DNA from: Isoetes taiwanensis | Taxonomy: Eukaryota; Streptophyta; Lycopodiopsida; Isoetales; Isoetaceae | DNA: 64,000 bases | Assembly: GCA_021234155.1 (NCBI GenBank) | Contig: JAJEKV010000004.1 | Location: 62,001 to 126,000, forward strand | Direction of reading: 5' to 3' | Part shown: positions 1-64,000 of the stretch, in pieces | How positions within the stretch are numbered: the stretch's first letter is position 1 | Layout of the letters: the number at the start of each line of letters is the position of its first letter | The notes under the pieces: model-generated | What the model was told of the DNA's origin: nothing | The model's input: the letters and a program-made list of their open reading frames with translations, nothing else | Databases searched by the model: none | Made by a program: the position numbers and the translations under genes

Positions 1-1182
1 ATCTTGCCATAGCAGGCAGCTAGAGATACGAGGCCGCCCCCGTTCGTACTCAACCTAATCTCATTGAGGTGATGCATAGAGGTCAAACCCATACCTTCAC
101 CACACGTAGTGACAAGGTATTAGGGCTAGCTTGCTATAAATGCCTAACAGTGCAAGCACATCCTAGATCCCTTTGCAATCGAAACAAGTCCCCCATTTTA
201 AGCCAGTCAAGGCCCTGGGCCCACGATCAGGTGGGCTCTCTATGCACAGGCTGCATTGTAATGGGAATTGCAAAGGTCTGCTCCTAGGTCCCTACCCCCC
301 TTACCCCCATACACAAGAGGTGCAAAACAGAGTATCATACCATGATCATCTGACATTAAAATAGAACAACAGTTCTAATATATTATGTCTAATCCCTAAA
401 TAATACAAAGGCCAGTGTTCTTTGGTCAGTCTGATTTTAGGGTTAATGGTCTATGAGCATGTAATACTAAATAGGGATGCTCCCTAGCTTAAGTCCTACT
501 TTTAAGCTAGGATTAACAACCTAAACTATAACCAACCTTCCACTGAAACTGCCTGACATGGCGCTCTCCACTAAATGCGAAGGTGCTGGGGCAGCACCCT
601 ATATATATGAGCTCTAGTCGAGCTTTGAGACTGTTTTGTGCCCTCCAAAGCCCAAAATGACCTTCAGAAGTGCCCTAATTCGTTCCTGGCCCAAACCTAA
701 AAGGTTTTAGGGTTCAAGCTCTCTCCTTTATATAGGCCTCGAAATTGGGGCTTTGGTCTGCGATTGGCCCACTTGGTGCAATGATGTCTTGCCACATGGC
801 AAATGGGATCACTAGTACCTTTATGGCAAATACCTATTAATAGGTATTTGGGATGGGGTGCTCTCCCCTTGACATGTGTCACACATGCAATGGGGCACAT
901 GTGGGTTTTAATAGCTCACACTTAATATGTTATGATAGAATAACATGTTTGGTGTTTGCCACTAGGGGGAAATATATTATACGACGCATGTAATATATCT
1001 AAGGTACATTGTTGATCTTATACCATTGGTATAATACACCAATTCCACTCATGGTCTCTACGCACCATTATACCTATAGTATGATCGTGATCTACCCTTG
1101 TACATGTCATCTTGGTGACGTGTACTGTGACATGGCGGTATAATATGCATATTCCTAGCGTATATTATACTGGAACGTCACA
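1..1182 (-). repeat. LTR copy A of the tandem array (cut by window edge)
   Basis: This is a minus-strand LTR-like segment. Its 5' end, read on the minus strand, is TGTGACGTTCC near 1182; the same start is at 4784 and 8451, and the large retroelement LTRs at 35,031 and 60,172 start with the similar TGTGGCGTTC. On the minus strand it shares the order of blocks seen in those LTRs. It is clearly more diverged from copies B and C than those are from each other. Confidence 0.6.
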
Positions 1183-2171
1183 CCATGAGAACCCCCGATT
1201 CTTATGAGCAGGCTAAAACAATGTAAGAACGACATAAGGAAAATGATAAAATGGCAAGGAAAAATGGTCCCCAAAGGAAACAATTTGAGGGCAAAGAAAA
1301 TGAAAATGAAGCAAATAGAAACGACAAGCGACCAAGGATCGACAAAGTGAGTTCATGGAAAATCCGAATGGAGATGCACGAGAAAAACACTGATGTGCGA
1401 AACTCAAATGCCAAGCTCCAAATAGGGTGAGTGAGTGGCTATTGCTAACTGCTCGGAACACTTGTCACCTAGTTCTAGAAGGCCATTTACCTTCTATTCG
1501 TTGGAAAGGAAGTTAAATGTGGCTTCCAGTCTCATTTCCTTTTCTTTTTTCCTTTGCCGGAGCTATGTCGTCGCTGATAGCTCGTTTGTTGGCAATGGTG
1601 GTGCGGACCTTCTTTTACATTGGCGCTTGTCTTTAGATTGAGATTACTTCATTTTATCTTCTTGTTGGTGCCTTTCTTGTTGTTTTTATTGAGAATCCTT
1701 CGAGATGTTGGCTATGGCACCGCTAGATATGGCACTTAGCTTTTTGGTGCTTAGATTTGTAGGTGCTTAGCTTGTATTGCAAATCTTTGAAGTCCGTCGT
1801 TAATTATACAATCTTTAGTTATTCATCGTGTTGATCTTGATTTATTTTCTTTGCATCTTGTTCGCTTTTTCTTTTTCTAATAGTAGGTCTCTCTCCTCTA
1901 GGTAGTTCTACAAGTTACAAAGAGCCTATAAACCATTAAGATGCTTTAACATGTCTAGGGATTTTATATCCTGGCTCTGATCTTCATAATATTTTTTCAA
2001 GTGTGGCTGATTTTAGGATGTTTCTCCATATTTCCTAAGTTTGACCTAGATTTACTCTATTACTGTGTTTTCTTTGATCTTGGAAAGGTCCTAGCAATTT
2101 TTATTACACAGCTTTTGCTTCAAGTATCTTATTACATTCTAACCTTTTTTCTTATCTTTCTATACTTTAGT

Positions 2172-2444
2172 ATGAAAGATATACACATTGAAAATCCTTC
2201 TCCTCAATCAAACGTTTTCGTGAATGTTGCTCAAGAGAATAGTGCTCTTGAGAACTTTCAGCTTCTTGAAGTTGATGCTCTTGTTGAGAACATGGCTGAT
2301 CAACTAGATGGATTTTAGAACGAATTTGGTGGTATAGAGAATGATGAAGATGATATTGCTACAAATAGAGAGGAATTCCTTCCATTAGATGAAGAGATTG
2401 TGAGGATTATAGATGCCGATGGAGAGACCATTCCCCTAGGCTAA
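2172..2444 (+). pseudogene. Unrecognised 90-codon ORF with an in-frame TAG (unit B)
   Basis: The frame starts MKDIHIENPSPQ and ends near ETIPLG, and is acidic throughout. A TAG at 2316-2318 interrupts it at codon 49; the diverged copy at 9506 has CAG (Gln) there. It lies between LTR-like segments that run on the other strand, so it is probably part of the mobile element interior or a captured fragment. I do not recognise the family. Its repetition in three copies shows only that it was carried along by the array. Confidence 0.4.
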
Positions 2445-3169
2445 CAAAATGGGCTAGAAGACTTTTGGTACATGAAGGAGAACTTTAATGATGATGCTCC
2501 TATAGTTATTGAAGATCTTATTTGAGAGTGCTCAACAACATGCTTGTGCCTTTTATCATTCAAGTCAAGAAGAACAATGGATAAATGTATCCTCGTGGGA
2601 GGTAATTGTATTGAATGTACTTCGTTTCTTGATCTTTCTTAATAATAGTTTTTATTGTTTTATGTTGCACTTTAAGTATATTGTTCGGAACTATTGGAAG
2701 GATTATTAGAAAGAGACAGGAATAGAGGGTTGGAGAATCAGGCATAGCGGAGGCTAAATTTAATAGTCTTTAGTCTAATATATTTTCAAGGTTTGTGCAA
2801 GCTTTTGTTTTTGTTGTAAAAAGGTCTAGGAGTCTAAGAGTTGGCCAGAGATCTAAGAAGGCTGCATGGATTATCTATGCAAAGAAAAAGGACCTGCCAT
2901 CTGACATAGATAATTCAATTATCATGGACATGGGGGATGTTTGTAAAGAATCAAGGGCTATGGTGAAGGACTAGTAATTAGGCCTCTAGGTTGGATGTTC
3001 ATTAAAGTTCAAAATCTATCGGGTGAGTGCAAACCTTACCATGTGTTGTGTCTGCCTGCCGTTAATAAAAACAAGATGTTGATGCATCGAGGGGTTGCCC
3101 TTTACAAACACGTGGTTCGTTTCCATTTTGTCATCGTCTAATTTTTGATATAAGACTCTTTACTTCCCC

Positions 3170-4784
3170 ATCTTTCCTGGGGTCGATCTCACTGCAGAAA
3201 CGTGTAAATGTAAGCACAAGCAATATGCTCACCGCGAAGGGTGAGGTACCATCAACAACATAGCATCATCATCATAATACAACATCACCATAGCATCACC
3301 TGGAAGTCCTAATCCATACTCAGACTCCGTGAGGTAGGACTGGCGGTCTGGGCCACAAGATAATAGTAGACAGAAGTTGTAATACTAGAATTGGCTTGCA
3401 ATGGAATAATGGCAAAGGGTAGTACACTCCATCTGCCCCTCCTCTGCATACTTTGCAGATAGATTAAAAAGCTTCGGGTCTCGATTGCAGCCTGCCGGAG
3501 ACGTAACTCTAAGGCTACTCCAAGGTTGTATCTGTCTTGGTCCGATGAGGCAAGAAAGCTGCTCCTTCCAAGAGGTATCTTGTTGTAGCAAGCAATTAGA
3601 AAGACAAGGCCTTACCTGCTCGTACTCAACCTAACCTCATTGAGGTGACGCATCACCTAGGAGGGTCAAACCCATACCTTGCCCACATGCAGTGACAAGG
3701 TATTAGGTCTAGCTTGCTATGGATCCCTCACAGTGCAAGCACACCCTGGATCCCTTTGCAATCGGAACAAGTCCCCTATTTTAAGCCAATCAAGGCCCTA
3801 GGCCCACGATCAGGCACTCTATGCACAGGCCGCATGGGAATTGCAAAGGTCTACCTACTACAATCATGCTACACATCCTAGGTCTCTATTTCCCTTATCC
3901 CCATACACAAAAGGTGGAAAATATAGTATCATACCATGATCATCTAACATCATACAGTTCTAATACATTATGTCTAATCCCTAAAGAATACACGGGTCAG
4001 TGTTCTTTGCTCAGTCTATTTGTAGGGTTAATGGTCTATGAGCATGCAACACTAAAGAGAGATGCTCCCTCGCTTAAGTCCTACTGTTAAGCTGGAATTA
4101 ACAACCTAAACTATAACCAAACTGCTCCTTCACACAACTCTCCACTGAAACTGCTTGACATGGCGCTCTCCACTAAAGACAAAGGCGCTGGGGCAGCACC
4201 TTAGATATATGAGCTCTACCTACTCGAGCTCTGAGACTGCTTTGTGCCCTCCAAAGCCCAAAATGACCTTCGGAAGTGCCCTAACTCGCTCTTGGCCCAA
4301 AACCTAAAAGGTTTTAGGGTTTAGGCTCTCCTTTATATATGCCTCAAAATTGGGCCGTTTGTCTGCGATTGGGCCACTTGGTCCAATGATGCACATGGCA
4401 AGTGGGGCCACTAGCATCTTTATGGCAAATACCTATTAATAGATATTTGGGATGGGGTGCTCTCCCCTTGACATGTGTCACACATGCAATGGGGCACATG
4501 TGGGTTTTAATGGCTCACACTCACTTAACAAGTTATATTAGAATAACATGTTGAGTGTTTTCCACAAGGAAGAATATATTATACAATGCACGTAATATAT
4601 CTAAGGTCCATTATTGGTCTTATGCCATTAGTATAATACACCAATTCTCCTCATGGTCTCTATGCACCATTATACCTATAGTATGTTCGTGATCTACCCT
4701 CGTACATGTCATCTTGGTGATGTGTACGGTGATGTGGCAGTATAATACACGTATTCCTAGCATATATTATACTGGAACGTCACA
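3170..4784 (-). repeat. LTR copy B in the tandem array
   Basis: On the minus strand this reads TGTGACGTTCC onward. It contains the block order of the 35-kb LTR: a GCAAGGTATGGG block, a GCCTCATCGGACC block, a CAAAGTATGCAGAGGAGGGG block and a CCGCCAGTC block. Its length of about 1.6 kb matches that family. The 3' boundary near 3170 is not sharp, and I see no clear primer-binding site beyond it. Confidence 0.6.
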
Positions 4785-5838
4785 CCGTGACAATGCCCTG
4801 ATTCTTCTTTCGACAAAACGTTGTAAGAAGGATGTAAGGGAAAATGATAAAATGCCAAGGAAAAGACGGTCCCCAAAGAAGACAATTTGAGGGAAAAAAA
4901 ATCGATGCTCTAAAAACAAAGCAAATAGAAACGACCAAGCGACCAAGGATCTGGTGAAGTGAGCTCATGAAAAATCCAGAATGGAGATGCGCACAAAAAC
5001 ACTGATGCAAGAAACTCAAATGCCAAGCTCCAAATAGGGTGAGTGCCTGGCAGTTGCTAACTGCTTGAGACACTTGTCACCTAGTTCTAGAAGGCCATTT
5101 ACCTTTGGAAAGGAAGGTAAATGTGGCTCCCAATCTCATTTCCTGTTTTTTTTTCCTTTGCTGGAGCTATGGCATTGCTATAGCTCTATTTGTTGGCAAT
5201 GGTGGTGTCCGACCTCCTTTTATGTTGGTGTTTGTCATTAGATTGAGATTACTTCACTTTATCTTTTTGTTGGTGCCTTTCTTGTTGCTTTTTGTTGAGA
5301 ATCCTTTGAGATATCAGCTATGGCATCGCTAGATATGGCGCTTATCTTTTCAGGTGCTTAGATTTGTAGGTGCTTAGCTTGTAAGAGTTTTCTTCAAAAT
5401 CTTTAAAGTCCTTCGCTAGTATACAATCTTTTAGTTATTCATCGTGTGATCTTGATTTATTTTCTTTGCATCTTGTTTGATTTTTCTTTTTCTAATAGTA
5501 GTTGTATCTCGTCTACTTAGTTCTATAAAGTTACGAAAATGGTTTACAACATTCAAATCACTTACATTTGTATTATTTTGGAAGGTGCAGAGCCTACAAA
5601 CTATTGATATGCTTTAACATGTCTAAGATATTATATCCTAGCTCTGATCTTCATAATATTTCTTCCAGTGTAGCTCAATTTGGGATATTTCTCCCTATTT
5701 CCTAAGTTTGACCTAGATTTACTCTATTACTGTGTTTTCTTTGATCTTGGAAAGGTCCTAGCAATTTTTATTACACAGCTTTTGCTTCAAGTATCTTATT
5801 ACATTCTAACCTTTTTTCTTATCTTTCTATACTTTAGT

Positions 5839-6111
5839 ATGAAAGATATACACATTGAAAATCCTTCTCCTCAATCAAACGTTTTCGTGAATGTTGCTCA
5901 AGAGAATAGTGCTCTTGAGAACTTTCAGCTTCTTGAAGTTGATGCTCTTGTTGAGAACATGGCTGATCAACTAGATGGATTTTAGAACGAATTTGGTGGT
6001 ATAGAGAATGATGAAGATGATATTGCTACAAATAGAGAGGAATTCCTTCCATTAGATGAAGAGATTGTGAGGATTATAGATGCCGATGGAGAGACCATTC
6101 CCCTAGGCTAA
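5839..6111 (+). pseudogene. Unrecognised 90-codon ORF with an in-frame TAG (unit C)
   Basis: Identical copy of the ORF at 2172, including the TAG at codon 49. The shared stop shows that the nonsense change came before the duplication of units B and C. Confidence 0.4.
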
Positions 6112-6836
6112 CAAAATGGGCTAGAAGACTTTTGGTACATGAAGGAGAACTTTAATGATGATGCTCCTATAGTTATTGAAGATCTTATTTGAGAGTGCTC
6201 AACAACATGCTTGTGCCTTTTATCATTCAAGTCAAGAAGAACAATGGATAAATGTATCCTCGTGGGAGGTAATTGTATTGAATGTACTTCGTTTCTTGAT
6301 CTTTCTTAATAATAGTTTTTATTGTTTTATGTTGCACTTTAAGTATATTGTTCGGAACTATTGGAAGGATTATTAGAAAGAGACAGGAATAGAGGGTTGG
6401 AGAATCAGGCATAGCGGAGGCTAAATTTAATAGTCTTTAGTCTAATATATTTTCAAGGTTTGTGCAAGCTTTTGTTTTTGTTGTAAAAAGGTCTAGGAGT
6501 CTAAGAGTTGGCCAGAGATCTAAGAAGGCTGCATGGATTATCTATGCAAAGAAAAAGGACCTGCCATCTGACATAGATAATTCAATTATCATGGACATGG
6601 GGGATGTTTGTAAAGAATCAAGGGCTATGGTGAAGGACTAGTAATTAGGCCTCTGGGTTGGATGTTCATTAAAGTTCAAAATCTATCGGGTGAGTGCAAA
6701 CCTTACCATGTGTTGTGTCTGCCTGCCGTTAATAAAAACAAGATGTTGATGCATCGAGGGGTTGCCCTTTACAAACACGTGGTTCGTTTCCATTTTGTCA
6801 TCGTCTAATTTTTGATATAAGACTCTTTACTTCCCC

Positions 6837-8451
6837 GTCTTTCCTGGGGTCGATCTCACTGCAGAAGCGTGTAAATGTAAGCACAAGCAATATGCTCACC
6901 GCGAAGGGTGAGGTACCATCAACAACATAGCATCATCATCATAATACAACATCACCATAGCATCACCTGGAAGTCCTAATCCATACTCAGACTCCGTGAG
7001 GTAGGACTGGCGGTCTGGGCCACAAGATAATAGTAGACAGAAGTTGTAATACTAGAATTGGCTTGCAATGGAATAATGGCAAAGGGTAGTACACTCCATC
7101 TGCCCCTCCTCTGCATACTTTGCAGATAGATTAAAAAGCTTCGGGTCTCGATTGCAGCCTGCCGGAGACGTAACTCTAAGGCTACTCCAAGGTTGTATCT
7201 GTCTTGGTCCGATGAGGCAAGAAAGCTGCTCCTTCCAAGAGGTATCTTGCTGTAGCAAGCAATTAGAAAGACAAGGCCTTACCTGCTCGTACTCAACCTA
7301 ACCTCATTGAGGTGACGCATCACCTAGGAGGGTCAAACCCATACCTTGCCCACATGCAGTGACAAGGTATTAGGTCTAGCTTGCTATGGATCCCTCACAG
7401 TGCAAGCACACCCTGGATCCCTTTGCAATCGGAACAAGTCCCCTATTTTAAGCCAATCAAGGCCCTAGGCCCACGATCAGGCACTCTATGCACAGGCCGC
7501 ATGGGAATTGCAAAGGTCTACCTACTACAATCATGCTACACATCCTAGGTCTCTATTTCCCTTATCCCCATACACAAAAGGTGGAAAATATAGTATCATA
7601 CCATGATCATCTAACATCATACAGTTCTAATACATTATGTCTAATCCCTAAAGAATACACGGGTCAGTGTTCTTTGCTCAGTCTATTTGTAGGGTTAATG
7701 GTCTATGAGCATGCAACACTAAACAGAGATGCTCCCTCGCTTAAGTCCTATTGTTAAGCTGGAATTAACAACCTAAACTATAACCAAACTGCTCCTTCAC
7801 ACAACTCTCCACTGAAACTGCTTGACATGGCGCTCTCCACTAAAGACAAAGGTGCTGGGGCAGCACCTTAGATATATGAGCTCTACCTACTCGAGCTCTG
7901 AGACTGCTTTGTGCCCTCCAAAGCCCAAAATGACCTTCGGAAGTGCCCTAACTCGCTCTTGGCCCAAAACCTAAAAGGTTTTAGGGTTTAGGCTCTCCTT
8001 TATATATGCCTCAAAATTGGGCCGTTTGTCTGCGATTGGGCCACTTGGTCCAATGATGCACATGGCAAGTGGGGCCACTAGCATCTTTATGGCAAATACC
8101 TATTAATAGATATTTGGGATGGGGTGCTCTCCCCTTGACATGTGTCACACATGCAATGGGGCACATGTGGGTTTTAATGGCTCACACTCACTTAACAAGT
8201 TATATTAGAATAACATGTTGAGTGTTTTCCACAAGGAAGAATATATTATACAATGCACGTAATATATCTAAGGTCCATTATTGGTCTTATGCCATTAGTA
8301 TAATACACCAATTCTCCTCATGGTCTCTATGCACCATTATACCTATAGTATGTTCGTGATCTACCCTCGTACATGTCATCTTGGTGATGTGTACGGTGAT
8401 GTGGCAGTATAATACACGTATTCCTAGCATATATTATACTGGAACGTCACA
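6837..8451 (-). repeat. LTR copy C in the tandem array
   Basis: Near-identical copy of LTR B, displaced by 3,667 bp. Same minus-strand TGTGACGTTCC start and same internal blocks. Confidence 0.6.
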
Positions 8452-9505
8452 CCGTGACAATGCCCTGATTCTTCTTTCGACAAAACGTTGTAAGAAGGAT
8501 GTAAGGGAAAATGATAAAATGCCAAGGAAAAGACGGTCCCCAAAGAAGACAATTTGAGGGAAAAAAAATCGATGCTCTAAAAACAAAGCAAATAGAAACG
8601 ACCAAGCGACCAAGGATCTGGTGAAGTGAGCTCATGAAAAATCCAGAATGGAGATGCGCACAAAAACACTGATGCAAGAAACTCAAATGCCAAGCTCCAA
8701 ATAGGGTGAGTGCCTGGCAGTTGCTAACTGCTTGAGACACTTGTCACCTAGTTCTAGAAGGCCATTTACCTTTGGAAAGGAAGGTAAATGTGGCTCCCAA
8801 TCTCATTTCCTGTTTTTTTTTCCTTTGCTGGAGCTATGGCATTGCTATAGCTCTATTTGTTGGCAATGGTGGTGTCCGACCTCCTTTTATGTTGGTGTTT
8901 GTCATTAGATTGAGATTACTTCACTTTATCTTTTTGTTGGTGCCTTTCTTGTTGCTTTTTGTTGAGAATCCTTTGAGATATCAGCTATGGCATCGCTAGA
9001 TATGGCGCTTATCTTTTCAGGTGCTTAGATTTGTAGGTGCTTAGCTTGTAAGAGTTTTCTTCAAAATCTTTAAAGTCCTTCGCTAGTATACAATCTTTTA
9101 GTTATTCATCGTGTGATCTTGATTTATTTTCTTTGCATCTTGTTTGATTTTTCTTTTTCTAATAGTAGTTGTATCTCGTCTACTTAGTTCTATAAAGTTA
9201 CGAAAATGGTTTACAACATTCAAATCACTTACATTTGTATTATTTTGGAAGGTGCAGAGCCTACAAACTATTGATATGCTTTAACATGTCTAAGATATTA
9301 TATCCTAGCTCTGATCTTCATAATATTTCTTCCAGTGTAGCTCAATTTGGGATATTTCTCCCTATTTCCTAAGTTTGACCTAGATTTACTCTATTACTGT
9401 GTTTTCTTTGACCTTGGAAAGGTTTGAGCAGTTTTTATCACATGGCTTTTGCTTCAAATATCTCATTACATTTTAATCTTTTTTCTTATCTTTCTATACC
9501 TTAGT

Positions 9506-9778
9506 ATGAAAGATATAGACATTGAAAATCCTTCTCCTCAATAGAACTTTTTCGTGAATGTTGCTCAAGAGAATTGTGTTCTTGAGAACTTTCTGCTTCT
9601 TGAGGTTGATGCTCTTGTTGAGAATACAACTGATCAACTAGATGGATTTCAGAACGATTTTGATGGTATAGACATTGATGAGGATCATATTGCTATAGAT
9701 AGAGAGGAATTCATTCCATTAGATGAAGATATTGTGAGGATTATAAATGCCGGTAGAGAGACCATTCCCCTAGGCTAA
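9506..9778 (+). pseudogene. Diverged copy of the 90-codon ORF (unit D)
   Basis: Starts MKDIDIENPSPQ. It has Gln where B and C carry TAG, but its own TAG at 9542-9544 replaces a Ser codon, so each lineage has a different stop. Downstream, 74 codons are open (MNVAQENCVLENF to ETIPLG). The alternate stops suggest independent inactivation of one ancestral frame. Function unknown. Confidence 0.4.
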
Positions 9779-9900
9779 CAAAATCGGCTAGAAGACTTTT
9801 AGTACATGGAGGAGAACTTTAATGATGATGCTCCTATAGATATTGAAGATCTTATTTGAGAGTACTCAACAACATGCTTGTGCCTTTTATCATTCAAGTC

Positions 9901-9929
9901 AAGGAAGGAAGGAAGGAAGGAAGGAAGGA
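9901..9929. repeat. (GGAA)n microsatellite
   Basis: About seven uninterrupted AAGG units. Absent from the corresponding positions in units B and C, so it expanded in copy D only. Confidence 0.9.
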
Positions 9930-10278
9930 GAACAATGGATAAATGTATTCTCCTCGGAGGTAATTGTATTGAATGTACTTTGTTTCTTGATATTTTCTTA
10001 ATAATAGTTTTTATTGTTTTATGTTGCACTTTAAACGTGTTGTTCAGAACTATTGGAAGGATGATTAGAAAGAGACAGGAATAGAGGGTTGGAGAATCAG
10101 GCATAATAGGGCCTAAATTTTATAGTCTTTAGTCTAATATATTTTCAAGGTTTGTGTTGTTGTAAAAAGATCTAGGAGTCTAGGAGTTGGCCAGAGATCT
10201 AAGAAGGTTGCATGGATTATCTATGCAAAGGAAAAGGACCTACCATCTGACATAGATAATTCCATTACCATGGCCATG

Positions 10279-11664
10279 GGTCTCAAAAAAAAATCGACAT
10301 ACTATACGATGACTACGTTTGCTATCAGAGGTTGTATTGAAGTGCATGAAGTGTTAGACATGGATCTTTGTTTTAAATCTGATGCCAACGGTGAGCTCAC
10401 ATGATGTAATGAGTGATTATCTAAGACAAATTAGGTGACAAAAACCAGGATTAATCTTTCAATTCATATCTCCAGTTTGGAGTTATGAAACTGATTTTAT
10501 TAAGACATTTAAGCAATATACAACCTGGCACTTCCTTTTAAGACTGATAATTCTCATGTTAGGTCTTTGTTTCTGACTACAAACTGTGAAATTGAGAATC
10601 ATAATAAGTATCTTTTCTATATTTCCTTTATTTTTCTATTCTAATGTTTATGTTATATTGCAGGTATAAGATCATTCTAATAGAGTGAGTGAGAAGACCA
10701 TTCGACTGCGGTTGAGAGCTATGGGAGATTTAGCCAATCTGCAAATATCTAACAAGAGTGGAGGAGCCTCAAATATTACAAGGATGTTTCTTGTTGGAGT
10801 TCCACTAGAAATTGGAATAGAAGTTTCGACCATAGGACGTTTGATGTCATCTCTAAGTGAGTTTCCATTTCTTTCTTTTGTGTTTGTTTGTTATTTTCTT
10901 TATTAATGTTTTATATTCCTACTGTGTATGACAGTCTAAAGAATTTGCGATGATTGTCGCTACAATGGATGCAATTGGAAAGCTTGTTAATGACGTAAGA
11001 ATTACATGCGTGTTCGCCGATTTGAATTGAATAAGTGAAGGAAGATCGAAACAATAAAGGGAAGTCTATTCTTCTTGCCGATGAAGAAACCGCTTTTTCA
11101 AAGAGCATGTATTCTAGTACTTCCGTGTGCTAGTCAATTTGGATCCTAATGTCCTTAGTGGTAGTAATTTTGGTGTTTTGGTTGGTTCCGTATGTTGGTT
11201 GAGAAATGTGGGCGCTTGTTACTTAATGATCCGCTTTTCCTACAAATTTGTCAATTTATTAGAAAGTAAAACACCATTGTGGTACTCGATTTACCACCCA
11301 ACCGACCAACTAGAAGAGATGTCACCAAGTCAAGCTACTTCGTAAGATCAGATAAGAACAAGCTCTTTCTAGCCACCAACAACCACGTTCACCGATATGA
11401 TCAAGCAAGAAACAAGAGAAAATACTAGAAGAGCAAGGCTAAGCTCTTCATCAAACATAGAAAGAAGCAGATCTAGTTGTAAAATTTTAGACCCCTATGC
11501 ACCTTTCTCGAGCATAACGCTCAAACAAAGAAGGAATCTATAGATAACCAAGTCTAAACTGAAACTAGAGTTGAAGAGCTTTCCAACAAGATAAGGATCG
11601 CCGATTTTTTAGTTGTGGTCGCCGAGATATCACGTCGCCGAGATATCACGCCGAGAAATACTGG
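10279..11664. other. AT-rich stretch without a recognised gene
   Basis: Only short ORFs (72-73 codons at 10,685 and 11,127). A TTATATTGCAG followed by GTATAAG near 10,655 looks like a splice acceptor and the 10,685 frame is open after it, so a decayed or spliced gene fragment is possible. I cannot name it. Confidence 0.3.
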
Positions 11665-12123
11665 ATGGCCTTGATCGTATCAATAAATATTGTTCCATGC
11701 AAGGCCACTCCCCCGAGCACCATATCGGCGGTGATATTTCATGTTGCAAAAATAAGCACGGTGGTGAAGAATAATACCGTTACAACTAGTGGTTTTACTT
11801 TTGTTGCTCTTGTAAGTTGGTACCTTTTCATTAGTTGTGCCAATGCCCAAGGTGTGGAAAAAGTTCTTGAAACTTGGAAAAAAGAAGATGTGAAAACCTC
11901 TCAAGACTCGCCATTTCATTCGCTTATTTTTTCTAATGTATTTGTTGCAAGTACTGATATGAATCTTCAGATATCATGCAGTCAAAACTATGTTATTATG
12001 AACGTATCGAATGGGAGGATGTCGATGGCGGCTGTTATTTCGGTGGAGACCTCGGCAGGGACCACTCTTGTTCCTGCCTTTACTTCTGGCACTCATTATA
12101 ATGCCCAGAATCAATGTCTATAG
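11665..12123 (+). CDS. Hypothetical 152-residue ORF upstream of the LINE
   Basis: Longest open frame between the tandem array and the LINE. It has a hydrophobic patch near residues 40-60 (TSGFTFVALVSWYLFISCA) that could be a membrane segment or a chance run, and a Ser/Thr-rich C-terminal half. It is not recognised. Its position 160 bp before the LINE ORF1 frame suggests it may belong to the LINE 5' region. There is no splice or promoter evidence, so it could be a chance ORF. Confidence 0.2.
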   Translation: MALIVSINIVPCKATPPSTISAVIFHVAKISTVVKNNTVTTSGFTFVALVSWYLFISCANAQGVEKVLETWKKEDVKTSQDSPFHSLIFSNVFVASTDMNLQISCSQNYVIMNVSNGRMSMAAVISVETSAGTTLVPAFTSGTHYNAQNQCL

Positions 12124-12283
12124 GGTTTGAGGGATGCATTAGCAAATGCATGCAGCGAGAGGTTGAGGTCCCGTAATAGTTAATGTTGAATTAGGGGTTA
12201 ACAACGATCTAAAGCATAATCGTGGCTACAATCAAAGGATTCTGAAGGGAACTGATGCTGGAGCTTGGAAGAGTGGGAATACC

Positions 12284-13717
12284 GTGGAAAAAATCTCAAA
12301 GCCCCGATTTTCTTACTGGATTAAGCAGGGCCTATCTGCAGATGTTAGAAGCAGCAGAGTAAATGATGCTCTTAGTATGTTGTGTTCTGATAATTTTATG
12401 TCAGATCCGAGTAAATCAGATCAATTTTTCCGTGCAAAGTTGATTATAGACCATGATAAACATTTGAGAAATATCCAAAATCTAGTCGCCAAATCCATTG
12501 TTGGCTTCTTCATGGGAGGTTTCCTGGACTTCAGAAGGTTACACTCTTGGTTGACCAGGCATTTAGAGAAGTTAAGACTGCCACAGTTTCAGTCGTTGAA
12601 AGCTATTGAAGGGAACTTTATTCTTATTTTATTTGATTGCGAATCTACTGTGGGGAAACTTGTAACTAGATCTGTAGATTACTTTGCAAGAGACTTTATC
12701 TTATACTAATATTACTCGCCTGGTTTCATTTTAGACAAGATGTCTGCCATAAAACTTCCTTGCTGGTTCGAGATTCAGCGCTTGCCTCCTGATATGCTTG
12801 ATCCAAATTTTCTGATTTCAATCGCCAACACACTTGGTACTTATATTTCTCACTCAATTGTTAGAGGTCCTAAGATTTGTATTGGTATACCGGCTGCAGA
12901 GGGTATACCGAAGCAAGTGGTTGTGCAAAGCGGTATGTACTTCTCTTTATTCAGTTTGAAGCTGTTAAATGGCTGGGACTTGCGCAGGATGTTCCTCAAG
13001 CTACACATTGAGGGGCTTGATATTATGCAAAACAAGAAAAGTGTGAAAAGGGAGGTGCATGCTTCGGACTCTAACCACCCCCAACACACACCCCCTTCAT
13101 CAGAACCTATGAAGGGTATGAAAACTGATATGGTTATTAGGGATAACTCCTTGGAGCTACCTCTAATTTTTTCTAATGAAAAGAAACTGTTAGAAAAGTA
13201 GATCCAATAGCTAATCACATTGTGCAGGAGAAGTCAAACAAATCTGGTTCTGACACTTGTTGTCTTTCCTCTCAATTGATCAATCATGGATTGGCTGGGT
13301 AGAGTCAACTGGTTTCAGACTCAGAATGGAAAAGTATAAAAGGAAAGAGGCTCGAGTGCTCTTAAACATGATGCTCCAATGAAACTTCCAAAAGCAGGAG
13401 CGGAAGTGCAAGTAGCAGTTGATAGTGATCTTACGCTTGAAAACAATGAGTTGATGTGTATTGACCCACCTAATCTCTTGCCTCCAGATCCGATGATCGA
13501 GATACCTCTCCATTCAAATAGATGGGCTGACCTGGTACTAGAAGAAATATGTGATAATGCAAACAGTATGGAACGTGAGCCTAGGAAAAAGGGTAAAATG
13601 GGTGAAGGTGAGGAAGAGAGAATGACATCCAAAAGGAAGAAACCTGCTCCCAAAAATGGATCACAAGATTTTAAGCTGGAACATCAGAGGGGTGAAATCA
13701 TCAGAGATAAAAGGTAG
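12284..13717 (+). pseudogene. LINE ORF1-like region (DUF4283/gag-like), frameshifted
   Basis: Three open stretches (12,284-12,709; 12,740-13,201; 13,379-13,717) together resemble plant LINE ORF1. The first has a pattern like DUF4283, in which a Trp-containing segment is followed by a G-F-I-L-I-L-F run. The second starts with LPCWFEIQRLPPDML, close to the usual 'vWv.i.gLP' segment, and has a GPKICIGIP run where 'GRa..icvei' is expected. The third is basic (RKKGKMGEGEEERM) and leads into ORF2. In full-length elements ORF1 binds RNA and packages the transcript; here it is broken by stops. Confidence 0.6.
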
Positions 13718-16700
13718 TAGGCTAGCTTTAGCCTTGGCTAAAATTAAACCAGATTTCATATGCTTACAGGAGCATATATTAGATGTAAGGATGAAGAAAT
13801 AGGACATCTTCTGGGTTTGCTAGGAAACTGGTTTGTTGGAATAGCATCAACGTGTGGAAGGTCTAATGCAGGGACCTTAATCGCGTGAAGGAAGGAGATC
13901 AAGGTATTGTCTACATATGTAGACAATTTTGGCAGATGTAACATAATTACTTGGGATGCAGGCGGACCAGTGATGACTTTAAGGTGTGAAACTTCGTAAA
14001 GTTGCTATATATTATCATTTTTTAAAATCTGGATTCGATGGTTTACTAGGATGCGTACGCTAAAGAATTTCATAAAATCGCCAAAATTTGATAATATTGC
14101 ATCCCAATTATAGTAAATTCGCCAAATTAATGGACATTTTACAGTAAAAACCTCAAATTTATGGTAAAACATCCAATTCTACTAAATTCGTTTCTATAAA
14201 AACGTTGGAAAAATAGGAAACAATCGCCACCATTTCTATAGTTTAGAATCAGCTAGAGGATGATAAAGTCATCACTGAGGCGGACAACTATGGGGTATAG
14301 TTAATGTTTATGCGCATAATGCTGCAAGAAAGAGAGGTGCACTATGGGCCTCAATTAAAAATAAGGTTAAATGTTTTGGTGGTAATAATATTGCGTGGAT
14401 CACGGTGGGTGATTTCAATATGGTGGAAAGTAGGGAGGATAGAATGGGCAATGCGGCAGAAACTGTGTTTGGCTTCGAGAAGGAGCAATGGGTTAGTTTG
14501 TTAGCAGAACTGCAACTATCATAATTGCATGGAGATGGCGGATTTACATGGCACAATGGGCGGGTAGCGGAAGGAAGGGCATATGCTCGTCACGATTATA
14601 TTAACCAGATCGCTGCATCTTGGTGCCCTTCTTTATATCGAGAAAACGCTAGATAATTCCATCTCGCGGATCACAACCCAAGAATTGGTGAGTAGTCGCA
14701 TTCTGGACAACTTTAAATCTTTAAGGACAGTTTTTAAATTGAATACACGATACTTGAAGGATGCTCATTTCAAGGTGCAATGCAAGAGAATATGACTTGA
14801 GACGAGCTCAAATAAAATGGGAATGGAGGCAATGATCTCCTCTTTAGTAGGTATTAAGAAATTTGCTAAAGAGTGGGGAAGAACTAAGGTAAGGGAGGAG
14901 AAGGTGAGATTAGATTCTCTGTATCAGGAGCTCTCCAATCTTAGAAGGGGTGGAATTATTATAGGAAACCGTGAGAGGGAAGTTTTGGAGGAGATAAAAA
15001 ACTTGGAAATAATCAAAGTCACTCAGGCCAAAGTAAAAGCAGACCTTACCTGGATAAGAAAAGGGGACAGATGTTCTAAATTTTTCTTCAAGGTTGCAAG
15101 GCAAAGAATGTATGCTGCTAAGCTTACTTCTATTTAGACAGAAGATGGGCTGGTGGTCAGGGAACCACAACTGATCAAAGAATATTTATATAATTACTTT
15201 AGGTGTTTCTTTGAGCAGAAGGATGTGGAGTTCCAGGATTGTTTTGAAAACATGGTCCTCGCTAAAGTAAGACCTAAATTGAATCAGTCCCAAAGGGATA
15301 CGCTTGAGCACCTTTATCTAGGGAAGAGATTAAGGAAACGGCCTTCTTGTTGGCTAAAGACAAGAGCCCAGGTGTGGATGGCATTCTCGTTGTGTTTTTT
15401 CAGACCAATTGGGAATGGATAGAGCCGTTTGTTTATAGCGCATACTCAGATTTTTTAGAAAGGGAGTACTTGGACAAGAGACTCAATACTGACGTCATTA
15501 CATTGATACCAAAGGTGAAAGAGCCTAGATCAATTAATGATTGGAGACCTATTACATTGTTGTCCTCCTTTTACAAAATTATAGCTAAAGCGTATGCAGA
15601 GAGGTTAAAACCAATTCTCATGGAACATATCATCTATACACAGTCTGGTTTCTTGCCCAAAAGAAGCATTCTTAGCAATGTTGCCGCAGGCTTTGAAGGT
15701 TTGCATTGGGCAAGAAAAACGCAGCAGAGAGTCATATACTTGAAGTTGCACTTTAAGAAAGCATATGACAGTGTAAGCTGGTCTTTTCTTCAGAAGATGC
15801 TTCTAGCTCTAGGCTGTGGTTCAGACTTCACATCAGTGGTAATGAAGCTTCTTGATACTAGTCATGCATCAGTGGTCTCTTCCTGCAAATCTTCTCCTAT
15901 TTTTCCAATTGGTAGAGGCATCAGGCAGGGCTGTCCATTGGCACCATTTCTCTTTAATGTTGTCTTTCCCAATTGCTTCTTTTAGCCACCGGTGACGGAA
16001 TCATTAATGGTCTCGCCATGCGGGATGGAACTCAACAAGTATGTAGCAAATATGCAGACGACACTTTTCCTTTCTTGGAAGCAACAGACGAGAATCTATC
16101 TTGCGCTATTAGGCTTCTTAACATGTTCTCCATGGCTTCGGGTTGTTCCTTAAACTTGAACAAATGTGTCGCATTGTGGCCTTTGGATGAAAATATACCT
16201 GATTGTATTCTCCAATATCCTTGGAGAGTAATACCAAGCGGTGCTTCATCCAGGTTGTTGGGTATTCCGATTGGTATTAACAGGTCAGCTACAGAGGCAT
16301 AGGATGAGATCCTATTTGGTTTGAAAAAACATTTAAATTTGTGGAAAATATGTAAGCTCTCTATAGCTGCCAGGATTGTGGTAACTAAATCAGTACTTTG
16401 TAGCACGTACTTATATGCAACTTCAGTGTTGTTGGCTCCAAAAAGCATCATCCAGCAATTGACGAACTTAATAAGGAATTTTGTATGAGGTGGAAATGAA
16501 GAGGGAGCAGATGTTAAGGTGGCTTGGGATAAGTGCTGCATTCATAGAAACCAGGGTGGACTAGGGATGCTAGATATTGCGTTGCATACCAAAGTTCTGG
16601 CGAGCAAATTCATTTGGCAGGTGTTGAATGAGCAGGTGATTCTCCTGGTACTCAGTTGCTGAAACAGTCATTTTTACATTGCATTCCGTGTGACAAAGCC

Positions 16701-17692
16701 TCCATGAGAGTGCCATGGGAGCCTTTCTCATGGGCTTCAACTTTTTTGAAGGGATTACTTAAAGCATGGAAGTCAATGAAGGGTTTATGGCACCTGAATG
16801 TAGAGAACTGCCACTCCATCGCAATGTCGGTGTGGTGATTAGCCATAGAAACTGATGGGGATCCGAAGCCCCTATTTTCTCTAGTGGATATGAGGATTCA
16901 CAGAAGGTGGTCATCACGTGGAATCAATTCTGTTGGCGATTGGTATTCACAGGGGGTGCTTTTATCATGGGAGGACTTAAAGCAGAAGTTTAAACTGCGC
17001 CCACAAGATGAAGCAATCTGGCGGTCGGTCGCAGGTAGCATTCCTTATTATGCAAGACCGTTGGTGGGGGATTTTGTGACATCTTATGAAGCTTTGCATG
17101 AGCACCCTTCAGTTTCTGCTTGTTACAAACTTCTTCATCGCAATGAGATCTTACATTTATCGCCAAAGTGGTCTTTGCAATGTGAGGAGGGGGGTTTGAA
17201 GCATATGTGGAAACAGGTATGGAAGAATCGGCTTCCCCCCAAAGTGCAAGTTCTCACATGGCAGATAATACACAAGGCGTTGAGAACTAACAGTGTGGTC
17301 AGCAGATTCAACTCACAAATAGTCCTATTTGTCCTATGTGTGATTGCACGGAGGAGTCTATTGAGCATTGCTTCATAGAATGCAGAGACGTCCAATCAGC
17401 TTGGGACCGAGTGAAAGCAGTTTTTGAATTACTTTGTCTAGTTGTAAATATTATGTTGGAAATTTACCCTAGGGGATGGCCTGTATTAAAAAGGGATGAT
17501 GCGCATTTGTGTAAGGGATGGTTGCTTTGGATTATTTGGAAGAGGCATAGGGCTTTTGTCTTCTCACAGAATTACTCGCACTCCTCCAGGATCTTGATAT
17601 CTCTTAAATCTAAGCTAAGTAAACAGGTTCAAGCTGCGACAAATCAAAGACTGGCTCGACAACTATGGGATTCTTTCTTTAGTCAGTTATGA
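13668..17692 (+). pseudogene. LINE ORF2: endonuclease, reverse transcriptase, zf-RVT (broken)
   Basis: The endonuclease begins ILSWNIRGVKSSEI and has KPDFICLQEH near 13,750 (QE is the metal-binding pair) and a VGDFNMVE motif near 14,405, followed by FTWHNG. The RT covers 15,347-16,302: DKSPGVDG, the first catalytic aspartate in FKKAYDSVSW, GIRQGCPLAPFLF, and the catalytic KYADDT near 16,050. Downstream are the LLGIPIG segment and a zf-RVT finger (CPMCDCTEESIEHC near 17,330). In active LINEs ORF2 nicks DNA and copies the RNA onto it. Several stops and frame changes show this copy is dead. Confidence 0.9.
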
Positions 17693-17890
17693 TGTGTGGC
17701 ACGTTTAATCTTGCTATGTGATTAACTCTGCACAGTCGTTAAGACGTTGTGGAGGTCTTGATATCACATAGAATTAAGTTGTACACATAAACCCTAGGCT
17801 ATGTGTGTCTTGCACTTCATAAATCCTTCTGTAATAACCCATAACCCGATTGGGTTCGCGTGGACGAAAAAAATATTATCTTATCTTATG

Positions 17891-18588
17891 TAATGCTATA
17901 ATGATTGTAATGTTTTTCTTGGACTGAACTATTTGCACTTCAAAAACACTTCAAAAATCCTTTTGTAATTTTGTGATGATTGTAATGCTTTTCTAGTTTA
18001 TAAAGAAAAATATGGCTACCTCGAAATCAACAGTTCATCATGTGTAGTATTACTTGTTTTAAAATTGACAGAAAAAAAATAAGAAATCTAACGGGTAATT
18101 CCGTTATGTGTTTGGCAATTGCTCCTTTCATTTGTAGCAATTCCGTAGTAGTTGTTATTTTTTCTGTAAATGATGACCTTGCCGTACAGCTTTGGTTTCT
18201 TTCAGATCTTTCTCTACCTCTGTTTTAACCAGAGTTTTTCTGTTTCATCCTGAGTTTTAATAACTCTTTCATCTTTGATTAAGCCAACCCAATATGTGAG
18301 AACGCCTAGTTTATGCCAGTCTATAAGAAAACTGGAAATAAAAATTGTTGAGATGTAATAGAAAACTGCAGACTCACGTTACTCAGCAAACCAGTAAAGC
18401 CTGTATGAATGACAAGCTGTTCCTTGTCATGAACATGACATTAATTTATTCATTGCACACAGCTACGTCACGGGTGTCACCATAGAACAAGACAGGCAGT
18501 AGCAGAGCTAAAGAATAATAAGACAACTGATTTGGGCTTTTTTTTATTTTACTATGCTCCCAGCATATATGAATAACTAGGAGAAACA
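17891..18588. other. Spacer between LINE tail and GT47 gene
   Basis: AT-rich. It must hold the 3' untranslated region of the minus-strand GT47 gene. No further gene is visible; the 62-codon ORF at 18,040 has no supporting feature. Confidence 0.4.
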
Positions 18589-20180
18589 TCATAATGGTGT
18601 TCTCCCAAGCTTATTCCTCTTCACATTCCGTCTCTGCCAAATCTGGTACATTGTCATGTAAAATGCATCATGATCTTCAGGCTTCATATGCCACTCAAAA
18701 TACTTTCTAACCTCACATACGTTTCTATGTAGGTAGAAGTAATCGGTATCAGAAATTGAAAGAAGAATATCTTTCAATAAAGGAATATCAAAATGACTAA
18801 TAACCAGAGAGAATCTAGTCCAGTCCAGTACATCAGAAAATGGCAAGTCATAGTAATCTGAGATTATGACAGGTACACAACCAAAATGGATTGCATCACT
18901 AATCCTGGCTGTGTTGACTTCATAACCCTTTACATGAAGGCAAAACTTACTCTTTTGGAAAGCTGCTTCATAGGAACTATTCATTGTTCCACTGTATATA
19001 TCCATCTCAGAATCATTTACCCAATGTTTAAGCAACTTTTCTCTGACTCTAGAATTCTGCACCCTTCCAGCAAAAAAAGCGAGTGTTGTCCTGTGATCAC
19101 AAGAAGAAAGTCACTATGAGATGCTTTGAGGGCAAAAAATGAACTCTCATGTACAGTTGCATGTGATATAGGTGTATATTCAGTTCTTATTTTCCATCAA
19201 GATGATGTTATAGCCAAGCCTAACAAACTATACAGGATAGAAGGTGGTGCAGGCATCTAAATAGATACATTAATTGCCCCTGTACAGGAAAACAGATAGC
19301 AAGGGCATGAAGTGAATGTGACACACGTCAATCATAGACATTACCTGTTTTGTGGAGGAGCAATTTTTGATTCTGAAAGCCGCGGCCATACTTGAGGAAT
19401 TGCTATATCCTTGTGAGGCACATAGAACTTTTGAAAATAGTTTGAGGAGCATGTAACTTTGACTGCATTATGCTGTAAGGCACGAAACTTGGATGAAGCT
19501 TCTCGACAAATTGAATGACAGCATACATAAAAATGGTCAGCTCCATGTGATTGGTTCCAAAATCTAAATTGATAACTGACATTCTGAACATATGCAGCTA
19601 CAAAATTGGCAATAGATGCCTCTGACCGTATTCTGCGATCATTCCGCATTGCATTTACAGAAAATGGCAAGAAAAAGAGCTCAGCATCATCAGGATTCTC
19701 TGTAAGGAAGGAGCTGTTCATAAGATTTATCTTAAACATGTGTTCACTAAAATAGTTCCCTAGCTTCGGATCATAGGGATTATGGTGAGGAGAAAACACG
19801 TTGGAGAACACCCCTTCCTTATCATATACATCTGGATAAACATAAACCTTAAATTCTCTGACCATTTTGCTGTATTCCATATCAAATAACCTTTTATTGT
19901 AATATGGGCCGCCCTTAATTTCAGGAGCAGGAATATGTTTAGCAACTGTTATCTTGAAAGCATAATGAGTTTGACGCAGATTATCCTTCGCAATCTTCGA
20001 TAAATCCAATTTCTTGCATAAGATGCAAATATTGCTCTGCTGAAATGATATTTCGTCTCCTATGCACATTGCACATTCATGTTTTTGTATGAAAGACTTT
20101 ATGGTCCAACCTTCCAAATAGATTAAAAGGACGACAGAAACGGATAGCATAAGCCATAATTTCCAGTCTACTTTTAACAT
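18589..20180 (-). CDS. Exostosin-family (GT47) glycosyltransferase, two exons
   Basis: Exon 1 is 19,345-20,180 and exon 2 is 18,589-19,090, split by a 254-bp intron with GT (AACAG/GTAATG) and AG (CACAG/GACAAC) ends. Joined, they give 445 residues with an intact frame across a phase-2 junction (R-TTLAFFAGR). Residues about 9-27 form a single membrane anchor, as in type II Golgi enzymes. GT47 landmarks are present: FKVYVYP, DPDDAELFFLPF-like (NPDDAELFFLPF), GADHFYV, LAFFAGR, KFCLHVKGYEV, and DAIHFGCVPVIISDYYDLPF. Family members build plant cell-wall polysaccharides; the acceptor cannot be told from sequence. The ATG lies only 192 bp after the MZT1 stop. Confidence 0.92.
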
Positions 20181-20372
20181 GTCAATTTTATAGCATATGC
20201 TTCGTCAGAAGATACAAGGTTCTTGACTTAGCAAGATACTTCTGAAGTTACAAGTCAACTCTTCTAAACCAAAAGACCCAAGACTAAATCTCAACTACAG
20301 ATACAGAGCTGAGCCCATAAACCTAAATACGAAGAAAGAAAAAGGCTGAAGAAATCTGACAGAGAAAATCTG

Positions 20373-20609
20373 TCAAGATCCTTTGTTACCACCAAGAGCA
20401 GCTGCTTCACGACGAAGCTCCTTCACAACAGCAGCCAGGGCCTCGGGATTGACACCATTTTCACAGAGAGCGATGAGGATGGAAAGAGTATGGCGATCAA
20501 GTCCGGCATGGAGAAGATTGGACATGTGGTATGCGATATCCAGTGCCTCTTTTGCCTTCTTCTTCTGCAGCATTGCCAACTCCTCCGCGGCAGGCCCTCT
20601 TTCTTCCAT
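20373..20609 (-). CDS. GIP1: Mitotic-spindle organizing protein 1 (MOZART1/GIP1)
   Basis: A 78-residue single-exon coding region starting MEERGPAAEELAML. The core carries the family signature: ALDIAYHMSNLLHAGLDRHT, then ILIALCENGVNPEALAAVV and KELRRE. MZT1 is a small helical subunit of the gamma-tubulin complex that supports microtubule nucleation at spindle and cortical sites. The usual length is about 70-80 residues. Just upstream of the ATG (minus strand) TTTACATTGCAG/GCAAATTC looks like the acceptor of a 5'-UTR intron. The frame is intact. The next gene downstream, GT47, is on the same strand 192 bp away with no AATAAA seen between them. Confidence 0.93.
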   Translation of the reverse strand: MEERGPAAEELAMLQKKKAKEALDIAYHMSNLLHAGLDRHTLSILIALCENGVNPEALAAVVKELRREAAALGGNKGS

Positions 20610-20722
20610 AGCCTCCTAAAGCGATGAATTTGCCTGCAATGTAAAGAAATGTCTTTTTTTCTGGCGGAGGACAAAGGAGTTTGTTTTTGCAATAAATGAT
20701 AATCGCTGTTGTTAGGTATAAT

Positions 20723-20832
20723 ATAAAATGCCCTTGTGTGCTTTTACGCTCAGAGGTGATGGGTGAGCCTCCAGTGCCCGAGCCTCGCACTGAGCCCCTT
20801 ACATGGCGTAAAAGCCCACAAGGGCATTTTAT
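20723..20832. repeat. 110-bp foldback upstream of MZT1
   Basis: Arms 20,723-20,749 and 20,806-20,832 are 27 bp each with one mismatch (arm begins ATAAAATGCCCTTGTG). The inner sequence also partly pairs (GGTGAGCCTCCAGTGC with GCACTGAGCCCC), so almost the whole unit can form one hairpin. Probably a small MITE; it lies about 115 bp before the MZT1 start codon. Confidence 0.75.
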
Positions 20833-21214
20833 AAGTGTAAAATGAACGTTTGTTGAGATGTAGTCTTAATTTAATTTTACATGATTAAAAAAGGATGTAA
20901 TTTGATAGTAATTTCAACAAATGTCCTCTCAACGAAGCAAAATGTGATACTAATGGATTTTTTGTTTTGGTGTGTTATGGAAGATGTTGTTTTTTTTTTG
21001 CTTGGGAGAAAAATAAAAAATAAAAAACATTGGCAACTTCAAAAATAATATATAAACTGTTAAAATATGTAGCAAAAAATAACAGTGGGGGTTCTGTGGG
21101 GATTTGATATGGATGTAAAAATAACAATTCACGAAATCATAGACTATATATCACTCAAACAATATAATGGGTTGTTATAAAAAATAGATTCAAGATAAAA
21201 AAAAATAATCACAT
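20833..21214. other. AT-rich spacer, no gene seen
   Basis: Poly-A/T rich sequence with no coding or structured feature that I can support. Confidence 0.4.
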
Positions 21215-21400
21215 TAGCTCACTGGGTATATTGGTTAAAGTAGTCTTATTAGGACATTAAGTTATTTTGGTAGAGATTCGAGCCCCCGTATTTCATATTC
21301 TAAAATCTTAGGCAAAGCCGTATAGAGGTTCGATATTCCCTCAAAACCTTAGGCTAAAGCGTATTTCATATTTCAAAATCATAGGCACCTCCAATCATAA
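21215..21400 (+). mobile_element. tRNA-derived SINE-like element
   Basis: TAGCTCACTGG at 21,215 matches an internal pol III A box, and AGATTCGAGCC at 21,274 matches a B box, about 50 bp apart as in tRNA-related SINEs. The rest cannot fold as a tRNA cloverleaf, so it is not a functional tRNA gene. The downstream limit is a guess. Confidence 0.5.
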
Positions 21401-21419
21401 ATGACTATTTAAACGAGAG

Positions 21420-21543
21420 GTGCTCCACGGGCCCCAACATACGATCCGGGTCGAGGATCGGCGAATCCGGCGACTATGGTAGTGCTCACAGGCCCCAACA
21501 TACGATCTGGGTCGTAGGATCGACGAATCCGACGACTATGGTA
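21420..21543. repeat. Two tandem 62-bp units
   Basis: The unit GTGCTC...GACTATGGTA occurs twice with a few changes. One copy has CCGGGTCG where the other has CTGGGTCG. Confidence 0.9.
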
Positions 21544-21883
21544 GTCCAGGGTGCACCTCATTTAGAATTAAAAAAAAAAAAAAAATCTCAAATTTTTTGG
21601 AGCCTAGCGAAGACTTTGGCAAGGTTAAATTTAATAGGTATTCAGACTTAGTATCATTAGACTCTAGTAATTGGCAAGAATTTTTTGTATTATGTAGAGT
21701 TTTTTGCATTTCAGATTGATTAAATGATCTTCTAACTTTGAGATGTTCAATCCCAATTCCTTATCCTTGCATTTTAAGTTGATTAAATAATCTTCGGAAC
21801 TTTAAGATGTTCAATCTGAGTCTCTTATCTGCCATCGCTTTTCTGGAAATCTTTATCAAATTTCATTAGAAGTCCTGTAGGTA

Positions 21884-22944
21884 GTGAACCTCATAAAGAC
21901 CAAGATAGTCACATTCAGAATCAAGGCTAAACACAAACCCTTCAAGTATATGGGTGTAGAGCTGGTGGAATTGGCAGAATACAAATACCTCGGATACGAC
22001 GCATATAGCATAGGCAAATGGTCCAAGGGAACGGATGCCAGATTTCAGTCAGCCATAGGAAGCTATTTCACTATGAGAAACTTCTGCAACAGGAGCAGAA
22101 TAATTGATCGGGAGATCAAATGCTACCTGTTCAGCACGGTGGTTGCGTCAACACAGTTGTACGGATCAGAGGCATGGGGACCCAGCCTATTAGACAAGAA
22201 ATGAGAGAAGCAGGAAGGAATTTTCAGACAATAGCACAGACAGGAATTTAGAGTGAGGATGAACACACCTTTGACAGCCATGGTATACGAGACATGCCAG
22301 AGACCAGTGGAGATTAGAGCCTGGGAAAGGACCATTAGATACTTGTTGAGAGATAACATGGGTAGACATGTGGAGAAGCTATCTACAATTGCAAGGAATC
22401 GGCTAAACTACACATTGTCACAGGTAGCGGCTGGTTCAGAGAAGTAGCAGTATGGACTAGAGAAATGGGGATGAATCTGAGCGACATACTAAATGAAGGG
22501 AAATGGAATGAAGATTGGGTAGAGAGAGCGACAAGATCGTGATTACAAAAGCATAGTGGCCCGAAAACTCTTTGGCTAAGAGAAGTATTCAACCCGGACC
22601 AACAGATAGGACAACAAATGTATAGGGGCAGCCGAATAGGGAAGGCAAGAAGGGATACTTTAGCAAGATTCAAGATGGGCAGTCACGACAAATGGAGGAA
22701 AGTGGAAAGGGAGAACCCAATTTGCAGAATTTGTGACATTGGAAGAATAGAGGACGAGAATCACATGCTCAATGAATGTACAGCGTACGAAGACATAAGA
22801 AACAGGTATAGGTTTATAAGGTGGAGACAACTGGCACACACCCTCATGGTAAAAGAGGAGACAAAAGCGGATCTAGTAGATGCAATCAAGGAGATGGTAA
22901 TTAGATACCGGGAGGTGCACAAAGAGAAAGGGCTTGTAATATGA
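21884..22944 (+). pseudogene. 5'-truncated non-LTR retrotransposon, 3' part of ORF2
   Basis: NLIKTKIVTFRIKAKHKPFK and KYLGYDAYSIGKWSKG resemble the end of the RT palm/thumb (KT..v.F and YLG motifs). 22,618-22,944 ends with a finger, CRICDIGRIEDENHMLNEC, of the type closing many LINE ORF2 proteins. Stops at 22,202 and 22,445 and a frame change before 22,618 break it. It differs from the L1-like copy at 12-18 kb, so it is a second LINE family. Confidence 0.75.
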
Positions 22945-23194
22945 ACCACTGCAAAATGTGGGATATTAAAGCCCGCAATGCACACAGCTAAAAGCTGATG
23001 ATAGCGATGCACTCTCGCATGGTCAAGATGCCAAGTATAAGCAGGATGCCGGTATCAATATAAAACAAGATAAGCCCTTAGAAAGGGTTACAAAAAACCA
23101 GCATGATGCGCTCGCAGCAACCCTCTGGGATAGCTTGCCCATGCTATATCAATCCGGTGGCCTCATGGCACTAGGGACACTAATTGTATTCTAT

Positions 23195-23941
23195 GCTCCA
23201 ACACCCCAATTTTTTTTTATTACAGCAACCAACACATAACTATTATTAACATTAATTAACATAAAACTAACGATTTAGGCCCTTAAAGTTTATCTATCTG
23301 CTTTTGTTAGGGCCCGAAGGGCCCAAAATTTTTTTTAATATAACAATCAACACACAAATACCATTAACATTATTAACGCAAACCATTGCATTTAACACAT
23401 TTAAATTAAAATCCCCCTTAAACCCCCTTTGGTTTGGGTGCATATTCACACGGGGGGTGACGTAGGGCAGCGAGAGCCCTTATAATTATGATTTGTACGT
23501 ACAATATCAACACCATATAGTATATTGTCTTAAATCTTATAGTATTTTGCAAATCTTGTTATACAGTATAACAAATTTTGTACATCCATACCCCACAAAC
23601 GAGGAACTTTGTGTACGGTTTAGATTAAGGAATAAGGGGTGAATATGCCTATCCAACAGCTCTCGTTGCCCGGAGTCACCCCCCGTGTGAATATGCACCC
23701 AAACCAAAGGGGGTTTAAGGGGGATTTTAATTTAAATGTGTTAAATGCAATGGTTTGCGTTAATAATGTTAATGGTATTTGTGTGTTGATTGTTATATTA
23801 AAAAAAATTTTGGGCCCTTCGGGCCCTAACAAAAGCAGATAGATAAACTTTAAGGGCCTAAATCGTTAGTTTTATGTTAATTAATGTTAATAATAGTTAT
23901 GTGTTGGTTGCTGTAATAAAAAAAAATTGGGGTGTTGGAGC
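23195..23941. mobile_element. Large foldback element with 283-bp arms
   Basis: Arms 23,195-23,477 and 23,659-23,941 are equal in length and nearly perfect inverted copies, starting GCTCCAACACCCCAATTT. The 181-bp centre has no arms of its own and no ORF of note. No clear target duplication is visible. It could be a non-autonomous foldback DNA transposon, or a recent inverted duplication. It sits about 250 bp past the truncated LINE. Confidence 0.85.
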
Positions 23942-25194
23942 CCTTAGCAAAATAAACAAATGGCAACATATCTTGTATAGAACTATAAAACCTCTATTTA
24001 TTTTTGCAATGCAACATCTAGAGCAGTACACTTTCTCCACAATAAAGAAGTAATGTATTATATTCTCATAAATTGCAATGTTGCTTGTGATCCAAACATC
24101 TAGCAATGTGCAAAATGTGCAATATCTGAAAGCTCCAGCATCACCTAAGATTTAGTCTGCTCCGAATGAAAGCCACATTGCCGGATTAGTTAAAAGATAT
24201 ATTAGGTAAAAGATATATCTGCTTTCCTGCATGACATTGAGCAGGCATACCACAAACACGGATGGATATAACTTGTCAGCTATTTTAATTTGAATTCACC
24301 TGGACTTTGTGCAATTCAAACCAAGCATTAATCTGCTCCATGGAAAAGCAACTTTATAGAAGGCTTAGTTGCGTACTTCTTATGTGCCATGTCATAGATG
24401 CCTTATTCTCCAAATTCTGAGATTCGTATCAATAATATCAATTATCCAACATAATATAAAGGGCAATAATGCCATGTCTTCATCCAAAAATCCAAAATTG
24501 CATGTTAGCAAGTGTTTTGGAATTCAGTGCATGACCATGCCTTCAAGCACGTAAGCTGCAAAATACAGGGCTTAGATTTCTGAGTAGCTTACCACTCTGC
24601 AAACTTGTAATGAAACGTTTCCATACTGGGAATTTGCGAGTATCCCATTTGTCTATGGCTTTCGACGTGGCGTTGGCTAGGCATCTCTCATGGAACTATA
24701 AGCGAGATTTACGAACTTTATATAAGAGATCTTTCAAGGCGGAATGAGTGATGAGTTGACATACTCATTGTGTTTGAGGGCCTGTTAATTATGCGGAAGT
24801 TTGCAGAAGTTAGCTAAAGCTGAGGAAACAAGATTGGCACATTAAGCAATGTAAGGATAGCGTTAGTAGAAGCTCCAACTTACTTGTATATTCGATCGAA
24901 AGTTTCCTTTTAATTGCTCTGCAGAATATTGTGGGTAACAGAAACTGAGGCGTTCTTGCTTCTGCAATATATGAGCATCCATTAAACTGATTATCTCCTG
25001 GAGTTAATATTCAGGGAAGCCAATTGATTACCTTCTCTGGTGGTGTAAACTTGGAATCAATCAATAATGTTCTGATTCAAACTGCCAGCAGGTGGATATA
25101 ATTCTGCATGATAATGTGTTGGAGGTTTTGAGACCTTCCAAGGCCCATTAATACATTTCTCTTAGTGATTTGCCAGATGAGGTGAAGTGGATAT
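23942..25194. other. Intergenic sequence, no gene seen
   Basis: No ORF above 69 codons and no recognisable repeat ends. Nothing I can support. Confidence 0.4.
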
Positions 25195-25450
25195 GAGGTC
25201 CGCCATTTTCTTTCTTAGTGCCAGTCACCAACTGCACCTGAACCATGGAACTAGGAAAAAATAGAGCTAAGGCCCTGCGGATGGCAAAAAGAGCTAAAGA
25301 GCGAGACCTTGAAGTTGCGGATCTATGAGGTTGCGCCATTTTCTTTCCTAGTGCACCAACTTTTTTGAACCGTGGAACCGGGGAAAATAGACCTAAGGCC
25401 CCGCGAATTGAAAAAAAGAGTTAAAGAACGGACCTTGAAGCCGAATCCAA
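25195..25450. repeat. Two diverged tandem units, period about 131 bp
   Basis: GAGGT..GCCATTTTCTTTC..TAGTG starts at 25,195 and again at 25,326, followed in both by similar GAACC.TGGAAC and AAGAG.TAAAGA blocks. Confidence 0.8.
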
Positions 25451-25540
25451 CTTTCGAAGTCGCCTCCAAACCCTTGCCTCACTAAACCCTTGCCTTACCA
25501 AGATCCGAAAAGGATCTTTGCACGGATCGATCTTTTTCGG

Positions 25541-25710
25541 GGCCCTTGACTCAACAAGACCCAGGAAATCTCCAAAACTCAAATAACCCTAAAATAACCT
25601 TTTTTCGCAAAGGATGCTACGGATCGTGCTTTTCGTGGCCCTTGACTCAACAAGACCGGAAATCTCCAAAACTCAAATAACCCTAAAATAACCTTTTTTC
25701 GATCGTGCAT
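25541..25710. repeat. Two tandem units, period about 96 bp
   Basis: GGCCCTTGACTCAACAAGAC occurs at 25,541 and 25,637, each followed by nearly the same 50 bp. The first has CCCAGGAAAT where the second has CCGGAAAT. Confidence 0.85.
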
Positions 25711-26079
25711 GTTCGATTAGGGATATTTTTAGGGATATTTAGTGAAATCATAGTTGTAACCATTGAAAAATGTCATTAAAAATAACGTGATAGTATGTGC
25801 ACTCTAGATGTACCGATTAGTATGTCTTATCAAATACCATCACCAAATCATATAAAAACCATAGGAAAAAAAGTATAAAAATATAAAAGAAACCCCCTGT
25901 TATTTTGCTACATATTCTATTCTATTCTATATTCTCGCCTCTCATGGTAATTGCGGCCGCTCCCACCTATAGGACCATATAGGAATTGATGCAATTGCTA
26001 CAGATTTTTTCCTGGATAAAGAAGAAAGCGAATAAGCTTGTGGTTCTTGTGCCAAAGTGGGGTTTATATGTGCATGATA

Positions 26080-26680
26080 ATGACCAGTTCTAACTTGACA
26101 TACGCATCCCTTGCCACTTTAATGACAATTAAAGTGGATAGTGATCAAAATTTATCTCCTCATCTCTATGTCTTGTTCCAATTCAAAAATCTAAAAGGAT
26201 ATTCAAATCTTGCACTTGGAAAATGACATAATCAACAAGAATAGTACCACCTCCATGTCTATCATGTCTGCATGCAATACCTTTACGGCCATTGCTGGAA
26301 TCCATTACAATTTACCATCCCAAAACTTTAAGCAATTGGATGAATTCCATTCCAAATGTCTAGACATGTTTATTAGCATCAAGCGACGAAGATGGCAAAC
26401 CTTTATCATTACAAGACATCCATTAAGGTTCACGCGCATCCTCAAACATAAGTTGAGCCAACTTGCATTGCATATGCACGAATATTAAAATCACCAAGAA
26501 GAATAGCATGTCCTAACTACTTGAATTAAGCAATGTCATCATAAAAATCGTCATAAGGATCATTGCGATCCACATCACATCATAGAAAGGTGATGATGTA
26601 GGTGGAAAGTAACATGCAGCAACAAAAATGGCACTACCATTTGCGTAATGGAGTTGACTCACGTGAAGCGATTATACCGA
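26080..26680 (-). pseudogene. LINE-type endonuclease fragment
   Basis: Read on the minus strand, the region gives DRNDPYDDFYDDIA, then GHAILLGDFNIRA (GDFN is an APE-endonuclease motif) near 26,490, then a Gly/Asp-rich stretch ending near ILVDYVIF. This is the order found in LINE endonucleases. Stops and frame changes are frequent. No RT follows, so it is an isolated fragment. It may lie inside the Helitron-like element that ends at 27,446. Confidence 0.6.
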
Positions 26681-27416
26681 TCAACTTTATCAAGTGCGAT
26701 ATATGGAGCAAGAGCATCCTTAAAATAGCAAGCAACTCATCCGCATCTTTGTTACCAATAGCATTCATTAAATAATGAAAAGTATTGATATCCTATGAAA
26801 TGAGGGAGCCTTTTGGTAGAATGCTCCCAAGTTTCTAAAAGAAAAAGAATGTCCATATCTTTTTCAATTGGGTTCAGCTAACACTTTTACATCAAGGAAA
26901 ACCCAGACAATTCCAAGACACCAATCGAAGGCACCTTTTCTATGAAGGTACATTTAGAGTATGAGCAGTGTGAGCTGAAGATGTTTGGGCCACGACAGTG
27001 GCAACAGCAGCAACAACAACAACAGGTGTACCATTTAGCAACATTGTGAGAGGAGAGCCTGGAGCATGAGATGATGTGGTGGATGTAAAAGATAGAGCAT
27101 TAGAATGTGCATTTGCAGCTTGGGAGTGTGCATGTGAAATGAGAGAATGGACCGAGCAGCAGTGGAACAAGATGTTGTAGAATGATGAAATATATTAGCA
27201 GATGCTATATGAGGTGGTGCAAAGATTGACTTAGTAAGTTAGGATGTCCATATTAGTACTCAAATTTGGCGCTGTGAATTTCAGTGTGTGCAGGCGGTGG
27301 GTTTGCAATGCTCTTACTCCACGTGCATCATTAACAACAACTATTATTGTAAGGTCCAATTTAGCCAACACCAGAGTCTGTACCTTTTGTTGCAATTTAA
27401 CATGCCTAGGACATTA

Positions 27417-27446
27417 GCCCGGCAACGCCGGGCACACGTTTACTAG
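27417..27446 (+). mobile_element. Helitron 3' terminus
   Basis: A 7-bp stem (GCCCGGC, loop AAC, GCCGGGC) is followed ten bases later by CTAG and then T. This is the standard Helitron end: a hairpin, then CTRR, inserted before a host T. The 5' end could not be placed, so element length is unknown; no Rep/helicase is visible, so it would be non-autonomous. Confidence 0.7.
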
Positions 27447-27596
27447 TGCTTCTTTTAGCATATTATGCATCACCAAGTTACATGGACAGCTTTGCCTATC
27501 ATTGTATTCTCTACATCTCTAATTAGATGACGAAGGAACATAAGTCAAAGCTTGTAAACTGTAATATGTGCAACATTTCTGACAATATTGATATTT

Positions 27597-27847
27597 GGGC
27601 AAAAGTATGCTGGTGGGTATCAAAAGCAGGCGTCCGGACACATGCTGACAGCACTCATATAGCACCCCATATGGCAGCTTGTTTAAGGTGTTACTGGTAC
27701 TAGCACATGGTAATTAGGTAATCAATAGAAATATGTAACAACTCCAATTAATAACAAGTGGAATACTATGATAGAATAGTACATCCAGGGTGCTGATCTA
27801 AGTGCTGGGGCCGCGTTTTTTTGATACCCACTAGCATACTTTTGCCC
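27597..27847. repeat. MITE-like inverted repeat
   Basis: 29-bp arms (27,597-27,625 and 27,819-27,847, starting GGGCAAAAGTATGCT) with one mismatch, spanning 251 bp. No coding content. Confidence 0.7.
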
Positions 27848-27870
27848 ATTTGCTATTTTTTGCTTTTGCA

Positions 27871-27912
27871 TCTCTCCCTCTCCCTCTCCCTCTCCCTCTC
27901 CCTCTCTCTCTG
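27871..27912. repeat. (CTCTCC)n microsatellite
   Basis: About six CTCCCT units followed by CTCT. Confidence 0.95.
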
Positions 27913-28384
27913 AACTTGGAACAAAAATGCAAACTTTGTGAGCTTCCATGTGTTTATACATTGTACATATAAATACATGACACGTCACCATGGGAATGTA
28001 ATGATGCATTGGCCATTTATAAAATAAACCAAAAGGGCTAAAGTTAGCTATGCTAAATTGACATTAATTAAATAATCTAATTAATAACTAAAATATGCTA
28101 ACTAATTAGGTTAATTATCCCATTCTTGGCCCAATGGTTTTGACAAGATCCAGTTGGGTTAGATGCATATGGGCTGGGCTGCATGTTAATATTCGAGAGG
28201 CAATTATGTTGTTTGCGCTCGCAACAATGCACCGCTTGATTTGGGGGTGGGCTTCATCGATTGTTAACATCGGCCAAGTAGTGTATTAGTGCTTTATCTC
28301 CACGCCAAAGTTGGGTTGCAAAGACAACGCATGTGCTTATATTTCTAATTATAGGGCCAGGTTTTTTGAAGGCAAGTGTAGTGG

Positions 28385-28634
28385 ATGCATGGGAGAAGAG
28401 CTGCTTCTATTTGGGGCAGTTTTGTATCTATTTTCTCTTGTACTTGTTGTGTTATAATTCTTCCATTTGGCTATGAGAGCCTTTTGAGTCTAGGAAATTG
28501 GCTTCCACTCGTAGTATCCACTCGGAGAAGATGTAGAGGGAAGTCTATAGTACTAGACAATACATGCTTTGTATGTAACTTTTTATATCAATAAAAAGTA
28601 GCAACCTTACCTTCAAAAAAAAAAAAAAAATTAT
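28385..28634 (+). pseudogene. Possible retroposed transcript 3' end
   Basis: A 69-codon ORF (MHGRRAASIWGSF...) is followed by an AATAAA at 28,591 (ATCAATAAAAAGTAGC) and, 20-odd bases later, by a run of about 16 A. The spacing is that of a polyadenylated RNA copied into DNA. The protein is not recognised. Confidence 0.35.
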
Positions 28635-28639
28635 CAAGT

Positions 28640-29930
28640 GCCACTTGGGCCAAATTGATTGGCCCTCAAGAACTTGCCAATTTTGGCCTAATCAAATTGA
28701 GTTAAAAACACCCCAATTTGCCCCAATTTGGGGCAAATGGAGAAGGAGGATGAGCTTATTCAACCGGAGGGGCATGGAGAACCCGAGAGATAGTGGATCT
28801 AGCCAAGATCTGGGTTAGTAGGCTTAGTTAGCTTGAGATTCTAGTTAAGGATTAACCCTTGTGTCCCTATATGGATGATTAACCTTTATTGATGCTCTAG
28901 TTGAGATTATAGATGGATTTATGTATTGTGGTAGTTCGTTTTCGGCACCTCGTGTGCTTGTGGGATAAGGGAGGGTATAGACCTAAAGGCTAGTAGGAGT
29001 AGAGTTGTTTTTAGCTAGAATCCCATAAATCCTAATAAATGCGGCCTGAAGGATATGCCAAGATTGAGCACCATACAACGGGCATAAGGTGAAGTCGATG
29101 TGGAGCCATGTTGAGCCTGGCTACTGGGGCTCCTATAGTGTGCTAGGCTTATAGCGGTAGGTCCTGCCAAGTCGATATATGAGTCCGGGACACCCCCGGG
29201 TCACAGGTGTCATCCTAAAAGAACATCCCGGATCAATAAGTGCGGTGAGTCGATCTATAGATTTTGGAGGGTAAGCAGTGCGGATGGATGGTGGTGTGGT
29301 GCCACGATCCTCTAGCCACCCATGGAACCATTGTGCTCTGGGAGAGGATTCGCCCCTTTCCTGCCTCATCGGACCAGGGAGATGCAACTTGGAGCTCATA
29401 GAATGACTCCATGAGATCACATCTCCGTAGGCTACAAAATGAGCCATAGCATGTTTCAGCCTTATCCTATCATAAAGTGTGCATGTGAGGGGTGGATGGA
29501 GTGGACTACCCTAGCCATTGTTCTATGCCTAACGCCATTGTCATGGTTCTGCCTGTTGTTATCTGGAGACCCTGACCATCAGTCGACCCCCTTGAGTCTC
29601 ATCCCAAGGTAGAACCCTAATTTATGATGCATTTTATATGTTATGTTAGTATTATGTTGTTGTTTGTAAGGATGATGGATAGGCCACCCTTCATGGTGGC
29701 ATATTATTTATGTGTATTGTCACTAGTGCTAACATGTATGTATGCTTTTGCCATATAGGATATGTCATAGAAGGCGTGGGACGAATAACACCTCCGTGCC
29801 CTTCACCCGGACACTTGGCCATCAAAGTGGTCCGAATCAGACGGAGGGCCTTCCCGTGATGATTGAATTGCCATGGGAGGGGAATTTTCCATATTTATAT
29901 GGGAGCATCATATAGGTTCGGGGAGCGTCA
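28640..29930 (+). repeat. LTR related to the 35-kb and tandem-array LTRs
   Basis: Shares block order with 35,031-36,591: TGCCTCATCGGACC..GGGAGATG, AAAGTGTGCATG.GAGGGG.GGATGGAGTGGAC, GGAGACCC..ACC.TCAGTC, and a CACCCTTCATGGTGGC block. It ends at GCGTCA and is followed by a primer-binding site. The 5' boundary is unclear. Confidence 0.65.
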
Positions 29931-29933
29931 TAA

Positions 29934-29945
29934 TGGTATCAGAGC
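29934..29945 (+). other. Primer-binding site (tRNA-iMet type)
   Basis: TGGTATCAGAGC is three bases after the LTR end. This is the classic complement of the initiator-methionine tRNA 3' end used to start reverse transcription in plant LTR elements. No gag-pol follows, so the element is deleted or non-autonomous. Confidence 0.85.
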
Positions 29946-31964
29946 CATGATCTCAGTAGATCAGATCATAGCACTGGCCATGTCCTAATTAGTTGCTCAA
30001 TTAGTTCGTAGTGAGAGCTAATGTAAGGAATCCCCCTAAATTCCTAGGTAACATGCTCAAGTAACTTAGGTGTGTGAGAGATGTAGGAAGGGAAACATAG
30101 GAGGAAAATGTGAGACCATTCTAAGTTTTTAGCAGAAAGAGGTCACTTGCTCTCGGAGGCCATAACTTTTGATAGGGAGCTTGGATAGAGGCATTTTTTA
30201 TACCTTTGCGTAGGACCCTTGAATTAGCTAAGATTCCCTAAAAGCCCCATCAGGAGATGCAACATGTATAAAGTTACGCTCCTCTCCTTTTGTCGCTTTA
30301 AAATTTAATTTTAAACCCAAAAAAACTCCAGCAGCGCAACTTTATATGCCACATATATAAAACCGTCGTATAAAATTCCTTTATACGAAAGAAAAGTTTT
30401 GAAATTTAAGTTGGGCGTCTCTTTTCTGTCATTTTCCCTTTTCGTGTTCCATTAGGAGCTCCTGGCCGCCATATCTGCCGCACCATCGCCATAGCTGGTC
30501 AACGTTGCACCTTCGCCATAATTGATCCTGCCATGCCATCGCCTAAGCTTGACATTGCCCCGCCTGCTCACACCACCTTTGACCCTCGCTTGTGATCATC
30601 TTCTCCCGCCCATGTTCAGATTCTATAGACCTAGTGTCTGGAGACGTGTACCATGCACCATGGAAGGGGAATGCTTTAGCGCACCCTTGATGTCCTATCA
30701 TCAAGCCAAACCCTTTATCACCATGGTAAGCATTCTTTCAATGAATATAGCCATTTCTCGCTAACTCCGTTTTCTATTTAAAATAGAAGACTCCCGCCTA
30801 GCAATTGTCTTTCCCTAAACCAACACCGTGGTGGCAACAAATCCATCGGACTTGTGCAACCATGGCAAGGTGGAAACACCCTAAGGGTTCTTATTGTCAT
30901 TGGTTACGATTCCCAACGACCATATTGTCGAAGTTTTGACGATGAAAGATAGATGGAAATTCCTCCGAAGTGAGATAACCACTTCTAAGTTGGATTCTCA
31001 TCCACTATCGCCTCGATATTCTTTAGGCTAAGGCAATAATATTAAATTATCAACATTTCAAACACATAGCTTTAAATATTTTCCCTAGCAAATGTTTGGG
31101 TAGCGACCGCCCAAACATCATGTGGTTCACATTATCCGCTATTCAACTCCATACACTGGGGTTAAGTAGAATTCAAAGAATTCATCATAGCTAACGTTAT
31201 TTTCTATAGTCTGTAAGCGTTGACTCATCTCACTTTCTAGGAATTATTGGTACAATTTTTGTGCCGGAGACCACTATGAGTTGCCCAATTCTTTAAAATT
31301 AAAGACACTAGTGGTTTACAATCTATACTATTAGTTGAGCCACATATCACCTGGCCACAAAACATAGCAATAAACCAAGAGAATTGACCACCCTAAGGAA
31401 CCATGGTAATAAACTATACCATCAAACCATAATGAGAAAGAATAGGTACTTACTATGTGGATATACCACATTAAAAAATCTTAAATACAAATCATGCTAT
31501 TTAACTCCATCTAGTTATTCAACATATTAACCCACAAAGTAATATTAGTTTATCCTAGTTGTATAACACAAAAAGTAGCAGAGAAAACTAATAACAATTT
31601 TTTTTTTGGGGCCTTGTGTTGGATATGAAGGTGGTCTGCAGAAGACCCCCTCTTCAGGACAACAACACCAGCCACACATCTTCTATCACAAAATGACGAA
31701 AGGGCAAAATTAGGCATGGCATAGGAATTATCAGTCTGCACAAAGCCTGAATCCACATGCATGGAACTGAAACCACGGGCTTTAGGTTGTGAGAGGAAGG
31801 CAATGTTCCTATTAAATAAATTCCAGTTCTATTTATATTTTAGAGATATCAATCTAATATATATGTTGTTGTAAACTACGAGCAATGTTTTCCAATTTGT
31901 ATTTTGTTACCAAATTATGACTAATGTTTCTTATTCTCACTTGTAGATAAGATATCATTCTTCA
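29946..31964. other. Element remains without recognised coding regions
   Basis: Follows the primer-binding site and has no ORF above 80 codons. It is probably the decayed interior of the LTR element and other debris. Confidence 0.35.
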
Positions 31965-32509
31965 ATGTGGGCATATGGACAACACTTTCGCATTGAAGAA
32001 GTTGACAAAGGTCGTGTCACTTTTGACTCTGGAATAATGGCTTCCTTTCTTCAAAGGAGTCAATGTAGTGCAGGGGACATAAATCCTATTGATGGCAATG
32101 TTGATTATATTGGAGTTATTACCAAAATCATGGACTTGAACTTTCGTTCATTCCATGTGAACGTGCTAAAGGCCAAATGGTTCAAAACACAAACCCAAGG
32201 AAGAAATCAAACCATTCGAGTACACCCTTCTGGATTCTATGAGGTAGACACTTCACATGTCTTAAGAGATCTAGACGAGCCTTTTATATTTCCTAGTCAG
32301 TGAAGCAAGTATTTTTCCATGATAATTTAGGGTTAAGAAATGGCGATAGTGGTTCATTCACAACCAACTTCTCAAGAGTTATTGCCATGCCTATCCTCAA
32401 TGATTCTAATTGTGACACCCAAGGATCATCATCCGATATTCCAATTCCTCGTGAGTTGGAGTTGATTGACCCAATTGAAGAAACCATTGACCATGAGCAT
32501 GATTCGTAA
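31965..32509 (+). pseudogene. CACTA-type transposon protein, DUF4216 end (frameshifted)
   Basis: Two overlapping frames, 31,965-32,303 and 32,300-32,509. The first has YIGVITKIMDLNF, VLKAKWFKT, GFYEVDTSH and DEPFIFPSQ; the second continues KQVFFHDN. This is the DUF4216 pattern ('G.i..I.eldy', 'f.c.Wf', 'PFilasq..qVFyv.d') found at the end of plant CACTA/En-Spm proteins. A one-base shift at about 32,300 joins the parts. No intact transposase core is visible upstream. Confidence 0.7.
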
Positions 32510-33039
32510 TTAGAGGACCATCAAGGCCTTCGTAAGGTCTCCAATGCATAACCTAGAACATTGTATACTTGATGACTACTTTAATGAGGTGACATAGAAA
32601 ATGAGACAAAGAGACATGTATCGCGACTCCCTTTGCAATTGGATGATGATGAAATAGAAGAGGTTGAGCAGGATTTGCTATATGACATTACTAAAGACTA
32701 GTTCAACAATGATTTTTTTAAGTATATGTCATTGTCGTTGAGGAATATTGTATTGAGATCCTCTTGATACAATTCCTAATATTATGTATTGGTGAACTTT
32801 TGAATTGTATGAGACAAATATAATAATACACACTTTATTGTATATTCGTTAGCCTTGGCAACCTTGTTCTAGCCACATAGGTATGTATGAAATGAGGACT
32901 TTTGAGAAAATAAAAAATGTAGAGAAAGAGTAGTTATATTAAGAGTGTATAGACAAATGGTTATTTGAATAGATGGCAAGTGTCTCTTTGGTATCTTTGC
33001 ATATGCGATTATTCAAAAGGCTTAAAACGAATAGTAAAG

Positions 33040-33760
33040 TGCATGACTATAAATAGAGTGCATACGATATGAGTCAATGGTATAGTGTTGGACATAAAGT
33101 CAATGGTCGCATCAACTCTAGACATAATGTATAGACAAGAGTTAGATCATATGTTAACATGAGTAGTAGAGTTCATACTATTGAATGAGTCAATAGTAGC
33201 CTCAGACATTTGGTTAGATAGAGTCAATAGTAGCATCAGACATAGGGTTAGAAATAGAGTCAATAGTAGCATCTAATATAGAGTCAGAATTGAAACTAAT
33301 GATAGTGTTAGACATAGCGTCAGAAGTAGAGATCAACATAAAGTCAAGCATAGTGTCAATTGTAAGGTCAGAACTAGAGTCACTGGTAGAGTCAGAATTG
33401 GAACAATGATAGTGTCAGACATAGCGCCGTGGAAGTAGAGGTCAACATAAAGGCAAGCATAAGCGCCAATTGTATGGTTGAGCTAGAGTCGATGGCGTGT
33501 ATGCTTGAAACCCAATGCCAATACCTTTGACTCATAGTGCATCGCTTGTTACGCCGGGTTATAATGTCGATTATAGCAAAAGATTGGTTAAAATGATATA
33601 GCATCATCTTTAGAGTCGAACATAGCCGTCAGTAGAGGTGAACATAAAGTCAAGCATAGCGCCAATTGCAAGGTCGGCGAAAGCGCCACTAGTAGAGTCG
33701 AATTGGAACTAATGATAGTGTCAGACATAGCGTCAGGAGTATAGGTGTTGGCTCGCATTC
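33040..33760. repeat. Degenerate short-period repeats downstream of the CACTA gene
   Basis: Variants of GAGTCAATAGTAGCATCAGACATAG recur many times in 700 bp. Dense subterminal repeats of this kind are typical of CACTA ends, where they bind the transposase. Confidence 0.6.
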
Positions 33761-35025
33761 TTGAGCCAACATAGACATAGTTAGATTTAGTTCAATCGCA
33801 TTTTCTATCTTAATATGATCATGTGGTTTTTAGGTGCAGTTGCAAGTGAGTTTGTTGAAGAATTAGTGGGCAACCATCATAGCATTAAGTGCAAAGAAAA
33901 CCACGATCGTAACGGTTCGCCACGTGAAATCAAGGTTCAAAGAACTTAGAATTTACACAAGGGGAAGGTTATATCGTGATCTAAAGGTAATGGCCCAAGA
34001 GGTATTGCTCACAACATGGTAAGATATGGTGTATAAACTAGAAAATGTCAAACGTACTTGTTTTGTCATCCTCCCAGCTATTCTGCCATGTTTCCTGTCT
34101 ACTTGTTTATCCCTCGCCAATTTTATGCCATACCATGCTGCCTCCCTAGTCCTTCTACTTGTTTTATCACGCACCAGTCTTTATGCCATACCATGATGTC
34201 CATTACTCTGAAATCCATTTGCCTTATCAAGACCTGCTACACTATTGTCTATTCTATATTATGCCGATCATTAAATTGCTAGCACCGAGCTCTCTGGTCA
34301 CATTGCATGGTCACAATACATGAAATAAGCATGAGCAAATCTATCCATCCATTATTGCAAGTGCCAACATAATCTAGTTTACCACAGCCCATCTTGATCT
34401 TTGGACAAAATCGTGATGCACCAAAGACCAAAAAAGCTTAAATCTGCCATTTTATGCCCAAGTTGTTAAGCCTAGTATTTTTGTCTATATAGTTTGCTAG
34501 TTCATGAAAGCGTATTTTTATAACATATATAAGGTTTACATGGTTTTTAAGGGGTCAGATTGTATCAAGAAGAGTATGAAAATAGGGCAATAAGGAATCT
34601 TTGAAACCCCATTTTTTTAGGGAAGGTTTTTTTCTTTTTAGGGATTAACCACCACCACCGAAGTTCTAAGTTTAACTTATTTTAGAAAGTGAAAGGAGGG
34701 TTGATAACGGTATGTTATCAGCCTACTCAAGAAAGGGGCAAAAAGCTCGTTTTGCGATCATCTGGATTCGGGCGGCGCCTCCATGGTTTGATGCAAGGCC
34801 TAACGATGCTATGGCGGCGGCGAGCAAGATGGGCGCCTTGAAGGCGAGGCGGCTAGGGTAGATATGGTTAGGGCGGTTCATACTGGAAGTTCTCGGCGCA
34901 GAATGTGAGAGCTAGTTAGGGTTCTTATCCTTCTGGGAGGGCTAGCCGGGAGCTTGCATTGGCGATCAAGATCGGGTCGGGATGCCAAGTTTTGGCCTCC
35001 GAGGAAGGAGGCGGGGAGCCAGGGG
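33761..35025. other. Flank of the large retrotransposon, no gene seen
   Basis: No supported coding region. GC content rises after 34,740. This is the insertion target side of the 35,031 LTR. Confidence 0.4.
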
Positions 35026-35030
35026 GCAAG

Positions 35031-36591
35031 TGTGGCGTTCCAAAGACAAGATACGGTCCTAGAACGTGATAATCAGATCCTAAATCACGCCACGTACACG
35101 CCACCGACCCACGCGTGTGCAGCCGACGGATAGCCGTGTAAGTAGCCCTAGGGCAACTTGCTAGGAATGTTCACATGTTATTAATGTGCACATATGCACA
35201 TTAATGTGGGCACACTTTTCCATGTAGACACTTTTGCCACCTTGCCATTAATGGCAAGTGGGCCCCTTCCACTATCCCACATGCCAAAAGGGATAATTGG
35301 AAACCCTAGCCCTAAACCCATGTCTATTTAGGTAGGAAAACCCTAACTTGCTAGTTTTCGCCCTTAGGGTTTTAGAGCCCCGCTTTGGCTGCCCCAGAGC
35401 CAAAACCGCATCCCGCACGCCGCTTGCTTAATTAGCCATCGGGCTTCCAATTCGGGATCACCGGCCAGATGGTTGAACTCAGTCGAGGAGCCACTCAAGG
35501 ATCAGGTATTTGGTCAATTTAATAGCTTAAACCGTCTTCTAGTCATAGAACCAAAGAAGTTTAGACTATTAAATTGCCCATAGTAGCTATCTAGGTCCTA
35601 GATCCAGACACTAACTAAAGAACCTAACTCTATGATCTAGATTAGATCTAGTTCTTTAGTTCTTCTATGATGTATATGGATGATGTATCTTTGTGAACCT
35701 TGTATTGGGAAGGGGGGTAGAGGCCCTAAGGCTTGTAGTTGATGCTCTCTAGAGTAGCCTCTCTAGCACACGGTAGATTCGGCCTCAGGCACAAGAACCA
35801 CACCGTTGTGGGTGAAGGGCCGACCGGCTTAGAAAGAGGTTCGTGTTCGACTCTTGAACGATCCCTATGGTGTGTTAGTGCTACCAGGGGATCATTGTGA
35901 CTAGGTCTAATGCCTTGCCACCGAAAGGGCAAGGCATGGGCTCGGCTGCAGGTGGGGTGGGGTTCACCTTCCAATGGGTTCAAGTCGAATACCTGGGCAA
36001 AGGGCCCTCTAGTCACCTTGAGTCAGCATGTAGACCTCTGGAGGGAGTGATCCCTACCTGCCCCATCGGAACTGGGGAGATGAAACCCAGGAATAGCCCT
36101 TTTGGCTATGCATCCGGCGGGCTACAGTCAGGTCCCAACACTTTTCAGCCTACCGCAAAGTGTGTGCATGGGAGGGGCGGATGGAGTGGACAACCCTATG
36201 CCATGTTCATATGCCAGCCAAAGCCATTGCCATGAATTCTGTCTGCAATGAACTCTGGAGACCCAAGCCGTCAGTCATCCCCTTGAGTCTGAGCCCTGGG
36301 TAAAGCTTCCCATATGTATTGTGCTCACCTTGTTTATGCAGATGTGATGGACCACCCTTGGAGGTGGTTATGTGCTTATGTTATATAATCGACATGTATG
36401 TTTACGCCCCGCTAGCCTAGGTTGGCCCCGAGGGAGGGGGTAGAATGACACCTTCACTCTTCCCACCGGGACTCGTTACGGGTGCGCTGATGTGTGGAGG
36501 GCCCTATATCGCTGTGGAGCTGGTATGGGGAGAACTCCTGCTTTGTATACCTGCGGAGGGCAACTGTATCGATGAGTAGGGGACGATCACA
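35031..36591 (+). repeat. 5' LTR
   Basis: Starts TGTGGCGTTC and ends ...GATCACA. Aligns over its length with 60,172-61,740. Differences are clustered at CTG/CAG positions rather than spread evenly. Confidence 0.88.
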
Positions 36592-36593
36592 AT

Positions 36594-36606
36594 TGGTATC
36601 GTGAGC
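36594..36606 (+). other. Degraded primer-binding site
   Basis: TTGGTATCGTGAGC resembles the initiator-Met primer site TGGTATCAGAGC, with CAG replaced by CGTG. Confidence 0.5.
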
Positions 36607-36786
36607 AATGTTCTTAGAGACCAAGAGCAAAGCACGGCCATGTTCCAAAGAGTACCGACTTGATAGGATCCTCAAGCCTCAAAAAAGTGGGAAAATTTTT
36701 CTCATTTTTGTAGTTATGCTAAGCTAGTAACAATTGTTTTAATTGGAATTTGGTAAGATTAAAAGAATAAGCCCAAAATTTTCCAA

Positions 36787-37039
36787 GTGAGATGGTCTCA
36801 TAGCTCGCTACCGGTCGCAGAACTAAAATTTAGTTTTTTTGAGCGAGGCGAAAGTCGCGGAGACATCGAGCCAAAAACACCAAAACATGAGGAATTTGAG
36901 AAACGTAATGTGGTAAGGCTAGTTCTAAGGCAGGAATTAATTAGAATAGCATGTTTTAATTACCTAAATAACCTAGAAATGTACGAGATCTCACAAATTT
37001 ACTGGTCGCAGAAACTAAATATTAGTTTAGGAGCGAAAG
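36787..37039 (+). repeat. Two dyad modules, about 196 bp apart
   Basis: Each module has the form GTCTCA - GCTCGC - CTAAAATTTAG - GAGCGA - GGAGAC and is roughly self-complementary over 80 bp. A matching pair, also about 200 bp apart, stands at 52,247-52,515 upstream of the second TATA promoter. They may be regulatory hairpins or binding sites of the retroelement. Confidence 0.6.
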
Positions 37040-37064
37040 CATTAGGGCGGATTTGGGGTCTGAA

Positions 37065-37650
37065 AATGGCCTCCTATCAGCCATTCCACGCCATATTTCC
37101 GCCTCCTTTTTCCCATGCCACCTAGGATACCAAACTCTCATAATTAGTGATTTGCTTGGAATATTCTTCCGAATAAGGGGGGATTGTACATTCATGGCCA
37201 TATGTATTTAATTCATTTGGTTGTCGACGGACTGATGCAACACGTGGCGCTTCTAAAATGCCACTTACATTATAGCATACCGCAACTCATGACGGTGTCT
37301 CTTGGTAAGCGTATGCGCGCCACCGCCTTCTACATTTCAAAAAGTTGAATGTGTAGGTTGAAGCTTTGTATCAGATCAGACTTTCATTTCGAGGCCATGG
37401 CTGCGCCTTTAACCGATCTTCACTTCATCCTAATACAAGCTTCCCCTTCTACAATTCCAAATTTGAATTTGCTTAATGTATAAAAGCATGGATTGTAGGA
37501 GAATGGACTTTTCGATTTCCATATGCACGCTGCAAATTTCAAAACGGTTAGTAGCACGGACGCTCGCCACACGGGGTTTAATTGTGTTGGGGCATAAAAA
37601 TACCACACCTTGATTTCGGGCGTACCGCGATCTACACAAGATGGAAGTTG
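37065..37650 (+). repeat. Direct repeat, copy 1
   Basis: About 590 bp, beginning AAAATGGCCTCCTATCAGCC and including TATAAAAGCATGGATTGTAG, recurs at 39,055-39,655 with indels. The pair flanks the small acidic gene and ends just before the transposase-like frame. Confidence 0.85.
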
Positions 37651-37837
37651 CTTGTTGTCAAATTAAACTTAAACACAAGTGAGGTCGGCAAGACTTACGT
37701 GGTTTTTCGAGGAGGGTTTGAGTGTTTTTTTAAATCCCAATTATCGACATAGTGTGACGTAGCATCTTGGTATTAAATAGTATGTTAAATTCAATTATAT
37801 CTGTTCATTTTTCGTTAAACTCAAATCATATAGGTTT

Positions 37838-37950
37838 AGGAATAAGGTTAAAAAAGGAAGATATTGGCTATTTAGGAATAAGGTTAAAAAAAGGAAGATA
37901 TTGGATATTTAGGTATAAGGTTAAAAAAAAGGAAGATATTAGATATGGCT
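37838..37950 (+). repeat. Three tandem 36-37-bp units
   Basis: TAGGAATAAGGTTAAAAAAG followed by GAAGATATTGG.TATT is repeated three times, with the A-run growing by one each time. Confidence 0.9.
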
Positions 37951-38138
37951 CAAATTTCGAGATATGCACATAATGGCATGTAATGATGGTTGATAGGACT
38001 GGAATACTTAATCATTCCTACGATTTTCACGCCTAATCCAAAGCCTATATCTATTCCGGCCCTAGATTGGTTTCCATTCTCCCCAATCTCCTGACCAATC
38101 TTTGCTAGATCCTCCGCCCAATTCTCTAGTCCATCGCC

Positions 38139-38453
38139 ATGAAGAGATCAAATTTTAAGAGCCTGGGAGGTGTCCTCCAAGAGGCTCTATTACGGCTGGA
38201 AGAGGTGTTCCCTCCGCTTCCCTCCTCCCCACGGTTCTTGCTCAGAATGCCTCAATTTCTCGATTGATTCTTTCGATTCCTCTCGATTCCTTTGACGAGG
38301 AATCAGAGAATGAGGAATCAGAGGAAATTTCGGAGCGTGAGTTCATCACAAGTGTTCTTTGAAGGTCGGATAGGAGATTCTTCTGAAAATGAGTATTCAC
38401 CGACGGGAGAAGAAGCCGAAGATGATGAAGAAGATGAAGAAGTTGAAGACTAA
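38139..38453 (+). pseudogene. Small acidic protein in the nested element
   Basis: ATG at 38,139 opens MKRSNFKSLGGVLQEALLRL, a possible amphipathic helix. The same frame ends GEEAEDDEEDEEVED before TAA at 38,451. Between them the ATG frame meets TGA, while a neighbouring frame reads DSFDEESENEESEEISEREF, so two compensating indels are likely. The acidic C-terminus resembles the tails of histone chaperones in composition only; I see no chaperone fold. It lies between the 590-bp direct repeats. Function unknown. Confidence 0.45.
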
Positions 38454-39054
38454 TCAGCCGGGACTTCGAGGAGCTCATGCATGCTAGTTCATGGTACATG
38501 CATGTTTTCTTTCTTTTCTTAAGCATTCAACTAACGGTTATTTTTATTTTTTTTGCAAATGATGAAGTGATGAATGAAATTTGTTAGGGGCGAGCACCTC
38601 TTATTTTTTTTTTCCTTGTTCTTGTCGAGCTTGCCTCCGCCTTTTTACCATATGACCTGCAAGCCTCAGGGCTTTTTTGTTGTGAATAGTTGAAGCCTCC
38701 GGGCATTTAAATTTACAAAATGATGTAAAGCCATACGGCCATAAAAATTTTGAATGTAAAAAGTTTTTGCTTCTAATTCCATTTGAATACCTAACTTTTT
38801 TTATCGTACATGTGTTACCACTCTTAAGTACATAAGTCATCATCCCTTTTCAAAGAGCATATTATTTTTCAAGGATCACACCAAGTTTAATAGTACATAT
38901 GCAACAAAAATGGAACACACTAAATTCGTGATGATGGTGATCCACTTTCTTATTTGTTGTCAAATTAAAACTAAACACAAGTCCCTCGCCAATAGTCTCC
39001 CATTTGCATATAAAATATCTATCATTCCAAGTTATATTATGTTTTATGAACTAA

Positions 39055-39655
39055 AATGGCCTCCTATCAGCCATTCCACGCCATATTTCCGCCTTTTTTT
39101 TCCCCGTCGATTTGCTTGGAATATTCTCCTAATAAGGGAATCGTGATATCTATGGGCCATATGTATTTAATTCTCTTGTTGTCGACAGATTGACCTTAAC
39201 ATCGCTTCTAAAAAGCCACTTGCATTATAGCATACCGCAACTCATGCGGTGTCTCTTGGTTTGTCGATACCAATCATGCGCATCACCGATTCTTGTCTTG
39301 CCCTATTTTCATTTAGAGTCCATTCCCGCCTTCTACATTTCAAAATTTGAATGTGTAGGTTGAAGCTTTGTATTAGACTTTTCGCTTCGATTTGCGATTT
39401 AGATTTAAAAAGTTCTCAGAATAGGGATCTTTACTTCATCCCAATATAAAGCTTCCCGCCCCTACAATTAATTTTGAATTTGCTTTTGTATAAAAGCATG
39501 GATTGTAGGAGAATGGACTTTTCCATATGCACGTTGCAAATTTCAAAAACGAGGTTAGTACGGACTGAGCCTCAAACGAAGCGAATTGTGCTGGGGCATA
39601 CAAATTGTACACATTCATTTCGCGCCGTGCGATCCACGCGGTATGGAAGCTCCAA
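39055..39655 (+). repeat. Direct repeat, copy 2
   Basis: Second copy of the 590-bp segment at 37,065. It directly precedes the transposase-like reading frame and so may hold its promoter (TATAAAAGCATGG near 39,488). Confidence 0.85.
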
Positions 39656-39662
39656 ATGATGT

Positions 39663-42038
39663 GTGGATAAGGATCCAACTGACTCAGGAATATGCTCCAG
39701 TCTTCAATCGCAAAAAAGAGGTCTAAAAAATAAGAACTTAGACCTCGACATGTTGCGCCTTGCAGGCTCAAAAAGTATCGACATCTGGGCGGATGGCAGT
39801 TTATATCCATTGGATCCGTTGAGTGGCAGGAAACCGTCATTTCGGGACGTTTCAAGTTTAGTCCGATTTTGTGGTGACGGTAACTCTGGCCTCTTGGGAT
39901 ATTGTGAGAGATTGAGAGAGGATGAAGGCATTCGGAATCGAATACAGTTCCTTGAGATGAGCTGCTTCCGATTGTCACAAGAGAATTATAACTTAAACCA
40001 GCAGCTCTTTTTTCTCTCGCTTCATTACTCCACTGTGATGAAGGAAAGGAATGACGGCTTCGGGAGGGAAACTTCTTTGAGATACGAGGCGGAGAAGTCC
40101 AAATTGGTGATAGGGCAGCTGCAAGAAAAGATCCAAGAGCTCGAAAGAGCAAACTTTGGGCTTCAATGTAGGTTAAAGAATTTGAAGAAAACACCCCTTG
40201 GCTTGCGAGAAAGGAAGAAGCATTATCGACCGATAGAGGAACTGAAGTTTGGATCAGGTGCATTCAGACGCAGGGTCACGGCCACAAGGTCCGTTTACAA
40301 CACTAGCAAAGGCCAGTTAAGATCTGGGGAAACTAGAAGCAATCTTGGTTACGTAGTGAAGAACCTAGCGACGAACAGGGAGATAGTGGACATGATTTGT
40401 CAGCCCTACAACTCTCCTCTCAAGAAGATGGTATTGGAAATGGTACTAGGGGAGATCTACAAGAAGTTAGAAGCGACAGATGTACAGACTGTTTGTGATG
40501 ATGTAGGCATCAGTAGGCTTGGTTACCGTTCTCTATTCAAGCCATTCCACGAAGCGTTGAAAAGAATGGGCACAAAAAAAGTATTCGCTCCACGTCCACA
40601 AATTGTCGAGAATACAAGGGTTACTAGGACAAAGATGGTGTATGCCATATTAGGAGAGATGCACCACGTTGAATGTGCTGGTCCTGCCATAGCCATAAAA
40701 AGATAAGAATGGCAAGGATTGTTGTGATATAGTTGGAATGAATGAACGCAATAATCTTTGGGTTGACCTGGTTACTCTCTTACAATTCCTTGTCAAATAT
40801 TATGACTTAACAGTTGCAGAAACTAATGGTGAGATTGAAGTTTGCATAAAATTGGATGAAATGGAACTGACCAAGTTTGAGAAGTATGAGAGGGTATCCG
40901 TTGTCATCATGAATAGAGCAATTGAGAATGCAATTGCACATGCTAAATCAAAGAGCAACAAGAATAACAAAAAAGATGTAGAGGTGACGGACGAGGAGAA
41001 GAAGCGTGCGGAAAAATGGTTCTCATGTCAATCTGAAGATGACACCTGGTGGTTAGGTCTCTTTAAAGTTCAGAAAGAAACCCACGAGGTTTTGAAATGG
41101 GTGTTCAATCAAACTGACATCCCGAGTCTAATATCTAGATTCGAGGGAGGGGAAAAATTGCAAGTAGATCACTATGGATCTTACAAAGTAATTTTTCACT
41201 TGGCGTCTGATTTAAAAACTGAGAAAGCAATGTACAACATAAGTGGAGGAGGACAAGGAACATGCAAAAGTTGTCTGTACTGCAATCATGCAAGGAAGTC
41301 AAGTACTGGGAAGACTGTTTCAACCTTGTCCCTTAACCAAGCAAATGCTCCTAATAGAGGAGAAGAAGATCCCAAGTTCCATGGCATTTTCCCCATTCCA
41401 TTAGAGAGGGTTCATATCTGCACTTTGCACGGCTTTGTGAGAATCATCGACAAGATGATATTTTTGAGCTGCAGATTCGTGTGGAACATTTCAGACAAGA
41501 AGAGAAGAGAGGAAGGAATTCGTAGAGTTGAACATGTTCTATCGTAATGTGTTTGCATGGTGGCAATGTAAGATTAGAGCTCGATGAGAAAACGCGGTGA
41601 AGAACAAGTGTGCCTCGTGAAGGTGTCAATTGGAGGGATGAAAGCCTCGGACGCTTCATAAAGAATCATAGAGAGGCTCGGAACGGAAACCCGGATGGGG
41701 AGAAAAGGTCTATGAATTTGAAAATTGCCGGTTGATGCGGAGCGTGACCGCACGCATGCATGCTCGCTTCGGCATTGAGGAAAAAAAAGCATGGGATGCA
41801 TTGTCTGAATTGTTCCCATACATTCGCGAGAATGGACCTCACAAGAGAAGATGCAGAAATGTTCGCAAAGTTTAATAACAAATTTATTAAAGCTTTCATA
41901 GACGATGGGGGGAGAGTGAAGTCACGACTACTTGCACATCTTTTGGGCTCATGCACCTTGGTTTTTAGGAAGTATGGAAGCCTAGCAAAGGTGGAGTGCA
42001 CAAGGCATGGAGAAGTCGTGATAAACAAGCTAAAATAG
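39663..42038 (+). pseudogene. Large transposase-like protein of the nested element
   Basis: Open frames 39,663-40,706 and 40,738-41,547 join through a one-base shift in an A-run near 40,700. A further piece is open at 41,760-42,038. The first ATG is inside (MLRLAGSKSIDIW near 39,750), as the track start is GTG. The N-terminal third has a coiled coil (KLVIGQLQEKIQELERANFG). The middle has FHLASDLKTEKAMYN, then GGGQGTCKSCLYC (CxxCxxC) and, 60 residues on, VHICTLHG (HxxxxH). The end has AHLLGSCTLVFRKYGSLAK. An Asp followed by CxxC and HxxxxH recalls the zinc-binding insert of RAG1/Transib-type DDE transposases. That is my inference, not a family match. Confidence 0.5.
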
Positions 42039-42304
42039 CCTTTCATCGTAACACTCAAAGAGGGGTGGAAATGTGGGAACCAACCCTCTAAGACAGATGT
42101 GAGTGGTTTTATAGAAGGGCGATGGCTAAATCACGACAAGAAGGTCGCTTTAAGGAGCAACCCGTAAGTCGAAACACCATTGGCATAATGTGAAGAGAAA
42201 ACGGAAAGTTGCTTGGCAAAATTCTAGGCCCCACTAGCATCGCAAACAGTGGAGATCTAAGAGACAAAGAATCGGTAAAGTATACTTGTAATGTGTAGCA
42301 TGTT

Positions 42305-42436
42305 CACACGACGCGAAGTACTTGCCTCCAACCTTGTTTGCACAACCGTAGCTTCGGCCGTGTGATCTTATTTGTATCATACCTGCCAGCAATGGAGTTC
42401 GCTATTGCTTGCATTTATGTGGCTTCGCGTCGTGTG
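42305..42436. repeat. Inverted pair of the CACACGACGC motif
   Basis: CACACGACGCGAAG at 42,305-42,318 faces CTTCGCGTCGTGTG at 42,423-42,436, a perfect 14-bp inverted pair (longer with flanking TT/AA). It lies between the transposase-like gene and the first minus-strand cargo gene. Confidence 0.85.
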
Positions 42437-42965
42437 TGAAGCTTTACAAGATAATAATAAAAAGGGTTACTTTTGATTAAAGTTGTGAAAGATGTTACAT
42501 TGAAAAACAAAATACAACGACTCATTGTTGCTCCAAAGGCGTAGCTCTTCTTCATTATCTTCATCATCATCATCAGCTCATTCCCTCGCCTTTCGTCTTT
42601 CATCTCTTCCCCAAGCGAGCAATCACCCTATCCAAACGTTCCTCCAATCTGTCCACCATCTCTTTTGTACATGTCCCGCCTCTGTCCCAATAGCACAACG
42701 TGTTCTTACGCTCGAATTAGCATCCTCGTTGCCCGTCATAACCACCTTAGTGCGCTTGTTGGGGCATGTCATCCCGTCCTACCCTTCTATTCAACCACCG
42801 ATTTGCCTCTCGGCTACGAAGCATAAGAAGGTTGAATTCATTCTCTTCTTCTTTCTGCTGAATTGTAACGGCGTTTTCCTTTAGAAGATCATCTTGCTCC
42901 TTCAACCTCTTCATTAGAACACCCAACACTATGTCGAAGGGAGTTCTATCCTCTTGCGTTTTCCA
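42430..42965 (-). pseudogene. Coiled-coil cargo protein 1
   Basis: ATG near 42,965, then after a frame change PFDIVLGVLMKRLKEQDDLL, KENAVTIQQKEEENEFNLLM and, further on, MVDRLEERLDRVIAWGRDER and an acidic ADDDDEDNEEEL end. Heptad-like Leu spacing suggests a coiled coil. PFDIVLGVLMKRLKE matches PVDITLAVVMKRFKE of the copy at 45,364, so they are one family. Frame changes break it. No known domain recognised. Confidence 0.45.
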
Positions 42966-43439
42966 TTATCAGCGGTTGAGGATGTGGAGGCCATAGATGA
43001 CAAATGGGAGGGACATTAAGATTATAGAAGTGAGGAGCAAAGACTCTAACCGGCGGAAGGAGCACATGCAAGGACCTCAATTTATACATATTAGCTTTTG
43101 AACATATTAAACACACTGGCCGCCGTGCCGCGACGTGTCGAGGGATTCACGGTTGTCCGCTAGAACACATTAATGGTACCGTCCGGCTGGAACACATTAA
43201 TAACTATTCTAACTATTAATCAGATATCACACCCACGCTGAATCAGAGACAGAGCTTTAAAACCCTATGAAGGGTTTTCGCCGCGGTGATCTATCTTGTC
43301 ATTCTCTACCACGGATATTGAAAATTAAAAATAGGAAACGTAATATTCGGTAAATTTGTCAAAAACTTTTCCCATTTAAAAATAAAACCAATTACAAACA
43401 TTAAAAAAAAAAACGGGCCCCTCTAGGAGGAGCCCGATG

Positions 43440-43862
43440 CCTATGATCGCCGGGCAAGCTCTTTTCCGGAGGGCGTTGATAATTTTTTCACTGCTCCTCC
43501 AACATGATTGCTCGCCCTCAAGAACCACGTTCTCATATTCCGCGAACCTTATCTTTCCCGGGCCATCGAAGTTGGGCTCGGCAGCCTCTCCCGGCCGATT
43601 GCGGCCCTAAGCCCTCTTGGAGGTTATATCTCGTGGAGCTGCATTACGCGGTCTAAGGCAGCCCGCTGATTGTCGTGCACTAAAATCACCTCCCCAGCAG
43701 AAGGCGGCCTTTTTCCTGCCGCGAACCAGCTTGGCGACGTCTTCATCATTTTTTCTTTTAGAAGGCGGATCCGTTCCTCCGCTTCAGCCGCGAATGTTCA
43801 ATTTCCTTGACCAAAACTTGAGACAAGATCTCTAAGCAGGATGGAACCGAGCTGGAGGCCAT
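43440..43862 (-). pseudogene. Cargo protein 2 (MASSS start)
   Basis: Starts MASSSVPSCLEILSQVLVKE, then after a shift AEEERIRLLKEKMM-like sequence and VILVHDNQRAALDRVMQLHE. A TATATAAAG lies about 95 bp upstream on the minus strand, the same spacing as in the next two genes. Probably a distant relative of the other coiled-coil cargo genes. Product unknown; frames are interrupted. Confidence 0.4.
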
Positions 43863-44479
43863 TGAAAGTGATGGGAGAACAGGGGAGTGATGGCTGAGGG
43901 CGGATGTGGTAGAACGTAAGATGGTGGATAGGAGAAGACAAAGGCCTCCGACGCTTTATATAGAAACTAGAGATCGTTGGAATCTACGGTTGCTAAAACC
44001 GATAAAGTTGTGTAATAATCCCACGAGGCTTAAATTATAGCATGCAATTAGGCAACGGTAGTCTATGTTCGCATCATGGGATCCGTCATATCCCAGCCGT
44101 ATTGTATGCAGGCCGCATAAAAAGACAATGTTATTGTGGCGGCAAGATGCCACGCCCTGGCATGACGTTGTCATCCACAAGCCACGATGTGAATAGACGT
44201 TGTCATCCACATGCAAATTCGCATTTACCTGCAAGTTATATCACATAATCTAGCTAGATATTTGTGTTACATACACTTTTCCATTAATAAATTATGAATT
44301 TATACATACAACGAGGTGTACGTTGTGGAGATCATACGACGCGAAATCCATTGATTGCTACCTAATTGCAAGAATGGCATTTCAAGGCCGTGGTGATCTT
44401 TTAATAAAACAAAACAAGAGAACGATAGAAGCAAGAAATAGAGCAAATTTTTCTTTGAAACAAAAAAATATATATACAA

Positions 44480-44827
44480 TGGCTACGGATCTTCATGATC
44501 CTCAGAAGTCGGCCGTCAAAAAGCGCGTTCTCATCCTCCTAAACAAGCTTCTTCTCCATATCTTCTAGCGCCACGAATATTGTGTGCGATTAAAGCGCCT
44601 CGACCTACGGCTATTGGCCCTCGGCACTGGTTAATGTTGTGCGAAGCTCAAGGTCTCGCTCATGCAAAGCCGACCCCTAGTGAATTCTATCTGGCACCGC
44701 CTCCATCTTCTCGACGCAGGGCGGCTGTTTTTATTGCGGAACCTCCTTGAATCTCTTCATCACCACAGCAAGGGTGATGTCCGCTGGGTCCCGGTAGCGG
44801 TCGCCTGGAGGAGGATGAAGATGCCAT
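44480..44827 (-). pseudogene. Cargo protein 3 (MASSS coiled-coil family)
   Basis: Starts MASSSSSRRPLPGP. A shifted frame gives PADITLAVVMKRFKE, and the end has DMEKKL..EDENA. It is a diverged tandem copy of the gene at 45,364, with the same upstream TATAAATAGAAGAC. The upstream 5' region contains a tandem GCCTTCC run. Interrupted by stops in this sequence. Confidence 0.45.
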
Positions 44828-44937
44828 CTGAGGAGAAGGCGTATATGGAAGGCGGAAGGCGGAAGGCGGAAGGGGAGAAGATGAGCGTAAGAAGGCGGAA
44901 GGCTTAAGAGGATCTGAGGTCGAAGGCAAGATAGAAA

Positions 44938-44951
44938 GTCTTCTATTTATA
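44938..44951 (-). promoter_or_regulatory. TATA promoter of cargo gene 3
   Basis: Minus strand TATAAATAGAAGAC, identical to the one at 45,850. It is 111-124 bp before the ATG, a plausible core promoter distance. Confidence 0.6.
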
Positions 44952-45363
44952 ACATGGATTTCGAGTAGCTTGAGTCACACGACGCCAAGGATGCCGTGGG
45001 TGGGGAAAATCGACCGTTACTTCTCGGCCGCGGTGAGGAAAAAGGACCGTTACTTCTTCTAACGTCTTTTCTTCCAGAAAGCTCGTGGGTGATAATTTTT
45101 ATTGATAATTTCGGTGATACAATCTATACATAAGTAATTTTATCGATACATAACTAAAGATAGAACTTCTCATTGAAGCAAAATAGAAGCGGCATGGAGA
45201 TCACACGACGCGAAATCCATTGATTGCTACCTAATTGCAAGCAAGGCATTTTAGGCGCGGTGATATTTTAATAAAACGTAACATACATTGGAACAACAGG
45301 ATAGATAGAAGCAAAAAATAGAGAAAACTTTTCTTTGAAGCAAAAAATAGATAGATACAATGG

Positions 45364-45766
45364 CTAGGGATCTTCATGATCCTCTAGCTGATTTTCATGT
45401 CCGCGGTACTGAAGCCGTGAGGTCGCGTTCTCATCCTCCGCATTTCGGAGCTTCTTCTCCATATCTTCTAAGGCTCACAAATCATGTGAGCAGTTTAACC
45501 GCCGGCCCCCGCTGCTCGTCGCCTTCTTGGTACATGGCTTAATGTTTCCACGAGCTCAACGTCCCGGCCAGGTCGGCAGCAGCTCCCTCGTGAAGGTTAA
45601 CTAATCGACCATTGCCTCATTGTTCTCGGCGAGAGGCGGTTGTTTTCATCATGGATCTCCTTGAATCTCTTCATCACCACTGCAAGGGTGATGTCCACGG
45701 GCAGCTCTGGGGCTGGGGAGTGCTATCTTGGCATGGTCGCTTGCTAGAGGAAGATGATGATGCCAT
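45364..45766 (-). pseudogene. Cargo protein 4 (MASSS coiled-coil family)
   Basis: Starts MASSSSSSKRPCQDS. A shifted frame reads PVDITLAVVMKRFKEIHDEN and NRLSAENNEAMVD, and the last part is DMEKKLRNAEDENATSRLQ ending HENQLEDHEDP before TAG. Mostly helical and charged, about 130 residues. It belongs to a segment of about 870 bp that is duplicated at 44,330. Product unknown. Confidence 0.5.
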
Positions 45767-45849
45767 CGGAGCGAAGGTGGAAGGCGGAAGCCGGAAGTAG
45801 AAGATGAGCGGAATATGGAAGGCGATCGGAGGTCGCGGCGTGGACATCG

Positions 45850-45863
45850 GTCTTCTATTTATA
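45850..45863 (-). promoter_or_regulatory. TATA promoter of cargo gene 4
   Basis: Minus strand TATAAATAGAAGAC, 84-97 bp before the ATG at 45,766. Shared with cargo gene 3. Confidence 0.6.
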
Positions 45864-46479
45864 ATATGAGTCACACGAGTTGCTTCTCGATCGCGGTGAG
45901 GAATAAATAAATTAATTGTCTTTTTCCAATAATATTTCATTTCTTGAGATAGATATCACACCACGCGAAAACCTAGATATGATGAAAAAAATCAGGACCG
46001 ATGTATTTGGCGTGATGTGAATAAATACAAATAAAATAATTTTTATTAGGAATTTCGAAGGACAATCTGTACATAAATAATTTTACCGATACAAGTTGGA
46101 AAACATATAACTTCCAATTTCTCAAGCTTGTGTCAATTTCATGCTCTTTCAATCCCTCGCCAAGACTTGATCCAACAAGGCAATGACTTCCATGTTATCG
46201 ACCCCGACTTCCAACCTTGGGTGAGTCAAGCCGGCAGACTAAAAAAAATTTAACATATTGCTCGCGTCACAGACCGGCTTTGGTCGTCAAAATATTGTAA
46301 CACAACATCCGCCGGAAGTGCTATCACCCCTTCGGTGTTTGATGCCAATTGGGAATGGTTCGAACATGCATAATGCACGGAGGTAATAGACAAACTCGCA
46401 CCCTTTGACTGAAAGTTCTGGCGAAGACGATTATCTCCCATTAACGAATCTTGAGATATATCTTAACAATGTAGAGTCC

Positions 46480-47092
46480 TTCAATCTTTCCTGTCCGCCC
46501 GTGCATGTCGGCAAGAAAAATCATCTACTTCCCACAAATAAGAACCCTCAAGATTATCTTCTTCACATTTATCCTCATCTACAGGCTTATCTTTGATTGG
46601 TGAAGGGCACTGCCAAACCTCAGATCCCGTTGGCGCTTTGCAGGAGATTGGAATTCTTCTTCCGTTGGTAGATTAAGCCTCATCTTGAGCAAGTCGAGAC
46701 TCCAGCCTCTCATATGCTTCTTTAAGCTTTATAGCATTGCCGGTATAATTAGATACTTCAAACATCTCTTTGTCCAAATCCTCTTCAAAAATCTAGGCCT
46801 AAGTTTACCCATTCGCCAAGGTACTTGATAAGCTCGTCTTCCCTAGCACACATTAAGTAACATAGGCGGGTTCCTCGGTATATCACTTAGCAATAAGTAT
46901 TCTTTGCCTTCCACTAAAATTGGCGTTATGTCGGACAACTTCTTTTCATCCTCATCCCCATCCTCATCACCTTGAATCATCTCCCTCCTCCTGGTTCACC
47001 CCAAAGGCGTCGAAGCTAAAACTCCTACATTCTTGCTCTTCTTCTTGTAGATCTATCTCCATTTCTACGTCATAGTCGGCATCATCACACAT
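46480..47092 (-). pseudogene. Acidic cargo protein 5
   Basis: ATG at 47,092 opens MCDDADYDVEMEIDLQEEEQ, then SFSFDAFGVNQEEGDD. After a shift come DEDGDEDEKKLSDITPILVE and EGKEYLLLSDIPRNPP. Later frames give DELIKYLGEWVNLGLDF and KLKEAYERLESRLAQDEA. Composition is strongly acidic with a helical end. Nothing in it matches a family I know. Acidic proteins near a histone gene invite the idea of a histone-binding partner, but that is speculation. Confidence 0.45.
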
Positions 47093-47116
47093 AACCGACC
47101 CCTTGGCTTAAAGATT

Positions 47117-47626
47117 TCATTGTTTCAAGTGTATCTTCGGGTTTGGCCGAAAGAGAATGCAATAACTAGCAAATGCAAAGCAAAAAAGAGAAATAAGATA
47201 CCTTCTTAAGCACAAGGACGAGCCGGGGAGGAGCCCGCGGCGCGGCATTCTTGAAAACATCTTCCCGTTTTGCAAATGGGAAGCCGCCTCCTCTAGAGCT
47301 GGTTTTGGAATCCACGAGCGGGGACATCCGCAAAGGGCGTCTTGCCGAGACCAAGCGGTCTGGGTGAAAGCTAAAAGCAACCTCGCGATAGCATCCAAGC
47401 TCGCATCTTTGTTTGCCATGATGTCCAACTCCTTGCAATAGAACGGATAAATCATGATCGCCGCCAACTTCCTCGTTGTCATGAGGGGCGGATGCATACC
47501 ATTCGTGAACTTCACATAACAATCCATGGCGAAGCAAGCAGCGAAAACAAGAAGATGTTTAGGGGCGGTAAAAGTAGCCGGTCGCTTTGAACTCAAGTAG
47601 CCGTTGTCGATTATGAAAGGGGACAC
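47117..47626 (-). CDS. Unrecognised cargo protein 6 (169-residue ORF)
   Basis: The longest uninterrupted frame of the cargo block, from MSPFIIDNGYLSSKRP. The middle (MDCYVKFTNGMHPPLMTTRK, then DASLDAIARLLLAFTQTAW) looks like real protein. The basic end is uncertain: AAG/GTATCTTATTTC near 47,200 could be a splice donor, and the acidic gene starts about 25 bp after this frame ends, so the two might be exons of one gene. Function unknown. Confidence 0.4.
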   Translation of the reverse strand: MSPFIIDNGYLSSKRPATFTAPKHLLVFAACFAMDCYVKFTNGMHPPLMTTRKLAAIMIYPFYCKELDIMANKDASLDAIARLLLAFTQTAWSRQDALCGCPRSWIPKPALEEAASHLQNGKMFSRMPRRGLLPGSSLCLRRYLISLFCFAFASYCILFRPNPKIHLKQ

Positions 47627-47654
47627 GGCCGTTGTGGGGAGATTTGTCCGTACA

Positions 47655-47683
47655 TTTTAGGGTTAGGGTTAGGGTTAGGGTTG
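47655..47683. repeat. Short interstitial telomere-like repeat
   Basis: TTTAGGG followed by three TTAGGG units. The plant-type unit TTTAGGG occurs once and the rest are six-base units. Too short to be a telomere. Confidence 0.85.
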
Positions 47684-47852
47684 GATCCTGCTGACTACTA
47701 CTATGTGCAACAAAAAGCACAATGCTTGTGGCGTCGTGTGATCCTCCATTATAACATTCAAAAAAAAAAAAAATACAAAGTGCAGAAGCTAGGCTTCTAA
47801 GAAAGAAATGGACTAAGAGATTAAGCTTATAAAGCCATTGCATTAAGAAATA

Positions 47853-48757
47853 TTATACATATGAAAAAACACAAAGGCACTTCACGGCCTTTTTTCCGGG
47901 GGTCTTTCTTCTTGTTGTATTCAGCCATAAAATTTTGACCATAGTTTTTCGGGATCCCTTATGCGTAAGGCGTAGCATGTCCTTGGGCATAGCAGGTCCT
48001 GCGCTTGGCATGTATTCTTTGCAAGCTGCGAGTCCTCGAACAGGCCGAGCACAAGCGCTTCGAAGCCATTTTGAAGAGCATTTAAAGGCGGTTGCTTGCT
48101 TGATTACTATGCTTGGTATGATGTATCGCACAACACTCTTGCGGGGAATCTCTCTCACGAGCGGCAAATGGGAGGCGGAATGACCATCTCGGTGCTCTTA
48201 CGATACTTCTTAATCGGCGCTCTTTAATACCAGGCCGTCTTCGCTTAGGCCTCTACCCTCACCCACCCCACATTTGGAGCATTTGCTCGGCCGGCCTCTT
48301 CGGCCGCCTCCTCCTCACTCGGCATCTGCGAGCGATTTCCTCGGCCAGAACTCTTGCGGCGTAGATCTCCTCACATTCACAAGTAGCCTTCCCTTTACGG
48401 CGTTGGGCCTCCTCCTCGATTTGAAGGTCCTAGCACCTCCACGGGGGAGGCAGGAGGAAGCGAGGAAAGAGCAAGAAGAGGCGGCTGCCCAATAATTAAT
48501 CCGGCATCATATTCTTCGCCACGTCTCTCTCACATTTTCATCCTCGTCTCCGAACCGGAGTGCACCTCCCTACTTACTCCGTGAGCTGCTTCTCCCGCTG
48601 ATGCGTCATGCGATTTCTTTTCCGGGTCTTACATTAGGCATGGTCGGAGGAGGAGAATCTCTATCGAGACTTCAGAGATCAGATGAAGAAGGCGGACTAA
48701 TGTAATCACCGGCCTTACACCACGGATGGATCCTTGCATTTGTTTAGTTCTTGCCAT
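47853..48757 (-). pseudogene. Diverged histone H3 in the nested element
   Basis: ATG at 48,757 (good context, GCC before and G after) opens MARTKQMQGS; the first six residues equal canonical H3. The histone-fold landmarks appear in order near 48,240-47,930 but in different frames: KRRRPGI, KKYRKSTEMVI, LVREI, ALQNGFEALVLGLFEDSQL and MPKDMLRL. They correspond to the H3 RPG, KYQKSTELLI, LVREI, ALQEAAEAYLVGLFED and MPKDIQLA segments. One break falls where H3 has the CAG codon of PFQRLVREI. If unspliced, the N-terminal tail would be about 180 residues, far longer than in H3, and the C-terminus has a basic extension. Canonical H3 wraps DNA in nucleosomes; this one is very diverged and its role is unknown. 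Confidence 0.75.
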
Positions 48758-49616
48758 GGCTTCTCGGCCGGATGGCGCTTTATACTACTGAACAACGACA
48801 AAAATAGACAAGCTGGCGAGGAGATAAATAGTAAAAAAACGAAGTTAAAGTAAAATATGATGGTAGCGTTTTTAAATAATTATGCGGAACCCTAAAAAAA
48901 TATCGGACAAAATACGGAACCCTAAAAAACATCGGACAAAAACACAAATAAAAACCGAGATTCAAAGCGCTAGCCGATAGACAATTTCTTGTTGATCGCG
49001 AACTCACTAAACTTTACATTTCCTCTTGCTCAGAACCAACCCTAATGCCATCAATAAAATAATGGAAGTCGTTAAACAATTTCCTCTGTCTCCATTAGCA
49101 CTCTTAGCTCGATAATGGCCATTAAACTTTCCATGGTGGCCGTATAAATGACTTCCTCCCTCTCCATACTCGAATATCCACCGATCGGAGTGTCTATTAT
49201 GGTCCTCAAACGGCTCCCAAAAAGTTGTGCACCCTCTCTTTTACTTTTCCTTCGTTTCTAGTTGACAATTAACATTATAAATATTGTTTTGGAAGAAAGT
49301 ATCCGAACTTAAAGAAGGACTTAACTACGCGGACCTCTGTTAGTTGACCGGATGATTCGTGGAATCGAACATCCCGTGTCGGAACCAAAAATAAGCCATC
49401 CACAAAAATCTAGGGGAGAAAGCATTATATGTCTTGAGACTTTTGAACTTCCGCCTATCCGAATATGTTAGCAAATACCTCAAAGCGGTGTGTGAAGATT
49501 TTTGAAACTCATCCTCACGCCTCCGTTTTCAGACATTCCCGCTTGCACCTCGTCAGCCATGCATTTCTTCATTGCAATTACATTGTTCTCATTAGTCCGT
49601 GGCTTACAAAGTTCAC
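48758..49616. other. Cargo-block spacer, weak coding traces
   Basis: Low-confidence minus-strand pieces only (for example MAYFWFRHGMFDSTNH near 49,400). A TATAAAG at about 48,780 is too near the H3 start codon to be a convincing promoter. Confidence 0.3.
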
Positions 49617-50347
49617 TTAAAGGGGCAATTCAACCGCCTCAAGCTTCGGTTTCCCGACCTTTACGTTATAATCATGTCCGTAAAACCGGATGCCTATACC
49701 CAAGGTCACGACATCCATACCTTGGAAAAGGACAATTAGATGTCTATGTGATACGACAAGTACACTACTAATACTTTCGGTAGGAATGACATCCACGACG
49801 TCGATAAACATAAACCTCGCACAATAAATTTGTTTGTAAACACGTGTCGAAAAGAAATGAAAAGATAAGAAGATCACACGACGCGAAACTATCTCTCACG
49901 CCAGATTAAGTAGGCGACGGTAGCTTCGGCGTCGTGTGATCCGTTTTAAGGTGGTTACCATTTGCGGGCAATTTTGGGAAGCTATTTTTGGTGGAGATTA
50001 GCTCTTTGGCCATATCGGAAAGGGGTATATGCATGTATTGTTATATATTCCACTTTCCAGGCGCTAGAATTCAACTTGAACTCTTTTATCCTACCTATCC
50101 AATGTGTCCGCATCGCGTCGACGCCTTTGTCGCTTAACTCTATGCTCGCCCCTCGTTGATGGCAAAGATACTCACCTGAACCTATTGAGACAAAACCTCC
50201 CACTTCTTGACCTTGGGAGTTCGTAGAATGGGGCAAGAACACGAAAATTACGGGGAGACATGGATTGCGGATGAGGAGTGAAGGCGGAGAGGATGCACGA
50301 GGCAGCCCGGAGTGACAAGATCTGAAGTTGGCGCCAAAATTTGACAA
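49617..50347 (-). pseudogene. Unrecognised cargo protein 7
   Basis: Two open minus-strand pieces, 49,982-50,347 and 49,617-49,877. The first contains GVDAMRTHWIGRIKEFKLNS and WKVEYITIHAYTPFRYGQR, which loosely recalls BAH domains ('yIGrI.ei', then a 'v.v.wyyrP' strand), but the similarity is weak. The second has IPTESISSVLVVSHRHLIVL. The inverted 73-bp CACACGACGC hairpin separates them, so they may be different genes. Function unknown. Confidence 0.35.
49875..49938. repeat. Second inverted pair of the CACACGACGC motif
   Basis: GATCACACGACGC at 49,873 faces GCGTCGTGTGATC ending near 49,941. It is a 13-bp perfect inverted pair spanning about 70 bp. Confidence 0.85.
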
Positions 50348-50745
50348 GGGAGTTGGTGGCGCCCGGCGAGGGCGGTCAAAGTCACCATTATTTTGGGCGG
50401 CGACTCGAAAAAATACGGGCCATTAAAATGGTTGCAATAAAAGCGCAGCATCCCTATGAAAATACGCCATGTGGATGCCAAGTAAGCCCCGCTCATCCTT
50501 CTACCCGCCAAGTAATCTGCGACTTTTTTAAGAAAAGGCGCCAAACCGATTGGTCTGGCGACCGGGACGGCGGAAATCTTTAGCCCAAGATAAGGGGCCA
50601 TTTTCAGACCCCAAATCCGCCCTAATGGCGCAAGCCGTGAGACCATTAGGTAGAGAAAGTCTGAAATAAGTGTAGATTTTAATTAAATAGGTGCCTTGGC
50701 ATGATAAATTGAGCAACTCGAACTCCGACCTAAAAATTTTCCAAG

Positions 50746-50755
50746 CTATAAATAG
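50746..50755 (+). promoter_or_regulatory. TATA box of retroelement gene 1
   Basis: CTATAAATAG followed by CCCCCTCATTTTCTC. The same arrangement is at 52,705 (CTATAAATAG, CCCCTCATTTCTC), so the two promoters are duplicates. The ATG at 50,851 is 96 bp after the box. Confidence 0.7.
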
Positions 50756-50850
50756 ATGTAAACCCCCTCATTTTCTCGTCCGACCCTAGAAATCCGGCTC
50801 TTCCCACTTAGGGCGATCTTTGGGCTTTTTACCGATTGACGAAGTAAAGT

Positions 50851-52131
50851 ATGGCCTTAACCAAACAGACCGCCAGAAGCGTCGCCGCCAGCGAAACCAC
50901 CCGGCGCCCACGGAGGCTGAGATCATTCGATGATGCCCGCGAGAGGCTCGCGAAGGGGGTCGTCGCCTTCTGGACGAAAGAGCGGACACGTCCCGGTCGA
51001 TCGGACGCCTTCAACCCGCCAGGTGGAACAGACGAGGCAACATCACCAACCTCCATGGACGAGGAGACAAGGGAGGTATATGAGGAAATAGAGCGGAGAT
51101 CCAGAACAAGAAAGAGCAAGACCATTCAAGCAGCCACGGAGATCCTCGAAAGCGGGGAAGAGCGGTGACGGTCCGGAGGCCAGAGGAAGCAGACTTTTAG
51201 AAGGTTCATTAGGAAATATGAACGCGGAGAAGAGGAAGGAAGACAAAAAGAGGAAAAGGGAGGAAGAGGGAACAGTAAAGCGAGAAGAGAAAAAGAAGGC
51301 GAAGGGGAAGTTCGTGGATAGCACAAGGAAGTCAAGGATCAGCCCACGCCGAGGAAGAGGCCTAACCCCAAGATCGTCATCAAGGAGCTGCAAGCCGACG
51401 AACCTCCCAACTCCTCCGGACGACTCTTCCCGATGGGGACTTCAACCCTAATGCTGCAGGTGAAAGCTCTTCTAAGCACCCGGACGTGAGACGTGTAGTG
51501 CCCGACCAGCCAAAGACCGGAAGCAACCCCAGCCAAGACCAAGTGCGTAAAACCCCCGAAAATTCGGATGGGATAGAAAGAAGTACACCACGACCTTTGC
51601 GTGGAAGCTTACGCCACCGGTGGTAAAGATATAACGAAAAGAAAGATGAGGGAGCACGAGGCTTATATGAAGAAATGGGAAGCCTACAGCAAGTACTATG
51701 AAGAAAACAGGTGGTCGTGATCATCGCGAGGAGGGCGGCCGACAAAGCAGTTATAGACCTTGAAGCCGCCACCACCAAAGCCCAAGGTCCCTGCCACCAC
51801 CCAAGAAGAAGGTAGACAGGAAGGAGGGGTGGAGAGGAGGGAGATTAGGAGACTTAGGCAACAAGAGCTACTTGACTTTAATCCCCGCGCCCCCTTTGCT
51901 CCGTTAGTGCGCAGAAGTAATGCGTGCCTACGTGACGTAATTTCCGCGGTCATCACTTGCCGAGGCCGCTAGCAATGCAAGAAGCGGCCGAGGCAAAGAT
52001 AGTGCAACATTTTGAAGATTCAACAGCCTGCACTGTCCACGCCAAGCGGGTAACCCTAATGCGACAAGACATGAGTCTTGCGACCCGCATAAAGGGAGAA
52101 CGCCCTTAGAAGCGTTTTTTGTAAATAATTG
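50851..52131 (+). pseudogene. Retroelement gene 1 with an H3-tail-like N-terminus
   Basis: ATG in good context (A at -3, G at +4) opens MALTKQTARSVAASETTRRP. After Met removal, A.TKQTAR matches residues 1 and 3-8 of histone H3, with Leu for Arg2. The first frame runs to 51,168 with a charged helical part (DEETREVYEEIERRSRTRK). A second frame, 51,218-51,451, is very basic (KRKEDKKRKREEEGTVKREE), and more pieces follow to about 52,130 (KRKMREHEAYMKKWEAYSKY). There is no histone fold. It has its own TATA promoter and lies between the nested element and gene 2. Role unknown; it could be a chromatin-reader ligand or a nucleic-acid-binding gag-like protein. Confidence 0.5.
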
Positions 52132-52246
52132 AAAATTTTGTATTATAGAGCAATTGTGTGTACTTAATTGCATAAACTTGATTAATTAGAGCAAGTTAAT
52201 AAGTTTTAGCTTTTATTGCAGCGAAATAGGACAATTGCAGGCCGAA

Positions 52247-52515
52247 ACACGTGATGTCTCATTTCGGCGCTGGTATAAAACTAAATTTTAGTTTTGAAGC
52301 GAGGCGCAAGCTGTGAGACCTCGCCCAAACTTGACCAAAGCAGCTCCAAATCGACTAAATAAGGGGTCAATTCTGTCTGAATTGATGAGCCCATCATCCT
52401 TACACCATTAGTTTACCCAAATTAGACACCTTTTGATCGAAATGAGAGTGATGTCTCACAGCTCGCGCCTGGTCAAAGAACTAAAAGTTAGTTTTGGGGA
52501 GCGAAATTTGTGGAG
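52247..52515 (+). repeat. Second pair of dyad modules, about 200 bp apart
   Basis: Modules at 52,247 and 52,447 match those at 36,787 and 36,983 (GTCTCA, CTAAAATTTTAG or CTAAAAGTTAG, GAGCGA/AGCGAGG, GAGACC). They precede the TATA box at 52,705. Confidence 0.6.
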
Positions 52516-52704
52516 ACCTCTTACCATTTCTTTACGAGCGTGTCCAAATCATCTTCAACTTTGTTGGATAGTATCCTTGAGGTAATTTAGCCTGTTCAAA
52601 CATCTCATTTAGTCTTCAAATTGCCATTTTTACCTTAGATAGACTAGAATTACCCAACCCCAGGAATTTCCCAAGTCACCCAAAAATTAGGGTTTTCCCC
52701 TTTT

Positions 52705-52714
52705 CTATAAATAG
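52705..52714 (+). promoter_or_regulatory. TATA box of retroelement gene 2
   Basis: CTATAAATAG followed by ACCCCTCATTTCTC. The ATG at 52,828 is 114 bp after it. Duplicate of the 50,746 promoter. Confidence 0.65.
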
Positions 52715-52827
52715 ACCCCTCATTTCTCAGATAGCACCCTACAAATCCGCTCCTGCCCTTCTAGCCGATTTCTCAACTCCCTGAGGCGCTCTTGCAACCG
52801 TTTGTTACCCTCTCCTGCAATTAACCA

Positions 52828-54339
52828 ATGGCAACCTCTGACTTTCGCTGAGATGGTACGGCGCCCGGCGCTCATCTGCTGAGGGCGGCGTCGACCAAAT
52901 CTTCCATATCTTGGGAAGACCTTGCACGCAACCCCCCTTACCCGGTAGAGTCTTGTCTCGAGTTCCAAGCTAGGGTAGAACCCAGCTAGTACAGCTCCCC
53001 TTGTGTAGGCTACTTTGTCCCTAGACAGTCCACATAGCGGCATTAGACGATGTCCCTAACATCGCCAAATACCTAACAAACAAAGCGCAAATAAGACACT
53101 CCTCGAGCCAATGGTCCTAACTGTCAATAGGACCAAGTATTTCTCTTTCAACACCGCCTTGGCAATCTTTCTCACCCACCGTGCCGAGAAGGTGGGGGGA
53201 AACCTCCATTCCCCCATGGACGTAGACCCATTAGCCATAGCGGAAGAACAACGGCTCCGGGCCACGGTATGAACAGAGCAGAAGGGGAAGGAAGAAGACT
53301 TCGGATGAACAGGAATCGAAGAAGAGGAAGACTATGTCGAGCTCGACCCAGCGGAGGAGCGGCGACAAGCGAGCAGGAGTGGCAAGACTTCGGGAAAGAA
53401 GCCGCAAACTCTGAGTCACGCCACCCCTTGGGTTAGGCATCACAAGCCTAGCTCCCATTATTGTCGAGGAGTTTACGCTCCTAAGCGACATCCAAAACCT
53501 CCCTGAGGGGAAAGGGAGCACAGACTGAAGAGTTGCTGCACCAACTCAAGAACGGACTGGGCGACTTCATCATCCGAGGAGCATCGACTTCCCACTCCAA
53601 GTAAGAGAAGCCGACACTTACATCGGAGAGTCGCCTCAGGCATCCAAGCCTACTGGCAAAGATCGTGCGATTATGGAGGGCGGACCAGGCAAACAAATCA
53701 ACTACCGACGGAGGGAAGAGTTCCCTTGCCCTCACAGAACAGATGGGGATCCGTTATGCGACCTCGAACATCCTAACGGCAAGCTCTTCAGCAACACCTC
53801 CCCCGGAGAGAAGAGGCGAATTCGACCTAAGGAGGGCTTCAGCAACAGTCAGAGACTACAGGGAGCTCACCACGGTGGAGGTTGATGACTTTGCAAAAGG
53901 AGACCTGAGCTGGATACCGGTGGCCGAGGGGCCCCGTCCGACTTAAAGCGGTCATTTGCGTTATTACCTCCCCTGCTGATGGATGGTAGATTAGCGGTAA
54001 TTCACCGCAAGTTCACCCCCAGAGGCGAGGAAGGAGTATCGATGCTGATTGCACTCTCAGGATTCGGCCGGCATGCGCGGTTGCCCCTCAACACCGAGTA
54101 TGCCATTGCCGTGAAGAAGCAGTAGCACTTTCGGCGTCTTCGACGTAGGTACCTTACAAAGGCAAGGATGGCGGTGGATGCAGCTTATACCTCGGCCCTT
54201 GAGAATAGAAGACTTGGCGAGAGCTTTACAGGGGGGATCTTCAGCCAATGTCCTTAGGAACTTGGGCCATTCAGTGGGAACAGCCCAAGTGAAAAAGTTC
54301 CTAGAGGATAACCCATCTTACCGGCGGCAGCAAGAATGA
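52828..54339 (+). pseudogene. Retroelement gene 2, unrecognised pre-gag protein
   Basis: ATG at 52,828 opens MATSDF and stops within eight codons, so the start is uncertain. Longer coherent pieces are EEEEDYVELDPAEERRQ near 53,320 and 53,665-53,946 (ADQANKSTTDGGKSSLALTE, then LTTVEVDDFAKGDLSWIPVA). The last piece ends at 54,339 after NVLRNLGHSVGTAQVKKFLE. The region looks like one coding sequence broken by indels. No domain recognised; extra ORFs before gag are known in several plant Ty3/gypsy groups. Confidence 0.4.
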
Positions 54340-54502
54340 TTAGCAGTAGCTGTAATTTTGTATTAGCATAATATAAAATATGAATAGAATTTCGTTTGCT
54401 CTATAAATGTTTTGTTGATGTATCTTGTGTCCCCAACCATGCCAATAAACATAAATAATGCAAGAAAACAAGGAAAACTAACCATATAGCTATGAACCAC
54501 TT

Positions 54503-55420
54503 GTGTATGCAGCTAGAAGCCTAAACGCAGGAGAACGTCAACTGCGAGAACTTATGGAAGAACAGAGTCCGCCCAGGCCACGCCCGGCAAGGAACCTGCT
54601 TGAAGAATTTGGACAAATGACCCCAGAGGAAGAAATATCGCAAATGAGGACGGACCTTGAGCAGATAAAGGCTTTGCTAGCCGCACATGCTGTGAGCAGG
54701 TTCGGGTGGCGCTCCAACCCGCCGCAAGCGTCAGCTCGGAGAACAGGAAGAGACAAGAAGAGGGGCAAGAGAGGAAGGTCCCCCAGTTCGGACTCCTCCG
54801 ACTCAAGCCCAGATTCAGACTCCGATTCCGAGGAAGAAGAAGAGCAGAACCAAGACCGAACAGATGGAAGGCGAGGAACACCCGACCCGGGACGACAAAG
54901 GGACACAAGAACCTCGACTACCGTAAGAAAGTGGACTCGCATTGGGAAATGTTTGGAAGGCCGGGAAGCTCGAAAGGCAATTCTCAAAGCGAGAATAGGT
55001 CGCATGGAGGGAAGCTTGGCTTGACGAGATGAGTGAATATGGCAACACTTATGGTATGAAGGATAAGGATAAAGCGTGGTAGCAACCGCAAACCCGAAAG
55101 GAGCAAAGACGCATTTGGTGGGAAGGGTTATGCCAAAGCTCATGGCTTAAGCGGGGATGCTTGCGGTGTTCGTGAAGTTTGCTAAAGCCTTCAAAAGCGC
55201 CATTACGTTCCAAGAGAGCACAAGTCCAAAGATGATCTTGGCCGGTTCTGAGGTTGCGGCAAGGCAACAAGTCGGTCTGAGAAATATCTGAGAGGAGTTC
55301 ATGAATTTGAGGTATGTGCCAAAGTTAGGTGAGAAGCATGCGAGAAAGCTACATTGAAGGTCCGAATGAGGAGATCCGCAAGCTTGTAAGGGCAATAAAC
55401 CCTAGAACAATGCTCGAGCG
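54503..55420 (+). pseudogene. Gag of the chromodomain retrotransposon
   Basis: 54,503-55,024 is open: an N-terminal helical part (RQLRELMEEQSPPRPRPARN, EEEISQMRTDLEQIKALL), an Arg/Lys-rich stretch (RRTGRDKKRGKRGRSPSSD) and a Ser/Asp/Glu-rich linker. Further gag-like pieces follow in shifted frames (GRNPRTML-like AINPRTMLER near 55,400). Gag forms the particle that packages element RNA. No clear CCHC zinc knuckle could be read, perhaps because of indels. Confidence 0.6.
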
Positions 55421-55954
55421 GAGTCCAAGGCAATAAGCTTGCAAGGAGCGGGACCTGAGTAGCGGCGGAGGCGGTATTATCGAGGACAAAGGCAAGGCAA
55501 CAGTGGTTTTAGCGAGGGGCGGCCCGACCCGGGGACCCGGCTAGAGCCCCATATATAGTAGCAATCGGGGAAGCGGCGGGGAGAAAAAGCGGTGTCCTTT
55601 AAAGATAGCGAGGAAGGGTCAAACTACTCCAAAGCGGTGCGATCCTTCTTGCGAGCCATGCCCAAGGAGAAACGAGGAGTGCATAAGCGGCTACGCCCGG
55701 GTGCTTCCAGCGGGCCATAGAACGGCGAAGCGCCCATACGTTATGAGTGCGGCACTAGCGAGTTGGGGATTGGGACACTCTGGCGGCGGCGGCGAGGAAG
55801 CCCAGCGACTACATTTGGGGTGAGTGTCATATCTTTGCCGCAATAGATCTGAGCAAGCGAGAGCGGTATAAGGTAATTTCCCGATTGGGAAAGGCCAAGG
55901 CCAAGTCATTTATAGTCTGATAGATCGGGGAAGTAGCCATAACCGCATCCCAGA

Positions 55955-58900
55955 ATGGCCCAAATGTTGAAGTTGAAACCATTAAAGTCAAAGCCAAGGC
56001 CCGTTGTCTTAGCAAGTGGAGCGGTAGAAGGCGGGGCGGCAGGTAAGAGAATCAACCGACATCGACTTACCGAGGGGATTAAAATCGGATGGGGGCGAGA
56101 GGTAATGGGCATTGGGAAATCTGACTTGATCATAGGTATGGAGTACCTTGGACCAGCGAGGGGGCCATCATTGATTGTGGAAGCGGAAAGTGACCTTCCC
56201 AACACCCGGCGGCAAGATCATTGAGATCCGCGGGTAAAGAAGTTGTCCCCATCATGCGGTGTATGTCTTCTAAGCGGCTGTTCAAGTGTATCAAGAGTGA
56301 GCAGGTGGCATACATCTTCAAGCTTGAGATTGAAGAGCGAGTCGAAAAGAGAGTGAAGAAGATAAAGTGCTCAACAAGCTGCCCAAGCGGATAGCTAGCG
56401 ATCCGCGGAGTTCCATGAGCTCTTCCGGATGAGATCAAGCAGCTCCCTCCTTATAGGGGAGTCGAATGCGAGATAGCACTTTCGAACGGGGAACAAAGCC
56501 GACAAGCAAGGCTCCATATAGAATGACAACGCAAGAGTTGGCCGGATTTGAAGAAGCGATTTCGGGAGCTGCTTTCGACCTAGGTTTCATTAGACCTAGT
56601 GTCTACCGCCATTTGGGCGCCCATTCTTTTTTTGTCAAGAAGAAAGATGGATCTCGAGGATGTGCATAGACTATAGGCGGTTGAATAAGCACACCATCAA
56701 GAACAAGTATCGCTTCCAAGATCGGGACGACTTGATGGATCAGCTTCAAGGAGCAAAGATCTTCTCAAAAATCGACTTAAGGTGGGGCTATCATCAGATC
56801 CGGATAAAGGAAGAAGATATCCATAAAACCGCCTTCGGGGGCGGTATGGGCACTATGAGTTCACGGTAATGCCTTTTCGGCTTATCAAATGCCCACAGCG
56901 TTCATGAGGCTCATGAGCGATATCTTGGGGAGTTCCTAGACACCTTTGTGATTGTTTTCTTTGATGACATTTTGGTGTATAGCAAATCCCTTGAAGAGCA
57001 TGTACAACACTTGAGAAGAGTCTTTGGAGAAGTTGAAGAGGCACCAATTATGCATGCCAAGTTGTCGAAGTGCCACCGCAACGGAGAGGGTGGAATACCT
57101 TGGTCATGTGATTTCAGCAGAAGGCATCTCGGCGGACCCGCCAAGATTGAAGCGATGATTCAATGGCGGCGCCCGAAGAAGAATGCATGAGGTCGAAGTT
57201 TTTCTCGGGCTAGGGTACTACGGGGAAGTTCGTGAAGAACTTTGCTAAGATAAGCGCCCCCCGATGCGCGGACGACAAAGGCGAGAGAAGGTGAAAGATT
57301 GGGCGAGCATTGGCACAAGAAAGCCCAAAAGGGGTTTGAATTGTTGAAAGAAGCTTTGGCGACAGCCCTGTCTTGACCTCGCGGACCGGAGAAAGATAAG
57401 CTTGTAGCAGCAGATGCAAGTAAAATAGCTACAGGGTAGTGCTTATCACGGGGAAGAGCGTGTGGTAGCGTATGACTCCGGGAAGATGAACGGCCGAGAC
57501 GTGGCGCTACCCAACGCCACGACCGAGGAATTGCTTGCGGTTGTCGGGGCACTAAGAATATGGAGGCATTACCTCTTAGGAAGGAAGTTCCAATTGGATA
57601 CCGACCATGAGCCTCGGTATGTATTCACGCATAACCACACCTTATCTCGAGGCGGCGGAGGTGGATGGAGTTCCTCGAGGAATATGACTTTGATATAGTC
57701 TACAAGCGAGGGGGAAGCTCAATGTGGTAGCGAGATGCTTTCGAGGCATCCCCCGACAACTAGAGTGCATTGCAATGCAATTTCGGACTCTCCGGCGACT
57801 TTGGTAAGAAGATTGAAGAGTCCTTGCCAACGGATGTGGATTTCAGAGAAATATGGGCAAGCCTCTCTAGGGAGGCTAGAAACGAGATAAAAAGCGGGAA
57901 GCCTTCAAGCATTATAAGAAGGAGGGCAACTGTTATATCATAAGGACAAGTTGTGCGTGCACGAGTCATCGGGGGTAAGGAAATTGATCCTCCATGACAC
58001 GCATACTGGCCATGCGCGGCTATTAAACATATTTCAAAGCTTGGCGGCTATTATTGGCGGGGAATGAAGAAGCGGTAGCTCGCTACATCAAGGAATGTCG
58101 GCTATGCCCGGCAGACAAAGCGGGCGACTTAATTCGAGGGGGCATTAGAGCCATTAGCGGTGCCAAGCGCTAAGTGGGAGGTGATTAGCATGGATTTCAT
58201 CACAGGGACTCCCAAGGACCGTCCCGGAGGGAAAAGGCGGCTTTGATGGTGGTAGTAGACATAAGTTGTCGAAAATGGCACATTTTGTGCCTTGCGGGGA
58301 CCACAGAAGGCGGCTATGGATCTGGAAGCTCTTCACAAAAAGAGATCTTTAGGCTTCATGGCATGCCAAGGGAGATCATCTCCGAGCGAGGGATCCGAAA
58401 TTCATGGCGCCTTTTGGCGGGGACCTCTTTGCGACAATCGGGCGAAGCTATCCATGAGCACGCGGCATATCATCCTCGAGACGGATGGCCAAGCGGAGGC
58501 GGACCAACGAGGATTTTTAGAGGACATGCTACGAAACTATATGCGGAATAAGCAAGGTATGTGGGAAGAATTTATTCACTTGGTGGAGTTTGCATACAAT
58601 AGCACCAAGCGGGGAATCATCCCAAATGTCGCCGTTTATGATCAATTCGACTATCGATTGCCTAACTCCGGACACTTGGCACAACCCGTGTCAAAAGTGG
58701 AAGTTTAGCGGCGGATGTTGGCTGATATGCGGCGGCTTGTGGAAGAGGTTCGAGGGTATCACGCTAGCGGCAAGAAGTCGACAAAAGAGCATCGCCGACA
58801 AGCATCGAACGTAAGAGAGTTCAAAGTTGGAGATGATGTTTGGCTCAAGATCAAGGTGAAGCGGGTGGCTTCGGGTTGGGAATTGCAAGAAGCTTGCTCC

Positions 58901-59293
58901 AAGGTGGGCTGGACCTTCGAGAATAGTCGAGAGAGTAGGTAATCAAGCCTACAAGCTAGACTTGCCAGCACACCTAAAGATTCATAAGGTCTTCCGCGTG
59001 AGTTTGTTAAAAAGCACACTCCAAACCCGGGCGAAGTCTTGGACACTCAACGTTGTTGGAAATGGCGGAGGAGGAAGGCTGGAGATAGTTTCGAATTGAT
59101 TCTTGATAAAGCTTTCAAGAAAGCGAGGAGATCAGAATTCCTCCAATACTTGGTCAAGTGGAAACACTTACCCGGTGGAAAGGCGACATGGGTACTTAAG
59201 AAAGATTTAGTAAGCGGTACCCACGGTTTATGGAGCAATGGGGCGGCAAGGTCATCTCAGAAGAAATCGGCTCGGGCATGTCGATTTGTGTAG
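55955..59293 (+). pseudogene. Pol: protease, RT, RNase H, integrase, chromodomain (broken)
   Basis: KSDLIIGMEYL near 56,130 is the end of the protease. RT: GFIRPSVYRHLGAHSFFVKK, MCIDYRRLNKHTIKNKYRF, IFSKIDLRWGYHQIRI and the catalytic VIVFFDDILVYSK near 56,955 (FFDD rather than the common YxDD/FxDD forms). RNase H: TTEELLAVVGALRIWRHYLL near 57,525. Integrase pieces cover about 57,960-58,710 (HDTHTGHARLL; MKNKQGMWEEFIHLVEFAYN-like). The end, 59,096-59,215, is a chromodomain: ILDKAFKKARRSEFLQYLVK followed by WKHLPGGKATWV. This order is that of chromoviruses, whose chromodomain steers integration to marked chromatin. Dozens of frame changes occur. Confidence 0.85.
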
Positions 59294-60160
59294 ATTAATT
59301 CTATGTATAGTTAAAGATTAATCTACGATGCAACCTATGCTAGGTATGGGTCGCATGCGTGTTACCAATGATGGGACCACTACGGTGATCTCTAGGGCGT
59401 GGTGTAATGTCAATGTAGGCATGACCGCGTTCCGATGGGCGAGTGGAAGGTAGATTAGAAAGTCTACTTACGTGTCCCGAAGTAGGCGACCTAGAGAGAA
59501 AGGAGGTCATGAAGGAATGCAGCGATAGGAAAAGCACCTCTAGCCCCATATATGCTTTGATAGGAGGAATGGGGCCTTCCGCCCCATATCTGGGAAGGAC
59601 CTATCCTCCCATTTGGGCAACTAGGGTGTAGGCATGGCGGCATATAGGCACATAGCATTTGTCTCCACGGCCATAATGGAAGATTCACCCTCTTCCATGG
59701 GAGATTAGCCATGCATCCATGTAGATAGGTGGGGGTGGTTACCATATAACCAAAAATTTATTAAATAATTAAATGGTACTAACGTAGTGTCGCACTGAGG
59801 CCAATAGAAGCTCAGGAGGCAAAGGAGGTCGAGCTACGAGACTTGCAACACAAATTTTGTTGGAATGTGTTGCAAGGAGCGAAAAGTACCTCGAACAATA
59901 ATTATGGATAGGAAATGTTGAAATTTTGTCTAACTTAATGTCATAATAAGCGAGATAGCGAATAACTTGTTTAATGATGTTATGAATTGATAAGTATTCC
60001 ATAGTATGATGGCGTGATAATGTTCTAAAAATATTACCTTAGGGTAATCTTGATAAATGTATAACTATTATATTGTATGCATCACGTTGATTGCAGTTGC
60101 GAGATTAGGAAGATCCCAAGGTGGGGAGACCCACGATCTTTGCGGACAACATCATTTCAA
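59294..60160. other. Retroelement 3' non-coding region
   Basis: Between the chromodomain and the 3' LTR. No coding region that I can support. Imperfect GGGGCCTTCCGCCCC-like inverted pieces near 59,570. Confidence 0.4.
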
Positions 60161-60171
60161 GGTGGGGAGAA
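60161..60171 (+). other. Polypurine tract
   Basis: GGTGGGGAGAA ends directly before the 3' LTR start TGTGGCGTT; this is where plus-strand DNA synthesis starts in LTR elements. Confidence 0.75.
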
Positions 60172-61740
60172 TGTGGCGTTCGGCCACGGTATACGGTCCT
60201 AGAGCATTATCTTTGATACTGCCTCAAATCGCAGCGTACCGCCACTCCGACCGGCGTTATGCGCCGACGGATAGCCGTGTAAAGTAGCCCTAGGGGCAAC
60301 TTGCTAGGAATGTTCACATGTTATTAATGTGCACATATGCACATTAATGTGGGCACACTTTTCCATGTAGACACTTTTGCCACCTTGCCATTAATGGCAA
60401 GTGGGCCCTTTCAATTATCCCACATGCCAAAAGGGGATGGTGGAAACCCTAGCCCTAAACCCATGTCTATTTGGGGTAGGAAAACCCTAACTTGCTAGTT
60501 TTCGTCCTTAGGGTTTTAGAGCCCCTGTTTTGGTTGCCCGGGGGGCCAAAACCGCATCCCGCAGCGCTTAAGCGAATTGCCATCGGTTTCCACGAATTCG
60601 ATCAGCTCGGCGGGGATGGTTGAACTCAGGTCAGGGGAGGAGCCACTCGGGGATCAGGTATTTGGTCAATTTAATAGCTTAAACCGTCTTCTAGTCATAG
60701 AACCGGTAAGTTTAGACTATTAAATTGCCCATAGTAACTATCTAGATCTTAGATCTCTGGGACACTAACTAAAGAACCTAACTCTATGATCTAGATTAGA
60801 TCTAGTTCTTTAGTTCTTCGGTGATGTATATGGATGATGTATCTTTGTGAACTCCTTGTATTGGGAAGGGGGTAGAGGCCCTAAAGGCTTGTAGTTGATG
60901 CTCCTAGAGTAGCCTCTCTAGCACCACGGTAGATTCGGCACGTGCACAAGAACCACACACGGTTGTGGGTGAAGGGGGGGCCCGGCTTAGAAAGAGGTTA
61001 GGTGTTCGACTCTTGAGCGATCCCTATGGTGTGTTAGTGCTACCGGGGATCATTGTGACTAGGTCTAATGCCTTGCCGAGTGCGGGCAAGGCATGGGCTC
61101 TTACTGCAGGTGGGGTGGGGTTCACCTTCCAATGCGGGTTCAAGTCGAATCTGGGCGGTGGCCCTCTAGTCACCTTGAGTCGGCATGTAGACCTCACGGA
61201 GGGAGTGATCCCTACGCCCCCATCGGGCGGGGAGATGAAACCCGAGGAATAGCCCTTTTGGCTATGCATCCGTGGCTCTGATCGAGGTCCCAACACTTTT
61301 CAGCCTACTCGCAAAGTGTGCACGGGGAGGGGCGGATGGAGTGGACAACCCTATGCCATGTTCATATGCCGACCAAAGCCATTGCCATGAATTACATGCG
61401 CAATGAACTCACGGAGACCCAAGCCGTCAGTCATCCCCTTGAGTGCGAGCCACGGGTAAAGCTTCCCATATGTATTGTGCTCACCTTGTTTATGCAGATG
61501 TGATGGACCACCCTTGGAGGTGGTTATGTGCTTATGTTATATCTTGACATGTATGTTTACGCCGCATGACTAGGTTGGCCCGAGGGAGGCGGGGGTAGAA
61601 TGACACCTTCACTCTTCCCCTTTGGGACTCGTTACAGTGCGGTGATGTGTGGAGGGCCCTATATCGATTGTGGAGCTGGTATGGGGAGAACTCTGTTTGT
61701 ATCACGGTGAGGGCACCGTATGCAGTAGGGGACATCCACG
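60172..61740 (+). repeat. 3' LTR
   Basis: Aligns with 35,031-36,591 over its length. It is followed by GCAAG (61,741-61,745), matching the five bases before the 5' LTR. Long identical blocks (for example AACTTGCTAGGAATGTTCAC) alternate with short scrambled patches at CTG/CAG sites. Confidence 0.88.
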
Positions 61741-61745
61741 GCAAG

Positions 61746-63700
61746 TCGGTATCCCGAGCCGGGGTAAGCTTGTCATTTTCAATCATTTGTGTTGTTGGTT
61801 CTACGATAAGCTCATATCGATGATAGCTTAATGCGGGCCGATTACTCTATCACGGCAATTAAATCTTAACTAGGGGCTTAAGGTTAATTTCTCAGTTTCA
61901 TTACAGAAAGCCAGAATGTTTTGTATGTGTGAAGAAGCCTTTGAAAATGGAAGAAGGGGTTCAAATTCCCGGTTTGTTTGTCCATTCTCTTTGCGAGGTT
62001 ACTTCTGAGATGAGAAGTGGAAAAGCGAAGAAGTGCTATTTTTCTTGGATTCTAGCGTATTGGCGGTCGGATTTATAGTTTGAATGCGATATGGCATCGC
62101 ATATTTTGCTACTTTGAGATGGAGGAACAAAAGGCGGTTCTTTAATCGTGGGCTGCTGAATACGCTTCCGCTTCATCGTAAAATATCTGAGTTCTAGCCA
62201 TGTGATATGTGATATTCGGTGGATTTTGTGCAGATGGCCGGCTTGAACAAATAAGAGGAGATGGCTCGCTACTGTAGCAGGGTTTTAGAAGCTTCATTCG
62301 CTCCTGCTTTAGTGCATCCAATAGTGGCAGTTGCTATGTTGAAGTCAAATGACATCGAGATTCTTGGCAATGGATGTCAACGGGCCCTTGAAAATAGAGC
62401 CACATCAGCGTTTGACCCCATTCGTGGCGTTATGCGTAATGGGATGGGCCTAGAGGGCATATCCTGCGAATATTCCCCTATCTAATGGCTGGGAATTCAC
62501 TAGAGCGCCCATCTGCGATATATGGCACGGTTTGGATAATACCATGTATATTTGTGCTAAGGTTATGCATTGGCATAAAATTCGTCACCAGCCTTAAGCC
62601 AAAAAATTTGCAATAAGAAAAAAAACCCTATAGCTGGTCTCGGGCAAAACCCTATCCAAACCACCATTGTTTCTGCACCATAGTCTGCCATGTCGGAGTA
62701 TCCAAATAGCAGTTTCGAAGCCATGGAAACAATTGTCGGTGCCGACTCCAGAGAACAAGGATGCGGTGCCGAATCCAAAGAACCAGGAACTGATTTGGAT
62801 TGGAAAGTTTTGGGCGCCAAAGCAGATAAGAAGAGAGGTATTGCGAGATTACGGATTGCGGTTGGGTGAAATCAAGTTGCCATTTGAATCACGAAGTTGA
62901 TCTTTGAATTTGATCTTTGTGAAGAACCGATTCTTTGGGCTGAATGCCTACATTACATTGCTATTACATTGCTTGAGGAACTGAGAGTTGCAGAAAACAA
63001 ATAACCTGAAGCAAAGTTTTGATTGATTGTAGCTGATCTCTGATCACTATGGAGAGATAAGTTGCTGTACATTTTATTGCATAAATACAAAATGTTTGAT
63101 GGTTGCTCAATTGAGAAATTGTTCCTGTGCATTAGTACTCTACTTTTTTAGGATGCTTCCATGTCATTAACGATAGTTTTTGCTGATATTTAGATCTGTC
63201 CATAAACTTCAAGTAGTCAATAGCCTTGCAATAGCCATAATTGTCTTCTGTAAACAGATAATGGGATTCAGTGTTGTTATATCCGTTTGCTAACTGGAGT
63301 TATGTAACCTGTTCACAGATTTCTGCACTTTTGCTATATCCATGCATTAACCCTTTTGCATATTCTCTTGCTTATAAATTCCTTCTGTAGCATGTAGTCA
63401 ATCACATCCAAATAGAATTCTGCCACGTCTTACATCCGTCTAATCTATATCCAGTCATTAAACTTTCTATTCTGTTGCATATAGGCAAGCTCATCCAAAT
63501 AAAATTCTGCTACAAATTACATCATTCCACCCTATTTGATAGAGTTGATCTTAGAGACCGTATCCTCCTGCATTCCCAAGATAATCCTTTATCCCTTCAT
63601 TTTGGCATCTTATTACATACTGTGGGGAATATTGGCTGGCTTCCATAACAGCCTGGAGGTCTGATCATTGGGTGGTGAACTCTTAGATTAACAGTTCACC
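61746..63700. other. Downstream flank and probable LTR of another element
   Basis: No gene recognised; ORFs at 62,261 (74 codons) and 62,667 (77 codons) carry no family signal. The last part probably is the LTR of the element whose primer site is at 63,705, ending near ...AACAGTTCACCA, but its 5' boundary cannot be fixed. Confidence 0.35.
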
Positions 63701-63704
63701 ATTT

Positions 63705-63724
63705 TGGAGGTCCTACCGAGATTT
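63705..63724 (+). other. Primer-binding site, tRNA-Gln-like
   Basis: TGGAGGTCCTACCGAGATTT looks like the complement of a plant tRNA-Gln 3' end (...CTCGGTAGGACCTCCA, from memory). It stands about five bases after a CA-type LTR end. Confidence 0.55.
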
Positions 63725-63741
63725 TCTATAAGATAGGATAA

Positions 63742-64000
63742 ATGTGGACCAGGAGTAAGACAAAAGGGGAAGGAATGAATGAGCAGCGTGTTGAACATAC
63801 AGTTGACATGACAGAATTACCTTCTGCTTTCCATCTGCATATGAAATCCTCCCAAGTGACAGAACAGATACCTGAAGTGGTTCAAACTCCATACGCCCGG
63901 ATGCTAAATACTATGTTTGATACACCAGCTCCTGCAGAGATGCATGATCATGAAGGAGAGCCATCAATGGCTGAGCCAGTGCTTCAGACTGCAGACACAA
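63742..64000 (+). CDS. Start of a gag-like ORF, runs off the window
   Basis: ATG at 63,742, 18 bp after the primer site, opens MWTRSKTKGEGMNEQ and stays open for 86 codons to the window end. It is Pro/Glu/Met-rich (EQIPEVVQTPYARMLNTMFD). Plant Ty3/gypsy gag proteins often start with a similar TRSK stretch. Unlike frames at 50-59 kb it is uninterrupted. Confidence 0.5.
   Translation, partial: MWTRSKTKGEGMNEQRVEHTVDMTELPSAFHLHMKSSQVTEQIPEVVQTPYARMLNTMFDTPAPAEMHDHEGEPSMAEPVLQTADT

Follow-up and report, generated by a model that had tools for sequence, protein, structure and literature searches.

In the genome of Isoetes taiwanensis, two unrelated classes of mobile element probably carry a histone H3: a DNA transposon with terminal inverted repeats, which holds the gene as cargo, and chromodomain retrotransposons (chromoviruses), in which an H3 protein encoded by the first open reading frame (ORF1) is a standard part. 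For ORF1, identity, presence in multiple copies, mobility and purifying selection are demonstrated. The analysis suggests that the elements may use a histone of their own to deal with host chromatin. Both histones were found in the window, by which we mean the whole stretch of 64,000 nucleotides that was analysed.

The H3-like gene from which the analysis started lies on the minus strand. The original prediction placed a diverged H3 gene at 47853..48757. The homology covers 48757 down to 47949, and the last 96 nucleotides of the predicted interval fall outside it. The ATG of MARTKQ is at 48757; it is followed by an extension of about 500 nucleotides and then by an H3 core broken by frameshifts. 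All the predicted blocks were located: after MARTKQ come RPG, KYRKSTEMVI (within 48161-48214), LVREI (within 48141-48161), ALQNGFEALVLGLFED (within 48020-48085) and MPKD (within 47973-47990), spread over different frames with the order of H3 kept. A frameshift-aware search of this strand, proposed together with the prediction, was significant and reached H3 residue 135 at 47949. Against a plant H3 the score was 153, whereas 100 dinucleotide-preserving shuffles averaged 33.7 and never exceeded 49. A chance match of motifs, already judged very unlikely from the letters, is ruled out by these shuffles.

The gene is located within a DNA transposon of 13.6 kb (37040..50627). Its inverted repeats of 39 bp (37040-37078 and 50589-50627) are 95% identical, and its outer end reads 5'-CATTAGGGCGGATTTGG. 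The transposon-like interval proposed for this region is therefore real, inverted repeats standing at both ends, and it is nested, as had been supposed, in a retrotransposon whose long terminal repeats (LTRs) are bounded on the outside by a GCAAG duplication. Immediately next to the DNA transposon, where a target-site duplication would stand, the window has GCGAAAG and GCGCAAG, 7 bp with one mismatch, as read in the window copy only. When the 905-bp H3 stretch was searched in the 1.66-Gb genome (535 first-look candidates, 40 scored), at least 40 full-length matches were obtained, window included, the other 39 being 84-87% identical. Eight matches (L035-L042) were read together with the stretches where their right ends were expected (L043-L050). 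In all eight, similarity to the window stops at 50627-50633, the outer edge of the inverted repeat, and the flanks differ. The left repeat of the window also matches at the right ends of these eight copies, and the exact repeat-end string is present in six of them. That a mobile element carries the diverged H3 is thereby borne out by at least 39 further full-length matches, of which the eight that were checked end at the inverted repeat.

Three open frames of 348, 282 and 96 aa on the plus strand of the transposon (39660..42038) are, by position only, a putative transposase. No Pfam family scored above cut-off in these three, and the hAT dimerisation domain had no Pfam match over cut-off in them or in the part of the other frames that was covered. 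If they do encode the transposase, it would belong to a superfamily not yet classified. Sequence from the transposon's terminal region recurs 2 kb further in (37063-37618 and 39053-39622, in pieces 80-96% identical), perhaps because the end was duplicated or because part of another copy is nested there. Just past the H3 gene, still within the transposon, TTAGGG is repeated 4.3 times (47657-47682).

The H3 blocks are recognisable in nine copies of the DNA transposon, with single changes in some. Copies elsewhere in the genome were thus found in number, but none of the nine that were read has an H3 frame uninterrupted over its whole length. L039 and L041 have the longest open pieces, which cover much of the core, and the frame breaks differ in place from copy to copy. 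Pooled pN/pS is 0.58 over blocks that were chosen for conservation, which makes it weak evidence either way. Because none of the nine copies is open throughout, the minus-strand H3 of the window resembles a relic rather than a gene for a working protein, though some of its frameshifts may stem from assembly errors. The roles suggested in the original prediction, packaging or marking element DNA or interfering with host nucleosomes, would be hypothetical for this copy. We consider it probable that this H3 is cargo that came from an ordinary H3, reached at least 40 places and is by now broken in most or all of them.

The retrotransposon that hosts the DNA transposon spans 35031-61740 on the plus strand, between two copies of the 5-bp duplication GCAAG. 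Its 5' LTR (35031..36591, the 3' end being approximate) starts with TGTGGCGTTCC. The 3' LTR (60172..61740) is preceded by the purine tract GGTGGGGAGAA and followed by GCAAG (61741-61745). The two LTRs are 88.8% identical including gaps, with 77 mismatches and 81 indel events. The sequence read directly after the 5' LTR, TGGTATCGTGAGC (36594..36606), is the primer-binding site, which we take to be of the initiator-Met-tRNA type. Downstream, tblastn with the gag-RT part of a related element described below (L021) detected a gag to protease/reverse transcriptase (RT) region (54768..56895, E 1.5e-38, 24-28% identity). The RT itself lies in two open pieces (56600..57190), one matching PF00078 above cut-off (E 5.7e-8) and the other below it (8e-6). 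RNase H, integrase and chromodomain follow (57201..59209, tblastn with L021, E 3e-80), the chromodomain PF00385 scoring E 1.1e-6 in 58988-59290. As the chromodomain is present, the outer element is a chromovirus (Ty3/gypsy LTR retrotransposon) in the sense of PMC6317226; direct LTRs that begin with TG and the 5-bp duplication agree with this.

This retrotransposon has an H3-like gene of its own (50851..52108, plus strand), a second and better H3 that was absent from the original prediction. It is located outside the DNA transposon, between the 5' LTR and gag, in sense orientation. It starts with MALTKQTAR, continues with a long charged extension, ends with a C-terminal H3 core and is broken by indels. 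In frameshift-aware alignment to plant H3 it scored 176 without a jump, the highest of the shuffles reaching 65. When a jump is permitted, the aligned stretch begins with MALTKQTAR at 50851 and extends to 52103, and a stop lies at 52108. Residues 92-135 stand in a single frame at 51972-52103 (tblastn E 2e-13), and the gene matches the Histone family PF00125 with E 1e-10.

The Histone profile was searched throughout the genome (8705 first-look candidates, 150 scored). The top 15 of the 150 rows look like ordinary H3, matching from profile position 2, and the eight that were read are each 136 aa long. Of the remaining 135 rows, 55 belong to open frames that are 300 aa or longer, and in 36 the frame has 400 aa or more. 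Twenty of the 135 were read as 10-kb stretches (L009-L028) and the other 115 were left out. As the rows with top H3 scores were taken and long frames preferred, this sample leans toward intact, conserved copies. At all 20 loci the H3 core forms the end of a longer ORF, or its remains. The LTR family was detected by blastn in 17 loci (not in L016, L019 and L028), gag-pol in 19 (not in L017), and in 15 the LTR end is followed by a TGGTATC[AG] primer site; wherever LTR and gag were both found, the H3 is placed between them. L021, which has H3 and gag-pol, matches Pfam families for capsid, protease, RT, RNase H and chromodomain, with the zinc knuckle below cut-off. Its integrase has zinc and C-terminal parts over cut-off and a core below it (E 8.7e-7). 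Its order of gag, protease, RT, RNase H, integrase and chromodomain is that of the chromoviruses. Perfect 5-bp target-site duplications flank L013 (GTGGC) and L021 (CAATC). An exact 30-mer spanning the junction of purine tract and 3' LTR occurs 490 times in the genome, not every one of which need carry H3, and its reversed control does not occur.

In complete ORF1 proteins, of about 410-450 aa, a unique N-terminal domain of about 200 aa (N-domain) is followed by a charged linker, then by a basic stretch and finally by the H3 core, which matched PF00125 at the C-terminus with E 2.7e-42. By their starts we distinguish subfamilies A (MPRFKLT or near), B (METVKQ and the like) and C (MANTKS, one locus). 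They are 42-45% identical over ORF1, with nearly identical cores. No Pfam family matched the N-domain, nor did any PDB chain with an E-value of 1 or less. Among 60 of the 177 PDB chains matched, an ORF1 profile aligned with H3.3 and H3 from position ~324-344 and with nothing earlier. In a homologue search in which the 7934 candidates that had most words in common with the query were scored, an ORF1 alignment gave 5089 matches; six of the best 120 were read (the top five and one other) and are repeated H3s. The N-domain occurred in none of 121 proteins, namely the best 120 of the 5089 and P0001. The latter, a 266-aa H3 on a metagenomic JGI contig, was the single match among 1319 candidates to the joined plus-strand copy of the window; its H3 has a longer C-terminal part. 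A 45-aa piece used as query found no homologue, and a scan of IMG/VR gave seven pattern matches, none of them confirmed.

Between ORF1 and gag there is often a second frame, ORF2, of up to about 480 aa (for example L019 4558-6018, in element sense). A frame of more than 300 aa with the ORF2 motif is present at 10 of the 20 loci and missing in L021. ORF2 had no Pfam match over cut-off, and a profile comparison gave no relation between it and the N-domain of ORF1. A further open piece was observed between ORF2 and gag.

The core of ORF1 is identical to host H3 at 82-87 of 98 positions in all 13 complete copies, with synonymous sites saturated. We took 25 H3 positions to be contacts with DNA or partners. 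In all 20 copies 21 of these are unchanged; positions 42, 53 and 64 vary, and 86 is unlike the host in every copy. I89, A107 and S/G105 are common to the 20 element copies and absent from all eight host H3s, which argues for one capture of H3 by these retrotransposons. The tail has been changed more. ARTK is absent from all 20 ORF1 frames and ARKS from 19 of them (some of these frames being incomplete); in L020, ARKS lies about 50 residues before the core and thus ahead of the actual tail. Six of the 20 frames retain STGGK, which is part of the normal H3 tail, and the ORF1 tail is not wholly new. A centromeric H3 was considered and rejected: the core is of the ordinary type, and none of the 60 PDB chains (of 177) is named CENP-A.

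The relationship between the two H3s of the window was addressed by cross-scoring, with eight shuffles each and with tail plus core as the retrotransposon queries. The plus-strand H3 scored 186-195 with subfamilies B and C, 182 with plant H3 and 156-168 with A, its best score being with B. It has neither S/G105 nor A107 and keeps MALTKQTAR, and for these reasons it may have branched off early or go back to a capture of its own. The minus-strand H3 scored 176 with plant H3 and 124-136 with the retrotransposon H3s, which puts it nearer to the former. As the minus copy prefers plant H3 and the plus copy subfamilies B and C, a single H3 common to both elements is not favoured.

Purifying selection was estimated by Nei-Gojobori dN/dS between complete ORF1 copies, six of A and five of B. 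For the H3 core the ratio is 0.02-0.16 in 15 A pairs and 0.01-0.06 in 10 B pairs, being below 0.1 in 24 of the 25. The N-domain gives 0.05-0.24 in 11 of 15 A pairs (the other four saturated) and 0.04-0.11 in the 10 B pairs. The linker is looser than core and N-domain: 0.15-0.36 in 12 A pairs, with one pair at 1.17 where dS is 0.06 and saturation in two more; in B the range is 0.05-0.31. For the basic tail, values are 0.05-0.29 in A (one pair saturated) and 0.11-0.74 in B. For comparison, RT has 0.01-0.03 (six pairs of four copies). These ratios are biased downward, that of the core most, because the copies were picked from the top of the H3 ranking; the N-domain has no part in the H3 score, and for it the bias comes solely from having favoured open frames. 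ORF2, at 0.07-0.23 in seven pairs (eight A-B pairs being saturated), is by this measure a second protein of these retrotransposons under purifying selection.

Some of the insertions are recent. The mismatch distance within LTR pairs is 1.8% for L013, 2.7% for L021 (main piece), 4.3% for L009 and 4.5% for L015; L026 has seven mismatches in about 707 sites, and no LTR pair was found for L016 and L019. The substitution rate of rice is 1.3e-8 per site per year, at which the four distances correspond to 0.7-1.75 million years as upper bounds. In four of the five LTR pairs tested, L026 being the exception, single-base indels dominate among the indels and are nearly as common as mismatches. Indel-rich pairs include those of L009, L013, L021 and the window element (35031-61740). 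We think that these single-base indels are probably residual long-read assembly error, which would inflate the number of apparent pseudogenes in this genome. Because they look like assembly error, the LTR ages are upper bounds and some of the frameshifts in the H3s of the window are perhaps unreal.

Several other explanations have to be weighed. One is that pseudogenes of ordinary host H3, or host genes resembling H3, lie near transposons by chance, and the host does have many ordinary H3 genes, as the 15 top rows of the Histone search indicate. However, the eight DNA-transposon copies that were checked share the end of the element rather than being host pseudogenes without it, an outcome that the original prediction had named as one that would count against it; the H3 of the retrotransposons has the LTR on one side and gag on the other at the loci in which both were detected; and the three diagnostic residues separate all 20 element copies from all eight host genes. 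For the copies examined this explanation is refuted, and in general we hold it to be highly improbable. Equally improbable is a role in camouflage, by which H3 would be kept since small-RNA silencing of the element would also hit an essential host gene. The amino-acid sequence of H3 is indeed strongly kept, but synonymous sites between element and host H3 are saturated (pS 0.80-1.04 with L001 and L005), and for that reason similarity to host H3 in DNA or RNA is not what is being kept.

It is harder to dismiss the view that H3 was captured by accident and is copied along as a passenger without helping the element, which we nevertheless consider unlikely for the elements as a whole. It fits the DNA-transposon H3, with its nine broken copies and its pN/pS in chosen blocks, and it has a precedent in Pseudocercospora fijiensis, where, according to PMC6710886, captured H3 copies are inactivated except for the original H3. 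ORF1 does not fit it: subfamilies that have diverged so far over the whole protein keep a nearly unchanged core, with the very low core dN/dS given above. A passenger thus appears to be the better reading for the H3 of the DNA transposon. A different possibility is dominant interference, in which ORF1 would compete with host H3 or poison its deposition, loosening heterochromatin and allowing transcription of the element. It is consistent with a protein that keeps most core contacts, has a rewritten modifiable tail and has gained a part of 300 residues, yet a strongly toxic histone would presumably be costly in many copies. We give interference about the same modest chance as the passenger view.

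The boldest reading, which we hold to be somewhat less likely than not, is that in a lineage of plant LTR retrotransposons a captured histone has become a protein that the element cannot do without. In it H3 would be joined to an element-specific domain and bear a tail that the H3K4 and H3K9 enzymes of the host should read poorly; it could form silencing-resistant or element-marked nucleosomes or, together with the integrase chromodomain, dock the integration complex on chromatin. On this reading the DNA transposon acquired its H3 independently of the retrotransposon. As to the mechanism within the more probable account given at the outset, ORF1 would be made from element RNA and, being the first ORF of the genomic RNA, should be the easiest to translate. 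Its H3 fold would pair with host H4 and be handled by host histone chaperones. Since the features required for H4 pairing and DNA wrapping are preserved in the core, these chaperones could deliver ORF1 to chromatin with the N-domain attached. The fused N-domain, perhaps together with the particle or the integration complex, would then be carried into chromatin alongside the chromodomain. Alternatively, ORF1 nucleosomes on or near the element might not be markable in the normal way by the H3K4/K9 machinery; lacking the ARTKQTARKS start of the tail, they should resist the usual marking at these residues. Such resistance could aid targeting or delay the silencing of new copies. Of the three, we find tethering a little more likely than resistance to silencing or interference, which sequence alone does not separate from it.

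Histone H3 in transposons is already known from fungi. The original prediction knew of no transposon described with its own H3; this does not hold, as hAT transposons carrying H3-like genes (H3L) have been published for Pyrenophora tritici-repentis (PMC3538342) and for Pseudocercospora fijiensis and relatives (PMC6710886). The likeness consists in a DNA transposon with terminal inverted repeats and an H3-like coding sequence, present in tens to hundreds of copies; the P. fijiensis element has an 8-bp duplication and a transcript-derived H3 (PMC6710886), and many H3L copies of P. tritici-repentis may be active (PMC3538342). The DNA transposon described here works likewise. In contrast to the fungal elements, it resides in a plant, measures 13.6 kb, has no detected hAT domain and carries an extension after MARTKQ; and here there is, in addition, a separate LTR retrotransposon, one of whose conserved ORFs is an H3 fusion. 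Pack-TYPE elements and Helitrons are comparable in holding a host gene within the ends of a transposable element, as treated in a 2026 review of gene capture by plant transposable elements (PMC13317346); the word histone is absent from its main text.

For the retrotransposons, the closest known systems are the plant chromoviruses, whose clades are CRM, Tekay, Reina, Galadriel, Tcn1 and Chlamyvir (PMC6317226). They share the LTRs, the Met-tRNA primer site, the order gag-protease-RT-RNase H-integrase and the chromodomain after integrase; in that paper the word histone occurs once. Unlike them, the elements described here have extra ORFs before gag, the first being the H3 fusion. ORF1 resembles ordinary H3.1/H3.3 in its core, in 21 of the 25 contact positions and in its best PDB matches (H3.3 and H3), but it differs by lacking the canonical tail start, by I89, A107 and S/G105 and by an N-terminal part of about 300 residues. 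With CENH3 it has in common an H3 core behind a long, dissimilar N-terminal part, whereas its core is of ordinary H3 type in the comparison made with host H3 and PDB chains. According to PMC3350952, the chromodomain of MAGGY binds H3K9me2/3, while for the group II chromodomains of plants no binding partner was identified. Among the titles and abstract openings listed from open-licence literature, preprints excluded, we found no LTR retrotransposon that encodes H3 as a conserved ORF.

It is mainly by way of histone H3 marks that transposons are silenced. A retrotransposon with an H3 gene of its own, a core under strong selection, a rewritten tail and many recent copies would be the first, within the literature searched, to supply a component of the nucleosome itself. 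How chromoviruses relate to chromatin becomes a testable question here, namely whether ORF1 enters nucleosomes, where these are located and whether they are free of H3K9me2. In addition, genome-wide annotation of histones in plants can be swamped by transposon genes.

The window contains further features. Positions 1-10280 consist of tandem 3.7-kb units up to 97% identical. An L1-type LINE reverse transcriptase with a zf-RVT domain lies at 15308-17692 on the plus strand, and an exostosin (GT47) gene, probably of the host, occupies two open pieces at 18592-20204 on the minus strand. A 283-bp inverted repeat at 23195-23941, 98.6% identical, points to a recent hairpin or insertion.
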